64,000 nt of DNA from Pedobacter antarcticus (lineage in GTDB: Bacteria; Bacteroidota; Bacteroidia; Sphingobacteriales; Sphingobacteriaceae): assembly GCF_900112985.1 (NCBI RefSeq), contig NZ_FONS01000003.1, positions 1 to 64,000 of the forward strand. The letters are read 5' to 3'. Position 1 is the stretch's first letter. Every line of letters begins with the position of its first letter. Below are positions 1 through 64,000 of this stretch, one piece after another. The notes under the pieces are model-generated. The model did no database searches. It saw only the letters and a list, made by a program, of their open reading frames with translations, and had not been told where the DNA came from. Position numbers and translations under genes: made by a program.

Positions 1-279
1 CGCCAGCTTCTGATCGGAAGCTAACAGCTGCTTAGTTAAACTGTTCATATCTTGACCCTGATCCTGAAATTCTCGCTCAGCGCCGGAATCTGGATGGACC
101 TCAAATTTCTTGTACCAACGTACAAAGTGATAGGCAGTTACTTTGCCTATTCGGTGCTTTTTCGCTACCTGGCTAATGCTCAAAATACCGCCCTGGTAAT
201 CCCGAGCTACTGCGATTTTTAAACTTTCATCATAGATGGCTACCCGACCACCTTTTGATCCTTTTCTTGGTGCTTCCAT
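1..279 (-). CDS. IS3-type transposase OrfA, N-terminal part (cut by window edge)
   Basis: The complement has an open frame starting with ATG at 279 and still open at base 1 (93 codons). It reads MEAPRKGSKGG, then a helix-turn-helix region with 'ISQVAKKHRIGKVTAYHFVRWY', typical of the DNA-binding OrfA of IS3-family elements. The catalytic DDE part (OrfB) would lie to the left, outside the window. An 8-bp inverted repeat (ATTCTTAA, 278-285 and 292-299) overlaps the start codon and might limit translation or act as an operator. Whether the element is intact cannot be seen. Confidence 0.75.
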   Translation of the reverse strand, partial: MEAPRKGSKGGRVAIYDESLKIAVARDYQGGILSISQVAKKHRIGKVTAYHFVRWYKKFEVHPDSGAEREFQDQGQDMNSLTKQLLASDQKLA

Positions 280-336
280 TCTTAATTTAATTTAAGAATT
301 ATCCTAAACTTTATCAACTACTTTTAGGAATGGACA
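280..336. mobile_element. Probable left terminal region of the IS3-type element
   Basis: Upstream of the OrfA start, read on the complement, the sequence begins TGTCCATTCC at 336. IS3-family ends usually begin with TG. The region also holds a 7-bp inverted repeat (TCCTAAA / TTTAGGA, about 302-330). The LOG-family gene stops at 363, so the insertion lies between genes. The exact end and any target duplication cannot be determined without the other end. Confidence 0.4.
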
Positions 337-362
337 AACCTGCCTGCGACCAAAGCGCAAGA

Positions 363-947
363 TTAGCTCAGATTCCTGTCTTTAAACCAGTTTTCATCTT
401 TCTCAGCTCTAAATGCGTGCATCAGTTCTATCAAGAGCTCTGGATCGTCACTTGCCTGAACAAGATCCCGATTTGTCTGTTTGAGCATTCCCTGTGCTAC
501 CATCGTATCAAGCTGAGCCAGCAGATGATCATAATACCCGCCTACATTTAAAATTCCAATTGCCTTCTGATGCAGCCCTAGCTGTAACCAGGTTAAAACC
601 TCAAAAAATTCTTCCAGCGTGCCGTAACCGCCCGGGAGAATCACAAATCCATCTGCAAGATCGGCCATTTTCTGCTTTCTCTCATGCATATTCGCTGTTA
701 CAATGAGTTCATTCACCTCCATGTTACCGACTTCCAGATCCAGTAGGAACTGTGGGATTACTCCGGTTACATAACCATCTCGTTTTAAAACCTCTCCGGC
801 AATTAAGCCCATTACACCCACACTTCCTCCGCCATAAACAAGCTTAATATTTCTGGAAGTCATGGCTTCAGCCAGATTTTGAACAGCCGCAAGTAAAACA
901 GGATCATCATTAAAATATGCCCCACAGTAAACACAAATTGATTTCAT
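363..947 (-). CDS. LOG-family protein (TIGR00730), probable nucleoside 5'-monophosphate phosphoribohydrolase
   Basis: A 194-residue Rossmann-fold protein with the family motif 'PGGYGTLEE' and an N-terminal 'MKSICVYCG' strand typical of LOG / lysine-decarboxylase-like proteins. Members hydrolyse the N-glycosidic bond of nucleotides (cytokinin riboside 5'-monophosphate in plants); the bacterial substrate is often unknown. I prefer the ATG at 947 because family members start MKxI; an in-frame ATG at 953 adds two residues. It is cytosolic and lies downstream of guaB behind a strong terminator, so it is probably transcribed separately. Confidence 0.85.
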   Translation of the reverse strand: MKSICVYCGAYFNDDPVLLAAVQNLAEAMTSRNIKLVYGGGSVGVMGLIAGEVLKRDGYVTGVIPQFLLDLEVGNMEVNELIVTANMHERKQKMADLADGFVILPGGYGTLEEFFEVLTWLQLGLHQKAIGILNVGGYYDHLLAQLDTMVAQGMLKQTNRDLVQASDDPELLIELMHAFRAEKDENWFKDRNLS

Positions 948-992
948 TGTCATATATCAGAATAAAAATATTAATTTTTAAAAATAAAAAAG

Positions 993-1041
993 TAAAAAAA
1001 AAGATCATTCCAGTAGAATTGGATCTACCAGAATGATCTTT
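993..1041 (-). terminator. Rho-independent terminator of guaB
   Basis: AAAGATCATTC (1000-1010) pairs with GAATGATCTTT (1031-1041), and GTAGA/TCTAC extends the stem inside. On the complement it is followed by a T-rich run (993-1000). It lies just past the guaB stop. Confidence 0.85.
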
Positions 1042-1062
1042 ATATTCAAAATCTAAACGCGT

Positions 1063-2601
<1,539 letters not shown>

Positions 2602-2686
2602 TTATGAATCATTTCTAATATGAGAAGATGCTGACAAAACAGCAATTAAATAGCGATGAATTAGCTATTACTCATTAAAGACTTAA

Positions 2687-2830
2687 AAAGAGGGTAATGA
2701 ATTGATCTATACACGAAAATTACTGATCAGGAACAACATCTATCCTGCATCTCAATATAATGCCCTTGTAGATTTCTACAAGCAGATCTATCAGGCGGAT
2801 AAACAAAAAGCTGTATTGGTTAAAATCTAA
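2687..2830 (+). pseudogene. C-terminal remnant of a DUF3857/transglutaminase-like protein
   Basis: About 47 codons remain open to a TAA at 2828. The peptide (LIRNNIYPASQYNALVDFYK, then a KAVLVKI end) is protein-like and resembles the C-termini of Bacteroidota DUF3857-domain transglutaminase-like proteins. No start codon or upstream body exists: an in-frame stop lies at 2684 and the sequence before it is degenerate. The gene's terminator also survives. I read it as the stump of a deleted gene; the family assignment is from memory of family C-termini and only moderately sure. Confidence 0.5.
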
Positions 2831-2852
2831 AAACCAATACAGCTCTTTTTTT
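2809..2852. terminator. Bidirectional terminator between the gene remnant and the M16 operon
   Basis: AGCTGTATTGGTT (2809-2821) pairs perfectly with AACCAATACAGCT (2832-2844). A T run follows on the plus strand (2846-2852); on the complement the hairpin directly follows the stop of the 2851-4125 gene. Confidence 0.85.
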
Positions 2853-4125
2853 ATTTCTTACCTACAATAACCTTAATAAAGTTATCTGTATTCAGGTAAC
2901 GTTTAGCCAGCTCCTGTAATTCCAGGGAGCTGATATTCTTTACAGTCTTGATATAATCATCATAGTAAGAATAATCTAACCCGGAGAAGTAGATATTTTT
3001 AAACTTGTCAGCATGGGAGAACGCATTTTCAAGACTGCCCAGCATGGATCCCAGCATATAGTTACGAACCAGATCCAGCTCTCCGGCAGGAATGAGCTCA
3101 TTTTGCAAAAGGCCAATCTCTTTTTCTATTTCTTCCATCGCCTTACCGCAAACATCAGCCCCTACTTCGGTAGCAATAAAGAAATAACCAGAGTGCTTCA
3201 TAGATACTACGGCAGATCCAATGCCATAAGTATACCCCTTATCTTCACGGATGTTCGCCATTAGCCTGGAACCGAAATATCCGCCCAGCAGGCAGTTCAG
3301 TACCTGAAACCCGGCGAAATCCGGATGTGTTCTGTTAACGGTTAGCGTACCCATTCTTATTGCAGACTGAATAGCTTCCGGACGCTCTATAAAAAGGTCT
3401 CCCTTCTGATGATCCGGGAATTCAAAATGATTCACAACAGCCTTTTCGTTATTGCTCCACTCCTGACCAAAGACTGCATTCAACAGGTCAAACTCAGGCT
3501 GCTCAAATTTACCAGCCACAAAAACGGTACAGTTTGCAGGCTGATATCCCGCGCGGAAATAGCCCAGCAGGTCTTCTCTCTGAATAGCTTGATAGTCTTC
3601 CAGTGAGATTCCAGAACCGTAAGTTGTATTCCCAAATAATACCGCAGCAAAGTTCTTTCTGGCCAGAAAATCATTTTTCTGAAGACTGACTTTTAAAGAT
3701 TGCTGCTGATTTAGTTTAAAGATATCCAGCTCCTGTTGTGGGAAAATGCTGTCATTTAAAATTGACCACAGAATCGGCAAAACAGATTTCAGGTGCTTGG
3801 TTAGAGTGTAAACCTTTATTGTTGACTGATCGGCTCCATATTCTGTCTGCAGGAAAGCGCCATAATAATCTACCTGATCAGCTATTTGTGCGGCAGTAAG
3901 TGTATTTGTGCCATTATTAATCAAGTGGTTTACTGCATTTGACTGTAGAGGTTTAGATGGATCCCAGTTTACGTTTTCCAGGACAAACTCAATACGTACC
4001 AGTTCTTGTTTACCGGCATTAAGCGTAAACACTTTGATTCCGTTGTCCAGTTGCTGCTGCGCAGGCGCAATAAAATTAATTTCGTTTACCTGTCTCGATT
4101 CAGGTATCAGCGTTCTGTTAAGCAT
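2851..4125 (-). CDS. M16-family peptidase-like protein, non-catalytic partner
   Basis: A 424-residue protein of the insulinase/pitrilysin (M16) fold. The usual HxxEH zinc motif is absent from the N-terminal half, but the C-terminal 'REDKGYTYGIGS' (the R/Y substrate-contact motif of the inactive subunit) is present. Such proteins pair with an active M16 subunit to form a peptide-degrading clamshell, like the two subunits of mitochondrial processing peptidase. Its start overlaps the stop of the catalytic gene upstream by 8 bases (ATGCTTAA), implying translational coupling. No signal peptide is seen, so a cytosolic place is likely. Confidence 0.88.
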   Translation of the reverse strand: MLNRTLIPESRQVNEINFIAPAQQQLDNGIKVFTLNAGKQELVRIEFVLENVNWDPSKPLQSNAVNHLINNGTNTLTAAQIADQVDYYGAFLQTEYGADQSTIKVYTLTKHLKSVLPILWSILNDSIFPQQELDIFKLNQQQSLKVSLQKNDFLARKNFAAVLFGNTTYGSGISLEDYQAIQREDLLGYFRAGYQPANCTVFVAGKFEQPEFDLLNAVFGQEWSNNEKAVVNHFEFPDHQKGDLFIERPEAIQSAIRMGTLTVNRTHPDFAGFQVLNCLLGGYFGSRLMANIREDKGYTYGIGSAVVSMKHSGYFFIATEVGADVCGKAMEEIEKEIGLLQNELIPAGELDLVRNYMLGSMLGSLENAFSHADKFKNIYFSGLDYSYYDDYIKTVKNISSLELQELAKRYLNTDNFIKVIVGKK

Positions 4126-5362
4126 CTTTTGCAGTTAAATAGTATAAAATTGAGCATTGAGCCGGAATAAAAGTCCGGGCAGCGGCATTTTGTATAGCGG
4201 CTGCTTCTACCGCCAGGTATTTATCAATTTCGGTGTTCAGACCGTTAGCATCACCAAGCAATTCGTAATAAGCCAGATTCATCGCTTTATCCAGTAAACT
4301 CATCTCGGCGAATACCATAATTGATTCAGATTTATTTTTCACTTTAGTCAGTTCATCTACCGTAACCGGCTGGCTGGCAATCTCCTGAAGTTCTTTCCAT
4401 ACTGCTTTTTCAGCATCTTCCATACTAACTCCCTCACTTAACTTACCTTCTATGACAAACAATCCTTCATCAAGGCTACTGGTAATATAAGCATGGATAT
4501 CACTGAATAACTGCTGGTCTTTTAACAGACGCTGATAAAGCCGGGCCGAATGTCCCTGAGAGAGCACATCTGAAAGCAAGTCAAAAACCTGGTATTCCGG
4601 ATCTCGTCTTGCAGGCATTTTAAATGCCATATATAATCCATTCAACGGAACTTCAGCATGGACTGTCTGGCTTCTTGCTTCGGTCTGCTGAGGTTCTGCA
4701 GGCAATCTGCGTTCATAAGCAGTTCCGGAAGGAATTGGTCCAAACCATTTCTCTGCCATTTCCTTGATATCTGCCGTTTTAACATTTCCACCTACAACAA
4801 GAATCGCATTCAAGGGATTATAATGCTTATGAAAGAAAGCTTTTACGTCTTCCATCTTCGCATTTTCAATCTGAGCCAGATCCTGTCCTATTGTTGCCCA
4901 GCGATACGGATGGGTTGTATAGGCAAGCGGCCGGAGTTTTAGCCAGACATCGCCATAGGGTTGGTTCAGATAGCGTTGCTTAAATTCTTCACAAACTACA
5001 TTACGCTGAGTCTCCAGGCTCTTTTCAGAAAAGGCGAGGCTCAGCATTCTGTCACTTTCCAGCCAAAAAGCTGTTTCTATATTCGTTGCCGGCAAAGTGA
5101 TATAATAATTAGTGATATCATTGCTCGTAAAAGCATTGTTTTCACCGCCCACCCTTTGCAGCGGTTCATCATATACGGGAATATTTACTGATCCTCCAAA
5201 CATCAGGTGTTCAAAGAGATGTGCGAATCCGGTTTTGCCTTCTTCCTCATCCCGAGCACCTACGTCATACAGGATATTTAGTACCGCCATTGGCGTTGTA
5301 TCATCTTCATGTACCAGCACACGTAAACCATTGGCTAGTGTAAAACGGTTAAAATCTACCAT
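4118..5362 (-). CDS. M16-family zinc peptidase, catalytic subunit
   Basis: A 414-residue M16 peptidase with the inverted zinc motif 'HLFEH' (H48, E51, H52) and a downstream 'NVVCEE' glutamate likely to complete the site. I start it at the ATG at 5362 (MVDFNRFTLANG); the longer frame begins with TTG at 5383, which falls inside a -7 promoter element. It degrades small peptides in family members. First gene of a two-gene operon with the overlapping non-catalytic M16 subunit. Confidence 0.9.
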   Translation of the reverse strand: MVDFNRFTLANGLRVLVHEDDTTPMAVLNILYDVGARDEEEGKTGFAHLFEHLMFGGSVNIPVYDEPLQRVGGENNAFTSNDITNYYITLPATNIETAFWLESDRMLSLAFSEKSLETQRNVVCEEFKQRYLNQPYGDVWLKLRPLAYTTHPYRWATIGQDLAQIENAKMEDVKAFFHKHYNPLNAILVVGGNVKTADIKEMAEKWFGPIPSGTAYERRLPAEPQQTEARSQTVHAEVPLNGLYMAFKMPARRDPEYQVFDLLSDVLSQGHSARLYQRLLKDQQLFSDIHAYITSSLDEGLFVIEGKLSEGVSMEDAEKAVWKELQEIASQPVTVDELTKVKNKSESIMVFAEMSLLDKAMNLAYYELLGDANGLNTEIDKYLAVEAAAIQNAAARTFIPAQCSILYYLTAKDA

Positions 5363-5380
5363 AAAATTCTTTAGTTGCGC

Positions 5381-5388
5381 CAAATATA
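5381..5388 (-). promoter_or_regulatory. -7 promoter element for the M16 operon
   Basis: TATATTTG on the complement matches TAnnTTTG and lies about 19 bases before the ATG at 5362, giving a very short leader. Confidence 0.5.
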
Positions 5389-5450
5389 GGAAATATGAAT
5401 TTAAACGTAAATGTGAGAATATGATGAAATAAAAACAGCGTAACTTATGG

Positions 5451-5458
5451 TATCTTTG
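5451..5458 (+). promoter_or_regulatory. -7 promoter element immediately upstream of mqnC
   Basis: TATCTTTG matches TAnnTTTG and ends 4 bases before the mqnC ATG (5463). A transcript from it would be leaderless or nearly so. No good -33 partner is visible. Confidence 0.45.
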
Positions 5459-5462
5459 TGCT

Positions 5463-6587
5463 ATGAATACTGCCGAATTATTGGAGAGAGCCCTTAAATT
5501 TGACTTTTTAAGCCAGGAAGAAGGTGTTTATCTTTACCACAATGCTGCTACAGCCGAGCTGGCATTCGTTGCCAATGAACTGAGAAAAAAACAGGTTCCC
5601 AGCGGGAAAGTTACCTGGCAGATTGACAGGAACGTGAATACAACTAATGTCTGTATCGCCAATTGTAAGTTCTGTAACTTTTTCAGAAGACCTGGTCATG
5701 AAGATAGTTATATTACCGATATAGAAACTTATAAAGTCAAAATCGAAGAGACCTTCCGTCTTGGTGGAGACCAGTTACTGCTGCAAGGCGGACATCATCC
5801 CGACCTTGGCCTGGATTTTTACGCAGATCTTTTCAGGAAACTGAAGGAACTTTATCCAGATCTTAAACTGCATGCTTTAGGCCCACCGGAAATTGCACAT
5901 ATTGCGAAACTTGGAAAAATAAGTCATACTGAAGTATTAAGAGCGCTTAAAGAAGCCGGAATGGATTCTTTACCTGGCGCCGGTGCCGAAATCCTGAATG
6001 ATAGGGTAAGAAGATTAATCTCAAAAGGTAAATGTGGCGGCAAGGAATGGCTGGATGTAATGCGTGCTGCCCATCAGCTGGACATCACCACTTCCGCAAC
6101 TATGATGTTCGGTCATGTGGAAACTATTGAAGAAAGGTTTGAGCACCTGGTCTGGATCAGGGAAGTTCAACAGGAGAAACCTGCAGATGCCAACGGTTTC
6201 CTTGCTTTTATACCATGGCCTTTCCAGGATGATGGCACTTTATTAAAACGTCTTCGTGGAATTACGAATGACGTCTCAGGTGATGAATACATCCGTATGC
6301 TCGCGCTAAGCAGAATTATGCTGCCTAATATCAAAAACATTCAGGCATCCTGGTTGACCGTGGGTAAAAACGTTGCCCAGTTATGTCTGCATGCCGGGGC
6401 AAATGATTTTGGGTCCATTATGATTGAGGAGAATGTTGTTTCCGCAGCAGGTGCTCCACACCGTTTCACAGCAAAGGGAATTCAGGAAGCAATCAGAGAG
6501 GCGGGCTTCGAGCCGCAACTCCGCGGCCAAAAATATAATTACAGGGATCTTCCTGAACATCTGGAAGAACAGGTAATCAATTACTAA
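5463..6587 (+). CDS. mqnC: Cyclic dehypoxanthinyl futalosine synthase
   Basis: Radical SAM enzyme of the futalosine route to menaquinone; it cyclises dehypoxanthinyl futalosine. The 374-residue protein has 'CIANCKFCNFF' (CxxxCxxC, [4Fe-4S] and SAM binding, about residues 63-70), the glycine-rich 'LLQGGHHPDLGLDFY' and the MqnC/CofH-type 'GAGAEILNDRVR' stretch. MqnE is the closest alternative, but the cluster region and length fit MqnC better. No other menaquinone genes lie nearby, so the pathway is dispersed. Confidence 0.9.
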   Translation: MNTAELLERALKFDFLSQEEGVYLYHNAATAELAFVANELRKKQVPSGKVTWQIDRNVNTTNVCIANCKFCNFFRRPGHEDSYITDIETYKVKIEETFRLGGDQLLLQGGHHPDLGLDFYADLFRKLKELYPDLKLHALGPPEIAHIAKLGKISHTEVLRALKEAGMDSLPGAGAEILNDRVRRLISKGKCGGKEWLDVMRAAHQLDITTSATMMFGHVETIEERFEHLVWIREVQQEKPADANGFLAFIPWPFQDDGTLLKRLRGITNDVSGDEYIRMLALSRIMLPNIKNIQASWLTVGKNVAQLCLHAGANDFGSIMIEENVVSAAGAPHRFTAKGIQEAIREAGFEPQLRGQKYNYRDLPEHLEEQVINY

Positions 6588-6625
6588 TAAAAACAGAGGG
6601 TGGCCGCAAAAAGCAACCACCCTCT
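6587..6625 (-). terminator. Terminator of the ferritin-like operon
   Basis: AGAGGGTGG (6595-6603) pairs with CCACCCTCT (6617-6625). The T run (CTGTTTTTATT) is on the complement side, so it serves the leftward genes and separates them from mqnC. Confidence 0.75.
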
Positions 6626-6649
6626 CCCTAAACCTGAAACCAATATTAT

Positions 6650-7486
6650 TTAACGGATAAAAAGACCTGCTATTGCTTTCACTTCAGCCATAGTCAATGG
6701 CTCATCAAAAGCTTCAGTTGATGCATTTGTACTAAATCCCAGCGAAGTAATATTAACCCCACCTTGTATCAGATTATCTTCTCCTTTGTAAACAGGATCT
6801 ACCTGAGGCACACCGCTATCATTCGCACCTGTAATCCATGGTTTTAATGCACTTACGCCACCTCCTGCCGGAGCTTTACGCATTTGACGGATATGAGATG
6901 CATGTCTGGCTTCCACTGAGTGAATCTGCAACGCAGTTTGCAAAACGCCGGGAGTACCAATCAGATTCCCTGCTTGACCCTTGTAGGCCCTCACCCCCGT
7001 ATCTTCAAATGCCTGGGCAACAGCCAGAAAAGTTGGATAATTTGAGAATACGGTTGGAAATGTACCTTTAGCAGTATAGTCGAACTGTCCTGCGGTAAAT
7101 GCCACAGGGGTTTTACCCAAACCGGTTATCGCAGTTTTTAATAGATTTACATGCGCCTGTTCATGGTCACGGATGGTATTTATAGCACCAACAGCCGGGC
7201 TTCCTGCAGGAATTAGACCTGCTGTGTCTGCACCTTTCTGATAAAAATAGTATTCAAGATATTCCAGTGTCAGCGCGAAATTAAGGACTTCTTCTACAGC
7301 CACAGCTGTACTTGTTTGTCCATAAGCTTTTTTAAACATCGACCCCAAAGCCAATGGTACAGCCGCAACAGCAACCTTTGAACCGAAGTTGAAAAATTGT
7401 TTCATAGCGGCCCGGCGCGGATTTAAGCGTTCATACACTTCTGCATCCACTTTTTCAATTTCTTCTAATATGTTAACGATATTCAT
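6650..7486 (-). CDS. Ferritin-like domain protein with export signal
   Basis: A 278-residue protein of the Ferritin_2-like group (related to desiccation-associated proteins). After 'NPRRAAMKQFF' (twin Arg at 24-25) comes a hydrophobic stretch (about 36-48) and an AYGQ cleavage-like site, suggesting Tat export. The body has paired helices with 'NFALTLEYLEYYFY', 'RDHEQAHVNLL' and 'HSVEARHASHIRQMR', supplying the Glu/His residues of a di-metal ferritin site. Its bound metal and role are unknown. It lies 10 bases after its paralogue at 7497-8207, in one operon. Confidence 0.8.
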   Translation of the reverse strand: MNIVNILEEIEKVDAEVYERLNPRRAAMKQFFNFGSKVAVAAVPLALGSMFKKAYGQTSTAVAVEEVLNFALTLEYLEYYFYQKGADTAGLIPAGSPAVGAINTIRDHEQAHVNLLKTAITGLGKTPVAFTAGQFDYTAKGTFPTVFSNYPTFLAVAQAFEDTGVRAYKGQAGNLIGTPGVLQTALQIHSVEARHASHIRQMRKAPAGGGVSALKPWITGANDSGVPQVDPVYKGEDNLIQGGVNITSLGFSTNASTEAFDEPLTMAEVKAIAGLFIR

Positions 7487-7496
7487 AACTTTTAAA

Positions 7497-8207
7497 TTAA
7501 GATGGTAAACTGGATGCGTTAATTGTAGTTTTAATAAATGACTGTGCCATAGTTAAAACCTCTTTAGGTGTTCGTGCTTTATCAAGCCCATTCATATCGA
7601 TTACTTCCGAATTAGCAAAACTTCCATTTTCGAGTAAGTCGCGAATTAGCGCCGCATGACGTGCTTCGACAGAAACAATTTTACCTGCAAGCAGCAAATA
7701 TTCTTTAGATTGTATCAGCTTACCTGCCCCATTATAGGCCGAAACACCCAGATCTTCAAACACTTTCGCTGTACCCAGCACACTGTCTCTGGAACTAAAA
7801 TTGATGCTACTGAAATTAACTTCCAGCGCTGGAATTGCTTTGGTGCTCAACGCTGCTTTAAAGAACTCGCGGTGAGCTAGTTCATGATCTCTGATATCTG
7901 TTAACAAAGCCAGTTCGTTAGCAGGCATATTTGCATATGGATTTTGAATTACTGCAGCGTAGAAAGCTGCTTCTAATTGTTCGAGTGCATAGGCATAGTT
8001 CAAAATGCCAATATCTCCGCTGCCCAGGTCGACTCCTTCTCCCATATCGTGAGAAACCTGTTCCTTTTTACAGCCAGCAGCAATGAGCGCAACGCCTGCA
8101 AGACCTGCCCCTGCATATTGTAAAAATGACCGGCGTTTAAAGCTGGCGTTCAGGATATCACTCCCCTGCGAAGGAATCTCCTGTGGTTCAATAAGTGAAT
8201 TTTTCAT
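7497..8207 (-). CDS. Ferritin-like domain lipoprotein
   Basis: A 236-residue paralogue of the next gene. The N-terminus carries both a twin-arginine motif ('KRRSFLQYAGAG', Arg 25-26) and a lipobox 'LIAAGC' (Cys 46), so it is predicted to be Tat-exported and lipidated. The ferritin-like helices include 'NYAYALEQLEAAFY', 'RDHELAHREFF' and 'VSVEARHAALIRDLL', retaining carboxylate and His ligands. First gene of the two-gene unit, divergent from the LytTR regulator. Confidence 0.8.
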   Translation of the reverse strand: MKNSLIEPQEIPSQGSDILNASFKRRSFLQYAGAGLAGVALIAAGCKKEQVSHDMGEGVDLGSGDIGILNYAYALEQLEAAFYAAVIQNPYANMPANELALLTDIRDHELAHREFFKAALSTKAIPALEVNFSSINFSSRDSVLGTAKVFEDLGVSAYNGAGKLIQSKEYLLLAGKIVSVEARHAALIRDLLENGSFANSEVIDMNGLDKARTPKEVLTMAQSFIKTTINASSLPS

Positions 8208-8344
8208 AAGATTAAGTTTTAGTACGGTATAGGTAATTGGTTTGCTTATATCCCCACATACGGAGAAAATTTTACTTTGGTTTTACCAAATCGAGAAAAA
8301 TTCTTGAGTCCCCTGTTTTTTTAATAATTTCACCAATACATAAA

Positions 8345-9133
8345 ATGAAACCAGTGCTGAATGTAATTATAGTAGACGATGAAGAATTTGCGCGTTCTTC
8401 ACTTTATTTCCTGCTGCAGGAGAATTGTGAAAATGTCCATATTTGCGGTATTGCAAAATCCGTTGAAGAAGCCAGAACCTTATTGAATACCTGCGAAGTA
8501 GACTTGATTTTCCTTGATATTGCTATGCCTGGATTGAATGGTTTCGAATTAATTCCGGATGCCAGTTCTTTACATGCACGCGTTATTTTCACCACGGCTT
8601 ATGATCAGTATGCCTTAAAAGCCATTAAGGCAAGTGCATTGGATTATTTGCTCAAACCCATTGATATCGATGAACTGAAGGCTGCAGTGAGAAAAGCAGA
8701 AAACCTGACAAGCGAGAAGGGAAAAGATCAGAATCATGCTGAGCGGCTCCAGACCCTCAGGGGAAGTCTTTCTGACCGTATGGGTATTCGAAAACTCAGT
8801 CTGGCTAACGGTCAGGGATATACGTTAATCGACGTCGATGAAATCATCAGAATTGAAGCCGACAGCAATTATTCTGTTTTTCATTTTAATCACCGCGATC
8901 AGATCACTGTATCGCGCGTCCTTAAAGAGTTCGAAGAGATCCTTCCGGACGATCAGTTTGTCAGAATACATAAATCAAGTATCGTCAACCTGAATTATCT
9001 CAAGGAATATAATTCTAAAAATGGTCTTGAACTATTATTAAAAAATGGAGAAAAAATTGCCGTATCCCGCAGACGAGCCAGCATTTTCATGGAAAAAGTT
9101 AAGTTATTCAGTACCAGTTCAGGCGAGAAATAG
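8345..9133 (+). CDS. LytTR-family response regulator
   Basis: A 262-residue two-domain regulator: receiver (residues 5-120, 'IIVDDEE' acidic pocket, phospho-acceptor Asp in 'LIFLDIAMPGLNGFELI', 'KPIDIDELKAAV') and a C-terminal LytTR DNA-binding domain ('IDVDEIIRIEADSNYSVFHF' to the end). I start it at ATG 8345 (MKPVLNVIIVDDEE); the open frame upstream reads non-homologous residues. It overlaps the downstream sensor kinase gene by 89 bases, and the two surely form one two-component pair. Confidence 0.93.
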   Translation: MKPVLNVIIVDDEEFARSSLYFLLQENCENVHICGIAKSVEEARTLLNTCEVDLIFLDIAMPGLNGFELIPDASSLHARVIFTTAYDQYALKAIKASALDYLLKPIDIDELKAAVRKAENLTSEKGKDQNHAERLQTLRGSLSDRMGIRKLSLANGQGYTLIDVDEIIRIEADSNYSVFHFNHRDQITVSRVLKEFEEILPDDQFVRIHKSSIVNLNYLKEYNSKNGLELLLKNGEKIAVSRRRASIFMEKVKLFSTSSGEK

Positions 9134-12059
9134 CAATAGCCTGGTTCTGGTTTTCCTACTGTTCCTGCTATTTGGTAATGTGCAGCAAATAACTGCGCAG
9201 CATACTTATATTAAACATTACAGCACTGCAGACGGGCTACCCAGCAACAACTGTTATTTTACTCTTCAGGATAGCAAAGGATATATATGGGCTGCAACCG
9301 ATGCCGGAGTAAGTCGTTTTGATGGTAAGGTGTTTGAGACATTTTCCATCGAAGACGGCCTGCCGGACAATCAGATAATCAGACTTAATGAAGACAGCAG
9401 CGGAAAAATATGGTTCTCCGCACTCAACGGCCAATTGAGTTATTTCTATAAGGGCCGCATTTATAACGAACAAAATAACAAATTACTTAAAAAGCTGCGT
9501 TTTACAGGCGTTGTAATTTCCTTTTATGAAGATCGTAAAGGTCATCTCTGGTTTGGAACAAACAAAAATCTACTGGTTCGCTGGGATGGAAAAACAGTAA
9601 AACGTTTCAGCTCTGCTGATCCGAAAAGTCAATTTATCAATACCGTCGTCTACGAAGATAAATCTGGTATTGTATGGGCAGCGAGCAGTCATTGTCTCCG
9701 CTATTTTGACGGCAAAACTTTTCATAAAAGCAAGCAGCATTTACGGGCAGTTTCTTATAAAACAGCAGCTAGTAATGCAGATCACACCATGCTTTTTCTG
9801 GATTATCGTGGTCTTAATTTCGTCGATGGTGATAAGCAGCAACTTACCCTTAGAATAGACCGTTCGCTGATAGCAGACAACGCCGGTTACTTCTATGCCG
9901 AAAATGGGAACGAACTTTGGCTGGCTAACCGCTCCGGCGTATATCATCTGGAAAGTGACGGAACTAAAACCCATTACCTGCCGCAGGTAACCACTAGTCA
10001 GGTAATTAAAGATAACAAAGAAAACATGTGGTTCACCACAAATAACGGGCTTTATATGCTGCCTAAAAAATCCAGAAGGATATATATGCTGGATAGCCAT
10101 CAGGGGCTTAGTCAAAATACGATCAAGAGCCTGGCATCAGATAACAGTAACCGGATCTGGATGGGAATGGAAAACGGTATCATCAACTTGCTGGACCGGC
10201 CTGCTTTTGGGTTAAGGCATTTCACACTTCAGGATCATGAAAAGTATAGTAGCATAAAGGAATTAAAATTAAATTCTGCCCGTGACGCCATGGTTTTCTC
10301 GGCTGAATTTGGAATCGGGAAAATCCCGCTGAAAGGTTCCGCTTCGGAACAGATGGCTGGAATAGTGCAGAACAATAATACGAATGTCGGACTGAAAAGC
10401 TTTACTATCGGTCCTGATCATCAGATTGCAATGGCCATGTCTTCCGGAGTACTTGTGCTGCAGAAACCAGGAACCAATTTTTCGTTTAGTTCTGCAGATT
10501 ATATACAGGGAAAGAATTTTTTTGCCGGAAGAGCTTACCGGGTATATTATGGCAAAAATAATGAGCTTTGGTTTTCCAACCTTCAGGGGCTCTCCCAGAT
10601 CAAAGATGGAAAACTCATACGCCATTACCTGAATCATCCGCTGCTCACCAAAAGAATTAACGATATCGCACAATTGGCTGACGGTACAATAGTATTAGCT
10701 ACAGACGGTTATGGAATGCTCTTCTACCAAAATGGAAAATTAAGCAGGCAATTGACAAGGTTAAACGGACTGGCAAATAACATCTGTAAAAAGCTTTCGG
10801 TACGTGACGGGTATATCTGGGTTATCACCAATAACGGTATCAACAGAATTGAAGAAGGCGGGAGTCATCGGATCGAATCCTTCGAATATACAAACAGCCT
10901 GCTCAGCAATGATGTGAACGACATGCTCATTGAAAAGGATACTGTCTGGTTTGCAACAAATCGCGGACTGGTTTATTTTGCCAATACGCCTTTTGACAAA
11001 ACACGCGAAACCCCAAAAGTCCTGATTTCCTCTATTTCCAGTAAAAATAAAGAGCTTACGCCCGACTCTACCGGCTTTGTACTAAAACCCGGAGACAATA
11101 GTATCAGTTTCTATTTTAGTGCGCTTGATTTTCAGAACAGTAATATCCTTTACCGGTACCGGCTTAAAACGTCAAATCCATGGACTGAGACTAAAAGCCG
11201 GAGACTGGAGATTTCGTCTCTGGAACCTGGAAACTATCAGTTTGAACTGAGTGCAAAAACTGGTAATAGTGCATGGAGCACACCTACTGTCGTAACTTTT
11301 ACCCAGGAAGAACACTTCTGGCAGTCTTTCTGGTTTATGGCGCTGCTCCTTCTGCTGGCAAGTTTTAGTTTTTATAAAATCGCCGTATATGTAACCAGAC
11401 AGCAGAAAAATAAAGAACAGCAGCAGCTTGTACTCAAAAACAGGATTTTGATGTTGGAACAGCAGGCTCTTCAGGCTATGATGAACCCACATTTCGTTTT
11501 CAATGTCATGAATTCAATCCAGCACTACATCAATACAAAAGACACTTCTTCGGCTAATAAGATCCTGACAGGTTTTGCCAGATTGATCAGGAAAAATCTG
11601 GATATCTGTACGCGGAGCTTTATTTCACTGGAAGAAGAACTGGAATATCTTGGGCTTTATTTAAGTCTGGAAAAGAAAAGATTCGGGGATAAATTTAATT
11701 ATACACTGAAAATTGACCCGGAGATTGACCAGGATGACACAAGAATTCCATCCATGATTCTGCAGCCCTATATAGAAAATGCGATATGGCATGGATTAAT
11801 GCCTAAAGAGAACGGTGGGAAAATAGAGATCATTATGAGTCGCAGAGACCCTGTGCATTTACTTATTGAAATTATCGACGATGGTATAGGGATTGACAAC
11901 TCTCTTCAGCAAAAAAGAGGTTCACACCAGAGTAAAGGAATGGTGCTCACACAGGAAAGAATTAATCTGATTAACCAAATTGAGGCAAATCCTATACAAA
12001 TTGAGATCAGGCAGAACGGTATTTCAGGCACTATTGTGTCTGTTTTACTGCCAAATTGA
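9045..12059 (+). CDS. Two-component propeller sensor histidine kinase (Reg_prop / Y_Y_Y / LytS type)
   Basis: A 1004-residue membrane sensor. After a signal-like segment (about 33-52) come many Reg_prop blades ('YSTADGLPSNNCYF', 'DSKGYIWAATDAGVSRFDG', and others) forming two seven-bladed propellers, a Y_Y_Y domain (about 665-755), one membrane helix (about 765-783), and a His_kinase domain with 'QALQAMMNPHFVFNVMNSIQ' (phospho-His) plus an ATPase end ('LQPYIENAIWHGL'). Ligands of such propellers are usually glycans or their breakdown products. The ATG at 9045 lies inside the regulator gene; no later ATG precedes the signal segment, so coupling is likely, though a non-ATG start nearer the signal is possible. 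Confidence 0.92.
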   Translation: MEKKLPYPADEPAFSWKKLSYSVPVQARNSNSLVLVFLLFLLFGNVQQITAQHTYIKHYSTADGLPSNNCYFTLQDSKGYIWAATDAGVSRFDGKVFETFSIEDGLPDNQIIRLNEDSSGKIWFSALNGQLSYFYKGRIYNEQNNKLLKKLRFTGVVISFYEDRKGHLWFGTNKNLLVRWDGKTVKRFSSADPKSQFINTVVYEDKSGIVWAASSHCLRYFDGKTFHKSKQHLRAVSYKTAASNADHTMLFLDYRGLNFVDGDKQQLTLRIDRSLIADNAGYFYAENGNELWLANRSGVYHLESDGTKTHYLPQVTTSQVIKDNKENMWFTTNNGLYMLPKKSRRIYMLDSHQGLSQNTIKSLASDNSNRIWMGMENGIINLLDRPAFGLRHFTLQDHEKYSSIKELKLNSARDAMVFSAEFGIGKIPLKGSASEQMAGIVQNNNTNVGLKSFTIGPDHQIAMAMSSGVLVLQKPGTNFSFSSADYIQGKNFFAGRAYRVYYGKNNELWFSNLQGLSQIKDGKLIRHYLNHPLLTKRINDIAQLADGTIVLATDGYGMLFYQNGKLSRQLTRLNGLANNICKKLSVRDGYIWVITNNGINRIEEGGSHRIESFEYTNSLLSNDVNDMLIEKDTVWFATNRGLVYFANTPFDKTRETPKVLISSISSKNKELTPDSTGFVLKPGDNSISFYFSALDFQNSNILYRYRLKTSNPWTETKSRRLEISSLEPGNYQFELSAKTGNSAWSTPTVVTFTQEEHFWQSFWFMALLLLLASFSFYKIAVYVTRQQKNKEQQQLVLKNRILMLEQQALQAMMNPHFVFNVMNSIQHYINTKDTSSANKILTGFARLIRKNLDICTRSFISLEEELEYLGLYLSLEKKRFGDKFNYTLKIDPEIDQDDTRIPSMILQPYIENAIWHGLMPKENGGKIEIIMSRRDPVHLLIEIIDDGIGIDNSLQQKRGSHQSKGMVLTQERINLINQIEANPIQIEIRQNGISGTIVSVLLPN

Positions 12060-12250
12060 TTAGCATTATACCGTTTACTCAAAAATAACTACCACTTACT
12101 AAGTATACTTTCTTTCGATCTTAATTTGCATTAAACTTGTTATAGATATTAAAGCAAACAAAGTTTGTAAAAAACGTTCTTAGAGAATTGATCAAAGATA
12201 TTTTTAATCTAACCTAAAACTTATCTCAATTCAGGTTTCATTTGTGTGTT

Positions 12251-12288
12251 AAAAGTGGTAAAGTAGTAGCCTTTACCACTTTTTTTTT
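12251..12288 (+). terminator. Rho-independent terminator
   Basis: AAGTGGTAAAG (12253-12263) pairs perfectly with CTTTACCACTT (12271-12281), followed by eight or more T. Confidence 0.88.
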
Positions 12289-12378
12289 GCGCAAAATTCT
12301 TTTATTCTGTTTAGCAACCACTTGTATTCCGCTTCAATATTTTAGAAAAAAGAATTTTTTTTAAAATGCTTTTTGTTC

Positions 12379-12386
12379 TAATTTTG
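12379..12386 (+). promoter_or_regulatory. -7 promoter element for the small acidic protein gene
   Basis: TAATTTTG matches TAnnTTTG, about 100 bases before the ATG at 12485. The -33 partner is weak (T-rich). Confidence 0.4.
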
Positions 12387-12484
12387 ATTTGGCAAAAGTC
12401 CGGCAAAAGCAGCGTCCAGGCTAACTAGAAAGATTTTTGTTATTTTTATTAAATCACAAACTCAGGCAACTTTATTTTAGACAA

Positions 12485-12682
12485 ATGGCAACTCCAAAAA
12501 AATCCGTAAAAAAGGGCCCAATTGAGCGGGCAGAGGACAAGGAAATGACTGATGAAATTTCTTTAGCCCCAAAAGGGAACAAAAATTCATTTGACGACGA
12601 TGATGATGAATTCGATCTGCCGCTGGACGACCTTGACGGGTTTGACGAATTTGGTACAGACGACGATGATGACAATTACTAA
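12485..12682 (+). CDS. Small acidic protein of unknown function
   Basis: A 65-residue protein with a basic start (MATPKKSVKKG) and a very acidic C-terminal half containing runs of Asp ('FDDDDDEFDLPLDD', 'GTDDDDDNY'). I chose the ATG at 12485; the frame upstream looks non-coding. No domain is recognised. The low-complexity charge pattern suggests a disordered protein that could bind basic partners or metal ions, but nothing in the sequence fixes a role. It has its own promoter-like element and terminator. Confidence 0.7.
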   Translation: MATPKKSVKKGPIERAEDKEMTDEISLAPKGNKNSFDDDDDEFDLPLDDLDGFDEFGTDDDDDNY

Positions 12683-12704
12683 GTAAATGCAGTTCACTAC
12701 ATAG

Positions 12705-12729
12705 AGCATCTTCAACAAGGTGCTTTTTT
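12705..12729 (+). terminator. Terminator of the small acidic protein gene
   Basis: AGCATCTT pairs with AAGGTGCT around a CAAC loop (with a G-T pair), followed by TTTTTT. Confidence 0.75.
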
Positions 12730-12750
12730 ATTTCAATTTCCCGACCCTAA

Positions 12751-13869
12751 ATGCAAATTCTACCCGTTTCCGATAGCCAGTTAAAAAAAGAATTCTTAAA
12801 AGTCCCCCACCTTATTTACGCCGGTGATGAAAATTGGATCTGCCCGCTGGAACAGGACGTGGAAAAGACTTTTAACCCGCAAAAAAATCCATTTTTCAAA
12901 CATGGTAAATGTACCAGATGGATTTTACAGGATGATCAGGGAAAAACTATCGGACGGATTGCCGCATTTGTGAATGATAAAAAGGCATTCCAGTATGACC
13001 AGCCTACCGGTGGTATGGGATTTTTCGAATGTATAAATGACGAAAAAGCTGCATTCACTTTATTTGACGCCGCCAAAGACTGGCTGATCAGTCAGGGGAT
13101 GAAAGCTATGGACGGGCCAATTAACTTCGGTGAAAATGATACTTTCTGGGGTTTACTGGTCGAAGGATTTACGCCACCATCCTATGGTATGAATTATAAC
13201 CCTTCGTACTATCAGGCATTTTTTGATAATTATGGCTTTACAACCGAATATCAGCAGATTACAAACCACCTCGCTGTCAGAAAACCATTTCCCGAAAGAT
13301 TTACCAAAATAGCAAATTGGGTAGCTAATAAACCTGGTTATACTTTTGAGAGCTTTTCAACGAAAAATCCGGAAAAATACGTGAACGATCTGATGGAGAT
13401 CTATAATGATGGGTGGAAGGATTTTGATAATTTTGTTCCGATCAAAAAAGAGACGCTATTAGCAAGCTTCAAACAGATGGAGGCGATAATGGACGAAAAA
13501 CTAATTTGGTTTGCTTACATCAACGGAGAACCAGCTTCATTTGTAGTTATCATCCCTGATGCTAACCAGCTGATCAAAGGATTTAACGGGAAACTAGGGT
13601 TACTAGAGAAAATCAAATTTGTTTACCGGAGATGGAAAGGTGTGAACAGAATGCGTGCAATAGTGATGGGGACAAAAACAGCTTATCAAAAGCATGGTCT
13701 TGAATCGGCGCTGTTCATCAAACTTAAAGAATATGTTCTGCCAATGGAACAATACGACGAGCTGGAGCTTTCCTGGGTAGGTGACTTCAATGATAAGATG
13801 TTATCTATTCATGAAGCAACAGGTGCCACTTTTGGAAAGCGGCACCTGACATTGCGTAAATTATTCTAA
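12751..13869 (+). CDS. GNAT-fold N-acetyltransferase-like protein (YghO-type)
   Basis: A 372-residue cytosolic protein. The N-terminal part 'LIYAGDENWICPLEQDVEKTF' and 'KTIGRIAAFVNDKK' followed by 'DGPINFGENDTFWGLLVEGF' is a pattern I associate with a widespread family of double GNAT-like proteins of unknown substrate. The C-terminal half carries a second GNAT-like region ending with 'ATGATFGKRHLTLRKLF'. No operon partner; the previous gene ends with a terminator 20 bases before. Confidence 0.6.
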   Translation: MQILPVSDSQLKKEFLKVPHLIYAGDENWICPLEQDVEKTFNPQKNPFFKHGKCTRWILQDDQGKTIGRIAAFVNDKKAFQYDQPTGGMGFFECINDEKAAFTLFDAAKDWLISQGMKAMDGPINFGENDTFWGLLVEGFTPPSYGMNYNPSYYQAFFDNYGFTTEYQQITNHLAVRKPFPERFTKIANWVANKPGYTFESFSTKNPEKYVNDLMEIYNDGWKDFDNFVPIKKETLLASFKQMEAIMDEKLIWFAYINGEPASFVVIIPDANQLIKGFNGKLGLLEKIKFVYRRWKGVNRMRAIVMGTKTAYQKHGLESALFIKLKEYVLPMEQYDELELSWVGDFNDKMLSIHEATGATFGKRHLTLRKLF

Positions 13870-13875
13870 TGAGTC

Positions 13876-14205
13876 TTATCTCTCTCTGATTTCTTCATAA
13901 AGATCAATCACCTTCTTCTGAAGTTTAATAATTTCCTCTTCTCTGAGTGATAACTTTGATTTAAGATTATTAATCTCTTCAAAATTTACTGATTGTGGAT
14001 TTTCTCCTTCTTTGGAGATGATATCCATTGTAGAAACCTCGAAAAGATTTGCAATCTGAGCAAGTCTGGAAATATTGATATCTGTGATTCCTGTTTCTAT
14101 TTTAGAAAAAGCAGGAATAGAAATATTCAATCTTTTAGCTACTTCGCCCTGACTCCATCCATTTTTCTGACGGAGTTGTCTGATGTTTTTACCGATGATG
14201 TTCAT
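13876..14205 (-). CDS. XRE-family helix-turn-helix regulator with coiled-coil tail
   Basis: A 109-residue protein: XRE/Cro-type HTH at residues 5-62 ('IRQLRQKNGWSQGEVAKRLN', 'FSKIETG', 'RLAQIANLF') and a C-terminal heptad-like helix (about 75-108, 'INNLKSKLSLREEEIIKLQK') probably used for dimerisation. It starts 28 bases after the mpl stop and runs the same way, so it may be cotranscribed with mpl. Its target is unknown. Confidence 0.88.
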   Translation of the reverse strand: MNIIGKNIRQLRQKNGWSQGEVAKRLNISIPAFSKIETGITDINISRLAQIANLFEVSTMDIISKEGENPQSVNFEEINNLKSKLSLREEEIIKLQKKVIDLYEEIRER

Positions 14206-14233
14206 TTTTATAAAATTTAGGTGTGTTTTTTTC

Positions 14234-15586
14234 TTAATTATTATTCAACTCACGTGCCAACTTCCCCAGATCCATCCCACCGTAGTTACCTGAACTCATT
14301 AACAACAGGTTAGTATGGCTAAAATCCAGCTCCAGAAGGTATTGCGCTAAATTATCTGCATTATCAAAATAGGTAATCCTTTTGTCATTAAATGCATTCT
14401 TGATATCTGTTTCGCTGAATGGTATAATATTTTTTTGTTCAAATGTTTTTTTATCAATATATACGATAGGATTATCTGCATTAAACATCGTATCATGATA
14501 TTGAAGTAGAAATTTTTTATTTAAACTACTAAAAGTATGCAATTCTATGCAAGCTACTAATTTTCTTTCCTCAAATTGTGTCTTTACTGCCTCAATTGTT
14601 GCTTTTAATTTAGATGGTGAATGTGCAAAGTCTTTATAGACATTCGTATTTTCATCTGAGAACAGCAATTCAAGCCTTTTAGACGCTCCTTTGAAGGATT
14701 TTATCGCTTCATTAAACTCGGGTATACTTATGCCTAATCTTTCACAAACCTGTCGCGCAGCACTCAAATTCATCAGATTATGGTTTCCAAATATTTTCAA
14801 TTCCTGGTGTCCGGGTTCAAGATGAGTAATTCCGTTCTCTATTGCATGTAACGGAATCTGATAACCTGTTGCCTTTAAATTCTTTTTTTCGTTAACCATT
14901 TTAACCAGTTCTGCATCATCCTCGCAAAAGATAAGCTCCCCGTCCGGCATGATAGTATCTATAAATATAGAAAACTGAGTCAAATAATTCTCGAATGTAG
15001 GAAAAACATTAACATGATCCCAGGCTACACCACTAATTACAGCAAGATTTGCATTGTAAAGGTGAAATTTTGGTCTTCTGTCAATAGCTGAAGACAGGTA
15101 TTCATCACCTTCAATAATGATAACGGGTGCGCTATCAGTCAACTTCACCATGGTATCAAAGCCTTCCAGCTGCGCACCAACAAGATAATCTATTTCATGA
15201 TTATAATAATTCAACACATGGAGGATCATTGAAGTTATAGTTGTCTTCCCATGACTCCCGCCGATTACTACACGAAACTTATCTTTTGACTGCTCATAGA
15301 TATACTCAGGATAAGAATAGATACGTAAACCCAATTCTTGTGCTCTAAGTAATTCTGGATTATCCGCACGGGCATGCATCCCTAGAATAACAGCATCCAA
15401 CTGCCGGTTAATCACTTCCGGCCGCCAACCTGATTCCGAAGGAAAAAGTCCATAGCGTGCAAGCCGGCTGGCTGATGGCTCAAAGATAAAATCATCTGAG
15501 CCAGTCACCAGCATACCTTTTTTATGTAACGCTATCGCCAGGTTATGCATGGCGCTTCCTCCGATAGCTATAAAATGTATTCGCAT
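14234..15586 (-). CDS. mpl: UDP-N-acetylmuramate:L-alanyl-gamma-D-glutamyl-meso-diaminopimelate ligase (murein peptide ligase)
   Basis: Recycles murein tripeptide by joining it to UDP-MurNAc. The 450-residue protein shows the Mur-ligase N-terminal Rossmann part ('IHFIAIGGSAMHNLAIAL'), the ATP-binding 'GGSHGKTTITSMI' (about 112-124), the central 'EGDEYLSSAIDRRPKFHLY' and the C-terminal 'KDFAHSPSKLKATIEA'. The MHNLA variant in the first motif is characteristic of Mpl rather than MurC. Last in the run glmU-like, tpiA, prmA, mpl. Confidence 0.93.
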   Translation of the reverse strand: MRIHFIAIGGSAMHNLAIALHKKGMLVTGSDDFIFEPSASRLARYGLFPSESGWRPEVINRQLDAVILGMHARADNPELLRAQELGLRIYSYPEYIYEQSKDKFRVVIGGSHGKTTITSMILHVLNYYNHEIDYLVGAQLEGFDTMVKLTDSAPVIIIEGDEYLSSAIDRRPKFHLYNANLAVISGVAWDHVNVFPTFENYLTQFSIFIDTIMPDGELIFCEDDAELVKMVNEKKNLKATGYQIPLHAIENGITHLEPGHQELKIFGNHNLMNLSAARQVCERLGISIPEFNEAIKSFKGASKRLELLFSDENTNVYKDFAHSPSKLKATIEAVKTQFEERKLVACIELHTFSSLNKKFLLQYHDTMFNADNPIVYIDKKTFEQKNIIPFSETDIKNAFNDKRITYFDNADNLAQYLLELDFSHTNLLLMSSGNYGGMDLGKLARELNNN

Positions 15587-15610
15587 CTAAAGTTTAAATA
15601 TAAACTGTTA

Positions 15611-16450
15611 TTATATCTTTTTAAAATGGGCGGCAACCCAGTTATCAATCTTCTTATGTGAATGATAAAGGATGCCAGATAATGCACAAGCATCAGTAAT
15701 CATCTTCAAATCTGTTTCTTCGTAGAATCCACTAAAATAGATATCACCGCCGTTTTTAAGAACTCTCGTATATACAGGAATCTGATCCAGCAGGATATTA
15801 CGGTTTATATTCGCTAAAATAGTATCATATTTTACTGCAGGAATTACTTCTTTACCACCACATAGAATTTCCATACCCGGAATATTATTTAATTGGGTAT
15901 TCTCTATAGTACTGGCATAGCAAACTTCATCATAATCAATTGCTGTTAATTTAGCAGCATTCTTTTTTGCCGCCAGTATAGCAAGAATTCCTGTCCCACA
16001 TCCCATATCAAGTACAAATTTACCGTCCATATCAGCTTCAAGGATATACTCCATCATCATTGTAGTAGTCTGATGATGACCAGTTCCAAAAGCCATCTTT
16101 GGATCGATAATAATTTCAAAAGGAAACTCAGGACGTGGTTGGTGAAAAGTAGCCCGCACATAACAGGCGTTACTAACAATTAGAGGTTCAAAGTTTTTCT
16201 CCCACTCTTCATTCCAGTTCTCGGCTGCTATTTCCTGAGAAGAATAGCTGTAAGGTAACGTTTCATCTATTTCTTGAAGTAAAGCCTGAAATGCTTCCTC
16301 ATTAAAGGACGCTTGATCTATGTAAGCAGAAAATCCGTTTTCAGTATCTTCAAAAGTATTGAAACCAATGTCCGAAAGATCAGCGATTAGTAGATCCTGC
16401 TGATATTCTTCAATGGTTTCAAAACTAAAAGTTATTTGTAAATATTGCAT
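15611..16450 (-). CDS. prmA: Ribosomal protein L11 methyltransferase
   Basis: A 279-residue SAM-dependent enzyme that trimethylates ribosomal protein L11. Motif I 'VLDMGCGTGILAILAAK' (about 144-160), 'IIDPKMAFGTGHHQTT' and 'DTILANINRNILL' (NPPY-like substrate motif region) are diagnostic. The N-terminal 90 residues form the L11-recognition domain. Its ATG overlaps the tpiA stop by one base (TAATG), showing translational coupling. Confidence 0.95.
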   Translation of the reverse strand: MQYLQITFSFETIEEYQQDLLIADLSDIGFNTFEDTENGFSAYIDQASFNEEAFQALLQEIDETLPYSYSSQEIAAENWNEEWEKNFEPLIVSNACYVRATFHQPRPEFPFEIIIDPKMAFGTGHHQTTTMMMEYILEADMDGKFVLDMGCGTGILAILAAKKNAAKLTAIDYDEVCYASTIENTQLNNIPGMEILCGGKEVIPAVKYDTILANINRNILLDQIPVYTRVLKNGGDIYFSGFYEETDLKMITDACALSGILYHSHKKIDNWVAAHFKKI

Positions 16451-17211
16451 TAAGCGTTGAAAGTTTTAACGATATCAGTAAAATCACGCGACTTCAAAGA
16501 AGCTCCGCCGATCAGCCCGCCATCAATATCTTTTTGAGCAAACAGTTCAGCCGCATTTTTCGGATTACAACTTCCACCGTAAAGAATTGAAGTTTCTTCT
16601 GCAACATCCTCTCCGTATTTACCGGATACCTCTGCACGGATAAATTCATGTACTTCCTGCGCCTGCTCAGCAGTAGCGGTCAATCCTGTTCCAATAGCCC
16701 AAACTGGTTCATAGGCAATGATTACTTTAGAAAAGTCTTCAGTATCCAAGCCAAAGATTCCATTATCTAACTGAGCTCTAAGGATTTCAAAAAAGTTTCC
16801 ATTATTTCTTTCATCAAGTGTTTCGCCAATGCAGAAAAGTGGTGTAAGGCCATTAGCTAACGCTATTTTGGTTTTCTCAGCAAGAAGCTCATCGCTTTCA
16901 GCAAAATACTGACGACGTTCTGAGTGTCCGATAATTACATACTCACAGCCGATAGAGCGAATCATTTTTGCTGAAATCTCACCTGTATAAGCGCCGCTTT
17001 CTTTTTGATGACAATTTTGCGCCCCAATTTTAACTGTTTCAGAACCTAACTGAACCAGGCTTTTCAAATGTGTAAACGGAGCACAGATGATAGCAATCTG
17101 ATCGCCTTTCTTTTCATCTCTGACCATGTTCACAATTTCCGAGAAAAGGCTTAATCCTTCTTCGTCATCAGTGTTCATTTTCCAATTGCCTGCTACTATT
17201 TTCTTTCTCAT
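16450..17211 (-). CDS. tpiA: Triosephosphate isomerase
   Basis: Interconverts dihydroxyacetone phosphate and glyceraldehyde 3-phosphate in glycolysis. The 253 residues carry 'AGNWKMN' (Asn/Lys at the N-terminus), 'IIGHSERRQ' (catalytic His), 'AYEPVWAIGTG' (catalytic Glu) and the phosphate-binding 'ILYGGSCNPKNA'. Cotranscribed with prmA. Confidence 0.98.
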   Translation of the reverse strand: MRKKIVAGNWKMNTDDEEGLSLFSEIVNMVRDEKKGDQIAIICAPFTHLKSLVQLGSETVKIGAQNCHQKESGAYTGEISAKMIRSIGCEYVIIGHSERRQYFAESDELLAEKTKIALANGLTPLFCIGETLDERNNGNFFEILRAQLDNGIFGLDTEDFSKVIIAYEPVWAIGTGLTATAEQAQEVHEFIRAEVSGKYGEDVAEETSILYGGSCNPKNAAELFAQKDIDGGLIGGASLKSRDFTDIVKTFNA

Positions 17212-17332
17212 ATTATATGTTTCTTATTCTGGTTTTATTGTCTGAATCATTAACGAAAATATTAACCTGGTATTATTAATTAATAGCGGGTTAATGGTTT
17301 ACTTATAAAGTATAAAACTACAAAAGTATTTC

Positions 17333-18508
17333 TTAAAAGTGTCTGTAAATCATTGTTTGTTCGTATACGGCGCTTAAAATATCCTTTTCGACCTGACTAA
17401 ACTCCATATTCCTACGTGAAAAAACCTTCTCTGTAGTCTCCAGCATTTTTTCCAGTTTATAAGTATCAAAACCGTGCGCTCCACCCCATGAAAAATCTGG
17501 AATAAAATTCCTGGGATAACCGCTTCCAAAGATATTTGCGCTGACACCGGCTATAGTACCCGTATTAAACATTGTGTTAATTCCGCATTTAGCATGATCT
17601 CCCATGATCAACCCACAAAATTGCAATCCGGTATTCCGAAATGTATCCAACTCATAATCCCATAATTTAACATCACCATAGGTGTTTTTAAGGTTAGAGT
17701 TATTGCTGTCTGCACCGATATTACACCATTGCCCGAGTACGGAATTACCTAAATAACCTTCATGCCCTTTGGAAGAATATCCCCAAATGACAGCATTGTT
17801 AATCTCACCGCCGACCCGGCTGAACGGACCTATAGTTGTTTGCCCGTAAATCTTACTCCCCATTTTAACCTGAGATTCTTCACAAAGTGCAAATGAACCC
17901 CGAATGTGACTACCTTCCCAAACCTGTGTATTCTTACCGAGATAAATTGGGCCGGTACGGGTATTAAAAGTTGAACACTCGGCGATTGCACCCTCTTCGG
18001 CAAAGAATTGATCGCCAAGAATGGTATTAGTACTGCTCAATTCAGCAGATCCTCTACCGTCAGTCAGCAGCTTGAAGTCTGCGCGCAACTGCGCATCGTT
18101 ATGACGGAAGATATCCTCGGGATACTGTATATAGGTTACAGTTCCTGTAAACTCCTTCGGTTTGAAACCTTCTACTCCTTTCAGGCTTACTTTTTCACCC
18201 GAAGCAGTCTTAAAAGCTAAAATAAGGTTGCCCGACAAAAGTGATTCTCCTGATCTTAGCGCAGAGATCGCATTAAAAACATCATTGTCAGGACATAACG
18301 CCCCATTTATATAAGTATCAGCATCTTGCAGCGCAGGGTATTTGGACTGAAGATAATCTGCAGTCATAAAACCATATGCTTCAGAACTGTATTTACCCCA
18401 CTTCTCAGCGATAGTCAAAATACCAATCCGTAAGTCTGCAACTGGTCTGGTAAAAGTTAGTGGACGTAAAGAAAATGCAGTACGATCATCAAAAAGATTA
18501 ATTCTCAT
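17333..18508 (-). CDS. GlmU-like bifunctional UDP-GlcNAc diphosphorylase / GlcN-1-P N-acetyltransferase (alternative Bacteroidota form)
   Basis: A 391-residue protein with a degenerate nucleotidyltransferase N-terminus ('INLFDDRTAFSLRPLTFTRP', about 1-180) and a left-handed beta-helix of hexapeptide repeats ('GPIYLGKNTQVWEGSHIRG', 'VGGEINNAVIWGYSSKGHEG', 'LGNSVLGQWCNIGADSNNSN', about 190-350). This matches the alternative GlmU family (TIGR03991) thought to supply UDP-GlcNAc for cell-wall synthesis in Bacteroidota. Its start overlaps the end of a 58-residue ORF by 11 bases. Confidence 0.85.
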   Translation of the reverse strand: MRINLFDDRTAFSLRPLTFTRPVADLRIGILTIAEKWGKYSSEAYGFMTADYLQSKYPALQDADTYINGALCPDNDVFNAISALRSGESLLSGNLILAFKTASGEKVSLKGVEGFKPKEFTGTVTYIQYPEDIFRHNDAQLRADFKLLTDGRGSAELSSTNTILGDQFFAEEGAIAECSTFNTRTGPIYLGKNTQVWEGSHIRGSFALCEESQVKMGSKIYGQTTIGPFSRVGGEINNAVIWGYSSKGHEGYLGNSVLGQWCNIGADSNNSNLKNTYGDVKLWDYELDTFRNTGLQFCGLIMGDHAKCGINTMFNTGTIAGVSANIFGSGYPRNFIPDFSWGGAHGFDTYKLEKMLETTEKVFSRRNMEFSQVEKDILSAVYEQTMIYRHF

Positions 18509-18674
18509 TCGTATTTATTAATTTAAACTGTGCACATCCTGCGGGATGTGCATTGATTCTTTTTTGTAAGTGGCGGGTAGAGTGAAATAGACGTAGCTCA
18601 ACAGCATCTAATGTAGGTCCATTAAGATTTTCAAATTGAAGGAAAGTATGATTGTCTCTGCTATTTTTATTCAT
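18498..18674 (-). CDS. Small 58-residue protein overlapping the GlmU-like gene
   Basis: The complement reads MNKNSRDNHTFLQFENLNGP and continues to an NTNEN end, with a stop at 18498-18500, 11 bases inside the GlmU-like gene. An ATG-overlap of this kind suggests translational coupling. There is no membrane segment or known domain; the C-terminal third is basic. An in-frame ATG is the only choice; the ATG four bases upstream is out of frame and closes at once. A perfect 9-bp hairpin (TGCACATCC / GGATGTGCA, 18531-18552) lies within it, about 23 bases before the GlmU start. Function unknown. Confidence 0.6.
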   Translation of the reverse strand: MNKNSRDNHTFLQFENLNGPTLDAVELRLFHSTRHLQKRINAHPAGCAQFKLINTNEN

Positions 18675-18730
18675 TCATACTAAATTAGAATAAGTGTCTG
18701 AGCGTAAATTGACACATCAATAATTGACAA

Positions 18731-18768
18731 AAATAAAAAAAGTCCCGAAGCAATAGCATCGGGACTTT
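18731..18768 (-). terminator. Terminator of rpmE2
   Basis: AAAGTCCCGA (18739-18748) pairs perfectly with TCGGGACTTT (18759-18768). On the complement a T-rich run follows (18731-18741). Confidence 0.88.
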
Positions 18769-18792
18769 AAATAGTTTCCTTGTTCAGGAAAT

Positions 18793-19041
18793 TTATTTCT
18801 TAGCGTAACGGGTTTTGAATTTATCAATACGGCCCGCAGTATCTACCAATTTCATTTTACCAGTGTAAAATGGGTGAGAAGTATGTGAAATCTCTAATTT
18901 GTAGAGTGGGTATTCGTTACCATCTTCCCAAGTAACAGTTTCTTTTGTTTCAACGCAAGATTTTGTTAAGAATGCGTATTCGTTAGACATATCTTTAAAT
19001 ACTACGAATCTATAGTTTGATGGGTGAAGATCTTTTTTCAT
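18793..19041 (-). CDS. rpmE2: Ribosomal protein L31, type B
   Basis: An 82-residue L31 ('[20 protein letters not shown]', '[21 protein letters not shown]'). It lacks the CxxC zinc ligands of type A, so it is the zinc-independent form. Monocistronic, with a strong terminator. Confidence 0.96.
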
Positions 19042-19124
19042 ATGAATTTATACTTAATTGTCGCTTATTTTGAAGGATGCAAATATCCAGATTATATTTT
19101 TCAAATACAAGGGATAATGAAAAA

Positions 19125-19412
19125 TTATGTACTGTACATTTTCCGGGTTTCAATTTTACGGCGTTGCCTGTTAAGGTATTCATCCGCAATCACTTCTGCA
19201 GAAGGCAAGTGCGAACTGCTGATGAGTAAAGATTTCAATCGTTCTTCGTCTACATCTGCACGATACAGAATCTGCATCATTTTAGATATATCGTTATCCA
19301 GCATCCATGAAAATGCATGAATCAACTTATTTCTCAGCTCTTCTTCAGTAAGCGTTCCGTCTAACTCAAAGTCCTTGTTCAGTAACTGGCTTAATTCCCC
19401 CTGATCCTTCAT
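19125..19412 (-). CDS. Conserved-looking small protein of unknown function
   Basis: A 95-residue soluble, helical, charged protein. I start it at the ATG at 19412 (MKDQGELSQLLN) rather than the longer frame from 19439, whose extra residues look non-coding. It holds 'EELRNKLIHAFSWMLDNDIS' and an Arg-rich C-terminus ('EYLNRQRRKIETRK'). No domain is recognised. A candidate RNA element with its own terminator lies directly upstream on the same strand, so it might be controlled by attenuation. Confidence 0.65.
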   Translation of the reverse strand: MKDQGELSQLLNKDFELDGTLTEEELRNKLIHAFSWMLDNDISKMMQILYRADVDEERLKSLLISSSHLPSAEVIADEYLNRQRRKIETRKMYST

Positions 19413-19459
19413 TATGGTAAATTTGAAATTTAGCACCAAATATCGGCTAATCAGGTCAA

Positions 19460-19565
19460 ATAAAAAAAACCGGAAGCCATAGCTGCCCGAACCACTAAAC
19501 TCTCCTGTGAGTTACGTAAACCTAATGTCAAAATGTCTTTCGGGGCCTGCCATTACCCCGTGATA
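19460..19565 (-). ncRNA. Candidate structured RNA or leader element
   Basis: Read on the complement, about 100 bases contain a hairpin CGGGG/CCCCG (19560-19541), a short AACTC/GAGTT stem (near 19513-19498), then a terminator-like hairpin (19489-19471, CGGG...AGC/GCT...CCG) followed by eight T (19469-19462). No long ORF fits. It ends upstream of the 19412 gene and faces away from iscS. It could be a small RNA or a 5' regulatory leader. Support is structural only; no family name can be given. Confidence 0.4.
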
Positions 19566-19575
19566 ATTAACCAAC

Positions 19576-19600
19576 TTGGCAATCTTTTTTAGTACATTTG
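19576..19600 (+). promoter_or_regulatory. Promoter-like element of the isc operon
   Basis: TACATTTG (19593-19600) is a perfect TAnnTTTG -7 element about 28 bases before the iscS ATG at 19628. TTGG at 19576-19579 could be the -33 part, but the 13-base spacing is shorter than usual. Confidence 0.5.
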
Positions 19601-19627
19601 TATATTAAAAAGAATAAATTACATACA

Positions 19628-20839
19628 ATGGAACTTCCTATTTACCTTGATAATAACGCTACAACTCCGCTCGATCCGCGTGTACTTGAAGCAATGTTAC
19701 CTTATTTAACCAGCAAATTCGGCAATGCAGCGAGCCGTAACCACGCTTTTGGCTGGGTTGCAGAAGAAGGTGTTGACTACGCCCGTGAGCAGGCTGCCAA
19801 ATTAATCGGCTGCACTGAAAAAGAAATCATCTTTACTTCAGGTGCAACAGAAGCCGATAACCTTGGTATTAAGGGGGTATTTGAAATGTATTCAGAAAAA
19901 GGCAATCATATTATTACTGCCACTACTGAACATAAGGCAGTACTGGATACTTGTAAACACCTGGAAAAAGCAGGTGCAAGGGTAACTTACCTGAATGTAA
20001 AGGAAGATGGATTAATTGACCTTGCTGAATTGGAAGCAGCAATGACTGAACAGACTATTCTTGTTACTATTATGTATGGTAATAATGAAATAGGTGTAGT
20101 TCAGCCTATAAAAGAAATCTCTGCCATTGCTCATAAATACGGAGCATTATTCATGACCGATGCTACACAGGCTGTTGGTAAAATACCAGTAGATGTAAAT
20201 GCTGATGGTATTGATCTACTTGCTTTCTCAGCACATAAAATGTACGGACCGAAAGGTGTTGGTGCACTATATGTACGCCGCAAAAACCCAAGGGTTAAGG
20301 TTACAGCTCAAATGGACGGAGGCGGTCACGAACGTGGTATGCGTTCGGGAACATTAAACGTACCGGGTATTGTCGGCCTTGGTAAGGCTTGTGAGCTTTG
20401 CAGACTGGAAATGGACGAGGAAGCTAAACGTCTTTCCGGCCTTCGTGATAAACTGGAAGGTGCGCTTTCCCAAATGGAAGAAAGTTATGTAAACGGTAAC
20501 ACACAGCACCGTCTACCACATGTTGCTAATATTTCATTTAAATATGTAGAGGGCGAAGGATTAATGATGGCGATGAAGGATCTTGCTGTATCTTCAGGTT
20601 CTGCCTGTACTTCTGCTTCTCTTGAGCCTTCATATGTATTAAAAAGTTTAGGTCTTTCTGATGACCTGGCACATTCTTCGATCCGTTTTGGGTTAGGCAG
20701 GTTCACTACCGAGGAAGAAATCGACTATGCTATCGAAAACACAAGAAAAGCAGTTGACCATCTGAGAAACCTTTCTCCATTATGGGAAATGTTTAAGGAA
20801 GGAATAGACTTAAGTAAAATTGAATGGGCTGAGCATTAA
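19628..20839 (+). CDS. iscS: Cysteine desulfurase (IscS/NifS family)
   Basis: PLP enzyme that moves sulfur from cysteine to the Fe-S scaffold. 403 residues from the ATG at 19628 ([17 protein letters not shown]). '[12 protein letters not shown]' carries the PLP lysine, '[12 protein letters not shown]' and '[12 protein letters not shown]' cofactor contacts, and '[14 protein letters not shown]' the catalytic cysteine on its loop. Followed by iscU and an IscA-type gene in the same direction. Confidence 0.96.
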
Positions 20840-20908
20840 TCTGCAAACCCAGTTTAAATTATTCATCATATAACCCAACTCCGGGAAGGAGTTTAGACGA
20901 CAAACATA

Positions 20909-21322
20909 ATGGCGTACTCAGAAAAAGTAATGGAGCACTATACCAACCCCCGCAATGTTGGTACTTTAAATAAAGACAGCAAATCAGTAGGTACTGGTTT
21001 AGTCGGCGCACCTGAATGTGGTGATGTTATGCGTCTGCAAATTGAAGTGGATGAAAATAACGTAATTACCGATGCTAAGTTCAAAACGTTTGGATGTGGC
21101 TCAGCAATTGCCTCATCATCTCTCGCGACTGAATGGTTAAAAGGTAAAACGGTTGATGAAGCTTTAACAATTGACAATATGGATATTGTTGAAGAACTGG
21201 CTCTTCCTCCGGTAAAAATTCACTGTTCAGTTCTTGCTGAAGACGCAATTAAGTCGGCTATTAACGATTATCGTGTTAAAAATGGCATGGAGCCAATTGC
21301 AATGCCAAAATCACACCATTAA
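20909..21322 (+). CDS. iscU: Fe-S cluster assembly scaffold
   Basis: A 137-residue IscU with the three ligand cysteines in 'APECGDVM', 'FKTFGCGSAIASSS' and 'LPPVKIHCSVLAEDAIK' (the last also the HscA-binding LPPVK motif). It receives sulfur from IscS and builds the nascent cluster. No hscA/hscB genes are seen nearby. Confidence 0.96.
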   Translation: MAYSEKVMEHYTNPRNVGTLNKDSKSVGTGLVGAPECGDVMRLQIEVDENNVITDAKFKTFGCGSAIASSSLATEWLKGKTVDEALTIDNMDIVEELALPPVKIHCSVLAEDAIKSAINDYRVKNGMEPIAMPKSHH

Positions 21323-21399
21323 ACGGCAGAAAATATTATACAATTAATTAAGGACACAGACCTACGTTAGTAGCGCAGGCCTGACTAATAAAAAAGCAT

Positions 21400-21726
21400 A
21401 TGATCACAATAACCGCAAAAGCAAAAAGCAAAATTGATGAGTTAATGCAGGAATCTCAAATGGACACTACTTATTTTTTACGGGTATCTGTAAAAGGCGG
21501 AGGATGTTCAGGATTATCATACAATATGGATTTTGATAATGAAGAGCAAACCGGAGATCAGTTTTTTGAAGACAAAGGTGTTCGCGTTGCCCTGGATATG
21601 AAGTCATTTTTATACCTGGCAGGCACTGAACTTGACTTCTCTGATGGTCTGAATGGAAAGGGCTTCAACTTTAACAATCCGAATGCGAGCCGCTCGTGTG
21701 CTTGCGGCGAAAGTTTTTCTGTTTAA
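21400..21726 (+). CDS. iscA: IscA/HesB-family Fe-S carrier protein
   Basis: A 108-residue A-type carrier with the three conserved cysteines: one in 'GGGCSGLSYNMDFD' and the C-terminal pair in 'SRSCACGESF'. It passes clusters to target proteins. Third gene of the isc unit, 77 bases after iscU and closed by a terminator. Confidence 0.92.
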   Translation: MITITAKAKSKIDELMQESQMDTTYFLRVSVKGGGCSGLSYNMDFDNEEQTGDQFFEDKGVRVALDMKSFLYLAGTELDFSDGLNGKGFNFNNPNASRSCACGESFSV

Positions 21727-21751
21727 ATCAATTATTTTTTTTTTAGAAAAA

Positions 21752-21777
21752 GGGCACCTTCAGGTGTCTTTTTTTTT
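21752..21777 (+). terminator. Terminator of the isc operon
   Basis: GGCACCT pairs with AGGTGTC (one G-T pair) around a tight loop, followed by nine T. Confidence 0.8.
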
Positions 21778-21864
21778 GACTTAAATTCTGATTTATCCCC
21801 AGGATCAGGATATTGTGTAATTAGGCTAAAAAACTTTATTATTGCCTTCCCAAAATAAAATATC

Positions 21865-23778
21865 ATGGTATCATTTAACGAGTCTTCAACAATCCCAACT
21901 CTTTTAAGGAATGTGGTAGAAAATATCCATCCGCCTGAAACAACTTTTCTGATTCACAAAAAAGGCGACGAATGGGAGAATATTTCATTTGCACAAACCC
22001 TTGCCAAAGCAGATGCAGTAGCTGCATTCTTTCTTGAAAAAGGTATTGCGAAGGGTGACAGGATGGGGCTGATGATTGAAAATGGACCTGATTATGTGTA
22101 TTACGACCAGGGTATTCAACAGATTGGAGCAATCAATGTATCCATCTACCCTACTTTGTCTGAACAGGAAGTGGAATATATCATTAACGATTCTGGTATC
22201 CGGGCTATTTTGGTGGGTAATCCTTTTCTTTATAAAAAGGTGCTTAAGATCGCAGGAAACTGCAAAATGCTCGAGTTTATCATCCCAGTTTTTAATGACT
22301 TCACGAAAATTACTTTACCGGAAGATCTTAATACGGCCATTTTTAGTTTCGAATCTGTACTTTCTGATGGTTACAGCCTGATTAAGAAATATCAGTATCA
22401 GATAACAACACGTAGAAATGAAGTTTTACCTAAGGATATTTCTTCATTAATATATACTTCAGGAACCACCGGCACACCAAAAGGCGTAATGCTCTCACAT
22501 AGTAATTTTGTAGAAAATGTAAAAGTATGTCTACAGCAGATTCCGGTGATTGATAAAACTGAAACCTTCTTATCTTTCTTACCCCTATCACACGTTTTTG
22601 AAAGAACTGCAACCTACCATGTATGCTGTGCTCAGGGTTGTAAGATTGCCTACGCCCAGAGTCTGGAACTACTAGCTAAAAACATGGCCGAGGTGAGGCC
22701 TACAGTCATGAGCTGCGTACCCAGGTTACTGGAAAGAATTCACGACAAAGCTATTCAAAGCGGAACATCTGCCGGCGGGATGAAATCTAAAATATTTATC
22801 TGGGCACTGGAAATAGGCAAGCGATACAGGGAAAAAATGGAGGCTGGTAAATCACCTGGTTTAGTATTAGCTGCAGAACAGTTTCTTGCCGACAAACTGG
22901 TCTTCAGCAAGATTAAAGAAAAAACTGGAGGAAGACTTAAATTCATGATTTCAGGTGGAGCAGCTTTACCTAAAACTGTCGGAGAGTTTTTTGGCAATCT
23001 GGGTATAAAGATACTCGAAGGTTTCGGCCTTACCGAGACTTCACCAGTTATGTCAGTTACAGAATATCACCGTCAGGTATACGGTACAGTTGGCCGGGTA
23101 ATTCCGGGAATCGAGATAGGTATACAAAATGTGGACACTAAAGAAATACTCAATATACAAACACATGAAAGTTTTAATCCCGAATATATTTCAGAAGAGG
23201 GCGAAATTATTGTTCGTGGACATTGCGTAATGCAAGGTTATTTTAACAAACCCGCCGAAACTGCGGAGGCTATTGACAAACATAACTGGTTTCATACTGG
23301 CGATATCGGACGTTTCTACAAAGGTAATCTGCAAATTACTGACCGGCTGAAAAATATGATTGTTAATGCCTACGGAAAAAATGTTTATCCTACTCCGGTG
23401 GAGAATATTTATCTGCAAAGTCTTAAAATCGAACAGATCTTTCTGATAGGTGATAAAAGGGAATATCTAACAGCCATAATAATCCCAAACAAGGAGGCTA
23501 TGACTGGGAAATTCCACCTTTCCGAGTCTTTTTTTGAAGACCCTGAAGCGTTTATTTCAAATCCAGAAATACTGAACTGGATTAAAGAAGATATCAAAAA
23601 GCTGTCTGAAGGCCTGGCTAAATTCGAGAGAATCAAACAATTCCTGCTTAAAAGAAACCCTTTCAGTATGGATGCAGGTGAAATTACACCGACTATGAAA
23701 ATTAAACGTAAAGTTGTCGAAAAGATTTATGCTGCGCCAATCAATGAGCTATATTCATCGGCTGTTGAGAGTGAATAG
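21865..23778 (+). CDS. Long-chain acyl-CoA synthetase (AMP-binding, FadD-like)
   Basis: A 637-residue adenylate-forming enzyme that activates fatty acids to acyl-CoA. The P-loop 'LIYTSGTTGTPKGVMLSHSN' (about 192-211), 'LEGFGLTETSPVMS' (A5-type motif), 'WFHTGDIGRF' and 'ITDRLKNMIVNAYGKNVYP' are in order. The long linker between P-loop and motif fits long-chain enzymes (FAA1/AMP-binding of Bacteroidota). No membrane segment. Monocistronic. Confidence 0.92.
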   Translation: MVSFNESSTIPTLLRNVVENIHPPETTFLIHKKGDEWENISFAQTLAKADAVAAFFLEKGIAKGDRMGLMIENGPDYVYYDQGIQQIGAINVSIYPTLSEQEVEYIINDSGIRAILVGNPFLYKKVLKIAGNCKMLEFIIPVFNDFTKITLPEDLNTAIFSFESVLSDGYSLIKKYQYQITTRRNEVLPKDISSLIYTSGTTGTPKGVMLSHSNFVENVKVCLQQIPVIDKTETFLSFLPLSHVFERTATYHVCCAQGCKIAYAQSLELLAKNMAEVRPTVMSCVPRLLERIHDKAIQSGTSAGGMKSKIFIWALEIGKRYREKMEAGKSPGLVLAAEQFLADKLVFSKIKEKTGGRLKFMISGGAALPKTVGEFFGNLGIKILEGFGLTETSPVMSVTEYHRQVYGTVGRVIPGIEIGIQNVDTKEILNIQTHESFNPEYISEEGEIIVRGHCVMQGYFNKPAETAEAIDKHNWFHTGDIGRFYKGNLQITDRLKNMIVNAYGKNVYPTPVENIYLQSLKIEQIFLIGDKREYLTAIIIPNKEAMTGKFHLSESFFEDPEAFISNPEILNWIKEDIKKLSEGLAKFERIKQFLLKRNPFSMDAGEITPTMKIKRKVVEKIYAAPINELYSSAVESE

Positions 23779-23780
23779 AA

Positions 23781-23814
23781 TTTGCTGTAAAACCCCTCAA
23801 TTTTACTATTTTTG
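23781..23814 (+). promoter_or_regulatory. Promoter of lysS
   Basis: TTTG (23781-23784), 22 bases, then TATTTTTG (23807-23814): both consensus elements of Bacteroidota primary promoters. The ATG follows at 23881, leaving a leader of roughly 60 bases. Confidence 0.65.
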
Positions 23815-23880
23815 CAAGATAACTGATCATCAGATCAGGATAGAATCTAATTTCCGGCTTAAGCCGAATATTGAACATAT

Positions 23881-25608
23881 ATGAGTACAGGATTATCAGA
23901 ACAAGAAATACTGCGTAGAAATGCGCTTACCCAGCTACGTGAACTGGGCATTGACCCCTATCCTGCTGAGGGTTACGAGATCAATACCAATGCAGCTGAC
24001 ATTTTAGCGAATTATGAAAATAATAAGGATGCTTACCAGAAGGTTAGTTTCGCTGGAAGAATTATGACCCGCAGAATTATGGGCAGTGCAGCTTTTGTAG
24101 AGATACAAGACTCGACTGGCCGTATTCAGGTATATCTGAAGAGGGATGAATTATGTCCTGGTGAGGATAAGACAATCTACAACACTGTGTTTAAAAAACT
24201 TCTTGACCTGGGTGACTTCATCGGGATTAAAGGATACGTCTTTACGACACAAACCGGTGAGATCTCTGTTCACGTTACGGCTTTCACACTGCTCTCAAAA
24301 TCACTGAAGCCTTTGCCTGTAGTTAAAAGAGATGAAGAAGGCAATATATATGATGGATTTACTGATCCTGAATTACGTTACAGACAACGTTACGTTGACC
24401 TTACCGTAAACCCTGGCTTTAAACAGATTTTCATTAACCGGTCCAAGGTTATCAATACCATGCGAAACTATTTTGATCAGCAGGGCTGGATGGAGGTCGA
24501 AACACCTATTCTCCAGCAGATCCACGGTGGTGCAGCAGCAAGACCTTTTGAAACATACCACAATACATTAGACATGCCTCTTTTCCTGAGGATTGCCAAC
24601 GAACTTTATCTGAAAAGATTAATTGTTGCCGGTTTTGACGGGGTTTATGAATTTGGCAAAATGTTCCGTAACGAAGGTATGGACCGTACACATAATCCTG
24701 AATATACCGCAATGGAAATCTATGTGGCTTATAAGGATTATATATGGATGATGGGTATGGTAGAAGAATGCCTGGAGAAGGTAGCGATAGCTATACATGG
24801 GTCAGGAAAAGTTAAAGTTGGGCAGCATGAGATTAACTTTACTGGTCCTTACGAAAAACTTACAATGTATGAATCTATACAGAAGTATACCGGAGTAGAT
24901 GTTTCTGAAATGACGGAAGCTGAGATCAAAGAAACCTGTACTAGTTTTGGTATCGAAGTAAACAGTTCAATGGGACGGGGTAAATTGATTGACGAACTGT
25001 TCAGCGAGAAAGTAGAAGCGAATCTGATCCAGCCTACATACATCACGGATTACCCTCTTGAGATGACACCTTTAGCGAAAAAGCACCGTAGTAAGGAAGG
25101 TCTTGTTGAAAGATTTGAGCTATTTGTCAACGGTAAGGAAATTGCCAATGCTTATTCGGAGCTTAATGACCCTATTGATCAGAAAGAGCGTTTTGAAGAA
25201 CAACTAAAACTGGCAGCGAGAGGCGATGACGAAGCTATGGCTATGGATGATGATTTTATCCGCGCATTGGAGTATGGTATGCCCCCTACATCGGGCTTAG
25301 GTTTCGGAATTGACAGGCTGGTCATGTTGATGACAAATCAATCGACAATACAAGAGGTTCTTTTCTTCCCTCAGATGAGACCTGAAAAGAAAGCGAAAAT
25401 TACATCTGATGAAGATTTTGTAAATGCTGGTATTCCTGCTGAATGGGTAGTTGTTCTTAGAAAAATGGGCTTCAATACATTAGAAGATCTGGCCGCTGCA
25501 AATGCGAACAAGGTATTTAATGACCTGGGTGGAATGAGAAAAAAATTGAAAATCGAAACTCCTATGCCTTCAAAAGAAGAGGTAACAAGCTGGTTCGAAA
25601 AGAATTAG
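23881..25608 (+). CDS. lysS: Lysyl-tRNA synthetase, class II
   Basis: Charges tRNA-Lys. 575 residues: OB-fold anticodon-binding domain (about 50-150), class II motif 2 ('FRNEGMDRTHNPEYTAMEIY', about 260-280) and motif 3 ('GLGFGIDRLVMLM', about 475-488). Compared with the roughly 505-residue E. coli enzyme it carries about 65 extra C-terminal residues ('FVNAGIPAEWVVVLRKMGFN' and beyond) resembling a helix-hairpin-helix-like module, an extension seen in Bacteroidota. Confidence 0.97.
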   Translation: MSTGLSEQEILRRNALTQLRELGIDPYPAEGYEINTNAADILANYENNKDAYQKVSFAGRIMTRRIMGSAAFVEIQDSTGRIQVYLKRDELCPGEDKTIYNTVFKKLLDLGDFIGIKGYVFTTQTGEISVHVTAFTLLSKSLKPLPVVKRDEEGNIYDGFTDPELRYRQRYVDLTVNPGFKQIFINRSKVINTMRNYFDQQGWMEVETPILQQIHGGAAARPFETYHNTLDMPLFLRIANELYLKRLIVAGFDGVYEFGKMFRNEGMDRTHNPEYTAMEIYVAYKDYIWMMGMVEECLEKVAIAIHGSGKVKVGQHEINFTGPYEKLTMYESIQKYTGVDVSEMTEAEIKETCTSFGIEVNSSMGRGKLIDELFSEKVEANLIQPTYITDYPLEMTPLAKKHRSKEGLVERFELFVNGKEIANAYSELNDPIDQKERFEEQLKLAARGDDEAMAMDDDFIRALEYGMPPTSGLGFGIDRLVMLMTNQSTIQEVLFFPQMRPEKKAKITSDEDFVNAGIPAEWVVVLRKMGFNTLEDLAAANANKVFNDLGGMRKKLKIETPMPSKEEVTSWFEKN

Positions 25609-25642
25609 GACTGATTTAACATAAAATTGTTATAAACTTAAT

Positions 25643-25676
25643 GGCCCGTTGTACGTAAATACAGCGGGCCTTTTTT
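25643..25676 (+). terminator. Terminator of lysS
   Basis: GGCCCGTTGT (25643-25652) pairs with ACAGCGGGCC (25661-25670), with a G-T pair, followed by TTTTTT. Confidence 0.88.
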
Positions 25677-25705
25677 ATTTTTATCGCAGTTAATTTTTAT
25701 AAATT

Positions 25706-25918
25706 ATGAATCAGACAAGCCTCGAAATAACAGAAAGCGAATACTGTATAAAATTAAACAAAGAGTCCTATGATCTTAGTTTAGTGAGACAGTTAATTAA
25801 AAGAATACAGGCGGAGCAATTCTTTTTCCGAAAGAATACCGATCCGATGGATGACGATATGATCATCAGGAATGAATATCATTCAAACGATTCATATGAT
25901 AACCTGGAAGACAAATAA
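25706..25918 (+). CDS. Small protein of unknown function
   Basis: A 70-residue soluble, charged protein with a helical middle ('LSLVRQLIKRIQAEQFFF') and an acidic polar tail. No domain recognised. It lies between two terminators (after lysS and at 25921), so it is an independent unit, which supports it being a real gene. Confidence 0.65.
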   Translation: MNQTSLEITESEYCIKLNKESYDLSLVRQLIKRIQAEQFFFRKNTDPMDDDMIIRNEYHSNDSYDNLEDK

Positions 25919-25920
25919 AA

Positions 25921-25948
25921 AAAGCCACATGATGATGTGGCTTTTTTT
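25921..25948. terminator. Bidirectional terminator between convergent genes
   Basis: AAGCCACAT (25922-25930) and ATGTGGCTT (25935-25943) form a perfect stem with T on the plus strand (25942-25948) and A before it, so it serves both the 25706 gene and the leftward 25968 gene. Confidence 0.88.
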
Positions 25949-25967
25949 ATTTGTCTTTAATATTTTT

Positions 25968-26507
25968 CTATCTGTATCTAACCTGCTGTTGTTTATCCAG
26001 CATTCCTAGCTGATCTTTCATTTGTTTAATCTGATCGGCCAGTAGTTTATTCTTGTCTGCTTTCTTTGCTTCCGTCAGATACATTTGAGCTTCTCTTTTA
26101 TTTCTTTTACCCATTGAAATACCTGCCAGGCTTAATTTAGCTAAAGCGATATTATGGTCCATCTGCATACCAAGAGTTAATGCTTTCTTGAAGTATTTCT
26201 CGGACTGCATTGGTGCTTTTCTCGATTCGATTAATCCAATTAACAGATTATAATAGCCATGTTGAGCTCTGAAAAGCTGCGTTTCATAGTTAGTAATTCT
26301 TCTTAAAAAGGCTTCAGCCTTCGGCATATCGTCTTTTCTTAAAAACCATTGCGCTAACAGCATGTTTTCATTGTAAAAGAAAGTAATAATAATAAGGATA
26401 CTAATGAAGACGGCTAAAATTCCCCATCCCCAGAATCCGAAAAACATCAGTGCTACTGCACTTCCGAATATTACAAATCCCGCTATTAGTCTGACTATGT
26501 TTGGCAT
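25968..26507 (-). CDS. Membrane protein with tetratricopeptide-like cytosolic part
   Basis: A 179-residue protein. I start it at the ATG at 26507 (MPNIVRLIAGFV). Two adjacent hydrophobic helices fill about residues 5-45, followed by helix pairs resembling TPRs ('AEAFLRRITNYETQLFRAQH', 'SEKYFKKALTLGMQMDHNIA', 'REAQMYLTEAKKADKNKLLA'). Likely an inner-membrane protein with a protein-binding domain; partner unknown. Confidence 0.7.
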   Translation of the reverse strand: MPNIVRLIAGFVIFGSAVALMFFGFWGWGILAVFISILIIITFFYNENMLLAQWFLRKDDMPKAEAFLRRITNYETQLFRAQHGYYNLLIGLIESRKAPMQSEKYFKKALTLGMQMDHNIALAKLSLAGISMGKRNKREAQMYLTEAKKADKNKLLADQIKQMKDQLGMLDKQQQVRYR

Positions 26508-26657
26508 ATCTTTTTTAATTATATTTTTGCTGCAAATATCGTGTTTATATACCAAAAATCAGATATTAAATAATATTTAAACAAAAAAACTATTGGCTCT
26601 CTATTTAATATCTTTACCAGGATTTTTTGAACCTGAGCGCATTCGTAATATAATATT

Positions 26658-27068
26658 ATGCCCTACATACATCATCCGGACGACCTATTCTCGATTCCTG
26701 ACATGCAAACTAGCTATATAGCTGAATACCCAGCTTATCATCCCGAGGCGGCAATCATTGAATATTTACATCCACTATTATTAAATAAGAAAATAACTAT
26801 TATCCTGGGAACCTGGTGCAGCGACTGCCAAAGGGAGCTTCCAAGATTTCTTAAAGTTATTGATCATGCCGGTTTCCCCTATGACCAGCTGACAATAATC
26901 AGTGTAGATCAGGAAAAGTCGCCCGGTGAAGAAATGAAAGAAGTGCCTAACTTTACAAGAATCCCGGTGTTTATCCTGACAAACACTGACGGTTCCGAAC
27001 TTGGACGTATCACAGAAATACCAGAGATCTCATTAGAACACGATTTGTTAGCACTCATAAAAAAATAG
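26658..27068 (+). CDS. Thioredoxin-family protein
   Basis: A 136-residue cytosolic thioredoxin-fold protein. The active-site motif is 'GTWCSDCQRELPRF' (CxxC at about 55-58), with the cis-Pro region 'FTRIPVFILTN' later. No signal peptide. Likely a disulfide reductase or thiol carrier. Its stop (27068) lies one base before the ung start, so the two form an operon. Confidence 0.85.
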   Translation: MPYIHHPDDLFSIPDMQTSYIAEYPAYHPEAAIIEYLHPLLLNKKITIILGTWCSDCQRELPRFLKVIDHAGFPYDQLTIISVDQEKSPGEEMKEVPNFTRIPVFILTNTDGSELGRITEIPEISLEHDLLALIKK

Positions 27069-27069
27069 A

Positions 27070-27753
27070 ATGAATATGGCAGCAAAATTAGAATCAGGAT
27101 GGCAGGCAGAACTGGAGGACGAATTCAGCAAACCATATATGCAAAATCTGAAAACCTTTCTCCTTTCTGAAAAAGAAAGTAATCAGCAAATTTACCCGCC
27201 CAACTCCCAGATCTTTAATGCGTTTAATGAAACACCTTTCAATAAAGTAAAGGTTGTGATTCTAGGACAGGATCCATACCATGGAGAAAAACAAGCGCAT
27301 GGACTTTCCTTTTCTGTTAACAAAGGCATCAAAATTCCTCCCTCATTAAGAAACATCTACAAAGAACTCGAAACTGATATTCCGGGTTTCATAACTCCGG
27401 ATCATGGCGATCTGAGTCATTGGGCCGCTGAAGGAGTATTATTATTAAATGCGACACTTACCGTTAGAGCGCATCAACCAGGGTCACATCAGGGTAAAGG
27501 TTGGGAGGCATTTACTGACCAGGCAATAAATAAGCTATCAAAAGATAGAGACGGTCTGGTGTTTATACTGTGGGGTAAGTACGCTCAGCAAAAAGAGTTA
27601 TTAATTGATAGCCAAAAACATTTGATTCTTAAAGCTCCTCACCCTTCCCCTTTCTCCTCATATACCGGATTTTTCGGAAGCAGTCCTTTTTCAAAAACCA
27701 ACGCATATCTTATTTCTAAAAACAAAAAGCCTGTTAACTGGCAGATCGTGTGA
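27070..27753 (+). CDS. ung: Uracil-DNA glycosylase, family 1
   Basis: Removes uracil from DNA. The 227-residue protein has the water-activating 'GQDPYHGEKQAHGLSFSV' (about 62-80), 'LLNATLTVR', 'ILWGKYAQ' and the Leu-intercalation loop region 'HPSPFSSYTGFFGSSPFS'. Its last ten codons form the left arm of a 29-bp terminator hairpin. Start at 27070; an ATG two codons later is also possible. Confidence 0.97.
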   Translation: MNMAAKLESGWQAELEDEFSKPYMQNLKTFLLSEKESNQQIYPPNSQIFNAFNETPFNKVKVVILGQDPYHGEKQAHGLSFSVNKGIKIPPSLRNIYKELETDIPGFITPDHGDLSHWAAEGVLLLNATLTVRAHQPGSHQGKGWEAFTDQAINKLSKDRDGLVFILWGKYAQQKELLIDSQKHLILKAPHPSPFSSYTGFFGSSPFSKTNAYLISKNKKPVNWQIV

Positions 27754-27780
27754 TCTGCCAGTTAACAGGCTTTTTGTTTT
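27719..27780 (+). terminator. Very long terminator hairpin overlapping the end of ung
   Basis: The arms 27719-27747 and 27752-27780 are perfect 29-base inverted repeats with a 4-base loop (GTGT). The right arm ends with TTTTTGTTTT. The ung stop TGA sits at the loop (27751-27753), so the left arm is coding. It may also terminate the convergent Lrp gene. Confidence 0.9.
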
Positions 27781-27794
27781 AACTGTGTCTATAT

Positions 27795-28265
27795 CTAATA
27801 TTCCAGAGGGACGATAGGTTCTTTCTTTGTCGTGGACATAATCATCATCGTCTGGAAAGTCTTCACGACGCTAATTTTACTGATTTTATCCATAATTAGT
27901 CTTTCGTAAGCTTTAATATCACTTACATAAACTTTAAGCAAGAAATCTGCCTGCCCGGTCACGTGATGACATTCTGTAATTTCTTTAATCAGGTTTACCT
28001 CATCAAGGAAAATCTGAATAGTATTATTCTTGTGAAAATCGAGTTGGACTTGAATAAACGTTTTAATACCAAGTCCTAACTTTTCTTCATCAACCAAGGC
28101 ATGATAACTCTTTATAAACCCAGACATCTCCAGCTTTCTAACCCTTTCCAGTGTTGGTGCCGGAGATAATCCTATTTCCTGGGATAGCAGCAAGTTGGTA
28201 ATCCTCCCGTTCTCTTGTAAGAGTCTAAGTATTTTAAAGTCTATCTTATCTAATTCTGTTGCCAT
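27795..28265 (-). CDS. Lrp/AsnC-family transcriptional regulator
   Basis: A 156-residue regulator: HTH at about 5-55 ('KIDFKILRLLQENGRITNLL', 'SQEIGLSPAPTLERVRKLE') and a RAM ligand-binding domain ('ITECHHVTGQADFLLKVYV', about 95-113). Such proteins sense amino acids and oligomerise. No adjacent target gene is evident except the divergent mntR-like gene. Confidence 0.92.
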   Translation of the reverse strand: MATELDKIDFKILRLLQENGRITNLLLSQEIGLSPAPTLERVRKLEMSGFIKSYHALVDEEKLGLGIKTFIQVQLDFHKNNTIQIFLDEVNLIKEITECHHVTGQADFLLKVYVSDIKAYERLIMDKISKISVVKTFQTMMIMSTTKKEPIVPLEY

Positions 28266-28370
28266 TTGTATAATTGATCTTAAGCGTAAAGGTAGAACAA
28301 CAACTGTTTAATTACCAAATTTAATTCTAAAAATTAAGAATATAATTATGCATTATTTTTTAGAATTTTT

Positions 28371-28386
28371 TTTAGATTTATCTAAA
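28371..28386 (+). promoter_or_regulatory. Probable MntR/DtxR-type operator
   Basis: TTTAGATTTATCTAAA is a perfect 7-2-7 palindrome ending 20 bases before the ATG at 28407 of the DtxR-family gene. Form and place fit autoregulation by a manganese or iron repressor of the downstream transporter. Confidence 0.65.
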
Positions 28387-28406
28387 TTTAAAATTAGGTA
28401 TACAAA

Positions 28407-29069
28407 ATGCACTCATTTACAGAGGAAAACTATCTGAAAGTAATCTTTCACCTGTATCAGGTGCAGGAAATGCCTGTTCAGACCAATGCAATTGCGGGCA
28501 AATTGAATACAAGGGCAGCGTCAGTAACTGACATGCTCAAAAAACTTGCAGACAAAAAACTGATCAATTATATCCGTTATCAAGGCGTTACGCTAACTGA
28601 GCAAGGGAAATTAATAGCAATACAGATTATCCGGAGACACCGTCTGTGGGAAGTGTTTTTGGTAGAAAAGCTCAATTTTGGATGGGATGAAGTACATGAT
28701 ATTGCCGAAGAATTGGAGCACGTTGGTTATCAGCCATTGATTGAGCGCCTTGATAAGTTTCTGAATTATCCGAAACGAGACCCCCATGGCGACCTCATTC
28801 CTGATAGTTCAGGCGAATTCGAGATCGCAGTACAAACAGGCTTGCTGGAGCTCGCTGAAAATATCAATGCTGTTATAATCGGCGTTACAGAGCATTCTTC
28901 GCCCTATCTTAAACATCTTGAAAAACTTGGACTTACCATTGGGGAATCATTATTAATAGAAGGAATTACCAGCTATGACGGTACATTGGAACTAGACTGC
29001 TCCGGAAAAAAAATAAGTATAAGCAGAAAAGTTGCACAACATATTCTTGTCAGCACTAAAAATCAATAG
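28407..29069 (+). CDS. mntR: DtxR/MntR-family metal-dependent repressor
   Basis: A 220-residue regulator: N-terminal winged helix ('TEENYLKVIFHLYQVQEMPV', 'TRAASVTDMLKKLADKKLIN', to about 70), metal-binding and dimerisation domain ('RRHRLWEVFLVEKLNFGWDE', 'AEELEHV') and a C-terminal FeoA/SH3-like domain (about 145-218). His and Glu residues of the metal sites are present. It lies 7 bases before a Nramp transporter gene and behind a matching palindrome, so control of Mn/Fe uptake is likely. Confidence 0.87.
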   Translation: MHSFTEENYLKVIFHLYQVQEMPVQTNAIAGKLNTRAASVTDMLKKLADKKLINYIRYQGVTLTEQGKLIAIQIIRRHRLWEVFLVEKLNFGWDEVHDIAEELEHVGYQPLIERLDKFLNYPKRDPHGDLIPDSSGEFEIAVQTGLLELAENINAVIIGVTEHSSPYLKHLEKLGLTIGESLLIEGITSYDGTLELDCSGKKISISRKVAQHILVSTKNQ

Positions 29070-29076
29070 ATAATTA

Positions 29077-30939
29077 ATGAAAAAATCTGAATCATTAAGC
29101 GAAGTACATCAGAGTGTAGATACAGGAAAAAGAAAAGGATGGAGAAGAATACTCTCTTTTATTGGTCCGGCTTACCTTGTCAGTGTCGGATATATGGATC
29201 CTGGAAACTGGGCGACAGATATTGCTGGGGGAAGTAAATATGGTTACCAGTTAATCTGGGTGTTGCTAATGTCCAACCTGATTGCGCTCTTACTGCAGTC
29301 GCTCAGCGCGAGACTTGGGATAGTAAGAGGTCTTGACCTCGCCCAGGCGTCAAGGAATGCCTATCCAAAATGGGTTAATATACCGCTTTTTGGGTTGGCG
29401 CAAACGGCGATCATAGCCTGTGATCTTGCAGAAATAATAGGTATGGCCATAGGACTTAACCTGCTTTTTGGACTGCCTTTAATCTGGGGTATCAGTATTA
29501 CCATATTTGATACTGTCTTACTCCTTTTTCTGATGAATAAAGGGATGAGGAAAATGGAAGCTTTCATCGTATCAATGGTATTTATCGTCGGTCTTTCATT
29601 TCTGGTTGAAATGTTCATCGTAGAACCCTCTTTAAAGGAGATAGTTAAAGGTTTGGAACCTTCTGTGCTTTCAGGTGATGCTTTATATATCGCCATTGGT
29701 ATTATTGGCGCAACTGTAATGCCGCATAATCTCTATCTCCATTCTTCTCTGGTACAAACCAGGAACTTCAAAAGAGATTTTGAAGGTATAAAAGAGGCAT
29801 TGAAATTCAACTTTATTGACACTGCAGTTGCATTAAATCTTGCATTCTTTGTCAACGCGGCTATACTTATTCTGGCAGCGGCGGCTTTTTACAAAAATGG
29901 ACTGCATGAAGTTGCGGAGATTCAAGACGCACATAAACTTCTAGGTCATATCTTTGGAAATGTGGCACCTGCTCTTTTTGCCATAGCATTAATTGCCGCT
30001 GGACAGAGCTCAACTGTGACAGGCACACTTGCTGGGCAGATCGTGATGGAAGGACACCTTAATTTGCGGATCCAACCCTGGTTACGCAGGTTGATTACAC
30101 GTTTACTAGCCATAATTCCCGCCTTCTTTACCATCTTATATTTTGGAAATGATGCTTTAAGCGGACTATTGATACTTAGTCAGGTGGTGCTTAGTTTACA
30201 ATTAGGATTTGCTGTGATCCCATTAATTCATTTCACCTCTGACAAAAAAGAGATGAAAGGTTTCGCTATAAAAACGTGGGTAAAAATTCTCGCCTGGACC
30301 AGTGCGCTAATCATTGTAGCACTTAACATACAGCTGGTAATTGAGGAGATCTCAGGATGGGGCAAAGAAATCAATAACTGGTATATTTATGCACTAATCG
30401 TACCGGTAGCTGTTATCATCGCTTTACTTTTGGTATATATATTTATATATCCTTTCATCAAAAAGAATAGAGAAGACTCCCACAATATTCCACACGGGAT
30501 CGCGCTGGACATACCAGATACACAAATTAAACCTTACCAGAAAATTGGAATCACAGTAGATTTCTCTAAAAATGACCGCAACACTATTCAACAGGCTTTA
30601 AAGCAGGGAGGTAAAATGGCTAGCTATCACCTTATCCATATTGTAGAGACCGCCGCAGCCAGATATCACGGTACGTCGGCTATGGACCATGAAACACAAC
30701 TTGATGCTGAGAATCTGGAGAAATACTGTGCAAACCTGGAAAAACTAGGTTATAAAGCATTTCCATATATCGGCTATGGAAGCCCGGCAAAAGCAATTGC
30801 AGAAATTACTAATAAACAGGAGCTGGAATTATTAGTAATGGGTGCACATGGACATAAAGGATTAAAAGATTTGATTTTCGGCACTACTGTTGATGCAGTA
30901 AGGCATAAAATCGGTGTACCAGTGTTGGTAATTCGATAA
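29077..30939 (+). CDS. mntH: Nramp-family Mn2+/Fe2+ transporter with C-terminal UspA domain
   Basis: A 620-residue fusion. Residues about 25-460 form the Nramp transporter: 'GYMDPGNWATDIAGGSKYGY' (TM1 metal site DPGN) and 'GATVMPHNLYLHSSLVQ' (TM6 MPH), with eleven or so membrane helices. Residues about 480-620 are a universal stress protein domain with the ATP motif 'GAHGHKGLKDLIFGTT' (GxxGx9GT). Classic MntH is about 410 residues, so the tail is an addition, possibly coupling transport to nucleotide level. Cotranscribed with mntR. Confidence 0.92.
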   Translation: MKKSESLSEVHQSVDTGKRKGWRRILSFIGPAYLVSVGYMDPGNWATDIAGGSKYGYQLIWVLLMSNLIALLLQSLSARLGIVRGLDLAQASRNAYPKWVNIPLFGLAQTAIIACDLAEIIGMAIGLNLLFGLPLIWGISITIFDTVLLLFLMNKGMRKMEAFIVSMVFIVGLSFLVEMFIVEPSLKEIVKGLEPSVLSGDALYIAIGIIGATVMPHNLYLHSSLVQTRNFKRDFEGIKEALKFNFIDTAVALNLAFFVNAAILILAAAAFYKNGLHEVAEIQDAHKLLGHIFGNVAPALFAIALIAAGQSSTVTGTLAGQIVMEGHLNLRIQPWLRRLITRLLAIIPAFFTILYFGNDALSGLLILSQVVLSLQLGFAVIPLIHFTSDKKEMKGFAIKTWVKILAWTSALIIVALNIQLVIEEISGWGKEINNWYIYALIVPVAVIIALLLVYIFIYPFIKKNREDSHNIPHGIALDIPDTQIKPYQKIGITVDFSKNDRNTIQQALKQGGKMASYHLIHIVETAAARYHGTSAMDHETQLDAENLEKYCANLEKLGYKAFPYIGYGSPAKAIAEITNKQELELLVMGAHGHKGLKDLIFGTTVDAVRHKIGVPVLVIR

Positions 30940-31006
30940 TAATCATCATGTATTTTCAGCTAAATCTGTCGTAAACCGGCATTTCTTTCTGATATTCGCT
31001 AATTCT

Positions 31007-31456
31007 ATGAAGAACGACATACAAATAAAAAATAAACGCGCTTATTTTGACTATCATATTGTAGAGAAATATAATGCAGGCCTGGCTTTACTTGGAACGG
31101 AAATTAAAGCAATCCGGCAAGGTAAAGCGAATATGACCGATGCTTTCTGCATGTTCATTGGAAATGTATTATACGTTAGAAACCTGCATATTTCAGAATA
31201 CAGCCATAGTTCTTTCCATCATCATGATATTAAAAGGGACAGGATCTTATTACTGCAGAAGAAAGAACTAAAAAAATTAAAGTTCAGAAGTGAAGAGAAG
31301 GGATACACTATCGTCCCGCTGAGAATATTTACCAACGAACGTGGGTTTGCCAAAATAGAGATAGCACTCGCACAGGGTAAAAAAGAATTCGATAAAAGAG
31401 ACAGTATTAAAGACAGAGAGTCAAAAAGAGAAATGGACCGGGCATTAAAGGTTTAA
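31007..31456 (+). CDS. smpB: SsrA-binding protein
   Basis: A 149-residue tmRNA partner for ribosome rescue. Contains 'NKRAYFDYHIVEKYNAGLAL', 'GTEIKAIRQGKANM' and a basic C-terminal tail ('DKRDSIKDRESKREMDRALK') that enters the mRNA channel. Convergent with pcm; the genes abut with no visible terminator. Confidence 0.97.
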   Translation: MKNDIQIKNKRAYFDYHIVEKYNAGLALLGTEIKAIRQGKANMTDAFCMFIGNVLYVRNLHISEYSHSSFHHHDIKRDRILLLQKKELKKLKFRSEEKGYTIVPLRIFTNERGFAKIEIALAQGKKEFDKRDSIKDRESKREMDRALKV

Positions 31457-32113
31457 TTACCAGGCCTGGTCTCCCACTAAAGGTACAAACCGGAATGTAT
31501 CCAGTTCAAATTTCTCGTATTCAGTTTCACTGATTCGAATCACAGTAACCATTACCTGTGCATTTTCATCACCGACAGGGATAACCAGAATTCCGCCTAT
31601 TTTCAATTGCTTCAATAAAACTTCAGGTACAAAGGGGGCTCCGGCTGTAACTATTATTTTATGATAAGGAGCATGGCTGGCAATCCCCATTGAACCGTCA
31701 CCAAAGAAGAAGTGGGCGGGATATCCCATACCTGGCAGCACTTTAATTGTGTGGTTATAAATGCCTTCCTGTCTTTCAATCGTATACACTTCTGCGCCTA
31801 ATTCCATTAAAATACAGGTTTGATATCCAGAACCGGTACCTATTTCCAAGACTTTATCTCCTTTGCTGATATGCAATAATTCACTTTGATAGGCTACAGT
31901 ATAGGGCTGAGAAATGGTTTGACCATCACCAATTGGGAACGCGATATCTTTATAAGCCTGATTCCAGAAAGTTTCATCGAAAAAAAAGTGCCGGGGAACT
32001 TTACCTATTGCCTGAAGTACACGTGTATCTGCAATTCCTCGGGCTTTTAAATGCTCTACCAATTTTTTTCTCGCTCCCCGCTCCCGGTAATTATCTACAA
32101 ACTTATATGCCAT
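31457..32113 (-). CDS. pcm: Protein-L-isoaspartate O-methyltransferase
   Basis: Repairs isoaspartyl residues in damaged proteins. 218 residues with 'GDGQTISQPYTVAYQSELL', SAM motif 'VLEIGTGSGYQTCILMELGA' (about 84-103) and 'KIIVTAGAPFVPEVLL'. It begins about 116 bases past priA in the same direction. Confidence 0.95.
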   Translation of the reverse strand: MAYKFVDNYRERGARKKLVEHLKARGIADTRVLQAIGKVPRHFFFDETFWNQAYKDIAFPIGDGQTISQPYTVAYQSELLHISKGDKVLEIGTGSGYQTCILMELGAEVYTIERQEGIYNHTIKVLPGMGYPAHFFFGDGSMGIASHAPYHKIIVTAGAPFVPEVLLKQLKIGGILVIPVGDENAQVMVTVIRISETEYEKFELDTFRFVPLVGDQAW

Positions 32114-32229
32114 CGCATTTCAAAAATACGCTATTGAACCCGAATTTTAAGGTATTATTCCAGTTTTAATTCCGTGAACGGGTCCAATTTACTGCAGATA
32201 ATATTCAGTGCCATAAAAAAACAAATGCC

Positions 32230-34710
32230 TTAATAAGGGTCTACATCAATTTGAATAATAACACCTTTAAAACTATTTTCAGTGTTAAAATCATGAATAG
32301 TTTGCTTAAGCACCGACTTAACTTTTTGAATTGCAGTCGATTTATCTGCTTTGATAATTAATTGACGGATATAGTAATTCCTGATTCTGGAAACCAGCGG
32401 CTGCTCAGGTCCCAAAACACGATCTGCCAGTGTAACCCTGAGCATAGTTGCAAAACGCATAGATGCAGCATTCAAAACATTAGGATCTTTATGCTTCATA
32501 TTAATGAAAATCATCCTGCTGAAAGGCGGGTAATTGAACGCCTTGCGTTCTGCAATTTCGTCTTCGTACATTCCGATATAATCATTGGCAACAACCTGCT
32601 TAATAATACGGTGGTCTGCATCATATGCCTGGATGCACACCTTCCCCTGAGTATCCCTTCTTCCTGCCCTCCCGGCAACCTGTGCCAGCAGTTGATAACT
32701 TCGTTCAAATGCTCGGAAATCGGGAAAATTCAGTAAAGTATCAGCATTGATAACGCCAATTAACGTCACATTATCAAAATCAAGACCCTTGGCGACCATT
32801 TGAGTACCGATAAGAATATCAGTCTTTTTATCCTGAAAATCTGTTATAATCTTTTGAAGACTATTTTTTGTTCTCGTGCTGTCCACATCCAGTCTGGCAA
32901 TTTTAGCTTCCGGCAGCAATAGACTAAGCTCCTCCTCTACCCGCTCGGTACCGAAACCTTTCTGTTCTATGTGTACAGAACCGCAGGCAGGGCAGATATT
33001 CATACTGTTCTCCTGATATCCGCAGTAATGGCAATGAAGTTTACCGCTGCTCTTATGAAAAGTAAGGCTGACATCGCAGTTCACACATTTAGGAGCAAAA
33101 CCACAGGTTTTACAGATCAGAATAGTTGCGTAGCCCCTTCTGTTTTGAAATAAAATAACCTGCTCCTTCTTCTCTAAAGTCGAAGTAATATCATCCAGCA
33201 GCGTCGTAGAAAAATAAGAAACCATCTTTTTCTTCTTCGTCTGTTCAGCAATTCCAATAACTTGTTGAACGGGAAGCTCAACCCCTCCGAACCTTTCATG
33301 CAGTGTTACAAGGCCATATTTGCCTTGCAGCGCATTATAATAACTTTCAATAGCAGGCGTTGCCGATCCCAGAACGATTTTAGCTTTATGGAGATGAGCC
33401 AGGTATACTGCTGCATCTCTGGCCTGATAGCGTGGAGAAGGTTCATTCTGCTTATACGAAGCTTCATGTTCCTCATCTACAACGATAAGCTTAAGGTTAT
33501 TGAAAGGAAGAAAAACTGCAGAGCGCGCACCGAGCACTATTTTATAGTTTCCATTCAATACACGATTCCAGATTTCCACACGCTCATTATCATTAAATTT
33601 AGAATGATAAACTCCAATTGTGTCACCGAAATAACGTTTAATTCTTTCTACAATCTGGGTTGTCAGTGCAATTTCAGGCAGCAGGAATAAAACTTGCCCT
33701 TGCTCAGCGATAGCCTTTTCTATCATTCTAATATAAACCTGAGTCTTGCCGGATGCCGTGATTCCGTGAAGCAGTACGACGTCTTTCTCCAAAAATGACT
33801 GCTGAATCTCGTCATGCGCTTTCTGCTGTGCTGGGCTCAGTTCGAAATTGAGAATAGACTCATCATTTTCATCTCTCAGACGGCTCACTTTCTTTTTAAA
33901 GACCTGAAAAATACCTTTATCGATCAGCGTTTTTAATGCCGCCTGCCCACAACCGCTTTCTTCCAGCAGCTGTTGCCGGGAGACAATCTGCCCCGCTCTG
34001 GAAAGCTGAGTATACTTAAGAAATGCGTCCAGTTGCCGGGGTGCTTTTTCAAGGATCTCAAACAGGGAACGGTAATTTTCCTCTTCCCTGTAAAATGGTT
34101 CCAGCTCAATATAGGATTTGAGTAGAGGCTTATACTTTTCAATCACTTCCTCCGCGATAAAAACGACTTCCTTCTCTAACAAACCACGAATTAATGGAAA
34201 AACAGATTTTTGCCCCATCAAAGAAGAGATCTGATCGACGGTAAGCTTTTTGTGTTTAACTAATGCGGTGAGCAAAGTGTTTTCTTTCTCATTGATTTCA
34301 AGCGTATCCAAGCTCATCTCTTCCTTTAAGACGATAATGGTCTCGCTAGCGAGTTTTAATCCAGCAGGCAGCGCCGCAGACATCACATCGCCCTCATTAC
34401 ACAGATAATATGAAGTCATCCAGTCCCAGAAACGAAACTGGGCAGCATTAACAATCGGAAACTCATCAATGACATCAAGAATATACTTAGCCTGGTAAAG
34501 CTCTGGTGCATCGCGACTGATTCTTTTGATCAGTGCTGTATAAATTTTATTTTTCCCGAACTGAACGATTACCCGTTTACCGCACTCAGCATGGTCATTC
34601 AGTTCAAATGGAACGCGGTAAATGTAATTTTTAGAAAGCGACAGCGGGAGAATAACTTCGACAAATAAGGTATTCCGTTCCTCGAAATCAAGTTCTGTCA
34701 TTTCTCCCAT
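32230..34710 (-). CDS. priA: Primosomal protein N' (replication restart helicase)
   Basis: An 826-residue superfamily 2 helicase. Walker A 'LLHGITASGKTQVYIRMIEK' (about 318-337), DEEH box 'VVDEEHEASYKQ', eight zinc cysteines ('CKTCGFAPKCVNCD', 'CHYCGYQENSMNICPACG') and motif VI region 'QVAGRAGRRDTQGKVCIQ'. The N-terminal 110 residues bind the 3' end of the fork. ATG at 34710 directly follows the stop of the DUF423 gene (TAAATG); an internal ATG three codons on is also possible. Confidence 0.96.
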   Translation of the reverse strand: MGEMTELDFEERNTLFVEVILPLSLSKNYIYRVPFELNDHAECGKRVIVQFGKNKIYTALIKRISRDAPELYQAKYILDVIDEFPIVNAAQFRFWDWMTSYYLCNEGDVMSAALPAGLKLASETIIVLKEEMSLDTLEINEKENTLLTALVKHKKLTVDQISSLMGQKSVFPLIRGLLEKEVVFIAEEVIEKYKPLLKSYIELEPFYREEENYRSLFEILEKAPRQLDAFLKYTQLSRAGQIVSRQQLLEESGCGQAALKTLIDKGIFQVFKKKVSRLRDENDESILNFELSPAQQKAHDEIQQSFLEKDVVLLHGITASGKTQVYIRMIEKAIAEQGQVLFLLPEIALTTQIVERIKRYFGDTIGVYHSKFNDNERVEIWNRVLNGNYKIVLGARSAVFLPFNNLKLIVVDEEHEASYKQNEPSPRYQARDAAVYLAHLHKAKIVLGSATPAIESYYNALQGKYGLVTLHERFGGVELPVQQVIGIAEQTKKKKMVSYFSTTLLDDITSTLEKKEQVILFQNRRGYATILICKTCGFAPKCVNCDVSLTFHKSSGKLHCHYCGYQENSMNICPACGSVHIEQKGFGTERVEEELSLLLPEAKIARLDVDSTRTKNSLQKIITDFQDKKTDILIGTQMVAKGLDFDNVTLIGVINADTLLNFPDFRAFERSYQLLAQVAGRAGRRDTQGKVCIQAYDADHRIIKQVVANDYIGMYEDEIAERKAFNYPPFSRMIFINMKHKDPNVLNAASMRFATMLRVTLADRVLGPEQPLVSRIRNYYIRQLIIKADKSTAIQKVKSVLKQTIHDFNTENSFKGVIIQIDVDPY

Positions 34711-35097
34711 TTAGCGATTTTTTAAAGCAGCAAAAAATAACAAGACCCAACCGGCTATCAGAAATAAACCACCTAAAGGGGTTATTGGGCCAAGTATACC
34801 GACCCAGCTTAATTGGGTAACCTCCCGGGTTGCCAGTAAATAAAGTGATCCTGAAAAAAGCACGATACCTAAAGAAAAGCATAGATAAGAAAAGTCAACA
34901 AGTCTGGAACGGAAGCGTCCGAAAGTAGAAAGAAACAATAATGCAAAAGTATGATAAAACTGGTATTCAATTCCCTTAGTCCAGATTGAAATCGCATCTG
35001 CAGATAATAAATTCTTAAGACTATGTGCACCGAATGCACCAAGGATTACCGCGACTGCTCCAAAAAAAGAAGCCGTTAAAATTATACGTCTGTTCAT
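34711..35097 (-). CDS. DUF423 family membrane protein (YgdD-like)
   Basis: A 128-residue protein with four hydrophobic helices and the family signature 'VILGAFGAHSLKNLL' near the N-terminus, plus 'EYQFYHTFALLFL'. Function unknown in the family. It is immediately upstream of priA with no gap between stop and start. Confidence 0.88.
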   Translation of the reverse strand: MNRRIILTASFFGAVAVILGAFGAHSLKNLLSADAISIWTKGIEYQFYHTFALLFLSTFGRFRSRLVDFSYLCFSLGIVLFSGSLYLLATREVTQLSWVGILGPITPLGGLFLIAGWVLLFFAALKNR

Positions 35098-35172
35098 TGT
35101 TTAATTTAAGTTCTACCTTCTACAAAATTAAGAAACCTGCTTGCATTTCGTTAGTAATCGAACTAATTAAAT

Positions 35173-35180
35173 TAAATTTG
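35173..35180 (+). promoter_or_regulatory. -7 promoter element
   Basis: TAAATTTG matches TAnnTTTG, about 50 bases before the TTG start of the 35230 gene. Confidence 0.4.
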
Positions 35181-35229
35181 CTAGAACAGCAACTCAGGAT
35201 AGCCCTGTCGCCCATAACACCCAAATACA

Positions 35230-36795
35230 TTGAAAAAAATATACTTTATTCTTATTGTTTTATGCATTGCAATGTTTGGAATGGCTTATTTTTATTTTTC
35301 CAAACTCAATACAGGAAGTGATTATCAGGAAAACAGCCTTTTTGCAGCCACCGCAAATTCAGGTCTTGTCTTTTCTGTTTATAATGACCAGCGCATCTTT
35401 GATATCCTAAAAGGCCAGGACCTTTTTCTACAACTGTTAGGCAAAGAAAAGTCAGAACAATTACTATTACTTAAAGATAAAATAGCAGATCAGCCAGCCA
35501 TAAACAGTTTATTAGCCAATAGCGATATTCTAATCAGTTTTGTCCCTGGTCCAGGCAAGAAGATAAGTTATATGATTAGTACGCAGCTTCAGCAGGATGC
35601 TCAAAAACAGCAATTACTTGAGGCATTGAAAAAGGGAGGAATAAAGGTAAGACAAGAAAAAGAACTGTATCATATTAATCTGACTGATAGCATTAGTTTT
35701 TACCTCGGTATTGATAAAAGTTTAATTCTGATTTCTGAAGCCAGAGAACCTATTGAAAAAAGTCTGGAACTAATGCCCTTGAAAAAGTCACAAGCTTTTG
35801 TCAATTATATCCGGTCTGCAGGAAAGCTCAGGCAAAACAGCCTTGGTAACCTATATGTAGACTTTAGCAAAATACCAGAACTACTAAGTGCGGTATTACC
35901 GGGAAAATTATCAGGTAATCTGGCTATTCTCAACCAACTTGAATCATTTGCAACCCTGAATTATAATTTTAGCAAGGAACGCATCTTTCTAAATGGAAGC
36001 ACTAAAGTTTCCGAACAGGATCAGTATTTACATATCTTTTCTGAGATGCAGCCGGCCAGAATCACCATTGACCAGATCCTCCCGGACAATACATCAAATT
36101 ACAGGTTATATAGTATCCCCGATTATCAAAGCAAATTTAAACCTGCCTTGGATAGAATTTTTTCCTCTCAAAAAAAGGATCAGCAGATCAGTAGAATTCT
36201 GAACGAAATTAAACAAACCTACCGGTTGGATCCGAATAAGATATTCCCGGTTTACTTTAAAGATCAGCTTATAACTTTTCAACTAAAAACCGGAGAAAAT
36301 CTAGGTGCAATTAATTTGAGTAACGGAGATATGGTAGGTCAATTATTATTAGATATCAGTGTACCTTATGATAATGAGATTCAGCAGTTAAAAAGCCCGG
36401 GCCTGTTATTTGCGTATTTCGGCGATCCGATGCGCCCTTTTGATACACCATACTATACCATTATAGACAATAATCTGATTGTAGCCAACCAGCCATCAAC
36501 GCTGCAGGATATATTAAGAAAATACAAATCAGATAACCTGCTTATTAATACAAAAGAATATACAGCACTTTATAACCAGCTTTCCAAAACAGCTGGAATC
36601 AGTTTTTATCTTAACCCCGAAAATTCTACAGAATTAGCCAGAAAAACATTATTCACCCCCTTTTACAAACATTTTCTGTCACAACAAGGCTTTCGCGCTT
36701 TCAGCTCAATTCTATTGCAGTTAAATGGAGATAAAGGCCGTTTTCAAACAAATTTCATGATTAACACACCTGAACAACTATTCAATCCAAAATAG
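35230..36795 (+). CDS. Membrane-anchored protein of unknown function
   Basis: A 521-residue protein with one N-terminal hydrophobic helix (about 4-24) acting as anchor or uncleaved signal, and a large soluble exported part ('GLVFSVYNDQRIFDILKGQD', 'GNLYVDFSKIPELLSAVLPG', 'FLNGSTKVSEQDQYLHIFSE'). The start codon must be TTG at 35230, because no ATG precedes the hydrophobic helix. Segments recall DUF3352-like proteins, but I do not claim membership. It has its own -7 element and no operon partner. Confidence 0.7.
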   Translation: MKKIYFILIVLCIAMFGMAYFYFSKLNTGSDYQENSLFAATANSGLVFSVYNDQRIFDILKGQDLFLQLLGKEKSEQLLLLKDKIADQPAINSLLANSDILISFVPGPGKKISYMISTQLQQDAQKQQLLEALKKGGIKVRQEKELYHINLTDSISFYLGIDKSLILISEAREPIEKSLELMPLKKSQAFVNYIRSAGKLRQNSLGNLYVDFSKIPELLSAVLPGKLSGNLAILNQLESFATLNYNFSKERIFLNGSTKVSEQDQYLHIFSEMQPARITIDQILPDNTSNYRLYSIPDYQSKFKPALDRIFSSQKKDQQISRILNEIKQTYRLDPNKIFPVYFKDQLITFQLKTGENLGAINLSNGDMVGQLLLDISVPYDNEIQQLKSPGLLFAYFGDPMRPFDTPYYTIIDNNLIVANQPSTLQDILRKYKSDNLLINTKEYTALYNQLSKTAGISFYLNPENSTELARKTLFTPFYKHFLSQQGFRAFSSILLQLNGDKGRFQTNFMINTPEQLFNPK

Positions 36796-36841
36796 TGACC
36801 GGCTCTAACTGACACTAAGATTCTTTTTACTGATGAATTGA

Positions 36842-37525
36842 TTAGATTTTCTTTTTAGGCTGGGTGATCATAAAATCTTTCAAGTAAAAAGGCTCGAAAT
36901 AAGCCAGATCTTCAAAACGCTGCAGCTGAAAAGCATCAAATGCCAATTGGCTCATTGCGCCGGCGCTGTTAAAATTATCACTATTAAAATGTGCGTGGTT
37001 ATGTGCCAGGATATCGGCACATTTCATTGCCCCGTCACCGATAAAAGTGATATCCTGATGTAATTCATGCCTGTAACTTTGTTCGTCGACGATCTTAGCT
37101 TCCACAGGCAGTACACAATCAAGATTCACACTATAAAGCGCGGTAAAGACTTCCATTCTCCTCGCATCTATCATGGGGCACACCAGCCCTGTATAACCAG
37201 CATGTTGTTTTATAAATCCACTGGCCATCATTTTTAGCGTATCGACGGCAATTAATGATTTATCAAGCGCAAAACACAGGCCTTTGGCAGTAGACACCCC
37301 AATACGTAAACCAGTATACGAACCAGGTCCTTTACTTACAGCAACTGCATCCAATGCATTAAAATCCAAGCCTGACCTTTGCATAACGTCCTGTATAAAA
37401 AGCGTAAGACTGGAAGCATGGATATTTTGAGCAGCTATTTCTTTAAGATACGTAGTCTGTCCATCGACTGATAATGCAACGGAGCATACCTGAGTAGCAG
37501 TTTCAATTTGAAGTATGGTGGCCAT
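36842..37525 (-). CDS. tsaB: tRNA threonylcarbamoyladenosine biosynthesis protein
   Basis: A 227-residue ASKHA-fold protein that dimerises with TsaD for t6A37 modification of ANN-decoding tRNAs. Signature 'VSKGPGSYTGLRIGVSTAKG' (about 64-83) and 'LIDARRMEVF' -like 'CPMIDARRMEVFTALY' are present. It lies 21 bases after yidD in the rpmH run. Confidence 0.93.
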   Translation of the reverse strand: MATILQIETATQVCSVALSVDGQTTYLKEIAAQNIHASSLTLFIQDVMQRSGLDFNALDAVAVSKGPGSYTGLRIGVSTAKGLCFALDKSLIAVDTLKMMASGFIKQHAGYTGLVCPMIDARRMEVFTALYSVNLDCVLPVEAKIVDEQSYRHELHQDITFIGDGAMKCADILAHNHAHFNSDNFNSAGAMSQLAFDAFQLQRFEDLAYFEPFYLKDFMITQPKKKI

Positions 37526-37546
37526 AAAAGATTAATAAAATTTGAA

Positions 37547-37777
37547 TTATGGAACAGGATCATGACCATGACTCCCCCAGGGATGACAACGTCCAATCCT
37601 CTTTAAAGTAAGCCAGCCTCCTTTAAAGGGGCCGTGTTTTTTGATCGCCTCTATACCATACTGAGAGCAGGTTGGCGTAAATCTGCAACTTGCTCCGAGT
37701 AAAGGCGACAAAAGCACCTGATATAAACGGATCAGCAGTAGAAAAAACCACGAGAAAATACGGTTAAAGAGTCTCAT
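37547..37777 (-). CDS. yidD: Membrane protein insertion efficiency factor
   Basis: A 76-residue YidD: amphipathic N-terminal helix ('[20 protein letters not shown]') then '[19 protein letters not shown]' and '[17 protein letters not shown]'. It helps YidC-dependent membrane insertion. Overlaps rnpA by 14 bases, the usual rnpA-yidD arrangement. Confidence 0.96.
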
Positions 37778-38156
37778 CCTGGAGTGCTAAGTTGAGCTTT
37801 TTAAAAGCAGATTCCATCTTTTTCTGCATAAAAGAAAATTCAAGGTGTTCTTTGCCAATAAATTGCAATGATAACAATAGAGATTGTTCAGGATTATCCA
37901 GATAAGAATACAGCTTTTCCGACTTAATTAAACGATACGCTTCGCGCATTCTGCGTTTAATCAGATTTCGGTCGTGTGCACGCCGGAAACGCTTTTTAGA
38001 AACGTTAATTACCACTTGGGCGGGCGATACTTTTTTACCCGGAATAAGCAGGTAAGATACCCGGAACGGGTATAATAAAAAAGAAGAACCGTTCTTAAAC
38101 AACAGGTCTAATAGACTTCTGCTGCATAACCGTTCTTCTTTAGTGAATTTTTTCAT
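37764..38156 (-). CDS. rnpA: Ribonuclease P protein component
   Basis: Protein subunit of RNase P, maturing tRNA 5' ends. I start it at the ATG at 38156 ([20 protein letters not shown]), giving 130 residues; the longer frame from 38195 runs into non-conserved sequence. The diagnostic '[18 protein letters not shown]' (RNR motif) is at about 68-85. Confidence 0.93.
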
Positions 38157-38214
38157 TTTTTTGATTGCGAATTCGCAGAAATGATCTGCCAGCACTTACG
38201 TGCAGCAATCAAAA

Positions 38215-38373
38215 TTATGCTTTGTGACGACGTTCGTCAGAAACTGATAATTTTTTTCTTCCTTTTGCACGACGAGAAGCTAATACTCTTCTACCGTTTG
38301 CTGTAGCCATTCTTTCGCGGAAGCCGTGTTTGTTTCTTCTCTTTCTTTGCGAAGGTTGGAATGTTCTTTTCAT
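38215..38373 (-). CDS. rpmH: Ribosomal protein L34
   Basis: A 52-residue, very basic protein: '[20 protein letters not shown]', then '[19 protein letters not shown]' and a [13 protein letters not shown] end. L34 length and motifs are exact; ATG at 38373, stop at 38215-38217. First gene of the rpmH-rnpA-yidD-tsaB run; dnaA is not adjacent in this window. Confidence 0.98.
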
Positions 38374-38416
38374 AACTGTATGATATCTTAACTATAATTT
38401 TTTTTATTGAGAGGTG

Positions 38417-38448
38417 CAAATATAATGTGATTTTTCCTCAATTGCAAA
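38417..38448 (-). promoter_or_regulatory. Promoter of the rpmH-rnpA run
   Basis: On the complement TTTG (38448-38445), a 20-base spacer, then TATATTTG (38424-38417): a full match to the Bacteroidota -33/-7 consensus. Confidence 0.75.
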
Positions 38449-38527
38449 TACATCTCAAATGTTTTATTTATTTCGCATTAAACATTCATTACTGCCCTTT
38501 GAAACTTATTAAACAACACCGCATAAT

Positions 38528-39262
38528 TTAGATTCCAAGAGCTGCTTTGAGCCTTGCATAACCTGTTTTACTTACAGGGAGCCAGATTCCGTTCTTAAGC
38601 AGCACAATATAACTATCTTTCTCTTTCAGTTCAATTTTATTGACTTGAGAGAGGTTAATCAGATAGGAACGGTGAATTCTGATAAACATTCCGGAGTCTA
38701 GAGATTGCTCAAAAAAACTCATGGTTTTATTTTTGTAGAAAATCCCCTCGGCTGTATTTAACTTCACCTGGTCATCGTCAGCTTCGAGATAATGAACCGC
38801 TTCAACTGGAATAATTTTTATACTGCCATTACTCTTAACCACAACCCTATTTTGCTGTGCAGGACTCAGGCTTGCTGTATTCAACAGTTCTTCTGTCCCT
38901 TCAGGTTGGTTAAGTTTACCTGGTAAACGTGACATGGCCTGCTCGAATCTTTCCGGCTCAATAGGTTTCAGCAGATAATCCACCGCATTCACTTCAAACG
39001 CACGAATTGCATAGGTGTCAAAAGCCGTTGTGAATATAACAGCGGGGGGATTATCAACCAGTTCCAGCATCTCAAAACCATTTATTTTAGGCATCTGAAT
39101 ATCCAGGAAGATAAAATCTGGTTTTAATTGTTGTATCGCCTTTAGCCCCTCAAAACCGTCACTACATTCCGCAATGACGGTTATATCAGGAAACTGCTGC
39201 AGATAGTGCTTTACAACATCACGGGCAAGAGGTTCATCGTCAATGAGTATAGTTCTGATCAT
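38528..39262 (-). CDS. LytTR-family response regulator
   Basis: A 244-residue regulator: receiver (2-120, 'ILIDDEPLARDVVKHYLQQF', phospho-Asp in 'FIFLDIQMPKINGFEML', 'KPIEPERFEQAM') and LytTR domain (about 145-244, 'IPVEAVHYLEADDDQVKLNT', 'FIRIHRSYLINLSQVNKIEL'). It overlaps the LytS-type kinase gene by 23 bases, so they are coupled and form a pair. Confidence 0.95.
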   Translation of the reverse strand: MIRTILIDDEPLARDVVKHYLQQFPDITVIAECSDGFEGLKAIQQLKPDFIFLDIQMPKINGFEMLELVDNPPAVIFTTAFDTYAIRAFEVNAVDYLLKPIEPERFEQAMSRLPGKLNQPEGTEELLNTASLSPAQQNRVVVKSNGSIKIIPVEAVHYLEADDDQVKLNTAEGIFYKNKTMSFFEQSLDSGMFIRIHRSYLINLSQVNKIELKEKDSYIVLLKNGIWLPVSKTGYARLKAALGI

Positions 39263-40301
39263 AATTTTGAGGTATTTGGAGCGTAGTACGATATAAATTC
39301 CCGTCCAGACTTTCGGTTTTTAACAACGTCTGATCGGCAAAGAGTAAATATAATCTTCTTTTAATAGCAGAAAGGCCAAAACCTGTTCCTCCTGAACTTT
39401 TTAGTTCCGGGTCATAAGGATTTTCTACTCTGATTTTAAGCTGTTGATTCTCCTCACTGATCTGAATGGAAATTAAGACCGGACCAGACGTGTTGTATAA
39501 TCCAAATTTGATGGCATTTTCGACTATAGGCTGTAACAAAGTACCTGGCAGCATCATATTTAAGGTAGATTCATCCATATGAATATTCAGATTCAACCTG
39601 TGACTAAATCTAACTTTTTCGATATCAAGATAAAGTTGAATATATTCCATTTCTTCTGCCACTGTAACCCAGACATCATCATCCCTTTTAAGTGTTCCCC
39701 GTAAAAAAGATGCCAGCTTAGTGATCATCAGACCAGCCTCTTTTGGATTGACTATAGTGAGTGCATATACTGAATTCAAACTGTTAAATAAGAAATGAGG
39801 CTGCAGCTGGTGCCGGAGTTTATTTAGCTCTGCTTCTTTAGCCAGATTCTGTGCAGCAAACAGACGTTGCTGCATTTCTGACTGTTCCTCTAACCGGTAC
39901 CAGAGCATATTTGAGAAAGTACACCAGGCGAGAAATACAAATAGAATAACAGCGCGGAATAATAAAGTAAATTCAAGGAAATACAAATAACTATTATACG
40001 AATCAAAAATATAACTAAGAATATAATTACTCCCTAAAGTTATTAAAGAAGACAGCACGGCTGAAATAATCAACACAAAAAACAGTGCATCATCAGCCGG
40101 CTTGTAATAACGTGTTATGGTACTCACTACAATACAGCTGGCCAGTAAGAAAGATGCAGTCAATATACTATCTGTTATAGCCGCATACCAGTTCAGATTC
40201 AGCGCATAATAAAAGATAAGTGAGAAACCTGCCGCCCAACATACGTACAATATCAACGCATTTCTCTTAACGACTGTGCTGGATAAAGGGTTTCTGGTCA
40301 T
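39240..40301 (-). CDS. LytS-type sensor histidine kinase
   Basis: A 353-residue kinase with about four membrane helices in residues 12-140 and no large extracellular domain, then a His_kinase domain: 'KLRHQLQPHFLFNSLNSVYA' (phospho-His) and an ATPase end ('LLQPIVENAIKFGLY', 'GGTGFGLSAIKRRLYLLF'). It probably senses membrane or envelope state or is governed by the adjacent LiaF-like protein. Confidence 0.93.
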   Translation of the reverse strand: MTRNPLSSTVVKRNALILYVCWAAGFSLIFYYALNLNWYAAITDSILTASFLLASCIVVSTITRYYKPADDALFFVLIISAVLSSLITLGSNYILSYIFDSYNSYLYFLEFTLLFRAVILFVFLAWCTFSNMLWYRLEEQSEMQQRLFAAQNLAKEAELNKLRHQLQPHFLFNSLNSVYALTIVNPKEAGLMITKLASFLRGTLKRDDDVWVTVAEEMEYIQLYLDIEKVRFSHRLNLNIHMDESTLNMMLPGTLLQPIVENAIKFGLYNTSGPVLISIQISEENQQLKIRVENPYDPELKSSGGTGFGLSAIKRRLYLLFADQTLLKTESLDGNLYRTTLQIPQNYDQNYTH

Positions 40302-40309
40302 AATTCGTT

Positions 40310-41110
40310 TTAAAAATTACTGATATCAATTCCACCTAACAAAGCAGTCCCTCTGATGACCAGAACTTTCGGATTCCCTTCGATATGGGTAACTACTGCC
40401 CTGCGGTCATTCAAACCACCAAAGATAGGCGTGACCTCAGATTTAACCACCCAGTGAGGCGGAATAATTAATTTAACCCCACCGAATATTGCCGTAATTT
40501 CTATAGCTATCGTGTTTTCAAAATCCGACTGAATAAAATTAAGTTCTGCACCACTAAATACGACAACGACTTCTCCTCCCAATAAGTTTTTTGAATAAAA
40601 CTGCTGCTTACTTCCACTAAAAACATTTACCAGATCAATAACGTCACCTGTATTATTAGTCGGGGCACCTGAAGAAAACCCGTACTGATCATCTTGGGTA
40701 CCCGCATCGTCAGAAACAGGATTTACCAAAGGATCTCCTTTAAAATCAGCCGAAGGTCTATCGCCGAAAGGATTATTTTTCTTCAATTTACGAGATGGAC
40801 TTAAAATCAAATACAGACCCAGAATAATAAATATCCCTGGAAAATAGTAGGTTGAAAAGTTCAGGTCGCTAAATCGCTGTAAAGTAAAGAACCCGCCAAT
40901 TAAAACCATAACCAGCCATCCTCCTCCTATAAAATTGCGTTTAGCACCTACTATAATTCCAATAACCATTAAGATCACGTGCCAGCTAAATAACCATTGC
41001 GGAAGGAAGAAGCCAAAGTTCCGGCTTAAGAAAAACAACCCGACCAGCAGCAGGATTAATCCACTCCACATTCTGTTGGTATGTTTGTCAGATTTATATG
41101 AATTTTTCAT
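40310..41110 (-). CDS. LiaF-like membrane protein
   Basis: A 266-residue protein: four hydrophobic helices in about residues 12-105, a polar linker, then a C-terminal beta-rich LiaF-type domain ('VNVFSGSKQQFYSKNLLGGE', 'AIFGGVKLIIPPHWVVKSEV', 'PIFGGLNDRR'). LiaF proteins restrain cell-envelope stress kinases. First in the operon LiaF-like / LytS / LytTR, consistent with an envelope-stress three-component system. Confidence 0.85.
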   Translation of the reverse strand: MKNSYKSDKHTNRMWSGLILLLVGLFFLSRNFGFFLPQWLFSWHVILMVIGIIVGAKRNFIGGGWLVMVLIGGFFTLQRFSDLNFSTYYFPGIFIILGLYLILSPSRKLKKNNPFGDRPSADFKGDPLVNPVSDDAGTQDDQYGFSSGAPTNNTGDVIDLVNVFSGSKQQFYSKNLLGGEVVVVFSGAELNFIQSDFENTIAIEITAIFGGVKLIIPPHWVVKSEVTPIFGGLNDRRAVVTHIEGNPKVLVIRGTALLGGIDISNF

Positions 41111-41191
41111 AAGAATGTTTTCAAATTATCGATTGTAAAGCTAAAGTACATTCATTTTGACAGCAGGAAATGGGTTGTCTATCTAAAGTCG

Positions 41192-41228
41192 TATTTTACC
41201 GGTAAATCCCGATATTTTACCGGTAAAA
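41192..41228. promoter_or_regulatory. Tandem direct/palindromic operator between LiaF-like operon and ChaN-like gene
   Basis: TATTTTACCGGTAAA occurs twice, with TTTACCGGTAAA palindromes at 41195-41206 and 41216-41227, centres exactly 21 bp apart. The 21-bp period fits the paired 9-bp sites with 12-bp spacing used by LytTR regulators, and ACCGGTAAA partly matches that consensus. The operon's own LytTR regulator is the natural candidate. Confidence 0.6.
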
Positions 41229-41298
41229 AAAAATGTGTAATTTTCGCACAATCCCTGACCGCTGGTCTGCGGAACCTAATTTAAATGCCAAAAACAAC

Positions 41299-42192
41299 AT
41301 GAGAATTTACAGCTACCTGCTCGCGATATTAGTATCTCCCCTATTCCTGTCTGCACAACAAAACAGCGACAGACATCCGGAATCGAATTCAGGAGCGGAA
41401 GGTTATCGTTTATACGACAGCAAATCCGGCAAATCAATTACTACTGATGACATTGTAAAGCGAATGAAGAATACCGATGTATTGGTGTTCGGGGAGGAAC
41501 ATAATGATTCGACAGCTCATAGCCTTCAGGCCGAAATCTTAACTAAGATGATCGCAGCCTATCCGCAAACTGCACTCACAATGGAAATGTTCGCTACCGA
41601 TGTGCAGCTGACCATAAATGAGTACCTGTCTTCTCTGATCTCCGAAAAGAATTTTATTAAAGAAGCGCGTGCCTGGAACAATTATGCGGACTACAGGCCG
41701 ATGATCGAAATAGCGAAACAGAACAAAACAGACGTGATTGGTGGAAATGTGGCCACCCGCTACAGTAACGCTGTGACTTTTTTTGGATTGAGTAAGTTGC
41801 AGGATTTCCCAGAACCTTCAAAGAAATTATTGCCCCCCCTTCCTTTAGACACAGCTACAGGAAGATACTATGATAAATTTATAGAAACATTAGGCGGACA
41901 CGGTATGGGGAATATGAAAATATATCAAACTCAGAACTTATGGGATGCCGCTATGGCCTGGGCGATTAGTAATTATGCTAAACAATACCCGGAAAGAAAG
42001 ATTTTACAGATTAACGGCCGTTTTCACAGCGACGAAAAGCTAGGCTTATTATTTCCTTTAAAAAGATATGCACCAAAACTTAAAGTGCTGACCATATCGT
42101 CATTTGCAGCTGCAGAAGATGATGACTGGAAAACATTTCGTCATCTGGCTGATTTTATTCTAATAACACCACAGGTGCCCGAAAAAAAATAG
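41299..42192 (+). CDS. ChaN-family haem-binding-like exported protein
   Basis: A 297-residue protein from ATG 41299 with a signal peptide (MRIYSYLLAILVSPLFLSAQ). The ChaN/Tiki-like core is visible: 'DVLVFGEEHNDSTAHSLQAE' (E/H pair), 'LTMEMFATDVQ', 'VIGGNVATRYSN' and 'QINGRFHSDEKLGLLF'. ChaN proteins bind haem and are tied to iron acquisition; some relatives are proteases of the Tiki clan. The tandem operator upstream suggests regulated expression. Confidence 0.82.
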   Translation: MRIYSYLLAILVSPLFLSAQQNSDRHPESNSGAEGYRLYDSKSGKSITTDDIVKRMKNTDVLVFGEEHNDSTAHSLQAEILTKMIAAYPQTALTMEMFATDVQLTINEYLSSLISEKNFIKEARAWNNYADYRPMIEIAKQNKTDVIGGNVATRYSNAVTFFGLSKLQDFPEPSKKLLPPLPLDTATGRYYDKFIETLGGHGMGNMKIYQTQNLWDAAMAWAISNYAKQYPERKILQINGRFHSDEKLGLLFPLKRYAPKLKVLTISSFAAAEDDDWKTFRHLADFILITPQVPEKK

Positions 42193-42214
42193 GTGGATAA
42201 ATTTTATCCACCTA
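42182..42214 (-). terminator. Terminator of mscL
   Basis: TAGGTGGATAAA and TTTATCCACCTA (42190-42214) form a perfect inverted repeat around one base; eight T follow on the complement (42189-42182). It overlaps the stop codon of the ChaN-like gene. Confidence 0.8.
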
Positions 42215-42226
42215 AATATCTTGATG

Positions 42227-42673
42227 CTAATTTCTTACTTTCAGTAAGTCTCTGATTTCAGTCAGTAGTGTTTCTTCTTTAGTAGGCGCTGGTGCAGCTA
42301 CAGGCTGTGCCTCTTGCTTACGTTTCATTGTATTAATTGCTTTAACCATTAAAAAGATAATAAACGCAAGAATAACGAAATTGATCACCTCAGTTGCAAA
42401 GTTTCCCCAGGCGAAAACAGGGCCTGCTTTTTTTGCATCTTCCAAAGACGCGTTAGGATTACCTGCGACGAATTCACGGACTTTATCATTTAACGGCAGG
42501 TAGAAGTTGGTGAATCCCTTATCCCCTATTAGCAAGCTGATCGGCGGCATAATTAAATCGTTAACCATGGAAGTAACGATTTTACCAAATGCACCTCCAA
42601 TGATAACACCGACTGCTAGATCGATAACATTGCCTTTTACAGCAAACTCCTTAAATTCTTTAACGAAACTCAT
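42227..42673 (-). CDS. mscL: Large-conductance mechanosensitive channel
   Basis: A 148-residue MscL from ATG 42673 ([20 protein letters not shown]). TM1 '[20 protein letters not shown]' with the gate glycines, periplasmic loop, TM2 (about 83-105, '[20 protein letters not shown]') and a C-terminal helix. It releases solutes on hypo-osmotic shock. The longer frame to 42748 is rejected since MscL begins at this ATG. Confidence 0.97.
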
Positions 42674-42808
42674 AAATAGTAGATTAGTAATGTGTTCAAT
42701 TTTAATAAAAATAATAAAATTATTAAGAAACAAATACATTTTTGTCACAATCCCGCATCAAGTTACAATAATAGATGGATCCTATAGTTTATATCTAAAG
42801 CAAATGCT

Positions 42809-42816
42809 TATTTTTG
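42809..42816 (+). promoter_or_regulatory. -7 promoter element of rpoN
   Basis: TATTTTTG matches TAnnTTTG, 30 bases before the ATG at 42847. Confidence 0.4.
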
Positions 42817-42846
42817 AAACGGGTCAAAATACCTGGTCTACAAAAC

Positions 42847-44319
42847 ATGCTTAAACAACATTTACAACAAAAATTACTTCAGAAACTCTCTCCACAGCAA
42901 ATTCAGTTCATCAAATTGCTGCAGGTGCCCACAGTCGCGCTGGATACCCGTATTAAAGAAGAACTGGAAGAAAATCCTGCACTGGAAGACCCAAGTCTGA
43001 TGATCGCAGAAGAACCAAAAAGTGAATATGACGATCTGAATGATTCTCCAGAAGAATTTGATCCTTCTGCGAAAGAAGAAAACACGGATGAGTTTAACGT
43101 AGATGATTATTTACAGGATGACAATACTAATGATTACAGCACATCCTACAATAATAATGATGATGATGAGGAGAAGAAAGAAACACCTATCGCTATAGAA
43201 AGTACGTTTTTCGAAAGTTTACAGGAACAGCTTGATTTGGTTCCACTTTCAGACCATGACTTTATTATAGGAAAACAAATTATCGGTAGCCTTGACGACG
43301 ACGGATATCTGAGAAGACCAATTACTTCCATGATTGACGATCTTGCTTTTTCTCAAAATGCGATGGTAGAAGAAGAAGATGTATTGGAAATGCTTAAAGT
43401 AATCCAAAGCTTCGATCCACCGGGTATAGCGGCCAGAGACCTTCAGGAATGCCTTACGTTGCAGTTAAAACGGAAAGATCCAAATAATCTGATCATACAG
43501 AAAGCAATTATGATCGTTGAGAATTACCTGGACGAATTTACCAGAAAACATTACGACAAACTCGAAAAATCACTTGGCCTGAATAGCGAAGATCTTAAAG
43601 AAATAATCACAGAAATCTTACGTTTAAATCCCAAACCCGGAGATTCCAACCAGGTTACTACTAAACAATTACAGGTTATACCTGATTTTCATATCTCCAA
43701 TAATGACGCTGTCCTTATTCTGACACTTAATTCTAAGAATGCGCCGGAACTCCGTGTTAGCCGCTCTTATATTGATATGTTTGAGCATTATGACAAAGCT
43801 GCTCAAAAAGACAAAAAGCTTAAAGAGGCAGTACAGTTTGTAAAGCAGAAACTAGATTCAGCTAAATGGTTCATCGATGCGATTAAACAACGTCAGCAGA
43901 CGTTGCTTAAAACTATGAATGCAATTATGCAGTACCAATACGAATACTTACTCACGGGCGACGAACGTAAAATGCGTCCAATGATTCTGAAAGATATTGC
44001 TGACAAAATTGACATGGATATCTCTACGGTGTCCAGAGTAGCTAATTCAAAATATGTACAAACAGAGTTTGGTACGTTTTTATTAAAATCATTCTTTTCA
44101 GAAGCTATTCAGACAGAAAGCGGAGAAGAGGTTTCCAATAAAGAAGTCAAAAAGATTCTGGAAGACTGTATAGGAAATGAAGATAAGCGCAAACCACTGG
44201 CCGATGAGAAGCTTACTGAAATCTTAAAAGAACAGGGATATAATATTGCAAGGAGAACAGTTGCCAAGTACCGTGAGCAAATGAATATTCCGGTTGCCAG
44301 GTTACGTAAAGAACTATAA
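42847..44319 (+). CDS. rpoN: RNA polymerase sigma-54 factor
   Basis: A 490-residue sigma factor from ATG 42847 (MLKQHLQQKLLQKLSPQQIQ, region I glutamine-rich). An acidic region II (about 55-115) follows, then the core-binding region and the HTH ('LKDIADKIDMDISTVSRVAN'), ending with the RpoN box 'ARRTVAKYREQMNIP'. Sigma-54 promoters (GG-N10-GC) were not searched for exhaustively. Confidence 0.97.
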   Translation: MLKQHLQQKLLQKLSPQQIQFIKLLQVPTVALDTRIKEELEENPALEDPSLMIAEEPKSEYDDLNDSPEEFDPSAKEENTDEFNVDDYLQDDNTNDYSTSYNNNDDDEEKKETPIAIESTFFESLQEQLDLVPLSDHDFIIGKQIIGSLDDDGYLRRPITSMIDDLAFSQNAMVEEEDVLEMLKVIQSFDPPGIAARDLQECLTLQLKRKDPNNLIIQKAIMIVENYLDEFTRKHYDKLEKSLGLNSEDLKEIITEILRLNPKPGDSNQVTTKQLQVIPDFHISNNDAVLILTLNSKNAPELRVSRSYIDMFEHYDKAAQKDKKLKEAVQFVKQKLDSAKWFIDAIKQRQQTLLKTMNAIMQYQYEYLLTGDERKMRPMILKDIADKIDMDISTVSRVANSKYVQTEFGTFLLKSFFSEAIQTESGEEVSNKEVKKILEDCIGNEDKRKPLADEKLTEILKEQGYNIARRTVAKYREQMNIPVARLRKEL

Positions 44320-44325
44320 TTCTTT

Positions 44326-44360
44326 GATCTGCAGATAAAGCCTTATCTGCAGATCTTTTC
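44326..44360. terminator. Bidirectional terminator between rpoN and the receiver gene
   Basis: GATCTGCAGATAA (44326-44338) and TTATCTGCAGATC (44343-44355) pair perfectly; TTTTC follows on plus and AAAG on the complement side. Confidence 0.8.
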
Positions 44361-44827
44361 TAAGAAAGCAAATTTTGTCTGAGCAGAAACTCAAGTTGAT
44401 TATTGGCTACCAGTAAAGCCTCAGTAAGTTCTCTGTTCTCTTTCCTCAGGGAATAAATCTCAAATGCCTTTTCGATATTAATTCTCAAATCTTCATCCAT
44501 CCAGGGTTTTTGAATATATTTATATACCTGTCCCTTATTAATTGCATCAATTACGGCATTGATATCAGCATACCCCGTCAATAATATCCTGATAGGGTCT
44601 GGAAAGTCGGGAATAATAGACTCCAAAAATTCAATTCCTGTGGTTACAGGCATCCGCTGATCAGTAATAATCACATGGATGAGTTCTTTTTCAAGAATTT
44701 TCCGCCCTTCAACCGCAGATTCTGCTGTAAATACGTTGAATTTCCTTCGAAACCCGGCTTTAAAAGAGTTTAAATTATGAACTTCATCGTCCACATAAAG
44801 GACATTTATAAGGGTTTCGGAATTCAT
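44360..44827 (-). CDS. Response regulator receiver protein with short helical tail
   Basis: A 155-residue protein: receiver domain with 'VLYVDDEVHNLNSFKAGFRR', phospho-Asp in 'VIITDQRMPVTTGIEFL', 'RILLTGYADINAVIDAINKG' and 'YIQKPWMDEDL', then a coiled-coil-like tail. It is clearly a paralogue of the receiver of the 48957-50036 protein. It is divergent from the ThiF-GNAT-kinase operon and probably belongs to the same signalling circuit. Confidence 0.85.
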   Translation of the reverse strand: MNSETLINVLYVDDEVHNLNSFKAGFRRKFNVFTAESAVEGRKILEKELIHVIITDQRMPVTTGIEFLESIIPDFPDPIRILLTGYADINAVIDAINKGQVYKYIQKPWMDEDLRINIEKAFEIYSLRKENRELTEALLVANNQLEFLLRQNLLS

Positions 44828-44951
44828 CTGTATTTATTGGATTTTTTTGTTAAATATATTGCTTTTATAAATTCAAAAAAACTAATTTCGGATAAAAAAT
44901 ATTCCCACATAATAATTGACCATTTTTACAAAAAAGTTAACAATTCAGCTC

Positions 44952-46091
44952 ATGGATATTTTACAGTCCAGTATTAATGCTTCAGGAAATTCATCCATAT
45001 ATCGCCCGGTATATTATAGAATCCATGATCAGGAAGATGAAAGAAAGCTTCATGCCCTGATTAAAAATAATCCGGACATTCTCATTTACGATACAATTTA
45101 TACCCAGTTAACTGAATTAATTCGGTTACAGCATCCTACTCAAAGACCAGATGCATCTGCAACTGCGATTCTAATCAGCGAACATGCCGGAAAGGATCTA
45201 AAATCTTATGGCGTCTGGGTATATTATCCATGGTCAAAAAAACTTGTCCACCTACTAGACGAAGAGGAATTTGTATTTGTCCGGACAAGCAGAAATATTT
45301 ATAAAATCACACCAGAAGAAATTCAGATACTCAGGAATAAGAAGATTGGTATTATTGGTCTCTCCGTTGGGCAGAGTATTGCTTTAACACTGGCTACAGA
45401 ACGAACCTGCGGAGAACTACGCCTGGCAGATTTTGACGAGATTGAACTCAGTAATATGAACCGCATAAAGGTCGGTGTTGCAGAATTAGGTTTGAATAAA
45501 GCCATTGTAGCGGCCCGTCAAATTGCAGAATTAGACCCGTTTATTGACGTTAAGTGCTTTACATCCGGTGTAAACGCCCAAAATATCAACAGCTTCTTTA
45601 CAGAAGATGGCAAGCTCGATATTCTGGTAGAAGAATGTGATGGAATAGATATCAAAATACTCAGTCGTATTAAAGCCAAATCATTGGGCATCCCGGTAAT
45701 TATGGACACTAATGACAAGGGCATGCTTGACGTTGAACGTTTTGACCTGGAACCTGAACGACCAATCTTTCATGGTAAGGTTCCGGAACTGGAGGCCTAT
45801 TCTGAGGAGGAACTGACGGATAAACTTAGAACACTAACTATACCTGAAAAAATCGAATACCTGGCCCGGATAATTGGTTTTGAAAACCTCTCACCTGCTA
45901 TGTTGAGATCTGTGAGTGAGATGAATAAAACTATAGTAGGCTGGCCACAGCTGGCCTCTGCTGTAACTTTAGGCGGAGCGATGATTACAGATGTCAGCAG
46001 AAAAATATTACTTCAGCAATTTTCAGTTTCGGGGAGGTTTTTTGTAGATTTTGACGAACTGGTTCAAGAAGATAAAAACACTATAAAATAA
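44952..46091 (+). CDS. E1-like ThiF-family adenylyltransferase
   Basis: A 379-residue protein from ATG 44952 (MDILQSSINASGNSSIYRPV). An N-terminal domain of about 125 residues is unassigned. The adenylation domain follows: nucleotide loop 'KIGIIGLSVGQSIALTLATE' (a GxxxGxS variant), 'ADFDEIELSNMNRIKVG' (D, N and R of the ATP site), lysine in 'LGLNKAIVAARQIAELDP', and 'ECDGIDIKILSRIKAKSLGI'. After that region I see no cysteine, so the thioester Cys and the CxxC zinc pairs of ubiquitin-type E1s are missing. It resembles the ThiF part of Rv1355c-type proteins. First gene of a packed operon with GNAT and sensor-kinase genes. Confidence 0.82.
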   Translation: MDILQSSINASGNSSIYRPVYYRIHDQEDERKLHALIKNNPDILIYDTIYTQLTELIRLQHPTQRPDASATAILISEHAGKDLKSYGVWVYYPWSKKLVHLLDEEEFVFVRTSRNIYKITPEEIQILRNKKIGIIGLSVGQSIALTLATERTCGELRLADFDEIELSNMNRIKVGVAELGLNKAIVAARQIAELDPFIDVKCFTSGVNAQNINSFFTEDGKLDILVEECDGIDIKILSRIKAKSLGIPVIMDTNDKGMLDVERFDLEPERPIFHGKVPELEAYSEEELTDKLRTLTIPEKIEYLARIIGFENLSPAMLRSVSEMNKTIVGWPQLASAVTLGGAMITDVSRKILLQQFSVSGRFFVDFDELVQEDKNTIK

Positions 46092-46104
46092 AAACTGGCA
46101 AGCA

Positions 46105-46812
46105 ATGATACATATCAGAACATTCCGAGCGCCGGACGATCCCGAGGCATGCTCAAAATTTATTGTTGGCCACAAAAGACTACTGGAAATTTACGGAATC
46201 ACACAGATTACCTCCAACAGACAAGATTGGGTAGACGATCCGAAAACTATGGTAATTCTGGTTGAAGATAAAGAAACAAAATTTGTTTACGGTGGGGCAA
46301 GGATACAGCTCAAATCCGATAAGTACGACCTGCCTATAGCAAGCGCTATCGGGAAATATGACCCGAAGGTCTACGATATGATCAAAGAAGATGAGGACCG
46401 TGGTGGTACCTGTGAACTTTGTGGATTGTGGAATTCCAGAGAAGTAGCCGGAATGGGAATCGGAAGCCACGTATTGGCGCGTGTTGGTTCGGTATTAGCC
46501 GCTAAATTACAGGTTGTCAGTCTTTTCGTACTCTGTGCCCCGGCAACTGTACGAATGGGTAAAAGAGTTGGCTGTGTCGTAGAAACCACTTTAGGTAATA
46601 ATGGCTTGTTTTACTATCCAAAAGATGATCTGGTGGCTACTGCAATGCGGTTACGGAACCCCGAAGATCTGAGTAACGCTGATGAGTCCGAGCGGATCAA
46701 GATACTATCACTCAGGGACAATCCAAGTCAGGTGCTCGAAGAGAGAGGACCAAAAGGTATTTATCAGTTAGAATATAATTTAACCATTCCAAACTTGAAT
46801 GACCCTGTTTAA
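46105..46812 (+). CDS. GNAT-fold acyltransferase, possibly autoinducer-synthase-like
   Basis: A 235-residue protein with an N-terminal GNAT start ('MIHIRTFRAPDDPEACSKFI'), 'VYGGARIQLKSDKYDLPIAS' and an acyl-CoA binding motif 'REVAGMGIGSHVLAR' (R/QxxGxG/A). The preceding 'CELCGLWNSRE' segment recalls the E/SRF region of LuxI and N-acyl amino-acid synthases; that similarity is by eye only. 13 bases after the ThiF gene and 14 bases overlapping the kinase gene, so the three are cotranslated or nearly so. Substrate unknown. Confidence 0.65.
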   Translation: MIHIRTFRAPDDPEACSKFIVGHKRLLEIYGITQITSNRQDWVDDPKTMVILVEDKETKFVYGGARIQLKSDKYDLPIASAIGKYDPKVYDMIKEDEDRGGTCELCGLWNSREVAGMGIGSHVLARVGSVLAAKLQVVSLFVLCAPATVRMGKRVGCVVETTLGNNGLFYYPKDDLVATAMRLRNPEDLSNADESERIKILSLRDNPSQVLEERGPKGIYQLEYNLTIPNLNDPV

Positions 46813-48955
46813 AAGAATACTGATCTGTTTTATCCTGCTGATATCCGGTCAATCTGCCATTGCCGCTTCCGGTCAGGACAGCATTTTAAAATTCTCTGAT
46901 GATCAGCGCATCCTGCGGATGGAGAAAGGTATCTTTCTTTTTCGTGACCCAAGTTGTACGTTAAGTTTCGATAAAGTCCTCAAAGAAAAATTTAACTATC
47001 TAGACCAGGCCGTTCCTAACATGGGGATTACTTCAGACCGTGTATGGATCCGTTTTACAGTGCAGAACACCAGTAAATCGAAAGATCTGATGCTGGTCAT
47101 TGCACAACCCGCATTAGACAGCCTCGTTCTTTATCAACAGGAAAAGAATGGGTTTACGGAATCTGTACACCTTGGAAAGTACAAAAAATTCAGTGACCGG
47201 CTCGTTCTTAATGCCAATTACCTTTTCCCTGTAAGTATTCCGCTGGGTGGTCAAAAAACATTTTATGTACAGGTAAGTTCAACCGATCAGATTCAGCTTC
47301 CTGTCTATCTGGGAACCTCCAGAAGCATACTTGTAGATGACAATAACAGGAATATTCTTTTTGGTCTGTATGCGGGGATTATCCTCATTATGATCTTTTA
47401 TAACCTGTTTATAAGTTTTACGGTTAAAGATTCCAGTTATTTATACTACATCATCTACATCTTTTTCGTAGGCTTGACACAAGCAACTTTTCAGGGATAT
47501 GCATTTAAATATCTATGGCCGGACAGTCCATGGCTGGCTATAAACAGCTCTGTTCTAGTACCTTTTTTCTCTGGAATTACTACCGCTCTTTTTCTTATTC
47601 GTTTTCTTCAAACCAAAAAGAACACACCGGGCCTGCATAATGGAATATTATTTTTCATCGGACTGTATGTTATTACATTATCGGTATGGTTTAGCGGATA
47701 TCATACCCAAAGTATCAAGTCGCTCCAGACCCTTGCATTGCTGGGATCCCTTTATTTTCTCTTTGTGGCGAATGCAATCAGAAGAAAAGGATCCAGACCC
47801 GCATTGTTTTTCCTGATAGCTTATACAATCTTCCTGCTTGCTGTGGTGATCTTTGTATTGCGGAATTTCAATATTGTTCCTTACAACATGTTCACCTCTT
47901 ACATTCTGGAGATTGGCTCAGTTATACAGATCACATTACTCTCATTCGCACTGGCCGACAAGATTAATATCTATCGCAAAGATAAAGAACAATCACAGGA
48001 ACATGCGCTGCAAATATCCAAGGAAAATGAACGTCTTATCAGGGAACAAAACATAGAATTGGAGACGCAGGTTAACATACGAACTGAAGAATTGCAGAAA
48101 TCTAACCACGCCCTGAACGATACATTAAAAGACCTCAAAGAAGCACAATCGCAGTTAGTGGACGCAGAAAAAATGGCTGGCCTTGGACAGTTAACAGCAG
48201 GTATCGCCCATGAGATTAATAATCCTATAAATTTTGTCACATCCAATATAAAACCATTGAGAATGGACATTGAAGATCTTTATGATGTGATTGCTAAATA
48301 TGAACAAATTGATCCTGATAAAGATATTGTCTTGCAACTAGATGAAGTCGCCAGTTTCAAAAGACAGATAGACCTAGAATATATTAAAACGGAGATTAAT
48401 TCTTTACTATCAGGTATTGGCGACGGAGCTAACCGGACGGCAGAAATAATCAGAAGTCTGAAAAACTTCAGCAGACTGGATGAAAGCGACACTAAACCAG
48501 TAGATATAAATGAAGGTCTGGAATCAACGCTCATTTTACTAAGAAGCACTATTCCTGAAAATATTGAAGTAATTAAAGATTTGCAAGCTTTACCTCAGGT
48601 TGAATGCCTTCCTGGCAAGATTAATCAGGTTTTTATGAATCTGATTACTAATGCTATTCAGGCTATTAAAACGAAAAAAGACAATCCCCGGAAAGAGCAA
48701 CTTTTTATCGCGACAAAAGACATGGGAGATTCAATTCAAATCAGTATTCGTGATACAGGCCCCGGAATGACAGAAGAGATTAAACAGAAGATATTTGAAC
48801 CTTTTTTCACCACTAAAGAGGTTGGAGAGGGAACAGGCCTAGGTTTGTCAATAGTTTTTAGTATTATTGAGAAACACAAGGGAAATATCGAAGTGATCAC
48901 AAGCCTAAATTCTGGTACTGAATTTATAATCACATTGCCTGTAAACATAGTTTAA
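46799..48955 (+). CDS. 7TMR-DISM sensor histidine kinase
   Basis: A 718-residue sensor: signal peptide (1-24), 7TMR-DISMED2-type extracellular domain (about 30-170, '[20 protein letters not shown]'), seven membrane helices (about 185-395), coiled coil (about 398-455), HisKA ('[20 protein letters not shown]', phospho-His) and HATPase ('[15 protein letters not shown]', '[20 protein letters not shown]', '[15 protein letters not shown]'). DISMED2 domains are thought to bind small extracellular ligands. It starts 14 bases inside the GNAT gene. Confidence 0.92.
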
Positions 48956-48956
48956 T

Positions 48957-50036
48957 ATGACCAGCTCTCCGGTAAAAGTTTTGTATATCGATGACGAGGA
49001 AAATAATTTACTCGCATTTAAAGCAAGTTTCAGACGGCAGTATGAAATCTACACAGCGATTTCTGCGGCCGAAGGCCTGAAGATTCTCCAAAATATCTCT
49101 GTAGAGGTAATTATTGCTGATCAGAAAATGCCGGAGACAACCGGAGTCGAGTTCTTTAAAAGTATCTCCAAAAACTACCCCGACCCTATTCGCATTCTTT
49201 TAACTGGTTATACCGATATAACGGCCCTTGCAGACGCAATCAACCATGGAGATATCTACAGATACATTACCAAGCCCTGGAACGACCTTGAACTTCATAA
49301 TTCTATAAAGAACGCTCATGACGCCTATAAAGCGAAGATAGATCTGCGTAATAAGGTAAGGGAGCTTGAGAAGACAAATGACGAATTAAACCGCTTTATT
49401 TACAGCATATCCCACGAACTCCGTGCGCCTCTGGTCTCCGTAATTGGCATCGTAAACCTGGTTAAAATGGAAGGTCTTTTTAATTCCAGCGGCGAGTACT
49501 GGGAGCTTATAGAATCCTGTTCAGTAAAACTTGATTACTATATTCAGAAAACACTCCAATATTATAAAAACAATAAAAATCTTTCCGATAAAGCCGAAAT
49601 TAATTTCCCGAAGCTGGTAGAAGAAATTATTCAGGAATACTCACCGAATGAGCCAGACACCAAATTTAATGTGAGCATTAACCAGACGGAACCTTTTTAT
49701 GGAGACACCTTCCGGATAGAAGTTATTTTGGGCAATCTGATTTCAAATGCTATTAAATATCAAAAAGAGGAAGCTGGCGCGAAACTGGTTGATATCTCTA
49801 TCCACGTTTCTATGATTTCTGCCGAGATTATTATCAAAGACAATGGCTTAGGTATACTGAATGAACACCTGGATAAAATATTTACTCAGTTTTTTAAAGC
49901 TAAAAACAATAGGGGAAGTGGATTAGGCCTGTTTATCGTTAAAGAGGCCTTGAATAAAATAGGCGGTACGATCAGCGTCAGTTCAGCAGTTAATCAGGGT
50001 ACGACATTTAAAATTAATATCCCAAATGCCAGCTAA
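48957..50036 (+). CDS. Receiver-histidine kinase hybrid
   Basis: A 359-residue soluble protein: N-terminal receiver (3-120, 'VLYIDDEENNLLAFKASFRR', phospho-Asp in 'VIIADQKMPETTGVEFF'), linker helix, HisKA ('NRFIYSISHELRAPLVSVIG') and HATPase ('NLISNAIKYQKEEAG', 'IIKDNGLGILNEHL', 'GSGLGLFIVKEALNKIGG'). Begins one base after the stop of the 7TMR kinase gene, so it is the next relay. Paralogous to the 44360 receiver. Confidence 0.9.
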   Translation: MTSSPVKVLYIDDEENNLLAFKASFRRQYEIYTAISAAEGLKILQNISVEVIIADQKMPETTGVEFFKSISKNYPDPIRILLTGYTDITALADAINHGDIYRYITKPWNDLELHNSIKNAHDAYKAKIDLRNKVRELEKTNDELNRFIYSISHELRAPLVSVIGIVNLVKMEGLFNSSGEYWELIESCSVKLDYYIQKTLQYYKNNKNLSDKAEINFPKLVEEIIQEYSPNEPDTKFNVSINQTEPFYGDTFRIEVILGNLISNAIKYQKEEAGAKLVDISIHVSMISAEIIIKDNGLGILNEHLDKIFTQFFKAKNNRGSGLGLFIVKEALNKIGGTISVSSAVNQGTTFKINIPNAS

Positions 50037-50439
50037 TCTGAATACAAAACCAATAATTATGCTTGTTGATGATAATATTATTGATCTGAAAATCAATAGT
50101 AAACTCATTGAAATAACCGGTATGTTTTCCGAGATTATAGCCTGCAAATCAGGCCAGGAAGCACTTCACTATTTTAGCTCATCAGCGAACCAGGCCGATA
50201 AGCTACCCACCCTTATTCTGCTTGACATACAAATGCCGGAGATGGATGGCTTCGAATTCCTTGAACACTATAAAAAATTCCCTTCAGCCTTTAAAGAAAA
50301 ATGTGCAGTTGCTATGTTGTCTTCGACACTCGACTTCGGAGATATACAGCGTGCTCAAGCTAACCCACATGTTATCAAGCTCATGAAGAAACCTCTTCAA
50401 CTCATAGACCTCAAAAAACTGGCTGGCAATAGAAGCTAG
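50026..50439 (+). CDS. Stand-alone response regulator receiver
   Basis: A 137-residue single receiver domain: 'IIMLVDDNIIDLKINSKLIE', phospho-Asp in 'LILLDIQMPEMDGFEFL', and 'KLMKKPLQLIDLKKL'. No output domain. Overlaps the hybrid kinase gene by 11 bases. Such CheY-like proteins shuttle phosphate or bind an effector. Confidence 0.9.
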   Translation: MPANLNTKPIIMLVDDNIIDLKINSKLIEITGMFSEIIACKSGQEALHYFSSSANQADKLPTLILLDIQMPEMDGFEFLEHYKKFPSAFKEKCAVAMLSSTLDFGDIQRAQANPHVIKLMKKPLQLIDLKKLAGNRS

Positions 50440-50471
50440 TATAATGGCATTATTCCTGCCTTAACAGTTAT

Positions 50472-50846
50472 ATGAATAACTGTAAATTTATACTCATCAG
50501 CTTGCTTATACCTTTACTTTTTACTAGTTGTAAAAAAGATTCCACGATGGACCCCCTATCTAATGTAGTGTTCTCAAAAGACGGGGTAATCCGTGTAGAA
50601 TGTTCAGAATGTCAGTTTAATTATACAGTTTTAAATAATTCACAAAGTTTCGACATTACCGATAATCAGGACATTAAATTCAGTTACGTGTCCGACATAG
50701 ACCTTAAAACCATAATAAACACTAAAAAGCAGCAAAAGGTCAGGCTTGTAGTTTTCGATGCCTATGGCAGAATGATTTCCAATGAATTGAGTTCTTTAGA
50801 AGGCGGTGCTTATAAAATCAATAATTTTAAGATCACAATTAAATAA
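50472..50846 (+). CDS. Small lipoprotein of unknown function
   Basis: A 124-residue protein with a lipoprotein signal: hydrophobic helix and lipobox 'PLLFTSCKKDS' (Cys about 20). The mature part has 'FSKDGVIRVECSECQFNYTV' with a CSEC pair and 'KVRLVVFDAYGRMISNEL'. Follows the receiver gene by 32 bases, so probably the last gene of the operon. It could be an envelope partner of the sensor, but nothing proves this. Confidence 0.7.
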   Translation: MNNCKFILISLLIPLLFTSCKKDSTMDPLSNVVFSKDGVIRVECSECQFNYTVLNNSQSFDITDNQDIKFSYVSDIDLKTIINTKKQQKVRLVVFDAYGRMISNELSSLEGGAYKINNFKITIK

Positions 50847-50855
50847 AATCATCAG

Positions 50856-50887
50856 GCCGGTGCCTGTTTTAGACCGGCATATTTTTG
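50856..50887 (+). terminator. Terminator-like hairpin at the end of the ThiF-GNAT-kinase operon
   Basis: GCCGGT (50856-50861) pairs with ACCGGC (50873-50878), followed by ATATTTTTG. Confidence 0.55.
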
Positions 50888-51007
50888 CTATTTCAGCCCG
50901 TAGGTATTTTCATCAGATCTAGCTGAAAACAAAATTATTCCGCCATAATTACGGGATGTAAAAGGCCATAATGTAGAAATTTATACCCGTTCTGCATAAG
51001 CCTGCTT

Positions 51008-52294
51008 TCAAGAGTATTTACCAGCCAGTCTATTCCGTTGCGCTTTATAAATACCTGTTCTGCCACTGCACAAAAAAGCTATGAAGCAACCTGTGGCAAA
51101 AAAAACCACATATGCCCCTCCGAATAATTCAAGTCCCATAACAGTACAGGCGAGTGGCGTTTTCGTTGCGCCTGCAAAAACAGCTATAAACCCGATCGCT
51201 GCAAAAAGGCTTTCCGGCGCCTGTAATACCTGCGCAAGCGTATGACCGAGAGTCGCTCCGATATAGAATAATGGCGTGACCTCTCCCCCTTTGAAACCGG
51301 TCGCAAGTGTAATTGCTGTATAAATTGTCTTCCATAACCAGCTCCATGTATCTGCCCCGCCAGGTAAAAATGCGGAGGGCAGAGTCACTGCACCTGGATA
51401 AGCTGATTCTATCCCCAATCCCAGAAAATCTGGTTTACCCAAAATTAATGTCAATGCGATTATTACAAACCCACCTAGCAAAGGTATCAGCCATTTTCTT
51501 TGCACTACGCCGGTGATCAGTTGCTTAATACCATGCCCCAGTTTAATGAATAACATACTCACCATTCCAAAAGCGACAGCAGCCAGCATTACCTTCCCCA
51601 AAAGCAACCAGCTAAATGCAAGTCTGCCCGATAAGTAATAGAATTCAACTGGAAGATTATTTACCAGATAGCCGGTATGATGCACGTGTAAAGTCATTAC
51701 TGTAAAATGTCCGGCCATACTGGCTAATAAAGCTGCAGGGAAATGTTTATAGTGGATCTTACCCAGTGTAAGCACCTCAATCGCAAAGATAGCCCCGGTA
51801 AACGGTGTTCCAAATACAGCTCCAAAACCGGCCGCGATCCCGGCGATCAGCACCGTTTTGGTATCCCTTCCGGACATATTAAACCATTTTCCAAAAACCG
51901 ATGCGATACTTCCGCCTATTTGTACTGCCGTTCCTTCACGGCCAGCTGAACCACCAAAAAGATGTGTTATTAAAGTACTGATCAGAATTACAGGGGCCAT
52001 TTTCCAGGTCATACTCCCTACCGGGCGATGAATTTCTTCCAGAATGAGATCATTCCCCTTCTCTGAAGATTTACCAACAGTCTGATAAATATAATGAATC
52101 AATACCCCGGCAAATGGTAAAAAATAAAGCAGCCATGGATGTGAGAACCTGAACAGCGTCACCCTATGGAGCAAAATCAGAAAGAGTGACACTATTAAAC
52201 CTGTCGCAACCGAAATACAGCAAATCAGGAGTAACCAGCGAAAAAATATACGCAGAGAAGGTACTGACCACAATGCGGGAAAGTAAGATTTCAT
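51008..52294 (-). CDS. CLC-family ion channel/antiporter, probable fluoride/proton type
   Basis: A 428-residue protein with about ten or more membrane helices. At the place of the chloride filter GSGIP it reads 'KGNDLILEEI', and the GREGP motif is 'GSAGREGTAVQIG'; further 'GAVFGTPFTGAIFAIEVL' and 'GGEVTPLFYIGATLG' are conserved. The G-N-x-L-I filter with GREGT/V is what I recall for CLC-F fluoride exporters, distinct from chloride CLCs. The gating Glu of GREG is kept. No fluoride riboswitch was found upstream. Monocistronic. Confidence 0.75.
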   Translation of the reverse strand: MKSYFPALWSVPSLRIFFRWLLLICCISVATGLIVSLFLILLHRVTLFRFSHPWLLYFLPFAGVLIHYIYQTVGKSSEKGNDLILEEIHRPVGSMTWKMAPVILISTLITHLFGGSAGREGTAVQIGGSIASVFGKWFNMSGRDTKTVLIAGIAAGFGAVFGTPFTGAIFAIEVLTLGKIHYKHFPAALLASMAGHFTVMTLHVHHTGYLVNNLPVEFYYLSGRLAFSWLLLGKVMLAAVAFGMVSMLFIKLGHGIKQLITGVVQRKWLIPLLGGFVIIALTLILGKPDFLGLGIESAYPGAVTLPSAFLPGGADTWSWLWKTIYTAITLATGFKGGEVTPLFYIGATLGHTLAQVLQAPESLFAAIGFIAVFAGATKTPLACTVMGLELFGGAYVVFFATGCFIAFLCSGRTGIYKAQRNRLAGKYS

Positions 52295-52339
52295 AAACAG
52301 GCAATTAACCGTGGAATCGAAATATCCGGCGATTCATCA

Positions 52340-52347
52340 CAAATATA
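52340..52347 (-). promoter_or_regulatory. -7 promoter element of the CLC gene
   Basis: TATATTTG on the complement matches TAnnTTTG, about 45 bases before the ATG at 52294. Confidence 0.5.
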
Positions 52348-52448
52348 AAATTCCCATAAAGAATAAAGACGTTTATAACTCAGAAAATGGAATTATAAAA
52401 TTAAAAGTCGCCTTGGTTTTTAACTAAAGGTTAACCGTATCATACTCT

Positions 52449-52583
52449 GGTTTCGCCAACATTTACTTCACACTTCCTTCGGAGTTTGTTCGGACTTCCT
52501 TCGTTGTTCCTTCAATCGAAATCGAACGAAAAACGAAGGAAGCATGAAGATCATATAAACGAAATCCGATACAATGGCGAAAC
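52449..52583. repeat. Palindromic intergenic repeat unit
   Basis: Outer inverted repeats GTTTCGCCA (52450-52458) and TGGCGAAAC (52575-52583) enclose inner inverted repeats CTTCCTTCGTT (52495-52505) and AACGAAGGAAG (52532-52542). ACTTCCTTCG also occurs in direct orientation near 52472 and 52494. The nested symmetry in a non-coding gap suggests a REP/MITE-like element. Confidence 0.45.
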
Positions 52584-52618
52584 ACACTCTATCTTATGCC
52601 GACACTTATAATTTTGTC

Positions 52619-52650
52619 AAAAAAAAAGCAGGGTATCTTGCGATCCCTGC
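52619..52650 (-). terminator. Terminator of the GH109 operon
   Basis: GCAGGG (52628-52633) pairs with CCCTGC (52645-52650); a run of nine T follows on the complement (52627-52619). Confidence 0.8.
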
Positions 52651-52671
52651 CTCCAAAGTCAAAAATAAATT

Positions 52672-54024
52672 TTAATAATCGTCGTTTAGCGCAAATACAG
52701 GTTTTCTGGTCATCCATTTACCACCGCTGAAATCCGGAAAATCCAGTGTTTCATTACCAAGCTCAATAGACTGCTCGCTTAATGGCGTAATGGCGCTCCA
52801 TGCAGCGGCGTCATAAACATCCATAGGCGTTTCAGTATTCCGCTTAACAGACTCAATAAAAGCATGTATTACGAAAAAGTCCATACCACCATGACCGGCA
52901 CCCTGTGCGTCGTTACCATATTTCTTCCAAAGCGGATGATCATATTTTTCCAGCCATGCATTTGCATCATCCCATTTATGGGGCTTGCTCTGTCCTTCCA
53001 CATAAATACTGTTGTTCAGATCCATCCATAAGCCATTAGTTCCTTGTACACGGAACCCTAAAGAATAGGGCCTTGGAGAATTGGTATCATGTTGTAGTAT
53101 AATTGTTTCCCCGTTTGCACAATCTAATGTGGTAGTTACGATATCGCCCAATCTGAAATTCACTTTTGTATTAGGATGGCTTTCACCGCCCTTATCAACA
53201 ATATATTTATGCAGGCCTCTTGCTTTGGTTGCAAAAGAGTTGATTTTCAAAAACCTATTTCCCCTGTTAATATTTATGCACTGTGCGACAGGACCGATCC
53301 CATGTGTAGGGTAAAGCTCACCATTCCGGTGAACAGAATGATTCGTTCTCCATTTCGCCTCAGAAAATCCTTTTTCATTAAATTCGACACCGCCCCCGTA
53401 AGGCTTGATCCCATCATTAAACTTTACTTCTCTCAGATCGTGCTGATAGCCACCTTGAAGGTGCAGTATCTCCCCGAAAACGTCTTGTCTCACCATATTT
53501 AAAACCGCAAGGACATCTCTGCGGTAACAAACATTCTCCAGCATCATCACATGCGCCTGGTGTTTCTCTGCTGCGTGTACTACATCCCAGTGATCCTGCA
53601 AAGTGATACCAAGCATAACCTCGGTTGCAACATATTTTAAGCCAGCTTCCAGTGAGCCAATGATCATTGATTTATGCCATTCCCAAGGAGTTGAAATAAT
53701 AACAGACTTTAATCCCTTGACCTGGAGCATATCTTTCCAGGCATTATTATCACCTGTATAGATTTTGGGCATCGGCTTACCACTTTTGGTAATTAGCTTT
53801 TTAGCCATCTCCAGCATGCGTGGTTCTACATCGCAGATTGCAACAAGTTCTACATCATCCCTTTTCAATAATAGATCCAGGTGGTTTTGCCCACGCAGAC
53901 CAACACCTATCATTGCGATTTTAACTTTCTCACCCGCATAATTCGCAAAAAGTGTCTGTTCGGGCATCATCGTCAGTGCGGCAGCTGTAAGACCGGTTGT
54001 AGCCACAAATTCTCGTCTGTTCAT
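52672..54024 (-). CDS. GH109-type alpha-N-acetylgalactosaminidase (Gfo/Idh/MocA fold)
   Basis: A 450-residue protein with a Tat signal (MNRREFVATTGLTAAALTMM) and an NAD-binding N-terminus ('IAMIGVGLRGQNHLDLLLKR'). Characteristic GH109 stretches follow: 'STPWEWHKSMI', 'MMLENVCYRRDVLAVLNMVR', 'GGYQHDLREV', 'WRTNHSVHRNGELYPTHGIG', 'HKYIVDKGGESHPN' and 'DAQGAGHGGMDFF'. These match my memory of the Elizabethkingia enzyme that removes blood-group A GalNAc by an NAD-dependent elimination mechanism. It cleaves terminal alpha-GalNAc in the periplasm. Alternative: a related oxidoreductase. It sits 23 bases after the 54048 gene, divergent from SusC. Confidence 0.87.
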   Translation of the reverse strand: MNRREFVATTGLTAAALTMMPEQTLFANYAGEKVKIAMIGVGLRGQNHLDLLLKRDDVELVAICDVEPRMLEMAKKLITKSGKPMPKIYTGDNNAWKDMLQVKGLKSVIISTPWEWHKSMIIGSLEAGLKYVATEVMLGITLQDHWDVVHAAEKHQAHVMMLENVCYRRDVLAVLNMVRQDVFGEILHLQGGYQHDLREVKFNDGIKPYGGGVEFNEKGFSEAKWRTNHSVHRNGELYPTHGIGPVAQCININRGNRFLKINSFATKARGLHKYIVDKGGESHPNTKVNFRLGDIVTTTLDCANGETIILQHDTNSPRPYSLGFRVQGTNGLWMDLNNSIYVEGQSKPHKWDDANAWLEKYDHPLWKKYGNDAQGAGHGGMDFFVIHAFIESVKRNTETPMDVYDAAAWSAITPLSEQSIELGNETLDFPDFSGGKWMTRKPVFALNDDY

Positions 54025-54047
54025 AGTTATATTTTCAGCTATAAAAA

Positions 54048-54674
54048 TTATATAAGATTGTTTTGTTTATTCTGATAACCTTTGATTTGTAACATCCTGA
54101 TTTTCCAACCTGGCGCCACAGGATGCTTTAACGATAGACCCGGCCCGGACGAAAATTCACCATCCCAGTCAGAAAGCATAAATTTTAACGATTTTAATGT
54201 AGCCAGCGTTAATCCGTAATGATCGATAAGTTTTATGCTGACATAAGCCCTTCCTTCTGCCTGGGGACTAACCGTCAGCACAAGCTGTACAGCTCCAAAC
54301 AGACTATCGGCATCCGTCTGGCGGCTGTCTGTTTCTTCATTTATAAAAAGACTATAATTCTCGTTCATTCCGAAACTGATTGGTTCTGCAGCTTTTTCAC
54401 CGGAAGGCTTAAAATACATGGTAAATAAAGCACTCTCCTGAATCCTTTCAGGTACAACCTCCATCCTGTATTCCAGTCCAAAAGAGCTAACTGTTGAAGC
54501 AGTAAAAATCTCACTTTCAGGTATATCGTACCAGGTATTGTCGTAAACTTCTACTTCTTCTTTATTCAGATAATCCGGAGTCGCCAAGACCGGATCTGGC
54601 TCCTTGGTTACCGGCACTTTTGCAGGTTGAGAGCCAAAAATGCGTGTAAAAAGTTCTCTGCGTTCCATGTTCAT
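54048..54674 (-). CDS. Unknown protein upstream of the GH109 gene
   Basis: A 208-residue protein I do not recognise. It begins MNMERRELFTRIFG; an ATG two codons on (54668) is an alternative start. There is no evident signal peptide or membrane helix. The body is rich in predicted beta strands ('STVSSFGLEYRMEVVPERIQ', 'GAVQLVLTVSPQAEGRAYVS') and ends with 'APGWKIRMLQIKGYQNKQ'. It is the first gene of the leftward unit with the GH109 gene and is flanked by LacI-type operators, so it belongs to the same regulon. Confidence 0.65.
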   Translation of the reverse strand: MNMERRELFTRIFGSQPAKVPVTKEPDPVLATPDYLNKEEVEVYDNTWYDIPESEIFTASTVSSFGLEYRMEVVPERIQESALFTMYFKPSGEKAAEPISFGMNENYSLFINEETDSRQTDADSLFGAVQLVLTVSPQAEGRAYVSIKLIDHYGLTLATLKSLKFMLSDWDGEFSSGPGLSLKHPVAPGWKIRMLQIKGYQNKQNNLI

Positions 54675-54741
54675 TCATTTGGTGATGACAAGGTATAAAA
54701 ATTCCCCCCATGCCCGCAACGCTAAAAATCGAATAATCAGC

Positions 54742-54776
54742 GCAAACGTTTGATAAATAAATTATCAAACGTTTGC
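54742..54776. promoter_or_regulatory. Paired LacI-type operators
   Basis: GCAAACGTTTGAT (54742-54754) and ATCAAACGTTTGC (54764-54776) are mirror images, each containing the palindrome CAAACGTTTG (54743-54752, 54766-54775), centres 23 bp apart. They lie upstream of the leftward 54048 gene. The centre CG and form are typical of LacI/GalR operators. Confidence 0.8.
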
Positions 54777-54944
54777 ATAAACTAGGCGAAGTATAAAATG
54801 AGGAAACGACTGTTTGCCCGCACCTACATCCGAAACTTAAATTCCTCAAACTAAAATATACAATTATCTAATAATCAATTATTTAGTAATTAACAAGCAA
54901 AACTAGTCACAGAAAGCATTATGAAATTTTCCCGCCTTTATCTA

Positions 54945-54958
54945 ATCAAACGTTTGCG
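54945..54958. promoter_or_regulatory. LacI-type operator upstream of SusC
   Basis: ATCAAACGTTTGCG contains the same CAAACGTTTG palindrome (54947-54956), 181 bp centre to centre from the nearer of the two left operators and about 120 bases before the SusC start. Distance would allow looping. Confidence 0.8.
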
Positions 54959-55072
54959 TTGATTTAGACATTTTGAAATGCTTAAAGCTTGCATAACGCC
55001 TCCTATCTTCAATTTACAAGCTCCTGAACCAAAGCTTTAAAAATTGAATTGCTAACCATTTAAAATCATTGC

Positions 55073-58000
55073 ATGCCTAAAATTTACCAAATCAACAACA
55101 AGATCTTGGATAGGATCATCTTGTCAGAATTGAGAAAACAAATCAAAGTTTCCTCCGCCGGCCTCAAAACCGGACTATTTCTATTACTTCTGTTTTTTAG
55201 CCGCGCAGCATTTGCACAGCATACTGTAACTGGTACAGTAAAAGACGAAAAGGGCCTGGCTATGCCCGGTGTTTCCATTAAAGTCAAAAAAGCCGGTGGC
55301 GGAGCCATAACCGATGGAAACGGAAAATTCGCCATCAGCACAGCCGCCGACGGCATATTGGAATTCAGCTATATTGGTTATCTGAATCAGGAAATCAAAA
55401 TATTAGGTAAATCATCTGTCCAGGTGATTCTTGAGCCAGATGCGCAGCAAATGGATGAAGTTGTCGTGGTCGGTTATACCTCTAAAAGTAAGTCCCAGAT
55501 TGTCAGCTCAGTTTCGACAGTTACCGCTAAACAACTAAATGATGTAACCAGCAATAGCACAAGTAATTTATTGCAAGGTAAAGCAGCTGGTGTCGTTGTA
55601 ACTTCGGCCTCTGGCCAGCCAGGTGCCGCAACTAGTATTCGTATCCGGGGTACAGGTACAATAAGTGCCGGAGCAGAACCATTAACGGTAGTAGATGGTG
55701 TAATCGGAGGTTCGGCAAACCCAAGGGATATTGAGTCAGTTACTGTATTGAAAGATGCCGCAGCTACCGGTCTTTATGGTTCAAGAGCCGCAAATGGTGT
55801 TATTGTAATTACCACTAAACAAGGTAAAAGCGGTAAAACACAGATAAATTACAGTGGCACGTACGGTGTAAATACTGCTTCCCAGGGTAATTTCAATTTA
55901 ATGAACGGGCAGCAGCTTAAAGACTACAGCACCTATCTTTACAGTAATGATTATGATGCTAAGCGGTCTTCGTATATCAAACAGCTTTCCGCCACCAATC
56001 CTAACCCAAGTCAGGATCAGATAGATGCTTTTTTAACCACTAAAGGATTACCGCTTCAAAGTGCAGCCTATCTCAGCAATTTTATCCCGGAAACAGCGGG
56101 TAATACAGATTGGAGAGACCTGGCATTCCGTACGGCCTATACCAATAATCAGAATATTAATATCTCAGGCGGAGACAGCCGAACACATTTTTATATCGGT
56201 GCCAATTATTATGATGAACAAGGAACATTAATCAACACGGGTGTCAACAACATCAATTTCAGGGTAAATTTAGATCATCAGATCAACGACCGCCTGAAAG
56301 TAACTACAAGGATTAATGCAGGATTTGGTAAAAAAAACAATGATCAGACCGGTGCCTTATATCAAAGTGCAACTAATATGCCCTGGGATAATCCATTTAA
56401 TGCCGATGGTTCTCCGAAATATGTAGATCAGGAAACACAATGGTTCGGAAGGGATCATAGTAATTTTGTGTACCTCAGTGATTATAATGTGGATAATGAA
56501 CGTACACAAAACCTTTCCGGCGATTTAAAATTAGAGTATAAAATCAATAAATACCTGAATTTTACTACCTCTAACAGATATACTACGAGTAATTCAAGGA
56601 GCGAAGTCCTGACAGATGCCCGCACACCGACAGGGAAAGCTAATTCCGGAGAATTAAAGAATATTTACGGCTACTCAAATTCGGTAATTACGTCTAACCT
56701 GTTTAATACGGCATTTGATCTGGGCAAACACCATATTTCCGGGATAGCAGGATTTGAATATCAACAAAACTATACGGATAACATGACCGGTATCGGATAC
56801 GGTATTCAACCGGGTCTGGAAATCCTGGATGCAACTGCTACTCCAAAATCCTTAAATGGCTCAAAATCGAAAAGCCGTTATGTCTCTGAATTGTTCATGG
56901 GAGATTATAATTACGATAATCGTTATTTCGGAACTGTATCACTTAGAAATGATGGAAGTTCCAAATTTGGAAGAAATCATATGTACGGCTTATTCTACAG
57001 TTTTGCGGGTGGCTGGCTTATTTCCAATGAAAGCTTCTTCAAATCCAAAACAATTACCAATCTGAAACTACGTGCCAGTTATGGAGTTACAGGAAATACA
57101 CCAACTGCAGATTACGGTTCCTTACCTCTGTATACCTTTAATGTGCAATACAATAATATTCCTGGCGGCTATCCCTCGTCGCAGGGAAATCCAAACCTGA
57201 CCTGGGAAACACCCACTACAATTAACGCAGGTATGAATATCGGTTTCTGGAATAGAATAGAACTGAACGTCGATGTATATCAGCGTACCAATAAAGATTT
57301 GATTATTGAGGTTCCTTTGTCAAGCGCATCAGGTTTTTATCAGCTGACACAGAACATCGGTACCGTTAGAAACCGTGGTATTGATATTGAGCTGAATACA
57401 ATTAACCTGACGGGAGCTTTCAAATGGAATACGACCTTCAACATTGGATTCAATAAGAACAAAGTCGGCAAATTATACCAGGACCAGCCTATCGATAAAT
57501 TCACTAATCAGAGAATTGCCGTCGGTCAGGATATGAATTCATGGTTCATGCGCGAATGGGCAGGTGTTAATCCTGATAATGGTGAACCGCTGTGGTACAA
57601 AAGCAAAACTGAGGCCGATGGCAGTATTTCTACGACAACCACGAACGACTATAATGCTGCAGACAGAAGATATGTAGGAACATCTACCCCGAATTTCACA
57701 GGAGGTATGGGGAATGAATTTTCTTATAAAAACTTTAGTCTGAATGCGTTTTTCAATTTCGTGTCCGGAAGTAAGATCTACAATTCGAGCAGGGAGTTAT
57801 TCGATGCAGACGGTGCCTACCCACAGTATAACAGTATGGTATTAAAGGATGACTGGAACCGTTGGGAAAAAGCCGGCGACATAGCTACTCATCCAAAAGC
57901 AGTTGTAAACGGAAACAAACTTTCCTACAAACCTTCATCCAGATATTTGGAAGACGGATCTTACCTGCGTCTGCGGAATGTGACTTTTGCGTATAATTTC

Positions 58001-58201
58001 CCGGAAAGTGTCACTAAAAAATTAAATCTGTCAAACCTGCGCGTATTTGTAAGTGGTGACAATCTGCTCACACTAACTAAATTCTCTGGAATGGACCCTG
58101 AGGTATCAGACCTGGAACCAAATACAGCAAACAGCGGAGTAAGCGGATTCAGATATCCGATCAGCAAAAAAGTAATGTTCGGTGTTAATTTAAACTTCTA
58201 A
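55073..58201 (+). CDS. SusC/RagA-family TonB-linked outer-membrane transporter
   Basis: A 1042-residue transporter: signal peptide (about 30-48, 'LFLLLLFFSRAAFAQ') after a long basic N-terminus, carboxypeptidase-like domain ('VTGTVKDEKGLAMPGVSIKV', about 52-125), TonB-box-like 'MDEVVVVGY', plug domain ('IRIRGTGTISAGAEPLTVVD', 'GLYGSRAANGVIVITTK') and a beta-barrel to the C-terminal Phe. It imports oligosaccharides across the outer membrane with the SusD partner 24 bases downstream. LacI operators stand upstream. Confidence 0.95.
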   Translation: MPKIYQINNKILDRIILSELRKQIKVSSAGLKTGLFLLLLFFSRAAFAQHTVTGTVKDEKGLAMPGVSIKVKKAGGGAITDGNGKFAISTAADGILEFSYIGYLNQEIKILGKSSVQVILEPDAQQMDEVVVVGYTSKSKSQIVSSVSTVTAKQLNDVTSNSTSNLLQGKAAGVVVTSASGQPGAATSIRIRGTGTISAGAEPLTVVDGVIGGSANPRDIESVTVLKDAAATGLYGSRAANGVIVITTKQGKSGKTQINYSGTYGVNTASQGNFNLMNGQQLKDYSTYLYSNDYDAKRSSYIKQLSATNPNPSQDQIDAFLTTKGLPLQSAAYLSNFIPETAGNTDWRDLAFRTAYTNNQNINISGGDSRTHFYIGANYYDEQGTLINTGVNNINFRVNLDHQINDRLKVTTRINAGFGKKNNDQTGALYQSATNMPWDNPFNADGSPKYVDQETQWFGRDHSNFVYLSDYNVDNERTQNLSGDLKLEYKINKYLNFTTSNRYTTSNSRSEVLTDARTPTGKANSGELKNIYGYSNSVITSNLFNTAFDLGKHHISGIAGFEYQQNYTDNMTGIGYGIQPGLEILDATATPKSLNGSKSKSRYVSELFMGDYNYDNRYFGTVSLRNDGSSKFGRNHMYGLFYSFAGGWLISNESFFKSKTITNLKLRASYGVTGNTPTADYGSLPLYTFNVQYNNIPGGYPSSQGNPNLTWETPTTINAGMNIGFWNRIELNVDVYQRTNKDLIIEVPLSSASGFYQLTQNIGTVRNRGIDIELNTINLTGAFKWNTTFNIGFNKNKVGKLYQDQPIDKFTNQRIAVGQDMNSWFMREWAGVNPDNGEPLWYKSKTEADGSISTTTTNDYNAADRRYVGTSTPNFTGGMGNEFSYKNFSLNAFFNFVSGSKIYNSSRELFDADGAYPQYNSMVLKDDWNRWEKAGDIATHPKAVVNGNKLSYKPSSRYLEDGSYLRLRNVTFAYNFPESVTKKLNLSNLRVFVSGDNLLTLTKFSGMDPEVSDLEPNTANSGVSGFRYPISKKVMFGVNLNF

Positions 58202-58225
58202 TCAGGCTACAAAAAATCTAAGAAA

Positions 58226-59713
58226 ATGAAAGCTAATTATAAAATATGTATAGCAATGGCGCTGATCTGCACTTTCGGCTCCTGTAAAAAAGACCTTGAG
58301 CTCCCACCCTACAGCGGTATAATTAATGAAACCGTTGTCAGCACGCTCGAAGGACTACAATCAGCAACGATAGGAACTTACAATTACATAAAAGATGCGT
58401 ATTACGTAAGAAATTATCATATCCTTTCTGAATATGCCAGTGATAACGTTTCACTGAGCGGCACAACAACTGACCCTTTATTTTTTGCTTATAATTATCA
58501 ACATCAAAAAAACCAGGGGAATGTCGCCAATATCTGGAGAAAGGCCTACCAAGCTATTTATGGCACCAACGTGGTCATCGAAAAAGTTGCTGAAAGTGAC
58601 GATCCGGTAAGAAACCAGCTCCTGGGTGAGAATTACTTTCTGCGGGCCATGGTCCATTTTGATCTGGTTAAACTTTTTGGCAGACCATATACCGATGATC
58701 AGGGCGAATCGCTCGGGGTAATGATAAAAACTAATACAGATGTTAAAGAACTTCCTGCAAGATCCAAGGTCAAGGATGTTTATCAGCTTGTCTTGTCAGA
58801 TCTGCTTAAAGCAGAAGGACTGATGAACAGTACTAAAATAAATAATTTCGCATCAAAGGAGGTTGCTACGGCGATGCTGAGCCGGGTATATCTCTATATG
58901 GGAGATTATCAGAAAGCGTGGGAATATTCAGATAAAGTGATCAAAACCCAACGGTACAACCTGGTCTCTACTGGTGAATATCCAAAGTATTTCACTAAAT
59001 CTCCCGAAGAGAATTCAGAGACAATTTTTGCTATCAAACATGTACTCACCGATGACCGTCTGGATGACGCAATAGGTTCCATGTACTGGGGAGGTGATTT
59101 GGGTTACGGAGAAATGTACGCCTCTCAGACTTATAGAGAGCTATTAAATAAACACCCTGAAGATGTAAGAAACTCATTTGTGGTTCCTCAATATGAAAAA
59201 GATGCTAATGGTAATATCAAAAAAGATGCACAAGGCAACCCGATTCTTCAAAAAAGGAATGGATACGCTAAATATTTCATTAACAAGTATTCCTTTCAAA
59301 ATGGTTATGAGACACTGAGTTCGCCTGTGGTGCTCAGACTAGCCGAAATGTACCTCACCAGGGCAGAAGCCGCCTATCAGATGGGAAGAATCCAGGAAGC
59401 ACTGGATGATGTTAATACCATCAGACAAAGAGCAGGATTGAGTGGTAATTCTCTGTTCTCTACCAGCAATATGCAGGGCTATACTAACGTACTGGATATT
59501 ATTCTAGATGAACGAAGACTGGAGTTTGCTTTTGAGTCACAGCGCAAATTTGACGTGTTTAGAAATAAGCAAACCATGTATAGAAACTATCCGGGTACGC
59601 ATCTGCCATCAGGAGAAACGCAGCAGGAGATTAAATACACCAGCCCCCGGGTAATTTACTTTATTCCCGAAAATGATATGGTTGTTAACCCTAACTTAGT
59701 TCAAAACCCCTAA
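58226..59713 (+). CDS. SusD/RagB-family surface glycan-binding lipoprotein
   Basis: A 495-residue lipoprotein (signal 'MALICTFGSCKKDLE', Cys about 20) with SusD TPR-like helices ('NYFLRAMVHFDLVKLFGRPY', 'AMLSRVYLYMGDYQKAWEYS') and the C-terminal SusD fold ('LRLAEMYLTRAEAAYQMGRI', 'DERRLEFAFESQRKFDVFRN'). It sits over the SusC pore and captures glycan. Followed by a weak terminator that may lower downstream expression. Confidence 0.95.
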   Translation: MKANYKICIAMALICTFGSCKKDLELPPYSGIINETVVSTLEGLQSATIGTYNYIKDAYYVRNYHILSEYASDNVSLSGTTTDPLFFAYNYQHQKNQGNVANIWRKAYQAIYGTNVVIEKVAESDDPVRNQLLGENYFLRAMVHFDLVKLFGRPYTDDQGESLGVMIKTNTDVKELPARSKVKDVYQLVLSDLLKAEGLMNSTKINNFASKEVATAMLSRVYLYMGDYQKAWEYSDKVIKTQRYNLVSTGEYPKYFTKSPEENSETIFAIKHVLTDDRLDDAIGSMYWGGDLGYGEMYASQTYRELLNKHPEDVRNSFVVPQYEKDANGNIKKDAQGNPILQKRNGYAKYFINKYSFQNGYETLSSPVVLRLAEMYLTRAEAAYQMGRIQEALDDVNTIRQRAGLSGNSLFSTSNMQGYTNVLDIILDERRLEFAFESQRKFDVFRNKQTMYRNYPGTHLPSGETQQEIKYTSPRVIYFIPENDMVVNPNLVQNP

Positions 59714-59718
59714 TAAGC

Positions 59719-59750
59719 AGAACCCCGCAAACAAATGCGGGGTTCTTTGA
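59719..59750 (+). terminator. Terminator or attenuator after SusD
   Basis: AGAACCCCGC (59719-59728) pairs with GCGGGGTTCT (59737-59746). The following TTTGATT run is weak, so read-through to the DUF3472 gene is likely. Confidence 0.6.
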
Positions 59751-59765
59751 TTGATACCTTTCGCT

Positions 59766-61010
59766 ATGAAAAATAAAAAACAGAGCAAACTGATTATAGT
59801 CTTATTAGCCTTACTCGTTTCAGGAATAAATTTACCGGCTGCTATCAGACAGCAACCGGTTATTATTCCAGTAGCCGGAAACAGCTGGAAGAAAGATAAT
59901 TCGGTCCGCATCTACTTTAACCTGTCAAAACCAACCAAAAGCAGAATAAGCCTTGACATCATACCAGATGGAGATGCTGAAATCGTAATCAAAGCAGGGA
60001 AAAAGTCACGTACTTTAAAACTGACTGGAAATGCTCCGCAAATGATAGATGCAGGTACATTTCAGTTCGACCGTTCTGGCTATTCCACTATAGAACTAAT
60101 TAAAAAGTCTGGCAATCTGGGTATTGCACGAGCTGTTCATCTGAACGATCTGCCCGCTGAGGTACAAACCAATTATGTAAAAGATAATCAGGACAACAGA
60201 TTTTACTGGGGAAGACGCGGGCCTTCTGTACATTTAAATTACGACGTACCGGAAACGTTAGTCAAACAAGATATTTCCTGGTTCTATAATGAGATTACGG
60301 TATCTGAAGGGAAAGACCCGGTTGGCTCATATTTTATGGCCAATGGTTTTGGAGAAGGTTATTTTGGGATACAGGTTAATTCTAAAGCCGAGAGACGGGT
60401 GCTGTTCTCCATTTGGAGCCCCTTCCATACCGATGACCCTTCTGCAATTCCCGAAGATCAAAAGATACTGATGCTTAGAAAAGGCAAAAATGTGCAGGCA
60501 GGTGAATTTGGAGATGAAGGATCTGGTGGTCAGAGTTTTCTGGTCTATCCATGGAAGGCAGGAAAGAAATATGAATTTCTGACCAGCGCGGTCCCCGATA
60601 AAGCGACAAATTCTACAGTTTACACTTCCTATTTTAAACCAGCTGACGCAGAGTGGATGCTCATTGCCAGTTTCCGCAGACCGCAGACGCAAACATATCT
60701 TACCAGGCTCCACTCCTTTTTAGAAAATTTCGACCCGGAAATGGGTGACCAGACGAGAAAAGCGGTTTACAGCAATCAATGGATCAGAGACAAATCTGGT
60801 CATTGGATTTCATTATCCAAAGCCAAATTCAGCGGAGATGACATTGCCAAAAGAGCATATCGGATCGATTATGCCGGTGGTTTAAGCAAGAATGGATTTT
60901 TTCTTCAAAACGGAGGATTTTTTAGTCCGGGAGTACCTTTGAATGAAATTTTCACCCTCCCACGCAATGCAGTCCATCCCCCGGAAATAGACTTCAGCCT
61001 GCTCCGGTAA
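59766..61010 (+). CDS. DUF5077/DUF3472 exported protein
   Basis: A 414-residue protein from ATG 59766 with a signal peptide (KNKKQSKLIIVLLALLVSGI). The N-terminal beta-sandwich (about 35-135) looks like DUF5077; the second part has DUF3472 features ('YNEITVSEGKDPVGSYFMAN', 'GFGEGYFGIQVNSKAERRVL', 'SFLVYPWKAGKKYEFL'). These domains occur in carbohydrate loci and may bind or cleave glycans; the activity is not established. Its position after SusCD supports that. Confidence 0.8.
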   Translation: MKNKKQSKLIIVLLALLVSGINLPAAIRQQPVIIPVAGNSWKKDNSVRIYFNLSKPTKSRISLDIIPDGDAEIVIKAGKKSRTLKLTGNAPQMIDAGTFQFDRSGYSTIELIKKSGNLGIARAVHLNDLPAEVQTNYVKDNQDNRFYWGRRGPSVHLNYDVPETLVKQDISWFYNEITVSEGKDPVGSYFMANGFGEGYFGIQVNSKAERRVLFSIWSPFHTDDPSAIPEDQKILMLRKGKNVQAGEFGDEGSGGQSFLVYPWKAGKKYEFLTSAVPDKATNSTVYTSYFKPADAEWMLIASFRRPQTQTYLTRLHSFLENFDPEMGDQTRKAVYSNQWIRDKSGHWISLSKAKFSGDDIAKRAYRIDYAGGLSKNGFFLQNGGFFSPGVPLNEIFTLPRNAVHPPEIDFSLLR

Positions 61011-61025
61011 ATTTGCACTGATAGA

Positions 61026-61063
61026 AAAAAAGGAGGCTTACCAACCGGTAAGCCTCCTTTTTT
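61026..61063 (+). terminator. Terminator of the SusCD-DUF3472 unit
   Basis: AGGAGGCTTACC (61031-61042) pairs perfectly with GGTAAGCCTCCT (61047-61058), flanked by A and T runs. Confidence 0.88.
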
Positions 61064-61107
61064 GTTAATAATTATTTAATATTAAAAGATAATCGCAACT
61101 TGCATAC

Positions 61108-62136
61108 ATGTCGGTTAAACCAACAACCATTAAAGAAATTGCTAAATTACTGGACATTTCAGTAAGTACAGTTTCCCGCGCTCTAAATGACCATCCCAGT
61201 ATTGGCCTAACTACAAAAATGCGGGTCAGGAAAATAGCTAAAGAATTAAATTACGAACCAAATCAACGTGCAATCCAGTTTCTTCAAGGAAAATCGCATA
61301 CTATTGGCGTTATTTTGCCTGAACTCTCTGAATCTTTTTTTTCTGCTGCAATCAGCGGGATTGAAGAAATTGCCTATAAACGTAATTATACTGTGCTGCT
61401 GGCCCAGTCTCATGACGATGCCGATCTGGAAAAAGTATTACTGGAGAAAATGAAAACACAAAGGGTTGACGGTTTATTGATCTCAGTAGCAAAAACAACC
61501 ATAAATTTTGATCATTTTGAAGCACTGAACCGATTGCAGATTCCGATTGTGTTTTTTGATCGTATCCCTGCCATAAAAAACATTCACTCCGTAGCATCTA
61601 ACCTGGAAACCGGCACTTACGAGGCAGTGAGCTTCCTGCTGAAAAAAGGGCACAGGACTATTGGGATGATCAATGGTCCGACCAATATGACCTCCAGTGC
61701 AGAACGTAAAAACGGATATATCAAAGCGATGACTTCGCACCGCCTTAAATATGATCCTTCATTAATGATTCATACAGCCCTGACAGAAGAAGATACCATT
61801 CAGGCAATGAATACATTTATTCACCATAAACGTAAACCTACTGCTGTTGTTACCTTTAACGACTATGTCGCACTCTTCGCTATGCGTTATGCACGCTCAC
61901 AGAACCTGAAGATCAATAAGGACATTGAGTTTGTAAGTTATGCTAACCTGCCTATTATAGAATACATGGAAAACACACCGATTGCCTCGGTAGAACAATT
62001 TCCATTTAAACAAGGTCAAAAGGCTGCAGATATTCTTCTCGATCTGATTAACAGCCCTAAACCAGATAACAGCACAGAACAGGCCTGGTATAAAGTAGTT
62101 GTAGAATCTGAGTTGGTAACAGGTAAAAATAAATAA
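61108..62136 (+). CDS. LacI-family transcriptional regulator
   Basis: A 342-residue regulator: LacI HTH and hinge ('TIKEIAKLLDISVSTVSRAL', 'KIAKELNYEPNQRAIQFLQG', about 5-60) and a periplasmic-binding-like sugar domain ('TIGVILPELSESFFSAAISG', 'RTIGMINGPTNMTSSAERKN', 'IVFFDRIPAI'). It is flanked by genes with CAAACGTTTG sites and is the obvious regulator of the GH109/SusCD/kinase set. A sugar ligand of the N-acetylhexosamine type is inferred. Confidence 0.93.
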   Translation: MSVKPTTIKEIAKLLDISVSTVSRALNDHPSIGLTTKMRVRKIAKELNYEPNQRAIQFLQGKSHTIGVILPELSESFFSAAISGIEEIAYKRNYTVLLAQSHDDADLEKVLLEKMKTQRVDGLLISVAKTTINFDHFEALNRLQIPIVFFDRIPAIKNIHSVASNLETGTYEAVSFLLKKGHRTIGMINGPTNMTSSAERKNGYIKAMTSHRLKYDPSLMIHTALTEEDTIQAMNTFIHHKRKPTAVVTFNDYVALFAMRYARSQNLKINKDIEFVSYANLPIIEYMENTPIASVEQFPFKQGQKAADILLDLINSPKPDNSTEQAWYKVVVESELVTGKNK

Positions 62137-62141
62137 TTACA

Positions 62142-62151
62142 CAACCGTTTG
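62142..62151 (+). promoter_or_regulatory. LacI-type operator-like site before the kinase gene
   Basis: CAACCGTTTG differs by one base from the CAAACGTTTG operators and lies just after the LacI stop, about 72 bases before the kinase start. Confidence 0.55.
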
Positions 62152-62222
62152 CACAAAAATCTCCTAACGAAATTGTTTAAGTTTGGTTTGATGTCTTTAT
62201 GAACAATCATTCCTAAATCTAT

Positions 62223-63278
62223 ATGCATAACCAAATATTAGCCCAATACGGAAATCATCTTTCAAATTCGCAAATTCAATTATTTGGTGATGGATTAATC
62301 AATAAAACCTGGAAAATAAAAACGGTAGCCGGAAACTATATTCTGCAGCAGGTTAATGCATCTGTTTTTAAAACCCCGGAGGATATAGATGAGAACCTGA
62401 ATAAACTTCGGCTATATCTGGAAAAGAACAATCCCGAATATCTGTTCATTTCTCCATTACCTACGCTAATTGGTGAATCCTTGGTTCATACCGAAGAAGG
62501 CTATTTCAGGCTTTTCCCCTTCGTAGAAAACTCCCATAGTTTAAATGTGCTTACTCAACCGAAAGAGGCTTTTGAAGGTGCTGCCCAATTTGGTAAATTT
62601 TCCCGCGTGCTGCAGGATTTTGACGTCAGCCAGTTAAAAATCACACTCCCCGATTTTCACAATCTTAGTTTACGCTACCAGCAATTTAATACCGCGCTGG
62701 AAAATGCTTCTGCAGAAAGAAAGGCCCGTTCTTCAAACCTGACCAGCTTTATCCAGGATCATCGCGATATTGTAGACACTTATGAGAAAATCGTCAGTGA
62801 AAATCTGATTCCGGTGCGGGTAGTTCATCATGATACTAAAATTAATAATGTGTTGCTCAATCAGCAAAACAAAGGAATGTGCGTGATAGATCTTGATACT
62901 GTTATGCCCGGATACTTTATAAGTGATGTTGGAGATATGATGCGTACCTATCTTTCTTCTGCTAACGAAGAAGAGACAGATCTCAGCCAGATAAACGTCC
63001 GCAAAGCGTTCTTCAAAGCCATCTATGCGGGTTATATGTCGGAAATGGGTAATGTCTTAACTGCTGAAGAACAGGAATATTTCATCTATTCCGGAAAATT
63101 CCTCATTTATATGCAGGCCATCCGCTTCCTGACGGACTATTTAAGTGAAGATGTTTATTATGGATCACGTTATCCGGGTCACAATTTAAACAGAGCTGCC
63201 AATCAGATCCGTTTACTCGAATGTTATCTGAAAATGGAGGATGAGCTGAACGCAATGGTTGCCACAGCCGGGTACTAA
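62223..63278 (+). CDS. NahK-like N-acetylhexosamine 1-kinase (aminoglycoside phosphotransferase fold)
   Basis: A 351-residue kinase: small lobe with 'NYILQQVNASVFKTPEDIDE' and 'YFRLFPFVENSHS', catalytic loop 'PVRVVHHDTKINNVLLN' (about 199-215) and metal-binding 'VIDLDTVMPGYFISDVGDMM'. Length and motifs fit NahK, which phosphorylates GalNAc/GlcNAc at C1. Together with the GH109 gene it suggests salvage of released GalNAc. A homoserine-kinase-like activity is less likely. Its own operator-like site precedes it. Confidence 0.8.
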   Translation: MHNQILAQYGNHLSNSQIQLFGDGLINKTWKIKTVAGNYILQQVNASVFKTPEDIDENLNKLRLYLEKNNPEYLFISPLPTLIGESLVHTEEGYFRLFPFVENSHSLNVLTQPKEAFEGAAQFGKFSRVLQDFDVSQLKITLPDFHNLSLRYQQFNTALENASAERKARSSNLTSFIQDHRDIVDTYEKIVSENLIPVRVVHHDTKINNVLLNQQNKGMCVIDLDTVMPGYFISDVGDMMRTYLSSANEEETDLSQINVRKAFFKAIYAGYMSEMGNVLTAEEQEYFIYSGKFLIYMQAIRFLTDYLSEDVYYGSRYPGHNLNRAANQIRLLECYLKMEDELNAMVATAGY

Positions 63279-63340
63279 AATTAGGGCTCTTTTCAATTTC
63301 TAATTGTCAGAAGCATAAAATTTACAGATATTCGGCGCGG

Positions 63341-64000
63341 ATGAAAATATTGTACGCCATTCAGGCAACCGGAAACGGTCATATTAGCCGGGCCAGAGAA
63401 ATCGTTCCTCTATTGCAGAAATACGGGACGGTCGATTTGCTGGTAAGCGGTACTCAGGCAGATATGCAGCTGGATCAGGAGGTAAAATACCGCTTTCATG
63501 GCTTCAGTTTTGTTTTTGGCCGGAAAGGTGGTGTACATCATTGGGAAACCTGGAAATCAATGAACCTGCGCAGGTTTTTCCGAGACATGCAAAGCCTTCC
63601 ATTGAAAGACTATAATCTGATTATTAATGATTTCGAACCGGTTTCCGCCTGGGCCTGTAAATTACAGGGTATAGAAAGTGTGGGTCTAAGCCATCAGGCC
63701 GCTTTTCAGTCTCCCCTGGTACCTAAATCCAAAAGCATCGACTGGGCGCAACTGGTCATGAAGTATTACGCCCCCGCCAGCCACTATATTGGTTTTCATT
63801 TTAAACGTTACGACCAATTTATTTATACGCCGGTTATACGCTCGGAAATCCGGCGTTTAGAGATATCAGATCTCGGCCATTACACCGTATATCTGCCTTC
63901 GATCGCCGATAAATGGCTGGTACCTGTTTTAAAACAAGTACCTGACGTAAAGTGGGAGATCTTCTCTAAACATATTTCCAGTGCTTACTCAGATGGAAAT
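63341..64000 (+). CDS. Glycosyltransferase-family protein, N-terminal part (cut by window edge)
   Basis: Open from ATG 63341 through the window end (220 codons). It starts 'MKILYAIQATGNGHISRARE', a GT-B glycosyltransferase N-terminus with a glycine-rich nucleotide-sugar loop, and continues 'YNLIINDFEPVSAWACKLQG' and 'ESVGLSHQAAFQSPLVPKSK'. It resembles MurG/MJ1255-like transferases. 62 bases after the kinase in the same direction, so it may be cotranscribed, though it could start an unrelated unit. Confidence 0.75.
   Translation, partial: MKILYAIQATGNGHISRAREIVPLLQKYGTVDLLVSGTQADMQLDQEVKYRFHGFSFVFGRKGGVHHWETWKSMNLRRFFRDMQSLPLKDYNLIINDFEPVSAWACKLQGIESVGLSHQAAFQSPLVPKSKSIDWAQLVMKYYAPASHYIGFHFKRYDQFIYTPVIRSEIRRLEISDLGHYTVYLPSIADKWLVPVLKQVPDVKWEIFSKHISSAYSDGN

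Follow-up and report, generated by a model that had tools for sequence, protein, structure and literature searches.

The closest described counterpart of the locus reported here is a polysaccharide utilization locus (PUL) of Bacteroides thetaiotaomicron, BT4240-50. According to the available portion of that study (Ndeh et al. 2025, PMC11992087), the GalNAc-preferring 1-kinase BT4240, which is 39% identical to the N-acetylhexosamine 1-kinase of Bifidobacterium longum (BlNahK), shares an operon with the GH109 alpha-N-acetylgalactosaminidase BT4243, and both were characterized biochemically and genetically. The same portion describes an MFS transporter, a SusC/SusD pair, a GH2 beta-1,3-galactosidase, an M60 peptidase, and an ECF sigma/anti-sigma pair thought to be the regulators, and makes no mention of a LacI protein. 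The union of a GH109 enzyme and a GalNAc 1-kinase in one PUL operon is thus already known from gut Bacteroides, and the view taken in the original prediction, that linking the two was undescribed, has to be given up. Our locus has in common with BT4240-50 a GH109 enzyme, an APH-fold kinase, an MFS transporter, and SusC/SusD, but it differs in having a LacI regulator and a DUF3472 gene, in having no GH2 gene in the locus, in an MFS gene that lies elsewhere, and in a kinase of another clade. Two loci of relatives, L049 and L115, do have a GH2 gene beside a clade A kinase and GH109.

The window, a stretch of 64,000 nucleotides from Pedobacter antarcticus contig NZ_FONS01000003.1 (GCF_900112985.1), contains the locus at positions 52672 to 63278 (Table 1). 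Pfam, TIGRFAM, or PDB matches recovered all of the genes first proposed for it: GH109, SusC, SusD, DUF3472, LacI, and a NahK-like kinase. By profile matches, an adjacent SusC/SusD pair accompanied by a carbohydrate-active enzyme makes the locus a PUL, and no gene in it defines the glycan, for which the original prediction suggested mucin or blood-group A material. Downstream of the kinase lie genes for a glycosyltransferase, an NTP transferase, a CDP-alcohol transferase, and LPG_synthase_TM; they were rejected as members of the system, being the best match in none of 40 mapped kinase loci (E 1e-5). A sigma-70 promoter scan stayed at chance level (28 found, 28.1 expected).

Table 1. Features of the Pedobacter antarcticus locus, in coordinates of the 64,000-nucleotide window
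Feature	Position	Strand	Evidence or remark
GH109 alpha-N-acetylgalactosaminidase candidate, 450 aa	52672..54024	-	PF21252 300 bits, PF01408 38 bits
Orphan protein, 208 aa	54048..54674	-	Upstream of GH109, same strand; no family match
Putative operator 1, CAAACGTTTG	54743..54752		Motif match; identical in P. cryoconitis (L114)
Putative operator 2, CAAACGTTTG	54766..54775		Identical in P. cryoconitis (L114)
Putative operator 3, CAAACGTTTG, SusC side	54947..54956		Identical in P. cryoconitis (L114)
SusC/RagA-type TonB-dependent transporter, 1042 aa	55073..58201	+	TIGR04056 824 bits (cut-off 368), TIGR04057 62 bits
SusD-like protein, 495 aa	58226..59713	+	PF07980 99.6 bits, PF14322 81.7 bits
DUF5077+DUF3472 protein, 419 aa from TTG (or ATG at 59766)	59751..61010	+	PF11958 353 bits, PF16871 43 bits
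Terminator-like hairpin, gap between SusCD-DUF3472 unit and lacI	61026..61063	+	-27.4 kcal/mol, z -8.1 (200 shuffles)
LacI-family regulator, 342 aa	61108..62136	+	PF00356 52 bits, PF00532 109 bits
Putative operator 4, CAACCGTTTG, 1 mismatch, before kinase	62142..62151		Identical in P. cryoconitis (L114)
N-acetylhexosamine 1-kinase candidate (APH fold), 351 aa, clade A	62223..63278	+	PF01636 61 bits

The GH109 protein, which alone in the genome matches the GH109 C-terminal model, is probably an alpha-GalNAc hydrolase, judged by its relatives of solved structure. It matched PDB 2IXA, a solved alpha-N-acetylgalactosaminidase that we take to come from Elizabethkingia, at E 7e-160 (536 bits), and 6T2B, the Akkermansia AmGH109A, at E 2e-75. 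In common with both it has the Rossmann (PF01408) and GH109 C-terminal (PF21252) domains, each above its cut-off, and its loop, GAGHGG, is identical to that of 2IXA. A single offset of 25 brings residues Tyr193, His241, and His378 into register with AmGH109A Tyr226, His259, and His404, which are given as catalytic in the available part of the report on that enzyme (PMC10755693). Comparison with the 2IXA and 6T2B sequences found no difference bearing on mechanism. In a Spirosoma GH109, the available text reports that changing the corresponding His to Ala abolished activity (PMC6521355), the correspondence being taken from LYPT-x-G in the primer. Some GH109 members are also reported, in an excerpt of another study, to cleave beta-linked GalNAc (PMC12269599). 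By eye, the N terminus, MNRREFVATTG, resembles a Tat signal.

The kinase belongs to the APH family and is homologous over nearly its full length (residues 16 to 347, E 2e-59) to BlNahK (PDB 4WH1 and 4OCJ), the kinase of the LNB/GNB pathway. The likeness is looser than the term NahK-like implied, at only 35% identity, and a plain NahK orthologue was rejected on the trees, which place the kinase in a separate clade, A, apart from BlNahK and L122, both of which fall toward clade C; in these trees BlNahK is a long branch, the root is the midpoint, and L122 stands in for the BT4240 locus by gene order. Columns including D208, D228, D230, R306, and Y317 (BlNahK numbering), to which we ascribe catalytic or binding roles, were identical in BlNahK and in all 21 clade A, 13 clade B, and 9 clade C kinases, the clade labels here and in the co-occurrence counts coming from the tree or from identity bands. 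A literature search on the NahK active-site residues gave no matches on NahK. Position 31 does vary, a point against the GalNAc reading but of uncertain weight: His in BlNahK, Leu in all 21 clade A kinases, and His or Leu in clades B (7 and 6) and C (6 and 3). Clade B is the nearest relative of clade A in the trees, and of the 13 loci counted as B, basal L074 included, 11 have an NTP_transferase-family gene next to the kinase, which suggests other N-acetylhexosamines as substrates. We regard the window kinase, flanked by lacI and an MJ1255-type glycosyltransferase gene, as a candidate for phosphorylating GalNAc or GlcNAc at O1. Among nine window proteins scanned, none was an LNB phosphorylase, GalT, or ABC transporter, a further difference from the B. 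longum system.

The two enzymes travel together in the family. Across 151 genomes drawn from a larger group, such a kinase was found in 72 of 72 genomes with a close GH109 (at least 50% identity) versus 43 of the 79 others. The GH109 and kinase genes lay within 6 kb of each other in 42 of those 72 genomes, and a clade A kinase did so in 13 genomes. Counting against the GalNAc reading, the distance between them exceeded 6 kb in 30 of the 72, the window genome among them, and this LacI stood away from both in 6 of 28 genomes.

Placement and conservation of a palindrome, CAAACGTTTG, connect these genes to the LacI regulator. Three exact copies occupy the divergent GH109/SusC promoter, the first two spaced 23 bp and together forming a 16-pair inverted repeat, and a variant, CAACCGTTTG, precedes the kinase. 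The original prediction had placed probable operators before every transcription unit; this held for the GH109/SusC promoter and the kinase, while no such site lies upstream of lacI, which probably starts a unit of its own because a strong hairpin precedes it. A terminator pattern scan, itself at chance level (8 found, 8.9 expected), did not list that hairpin. Counts of the palindrome were rejected as significant by themselves: at up to one mismatch the window has 5 matches versus 3.0 expected, with at least 5 in 17 of 100 shuffles. A genome-wide excess was likewise rejected, with 7 exact copies versus 11 for the reversed control, 3 of the 7 falling within 214 bp of the GH109/SusC promoter. 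It is where the sites lie and how they are conserved that goes beyond chance. P. cryoconitis has the same gene order and an identical copy of each of the four sites, despite a dS of 0.53 to 0.71 in the genes, and its LacI protein is 99% identical (dN/dS 0.006). In 27 LacI-bearing loci of relatives, picked for kinase, GH109, or LacI with no part played by the motif, and from genomes not independent of each other, the palindrome was intergenic 58 times and nine control palindromes of the same composition were never so. In the interval from 450 bp upstream of a gene's start to 30 bp inside the gene, an exact copy occurred for lacI in 20 of 27 cases, GH109 in 12 of 16, the kinase in 10 of 13, and susC in 8 of 16, versus 11 of 324 other genes. 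We propose that this LacI protein, with its HTH and sugar-binding domains, binds the palindrome and is released by a sugar. The E. coli PurR box presumably has the same core; with such similar palindromes across LacI-family proteins, another LacI protein could use some of the sites.

Beyond the window, an exact palindrome lies upstream of a NagB/PIG-L-type gene of the same genome, and a one-mismatch copy lies upstream of a CBM9-MFS pair, which is less surely a member of the regulon. In the relatives' LacI-bearing loci, none of four MFS and none of three NagB/PIG-L genes had an exact site at its own start. Of the NagB/PIG-L protein encoded there, the assembly shows only the first 137 residues (72% identical to the L075 homologue over 133), and matching C-terminal ends were located at two other contig ends. 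An 858-aa gene divergent from the NagB/PIG-L gene was discarded as a hydrolase, Omp85 being its sole Pfam match. The homologues in L075 and L079 scored 247 and 256 bits, above the cut-off of 236.9 for the nagB equivalog (GlcN6P deaminase) and below that for galactosamine-6-phosphate isomerase. In L076, L077, and L079 the kinase gene has a GlmM-like mutase gene as a direct or close neighbor, and an MFS transporter on contig C6 (G000) is NagP-like at 407 bits, below the cut-off of 625.

Taken together, a LacI-controlled regulon of Pedobacter for the salvage of GalNAc is the best reading, and we consider it reasonably probable. SusC/SusD would take up fragments of glycans that bear GalNAc; in the periplasm, GH109 with its Tat-type signal would remove the terminal GalNAc by an NAD-dependent redox mechanism; the sugar would cross the inner membrane through the NagP-like transporter on C6; and the APH-fold kinase would convert it to GalNAc-1-phosphate. 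The LacI protein would repress, rather than activate, the GH109, SusCD-DUF3472, and kinase units, the NagB/PIG-L-type gene, and, less surely, the CBM9-MFS pair, until GalNAc or a phosphorylated derivative released it from the palindromes. By analogy, the B. thetaiotaomicron pair, an experimentally supported GalNAc route in the available part of its description (PMC11992087), favors the same role here. GalNAc release and phosphorylation under one LacI regulon, as originally proposed, is well supported by homology, catalytic residues, operator conservation, and co-occurrence, all of them read from sequence. Counted against this reading are the separate kinase clades and the L075 and L079 scores, which pass the nagB cut-off only.

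One gene cluster thereby becomes a testable regulon with a defined candidate operator across an environmental family, and the partnership of GH109 with an anomeric kinase, in which kinases of two clades take part, is seen to reach past the mucin degraders of the gut. The LacI regulator and the kinase branch appear new relative to known systems; no account of this regulon was recognized among the open-access literature matches listed, mostly titles and abstract openings, which leaves its absence unproven. Candidate enzymes can also be named for the fate of GalNAc-1-phosphate in Bacteroidota. Tentatively, and with considerable doubt, we suggest that Sphingobacteriaceae may have a LacI-controlled GalNAc pathway free of AgaA and AgaS, in which a second, independently recruited kinase lineage, clade A, would be followed by an archaeal-GlmM-type mutase that would move the phosphate to carbon 6 and by a fused NagB/PIG-L protein that would both deacetylate and deaminate. 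Locus L079 (G082) has candidates for every step in one gene run, but its kinase is of clade C. Such a pathway would fill the steps that the B. thetaiotaomicron study, in its available part, leaves as "downstream metabolism" (PMC11992087).

An alternative is a general N-acetylhexosamine regulon serving chiefly GlcNAc from chitin or cell wall, in which GH109 would contribute GalNAc as a side activity, the kinase would make both 1-phosphates alike, GlmM would convert GlcNAc-1-phosphate to the 6-phosphate, and NagB/PIG-L would finish. A NagP-like transporter, NagB/PIG-L proteins above the nagB cut-off, and GlmM-like mutases near kinases all fit it, and bifidobacterial NahK is reported, in the accessible part of one source, to use both sugars about equally (PMC6264712). 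We nevertheless think it unlikely, since it is with GH109, a hydrolase family for GalNAc, that the kinase co-occurs among these genomes, and profile scans recognized no chitinase or GH20 among the nine proteins of 51008 to 63997.

Less likely still is a role in breaking down a microbial exopolysaccharide or lipopolysaccharide that has GalNAc only as a side group, with DUF3472 as the main depolymerase and the kinase secondary, a scheme compatible with GalNAc salvage. Pedobacter is a non-gut genus, and DUF3472 genes accompany lacI in the window and also in L048, L053, L054, L103, and, truncated at the end of the locus, L095; in L061, DUF3472 follows two operators. Against it, we know of no DUF3472 activity; the structure that it matched, 4QHW (E 6e-100), is annotated as an uncharacterized protein, the AlphaFold model is of low confidence (mean pLDDT 42, from an alignment of two sequences), and the titles listed for DUF3472 in the literature concern centipede venom or fly viruses.

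A role of the kinase in peptidoglycan salvage, as an AmgK-like anomeric kinase of MurNAc/GlcNAc that replaced a clade B kinase lost from this genome and stands near lacI incidentally, would resemble the AmgK-MurU pair described for Tannerella (in the available part of PMC7670621) and draws on the clade B gene context, on an NTP_transferase gene retained in the window genome (C5:70032) with no kinase between it and dnaK, and on the window kinase being the sole match of its family in the genome at E 1e-20, but is improbable: the window kinase has its operator and GH109 context instead of a nucleotidyltransferase gene directly beside it (a small one, for an NTP transferase, sits a gene further along, at L041:2544-3254), the family counts for operators and GH109 proximity speak against an incidental placement, the NTP_transferase gene is unproven as MurU (PF00483 and a sub-threshold Arch_glmU match only), and A and B kinases occur together in G088, G094, and G145 by the tree, with a second kinase in G125 and G150 by identity only, which argues for separate jobs.

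Returning to GalNAc salvage, beta-galactosidase genes adjoin the GH109-kinase pair in L049 and L115 (GH2) and L056 (GH35), a hint, though only that, of Gal-GalNAc structures. The orphan gene, overlooked in the first reading, is the second gene of the GH109 unit. Its best PDB match was at chance level (E 0.8), searches of 150 other family genomes gave two weak partial matches only (E 2e-4 and 9e-4), and its AlphaFold model has a mean pLDDT of 33, from an alignment of two sequences; the protein is nonetheless 89% identical in P. cryoconitis, with a dN/dS of 0.086.

The genes and sites described in the original prediction between 52672 and 63278, namely GH109, SusC/SusD, DUF3472, lacI and an NahK-like kinase with accompanying operator sites, were confirmed; the genes are listed in the table.

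Features of the GH109, SusCD and kinase locus
Feature	Position	Strand	Remarks
GH109	52672-54024	-	reading of both strands, domain searches
Orphan gene	54048-54674	-	in GH109 unit
Divergent promoter			between orphan gene and SusC gene
SusC	55073-58201	+	on + side of divergent promoter
SusD	58226-59713		after SusC
DUF5077/DUF3472	59751-61010		after SusD
Strong hairpin			between DUF5077/DUF3472 gene and lacI; z -8.1
lacI	61108-62136		after hairpin
APH-fold kinase	62223-63278		after lacI

The genome comprises 4.57 Mb in 25 contigs. From 52217 to the window end, Pedobacter cryoconitis Xaverov 94 shows unchanged gene order and 88.7% DNA identity, and its kinase is 91% identical; on this ground the window was assigned to Pedobacter. 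The dN/dS values of six locus genes (DUF3472 left out) against this relative run from 0.006 for lacI to 0.086 for the orphan gene; purifying selection therefore acts on each of the six, the orphan included. The orphan is present in these two genomes, has no convincing match among the other 150 family genomes, and has a beta-rich predicted model of very low confidence. In the gap between a CLC channel gene and GH109, a 22-nucleotide inverted repeat (52495-52542, 86%) flanked by a GTTTCGCCA/TGGCGAAAC pair is possibly a small palindromic element.

In a PDB comparison, GH109 residues 19 to 450 matched the solved alpha-N-acetylgalactosaminidase 2IXA (E 7e-160), and the Akkermansia enzyme AmGH109A (6T2B) matched with E 2e-75. 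Excerpts of PMC10755693 name Tyr226, His259 and His404 as the catalytic residues of AmGH109A; their counterparts are Tyr193, His241 and His378 (one constant offset, 25). No other protein of this genome matches the GH109 C-terminal model. The DUF3472 protein matches 4QHW, entered as an uncharacterized protein, and the kinase matches Bifidobacterium longum NahK (4WH1, 4OCJ; E 2e-59, 35% identity).

The palindrome CAAACGTTTG, the proposed site of the LacI regulator, occurs exactly at 54743, 54766 and 54947, and a variant, CAACCGTTTG, lies at 62142. Seven exact copies exist in the genome: these three, one at C16:597 (on another contig), and three within predicted ORFs. That the palindrome stands out by number was ruled out, since 17 of 100 shuffles reached the window's one-mismatch count and a reversed control pattern was commoner genome-wide (11 versus 7). 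Comparison among relatives, unlike motif number, is a strong test of the operator. In 27 relatives' loci whose LacI is 57% or more identical (524 kb), CAAACGTTTG was found 58 times in intergenic DNA, spread over 25 loci, and twice in coding DNA, counts made non-independent by shared ancestry, and nine control palindromes of the same letters were never intergenic. Of 53 other loci (1.05 Mb), 7 had intergenic copies, 12 in all. The first downstream gene within 600 bp belonged to the gene set at 49 of the 58 sites. Counted from 450 bp before a gene's start to 30 bp past it, the site marked lacI (20/27), GH109 (12/16), kinase (10/13), susC (8/16), DUF3472 (2/5) and CBM9 (2/3), none of four MFS or three NagB/PIG-L genes, and 11 of 324 other genes.

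The same partners recur across the family Sphingobacteriaceae, sampled as 151 genomes with our own included. The kinase (E <= 1e-20) was found in 115, GH109 (E <= 1e-60) in 107 and LacI (E <= 1e-90) in 74; in the wider class, the kinase was found in 22 of 198 genomes at the same threshold. All 72 genomes with GH109 of at least 50% identity carried the kinase, versus 43 of the remaining 79. The two genes lay no more than 6 kb apart in 42 of the 72, with kinase identities of at least 48% in 13, 42 to 47% in 5 and under 40% in 24. The window's spacing is at least 8 kb, which puts its genome in the remaining 30. A LacI with 57% identity or more occurred in 28 genomes, within 6 kb of the kinase or GH109 (at least 50%) in 22 and apart from both in six (G013, G061, G088, G094, G145 and G150).

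A tree of 44 kinases resolved three groups. Clade A (21 rows, support 96/95) includes the window kinase, and 19 of its 21 loci carry lacI and/or GH109, with neither in L046 and L052. Clade B has 12 rows (100/97), with L074 basal to A and B, and an NTP_transferase-family gene adjoins the kinase in 11 of 13 clade B loci, L074 counted. Clade C (9 rows) is joined by the B. longum NahK, whose exact position is unsure given its long branch and the midpoint root; some clade C loci have MFS, CBM9, NagB/PIG-L or GlmM-like mutase genes nearby. A broader tree, built quickly from 63 rows, retained clade A, with two added rows from other families (99), and grouped the kinase of locus L122 with B. longum NahK and clade C. 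The L122 order, GH109, a 296-residue protein (membrane-like by eye), GH2 and kinase, recalls BT4243-40 of B. theta. In the window's own genome, an NTP_transferase-family gene at C5:70032 (L085:8033-8932) directly precedes dnaK; in relatives, the equivalent gene lies next to a kinase of clade B. No kinase stands beside it here and the window kinase is the genome's sole family member at E 1e-20, so it may have a second role in amino-sugar salvage.

Loci in relatives supply candidate downstream enzymes. In L079 (G082), SusC, SusD, three further genes, a clade C kinase, CBM9, MFS, GH109, NagB/PIG-L and a GlmM-like mutase run in a single direction behind two operators. L060 holds NagB/PIG-L, MFS, a clade A kinase, lacI and GH109; in L115, from another family, lacI (48%), GH109, a clade A kinase and GH2 follow one another, and an MFS gene close by is divergent; and L056 places a GH35 beta-galactosidase ahead of GH109 and kinase. 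In the window's genome these parts are scattered, with MFS at C6:235167 (59%) and a GlmM-like gene at C17:288842 (78%). The C6 CBM9-MFS pair has the one-mismatch site CAAGCGTTTG beginning 49 bp upstream, modest evidence for regulation because the window scan gives an expected rate of roughly one such site in every 20 kb. Two NagB/PIG-L starts, C16:1-413 and C13:1-164, are each cut by a contig end; by eye, their DNA looks identical over the shared stretch, and they are probably a recent duplication. Exact and operator-like sites alike lie upstream of the C16 start only, the exact one (C16:597) 184 bp off, between it and a divergent Omp85-like gene. Over its first 133 residues, the C16 protein shares 72% identity with the L075 homologue, which at full length contains both domains. 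The GlmM-like proteins score above the cut-off for archaeal GlmM. Those of the NagB/PIG-L type in L075 and L079 score above the nagB cut-off but below that of galactosamine-6-phosphate isomerase, so the 6-phosphate may belong to the gluco series, via UDP-sugar epimerisation; alternatively, the enzyme itself may be broad.

Excerpts of PMC11992087 show B. theta BT4243 to be a GH109 alpha-GalNAcase and BT4240 to be an anomeric kinase that prefers GalNAc and is required for growth on it. The two share an operon, part of a SusCD PUL that also contains ECF-type sigma/anti-sigma genes; the excerpts leave the steps beyond GalNAc phosphorylation as 'downstream metabolism'. 'LacI' is absent from the text of that paper. 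Thus, relative to BT4240-50, the window locus would share a known GH109-kinase working principle and differ in regulator and kinase lineage, which are what appears new here. The original prediction was mostly right in mechanism and mistaken in regarding the GH109-kinase link as undescribed. No paper on the LacI regulon was recognised in the open-access literature, searched partly among top matches only. Markers of GalNAc use in the portions of PMC5583593 consulted are agaS and agaA. A GalNAc glycan is the putative substrate of the locus, whose main value lies in a well-defined regulon and candidate downstream enzymes.

Just past the window, about 6 kb downstream of the kinase, lies a GH95 alpha-fucosidase gene (L041:7340-9796; C17 ~69339-71795), also present in P. 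cryoconitis (93%); a genome-wide scan for exact copies placed no operator there. Between them (63341-64000 and L041:1342-6078) are genes for an MJ1255-type glycosyltransferase, a small NTP transferase, a protein that matches no Pfam family, a CDP-alcohol phosphatidyltransferase and an LPG_synthase_TM protein, 83 to 99% identical in P. cryoconitis; this cluster may serve to build the head group of a phospholipid or glycolipid. Elsewhere in the window, at 44916-46812, a ThiF-family protein is followed by a 235-residue protein with no Pfam hit; a sigma-54 gene lies nearby, as do genes that by eye resemble two-component parts.
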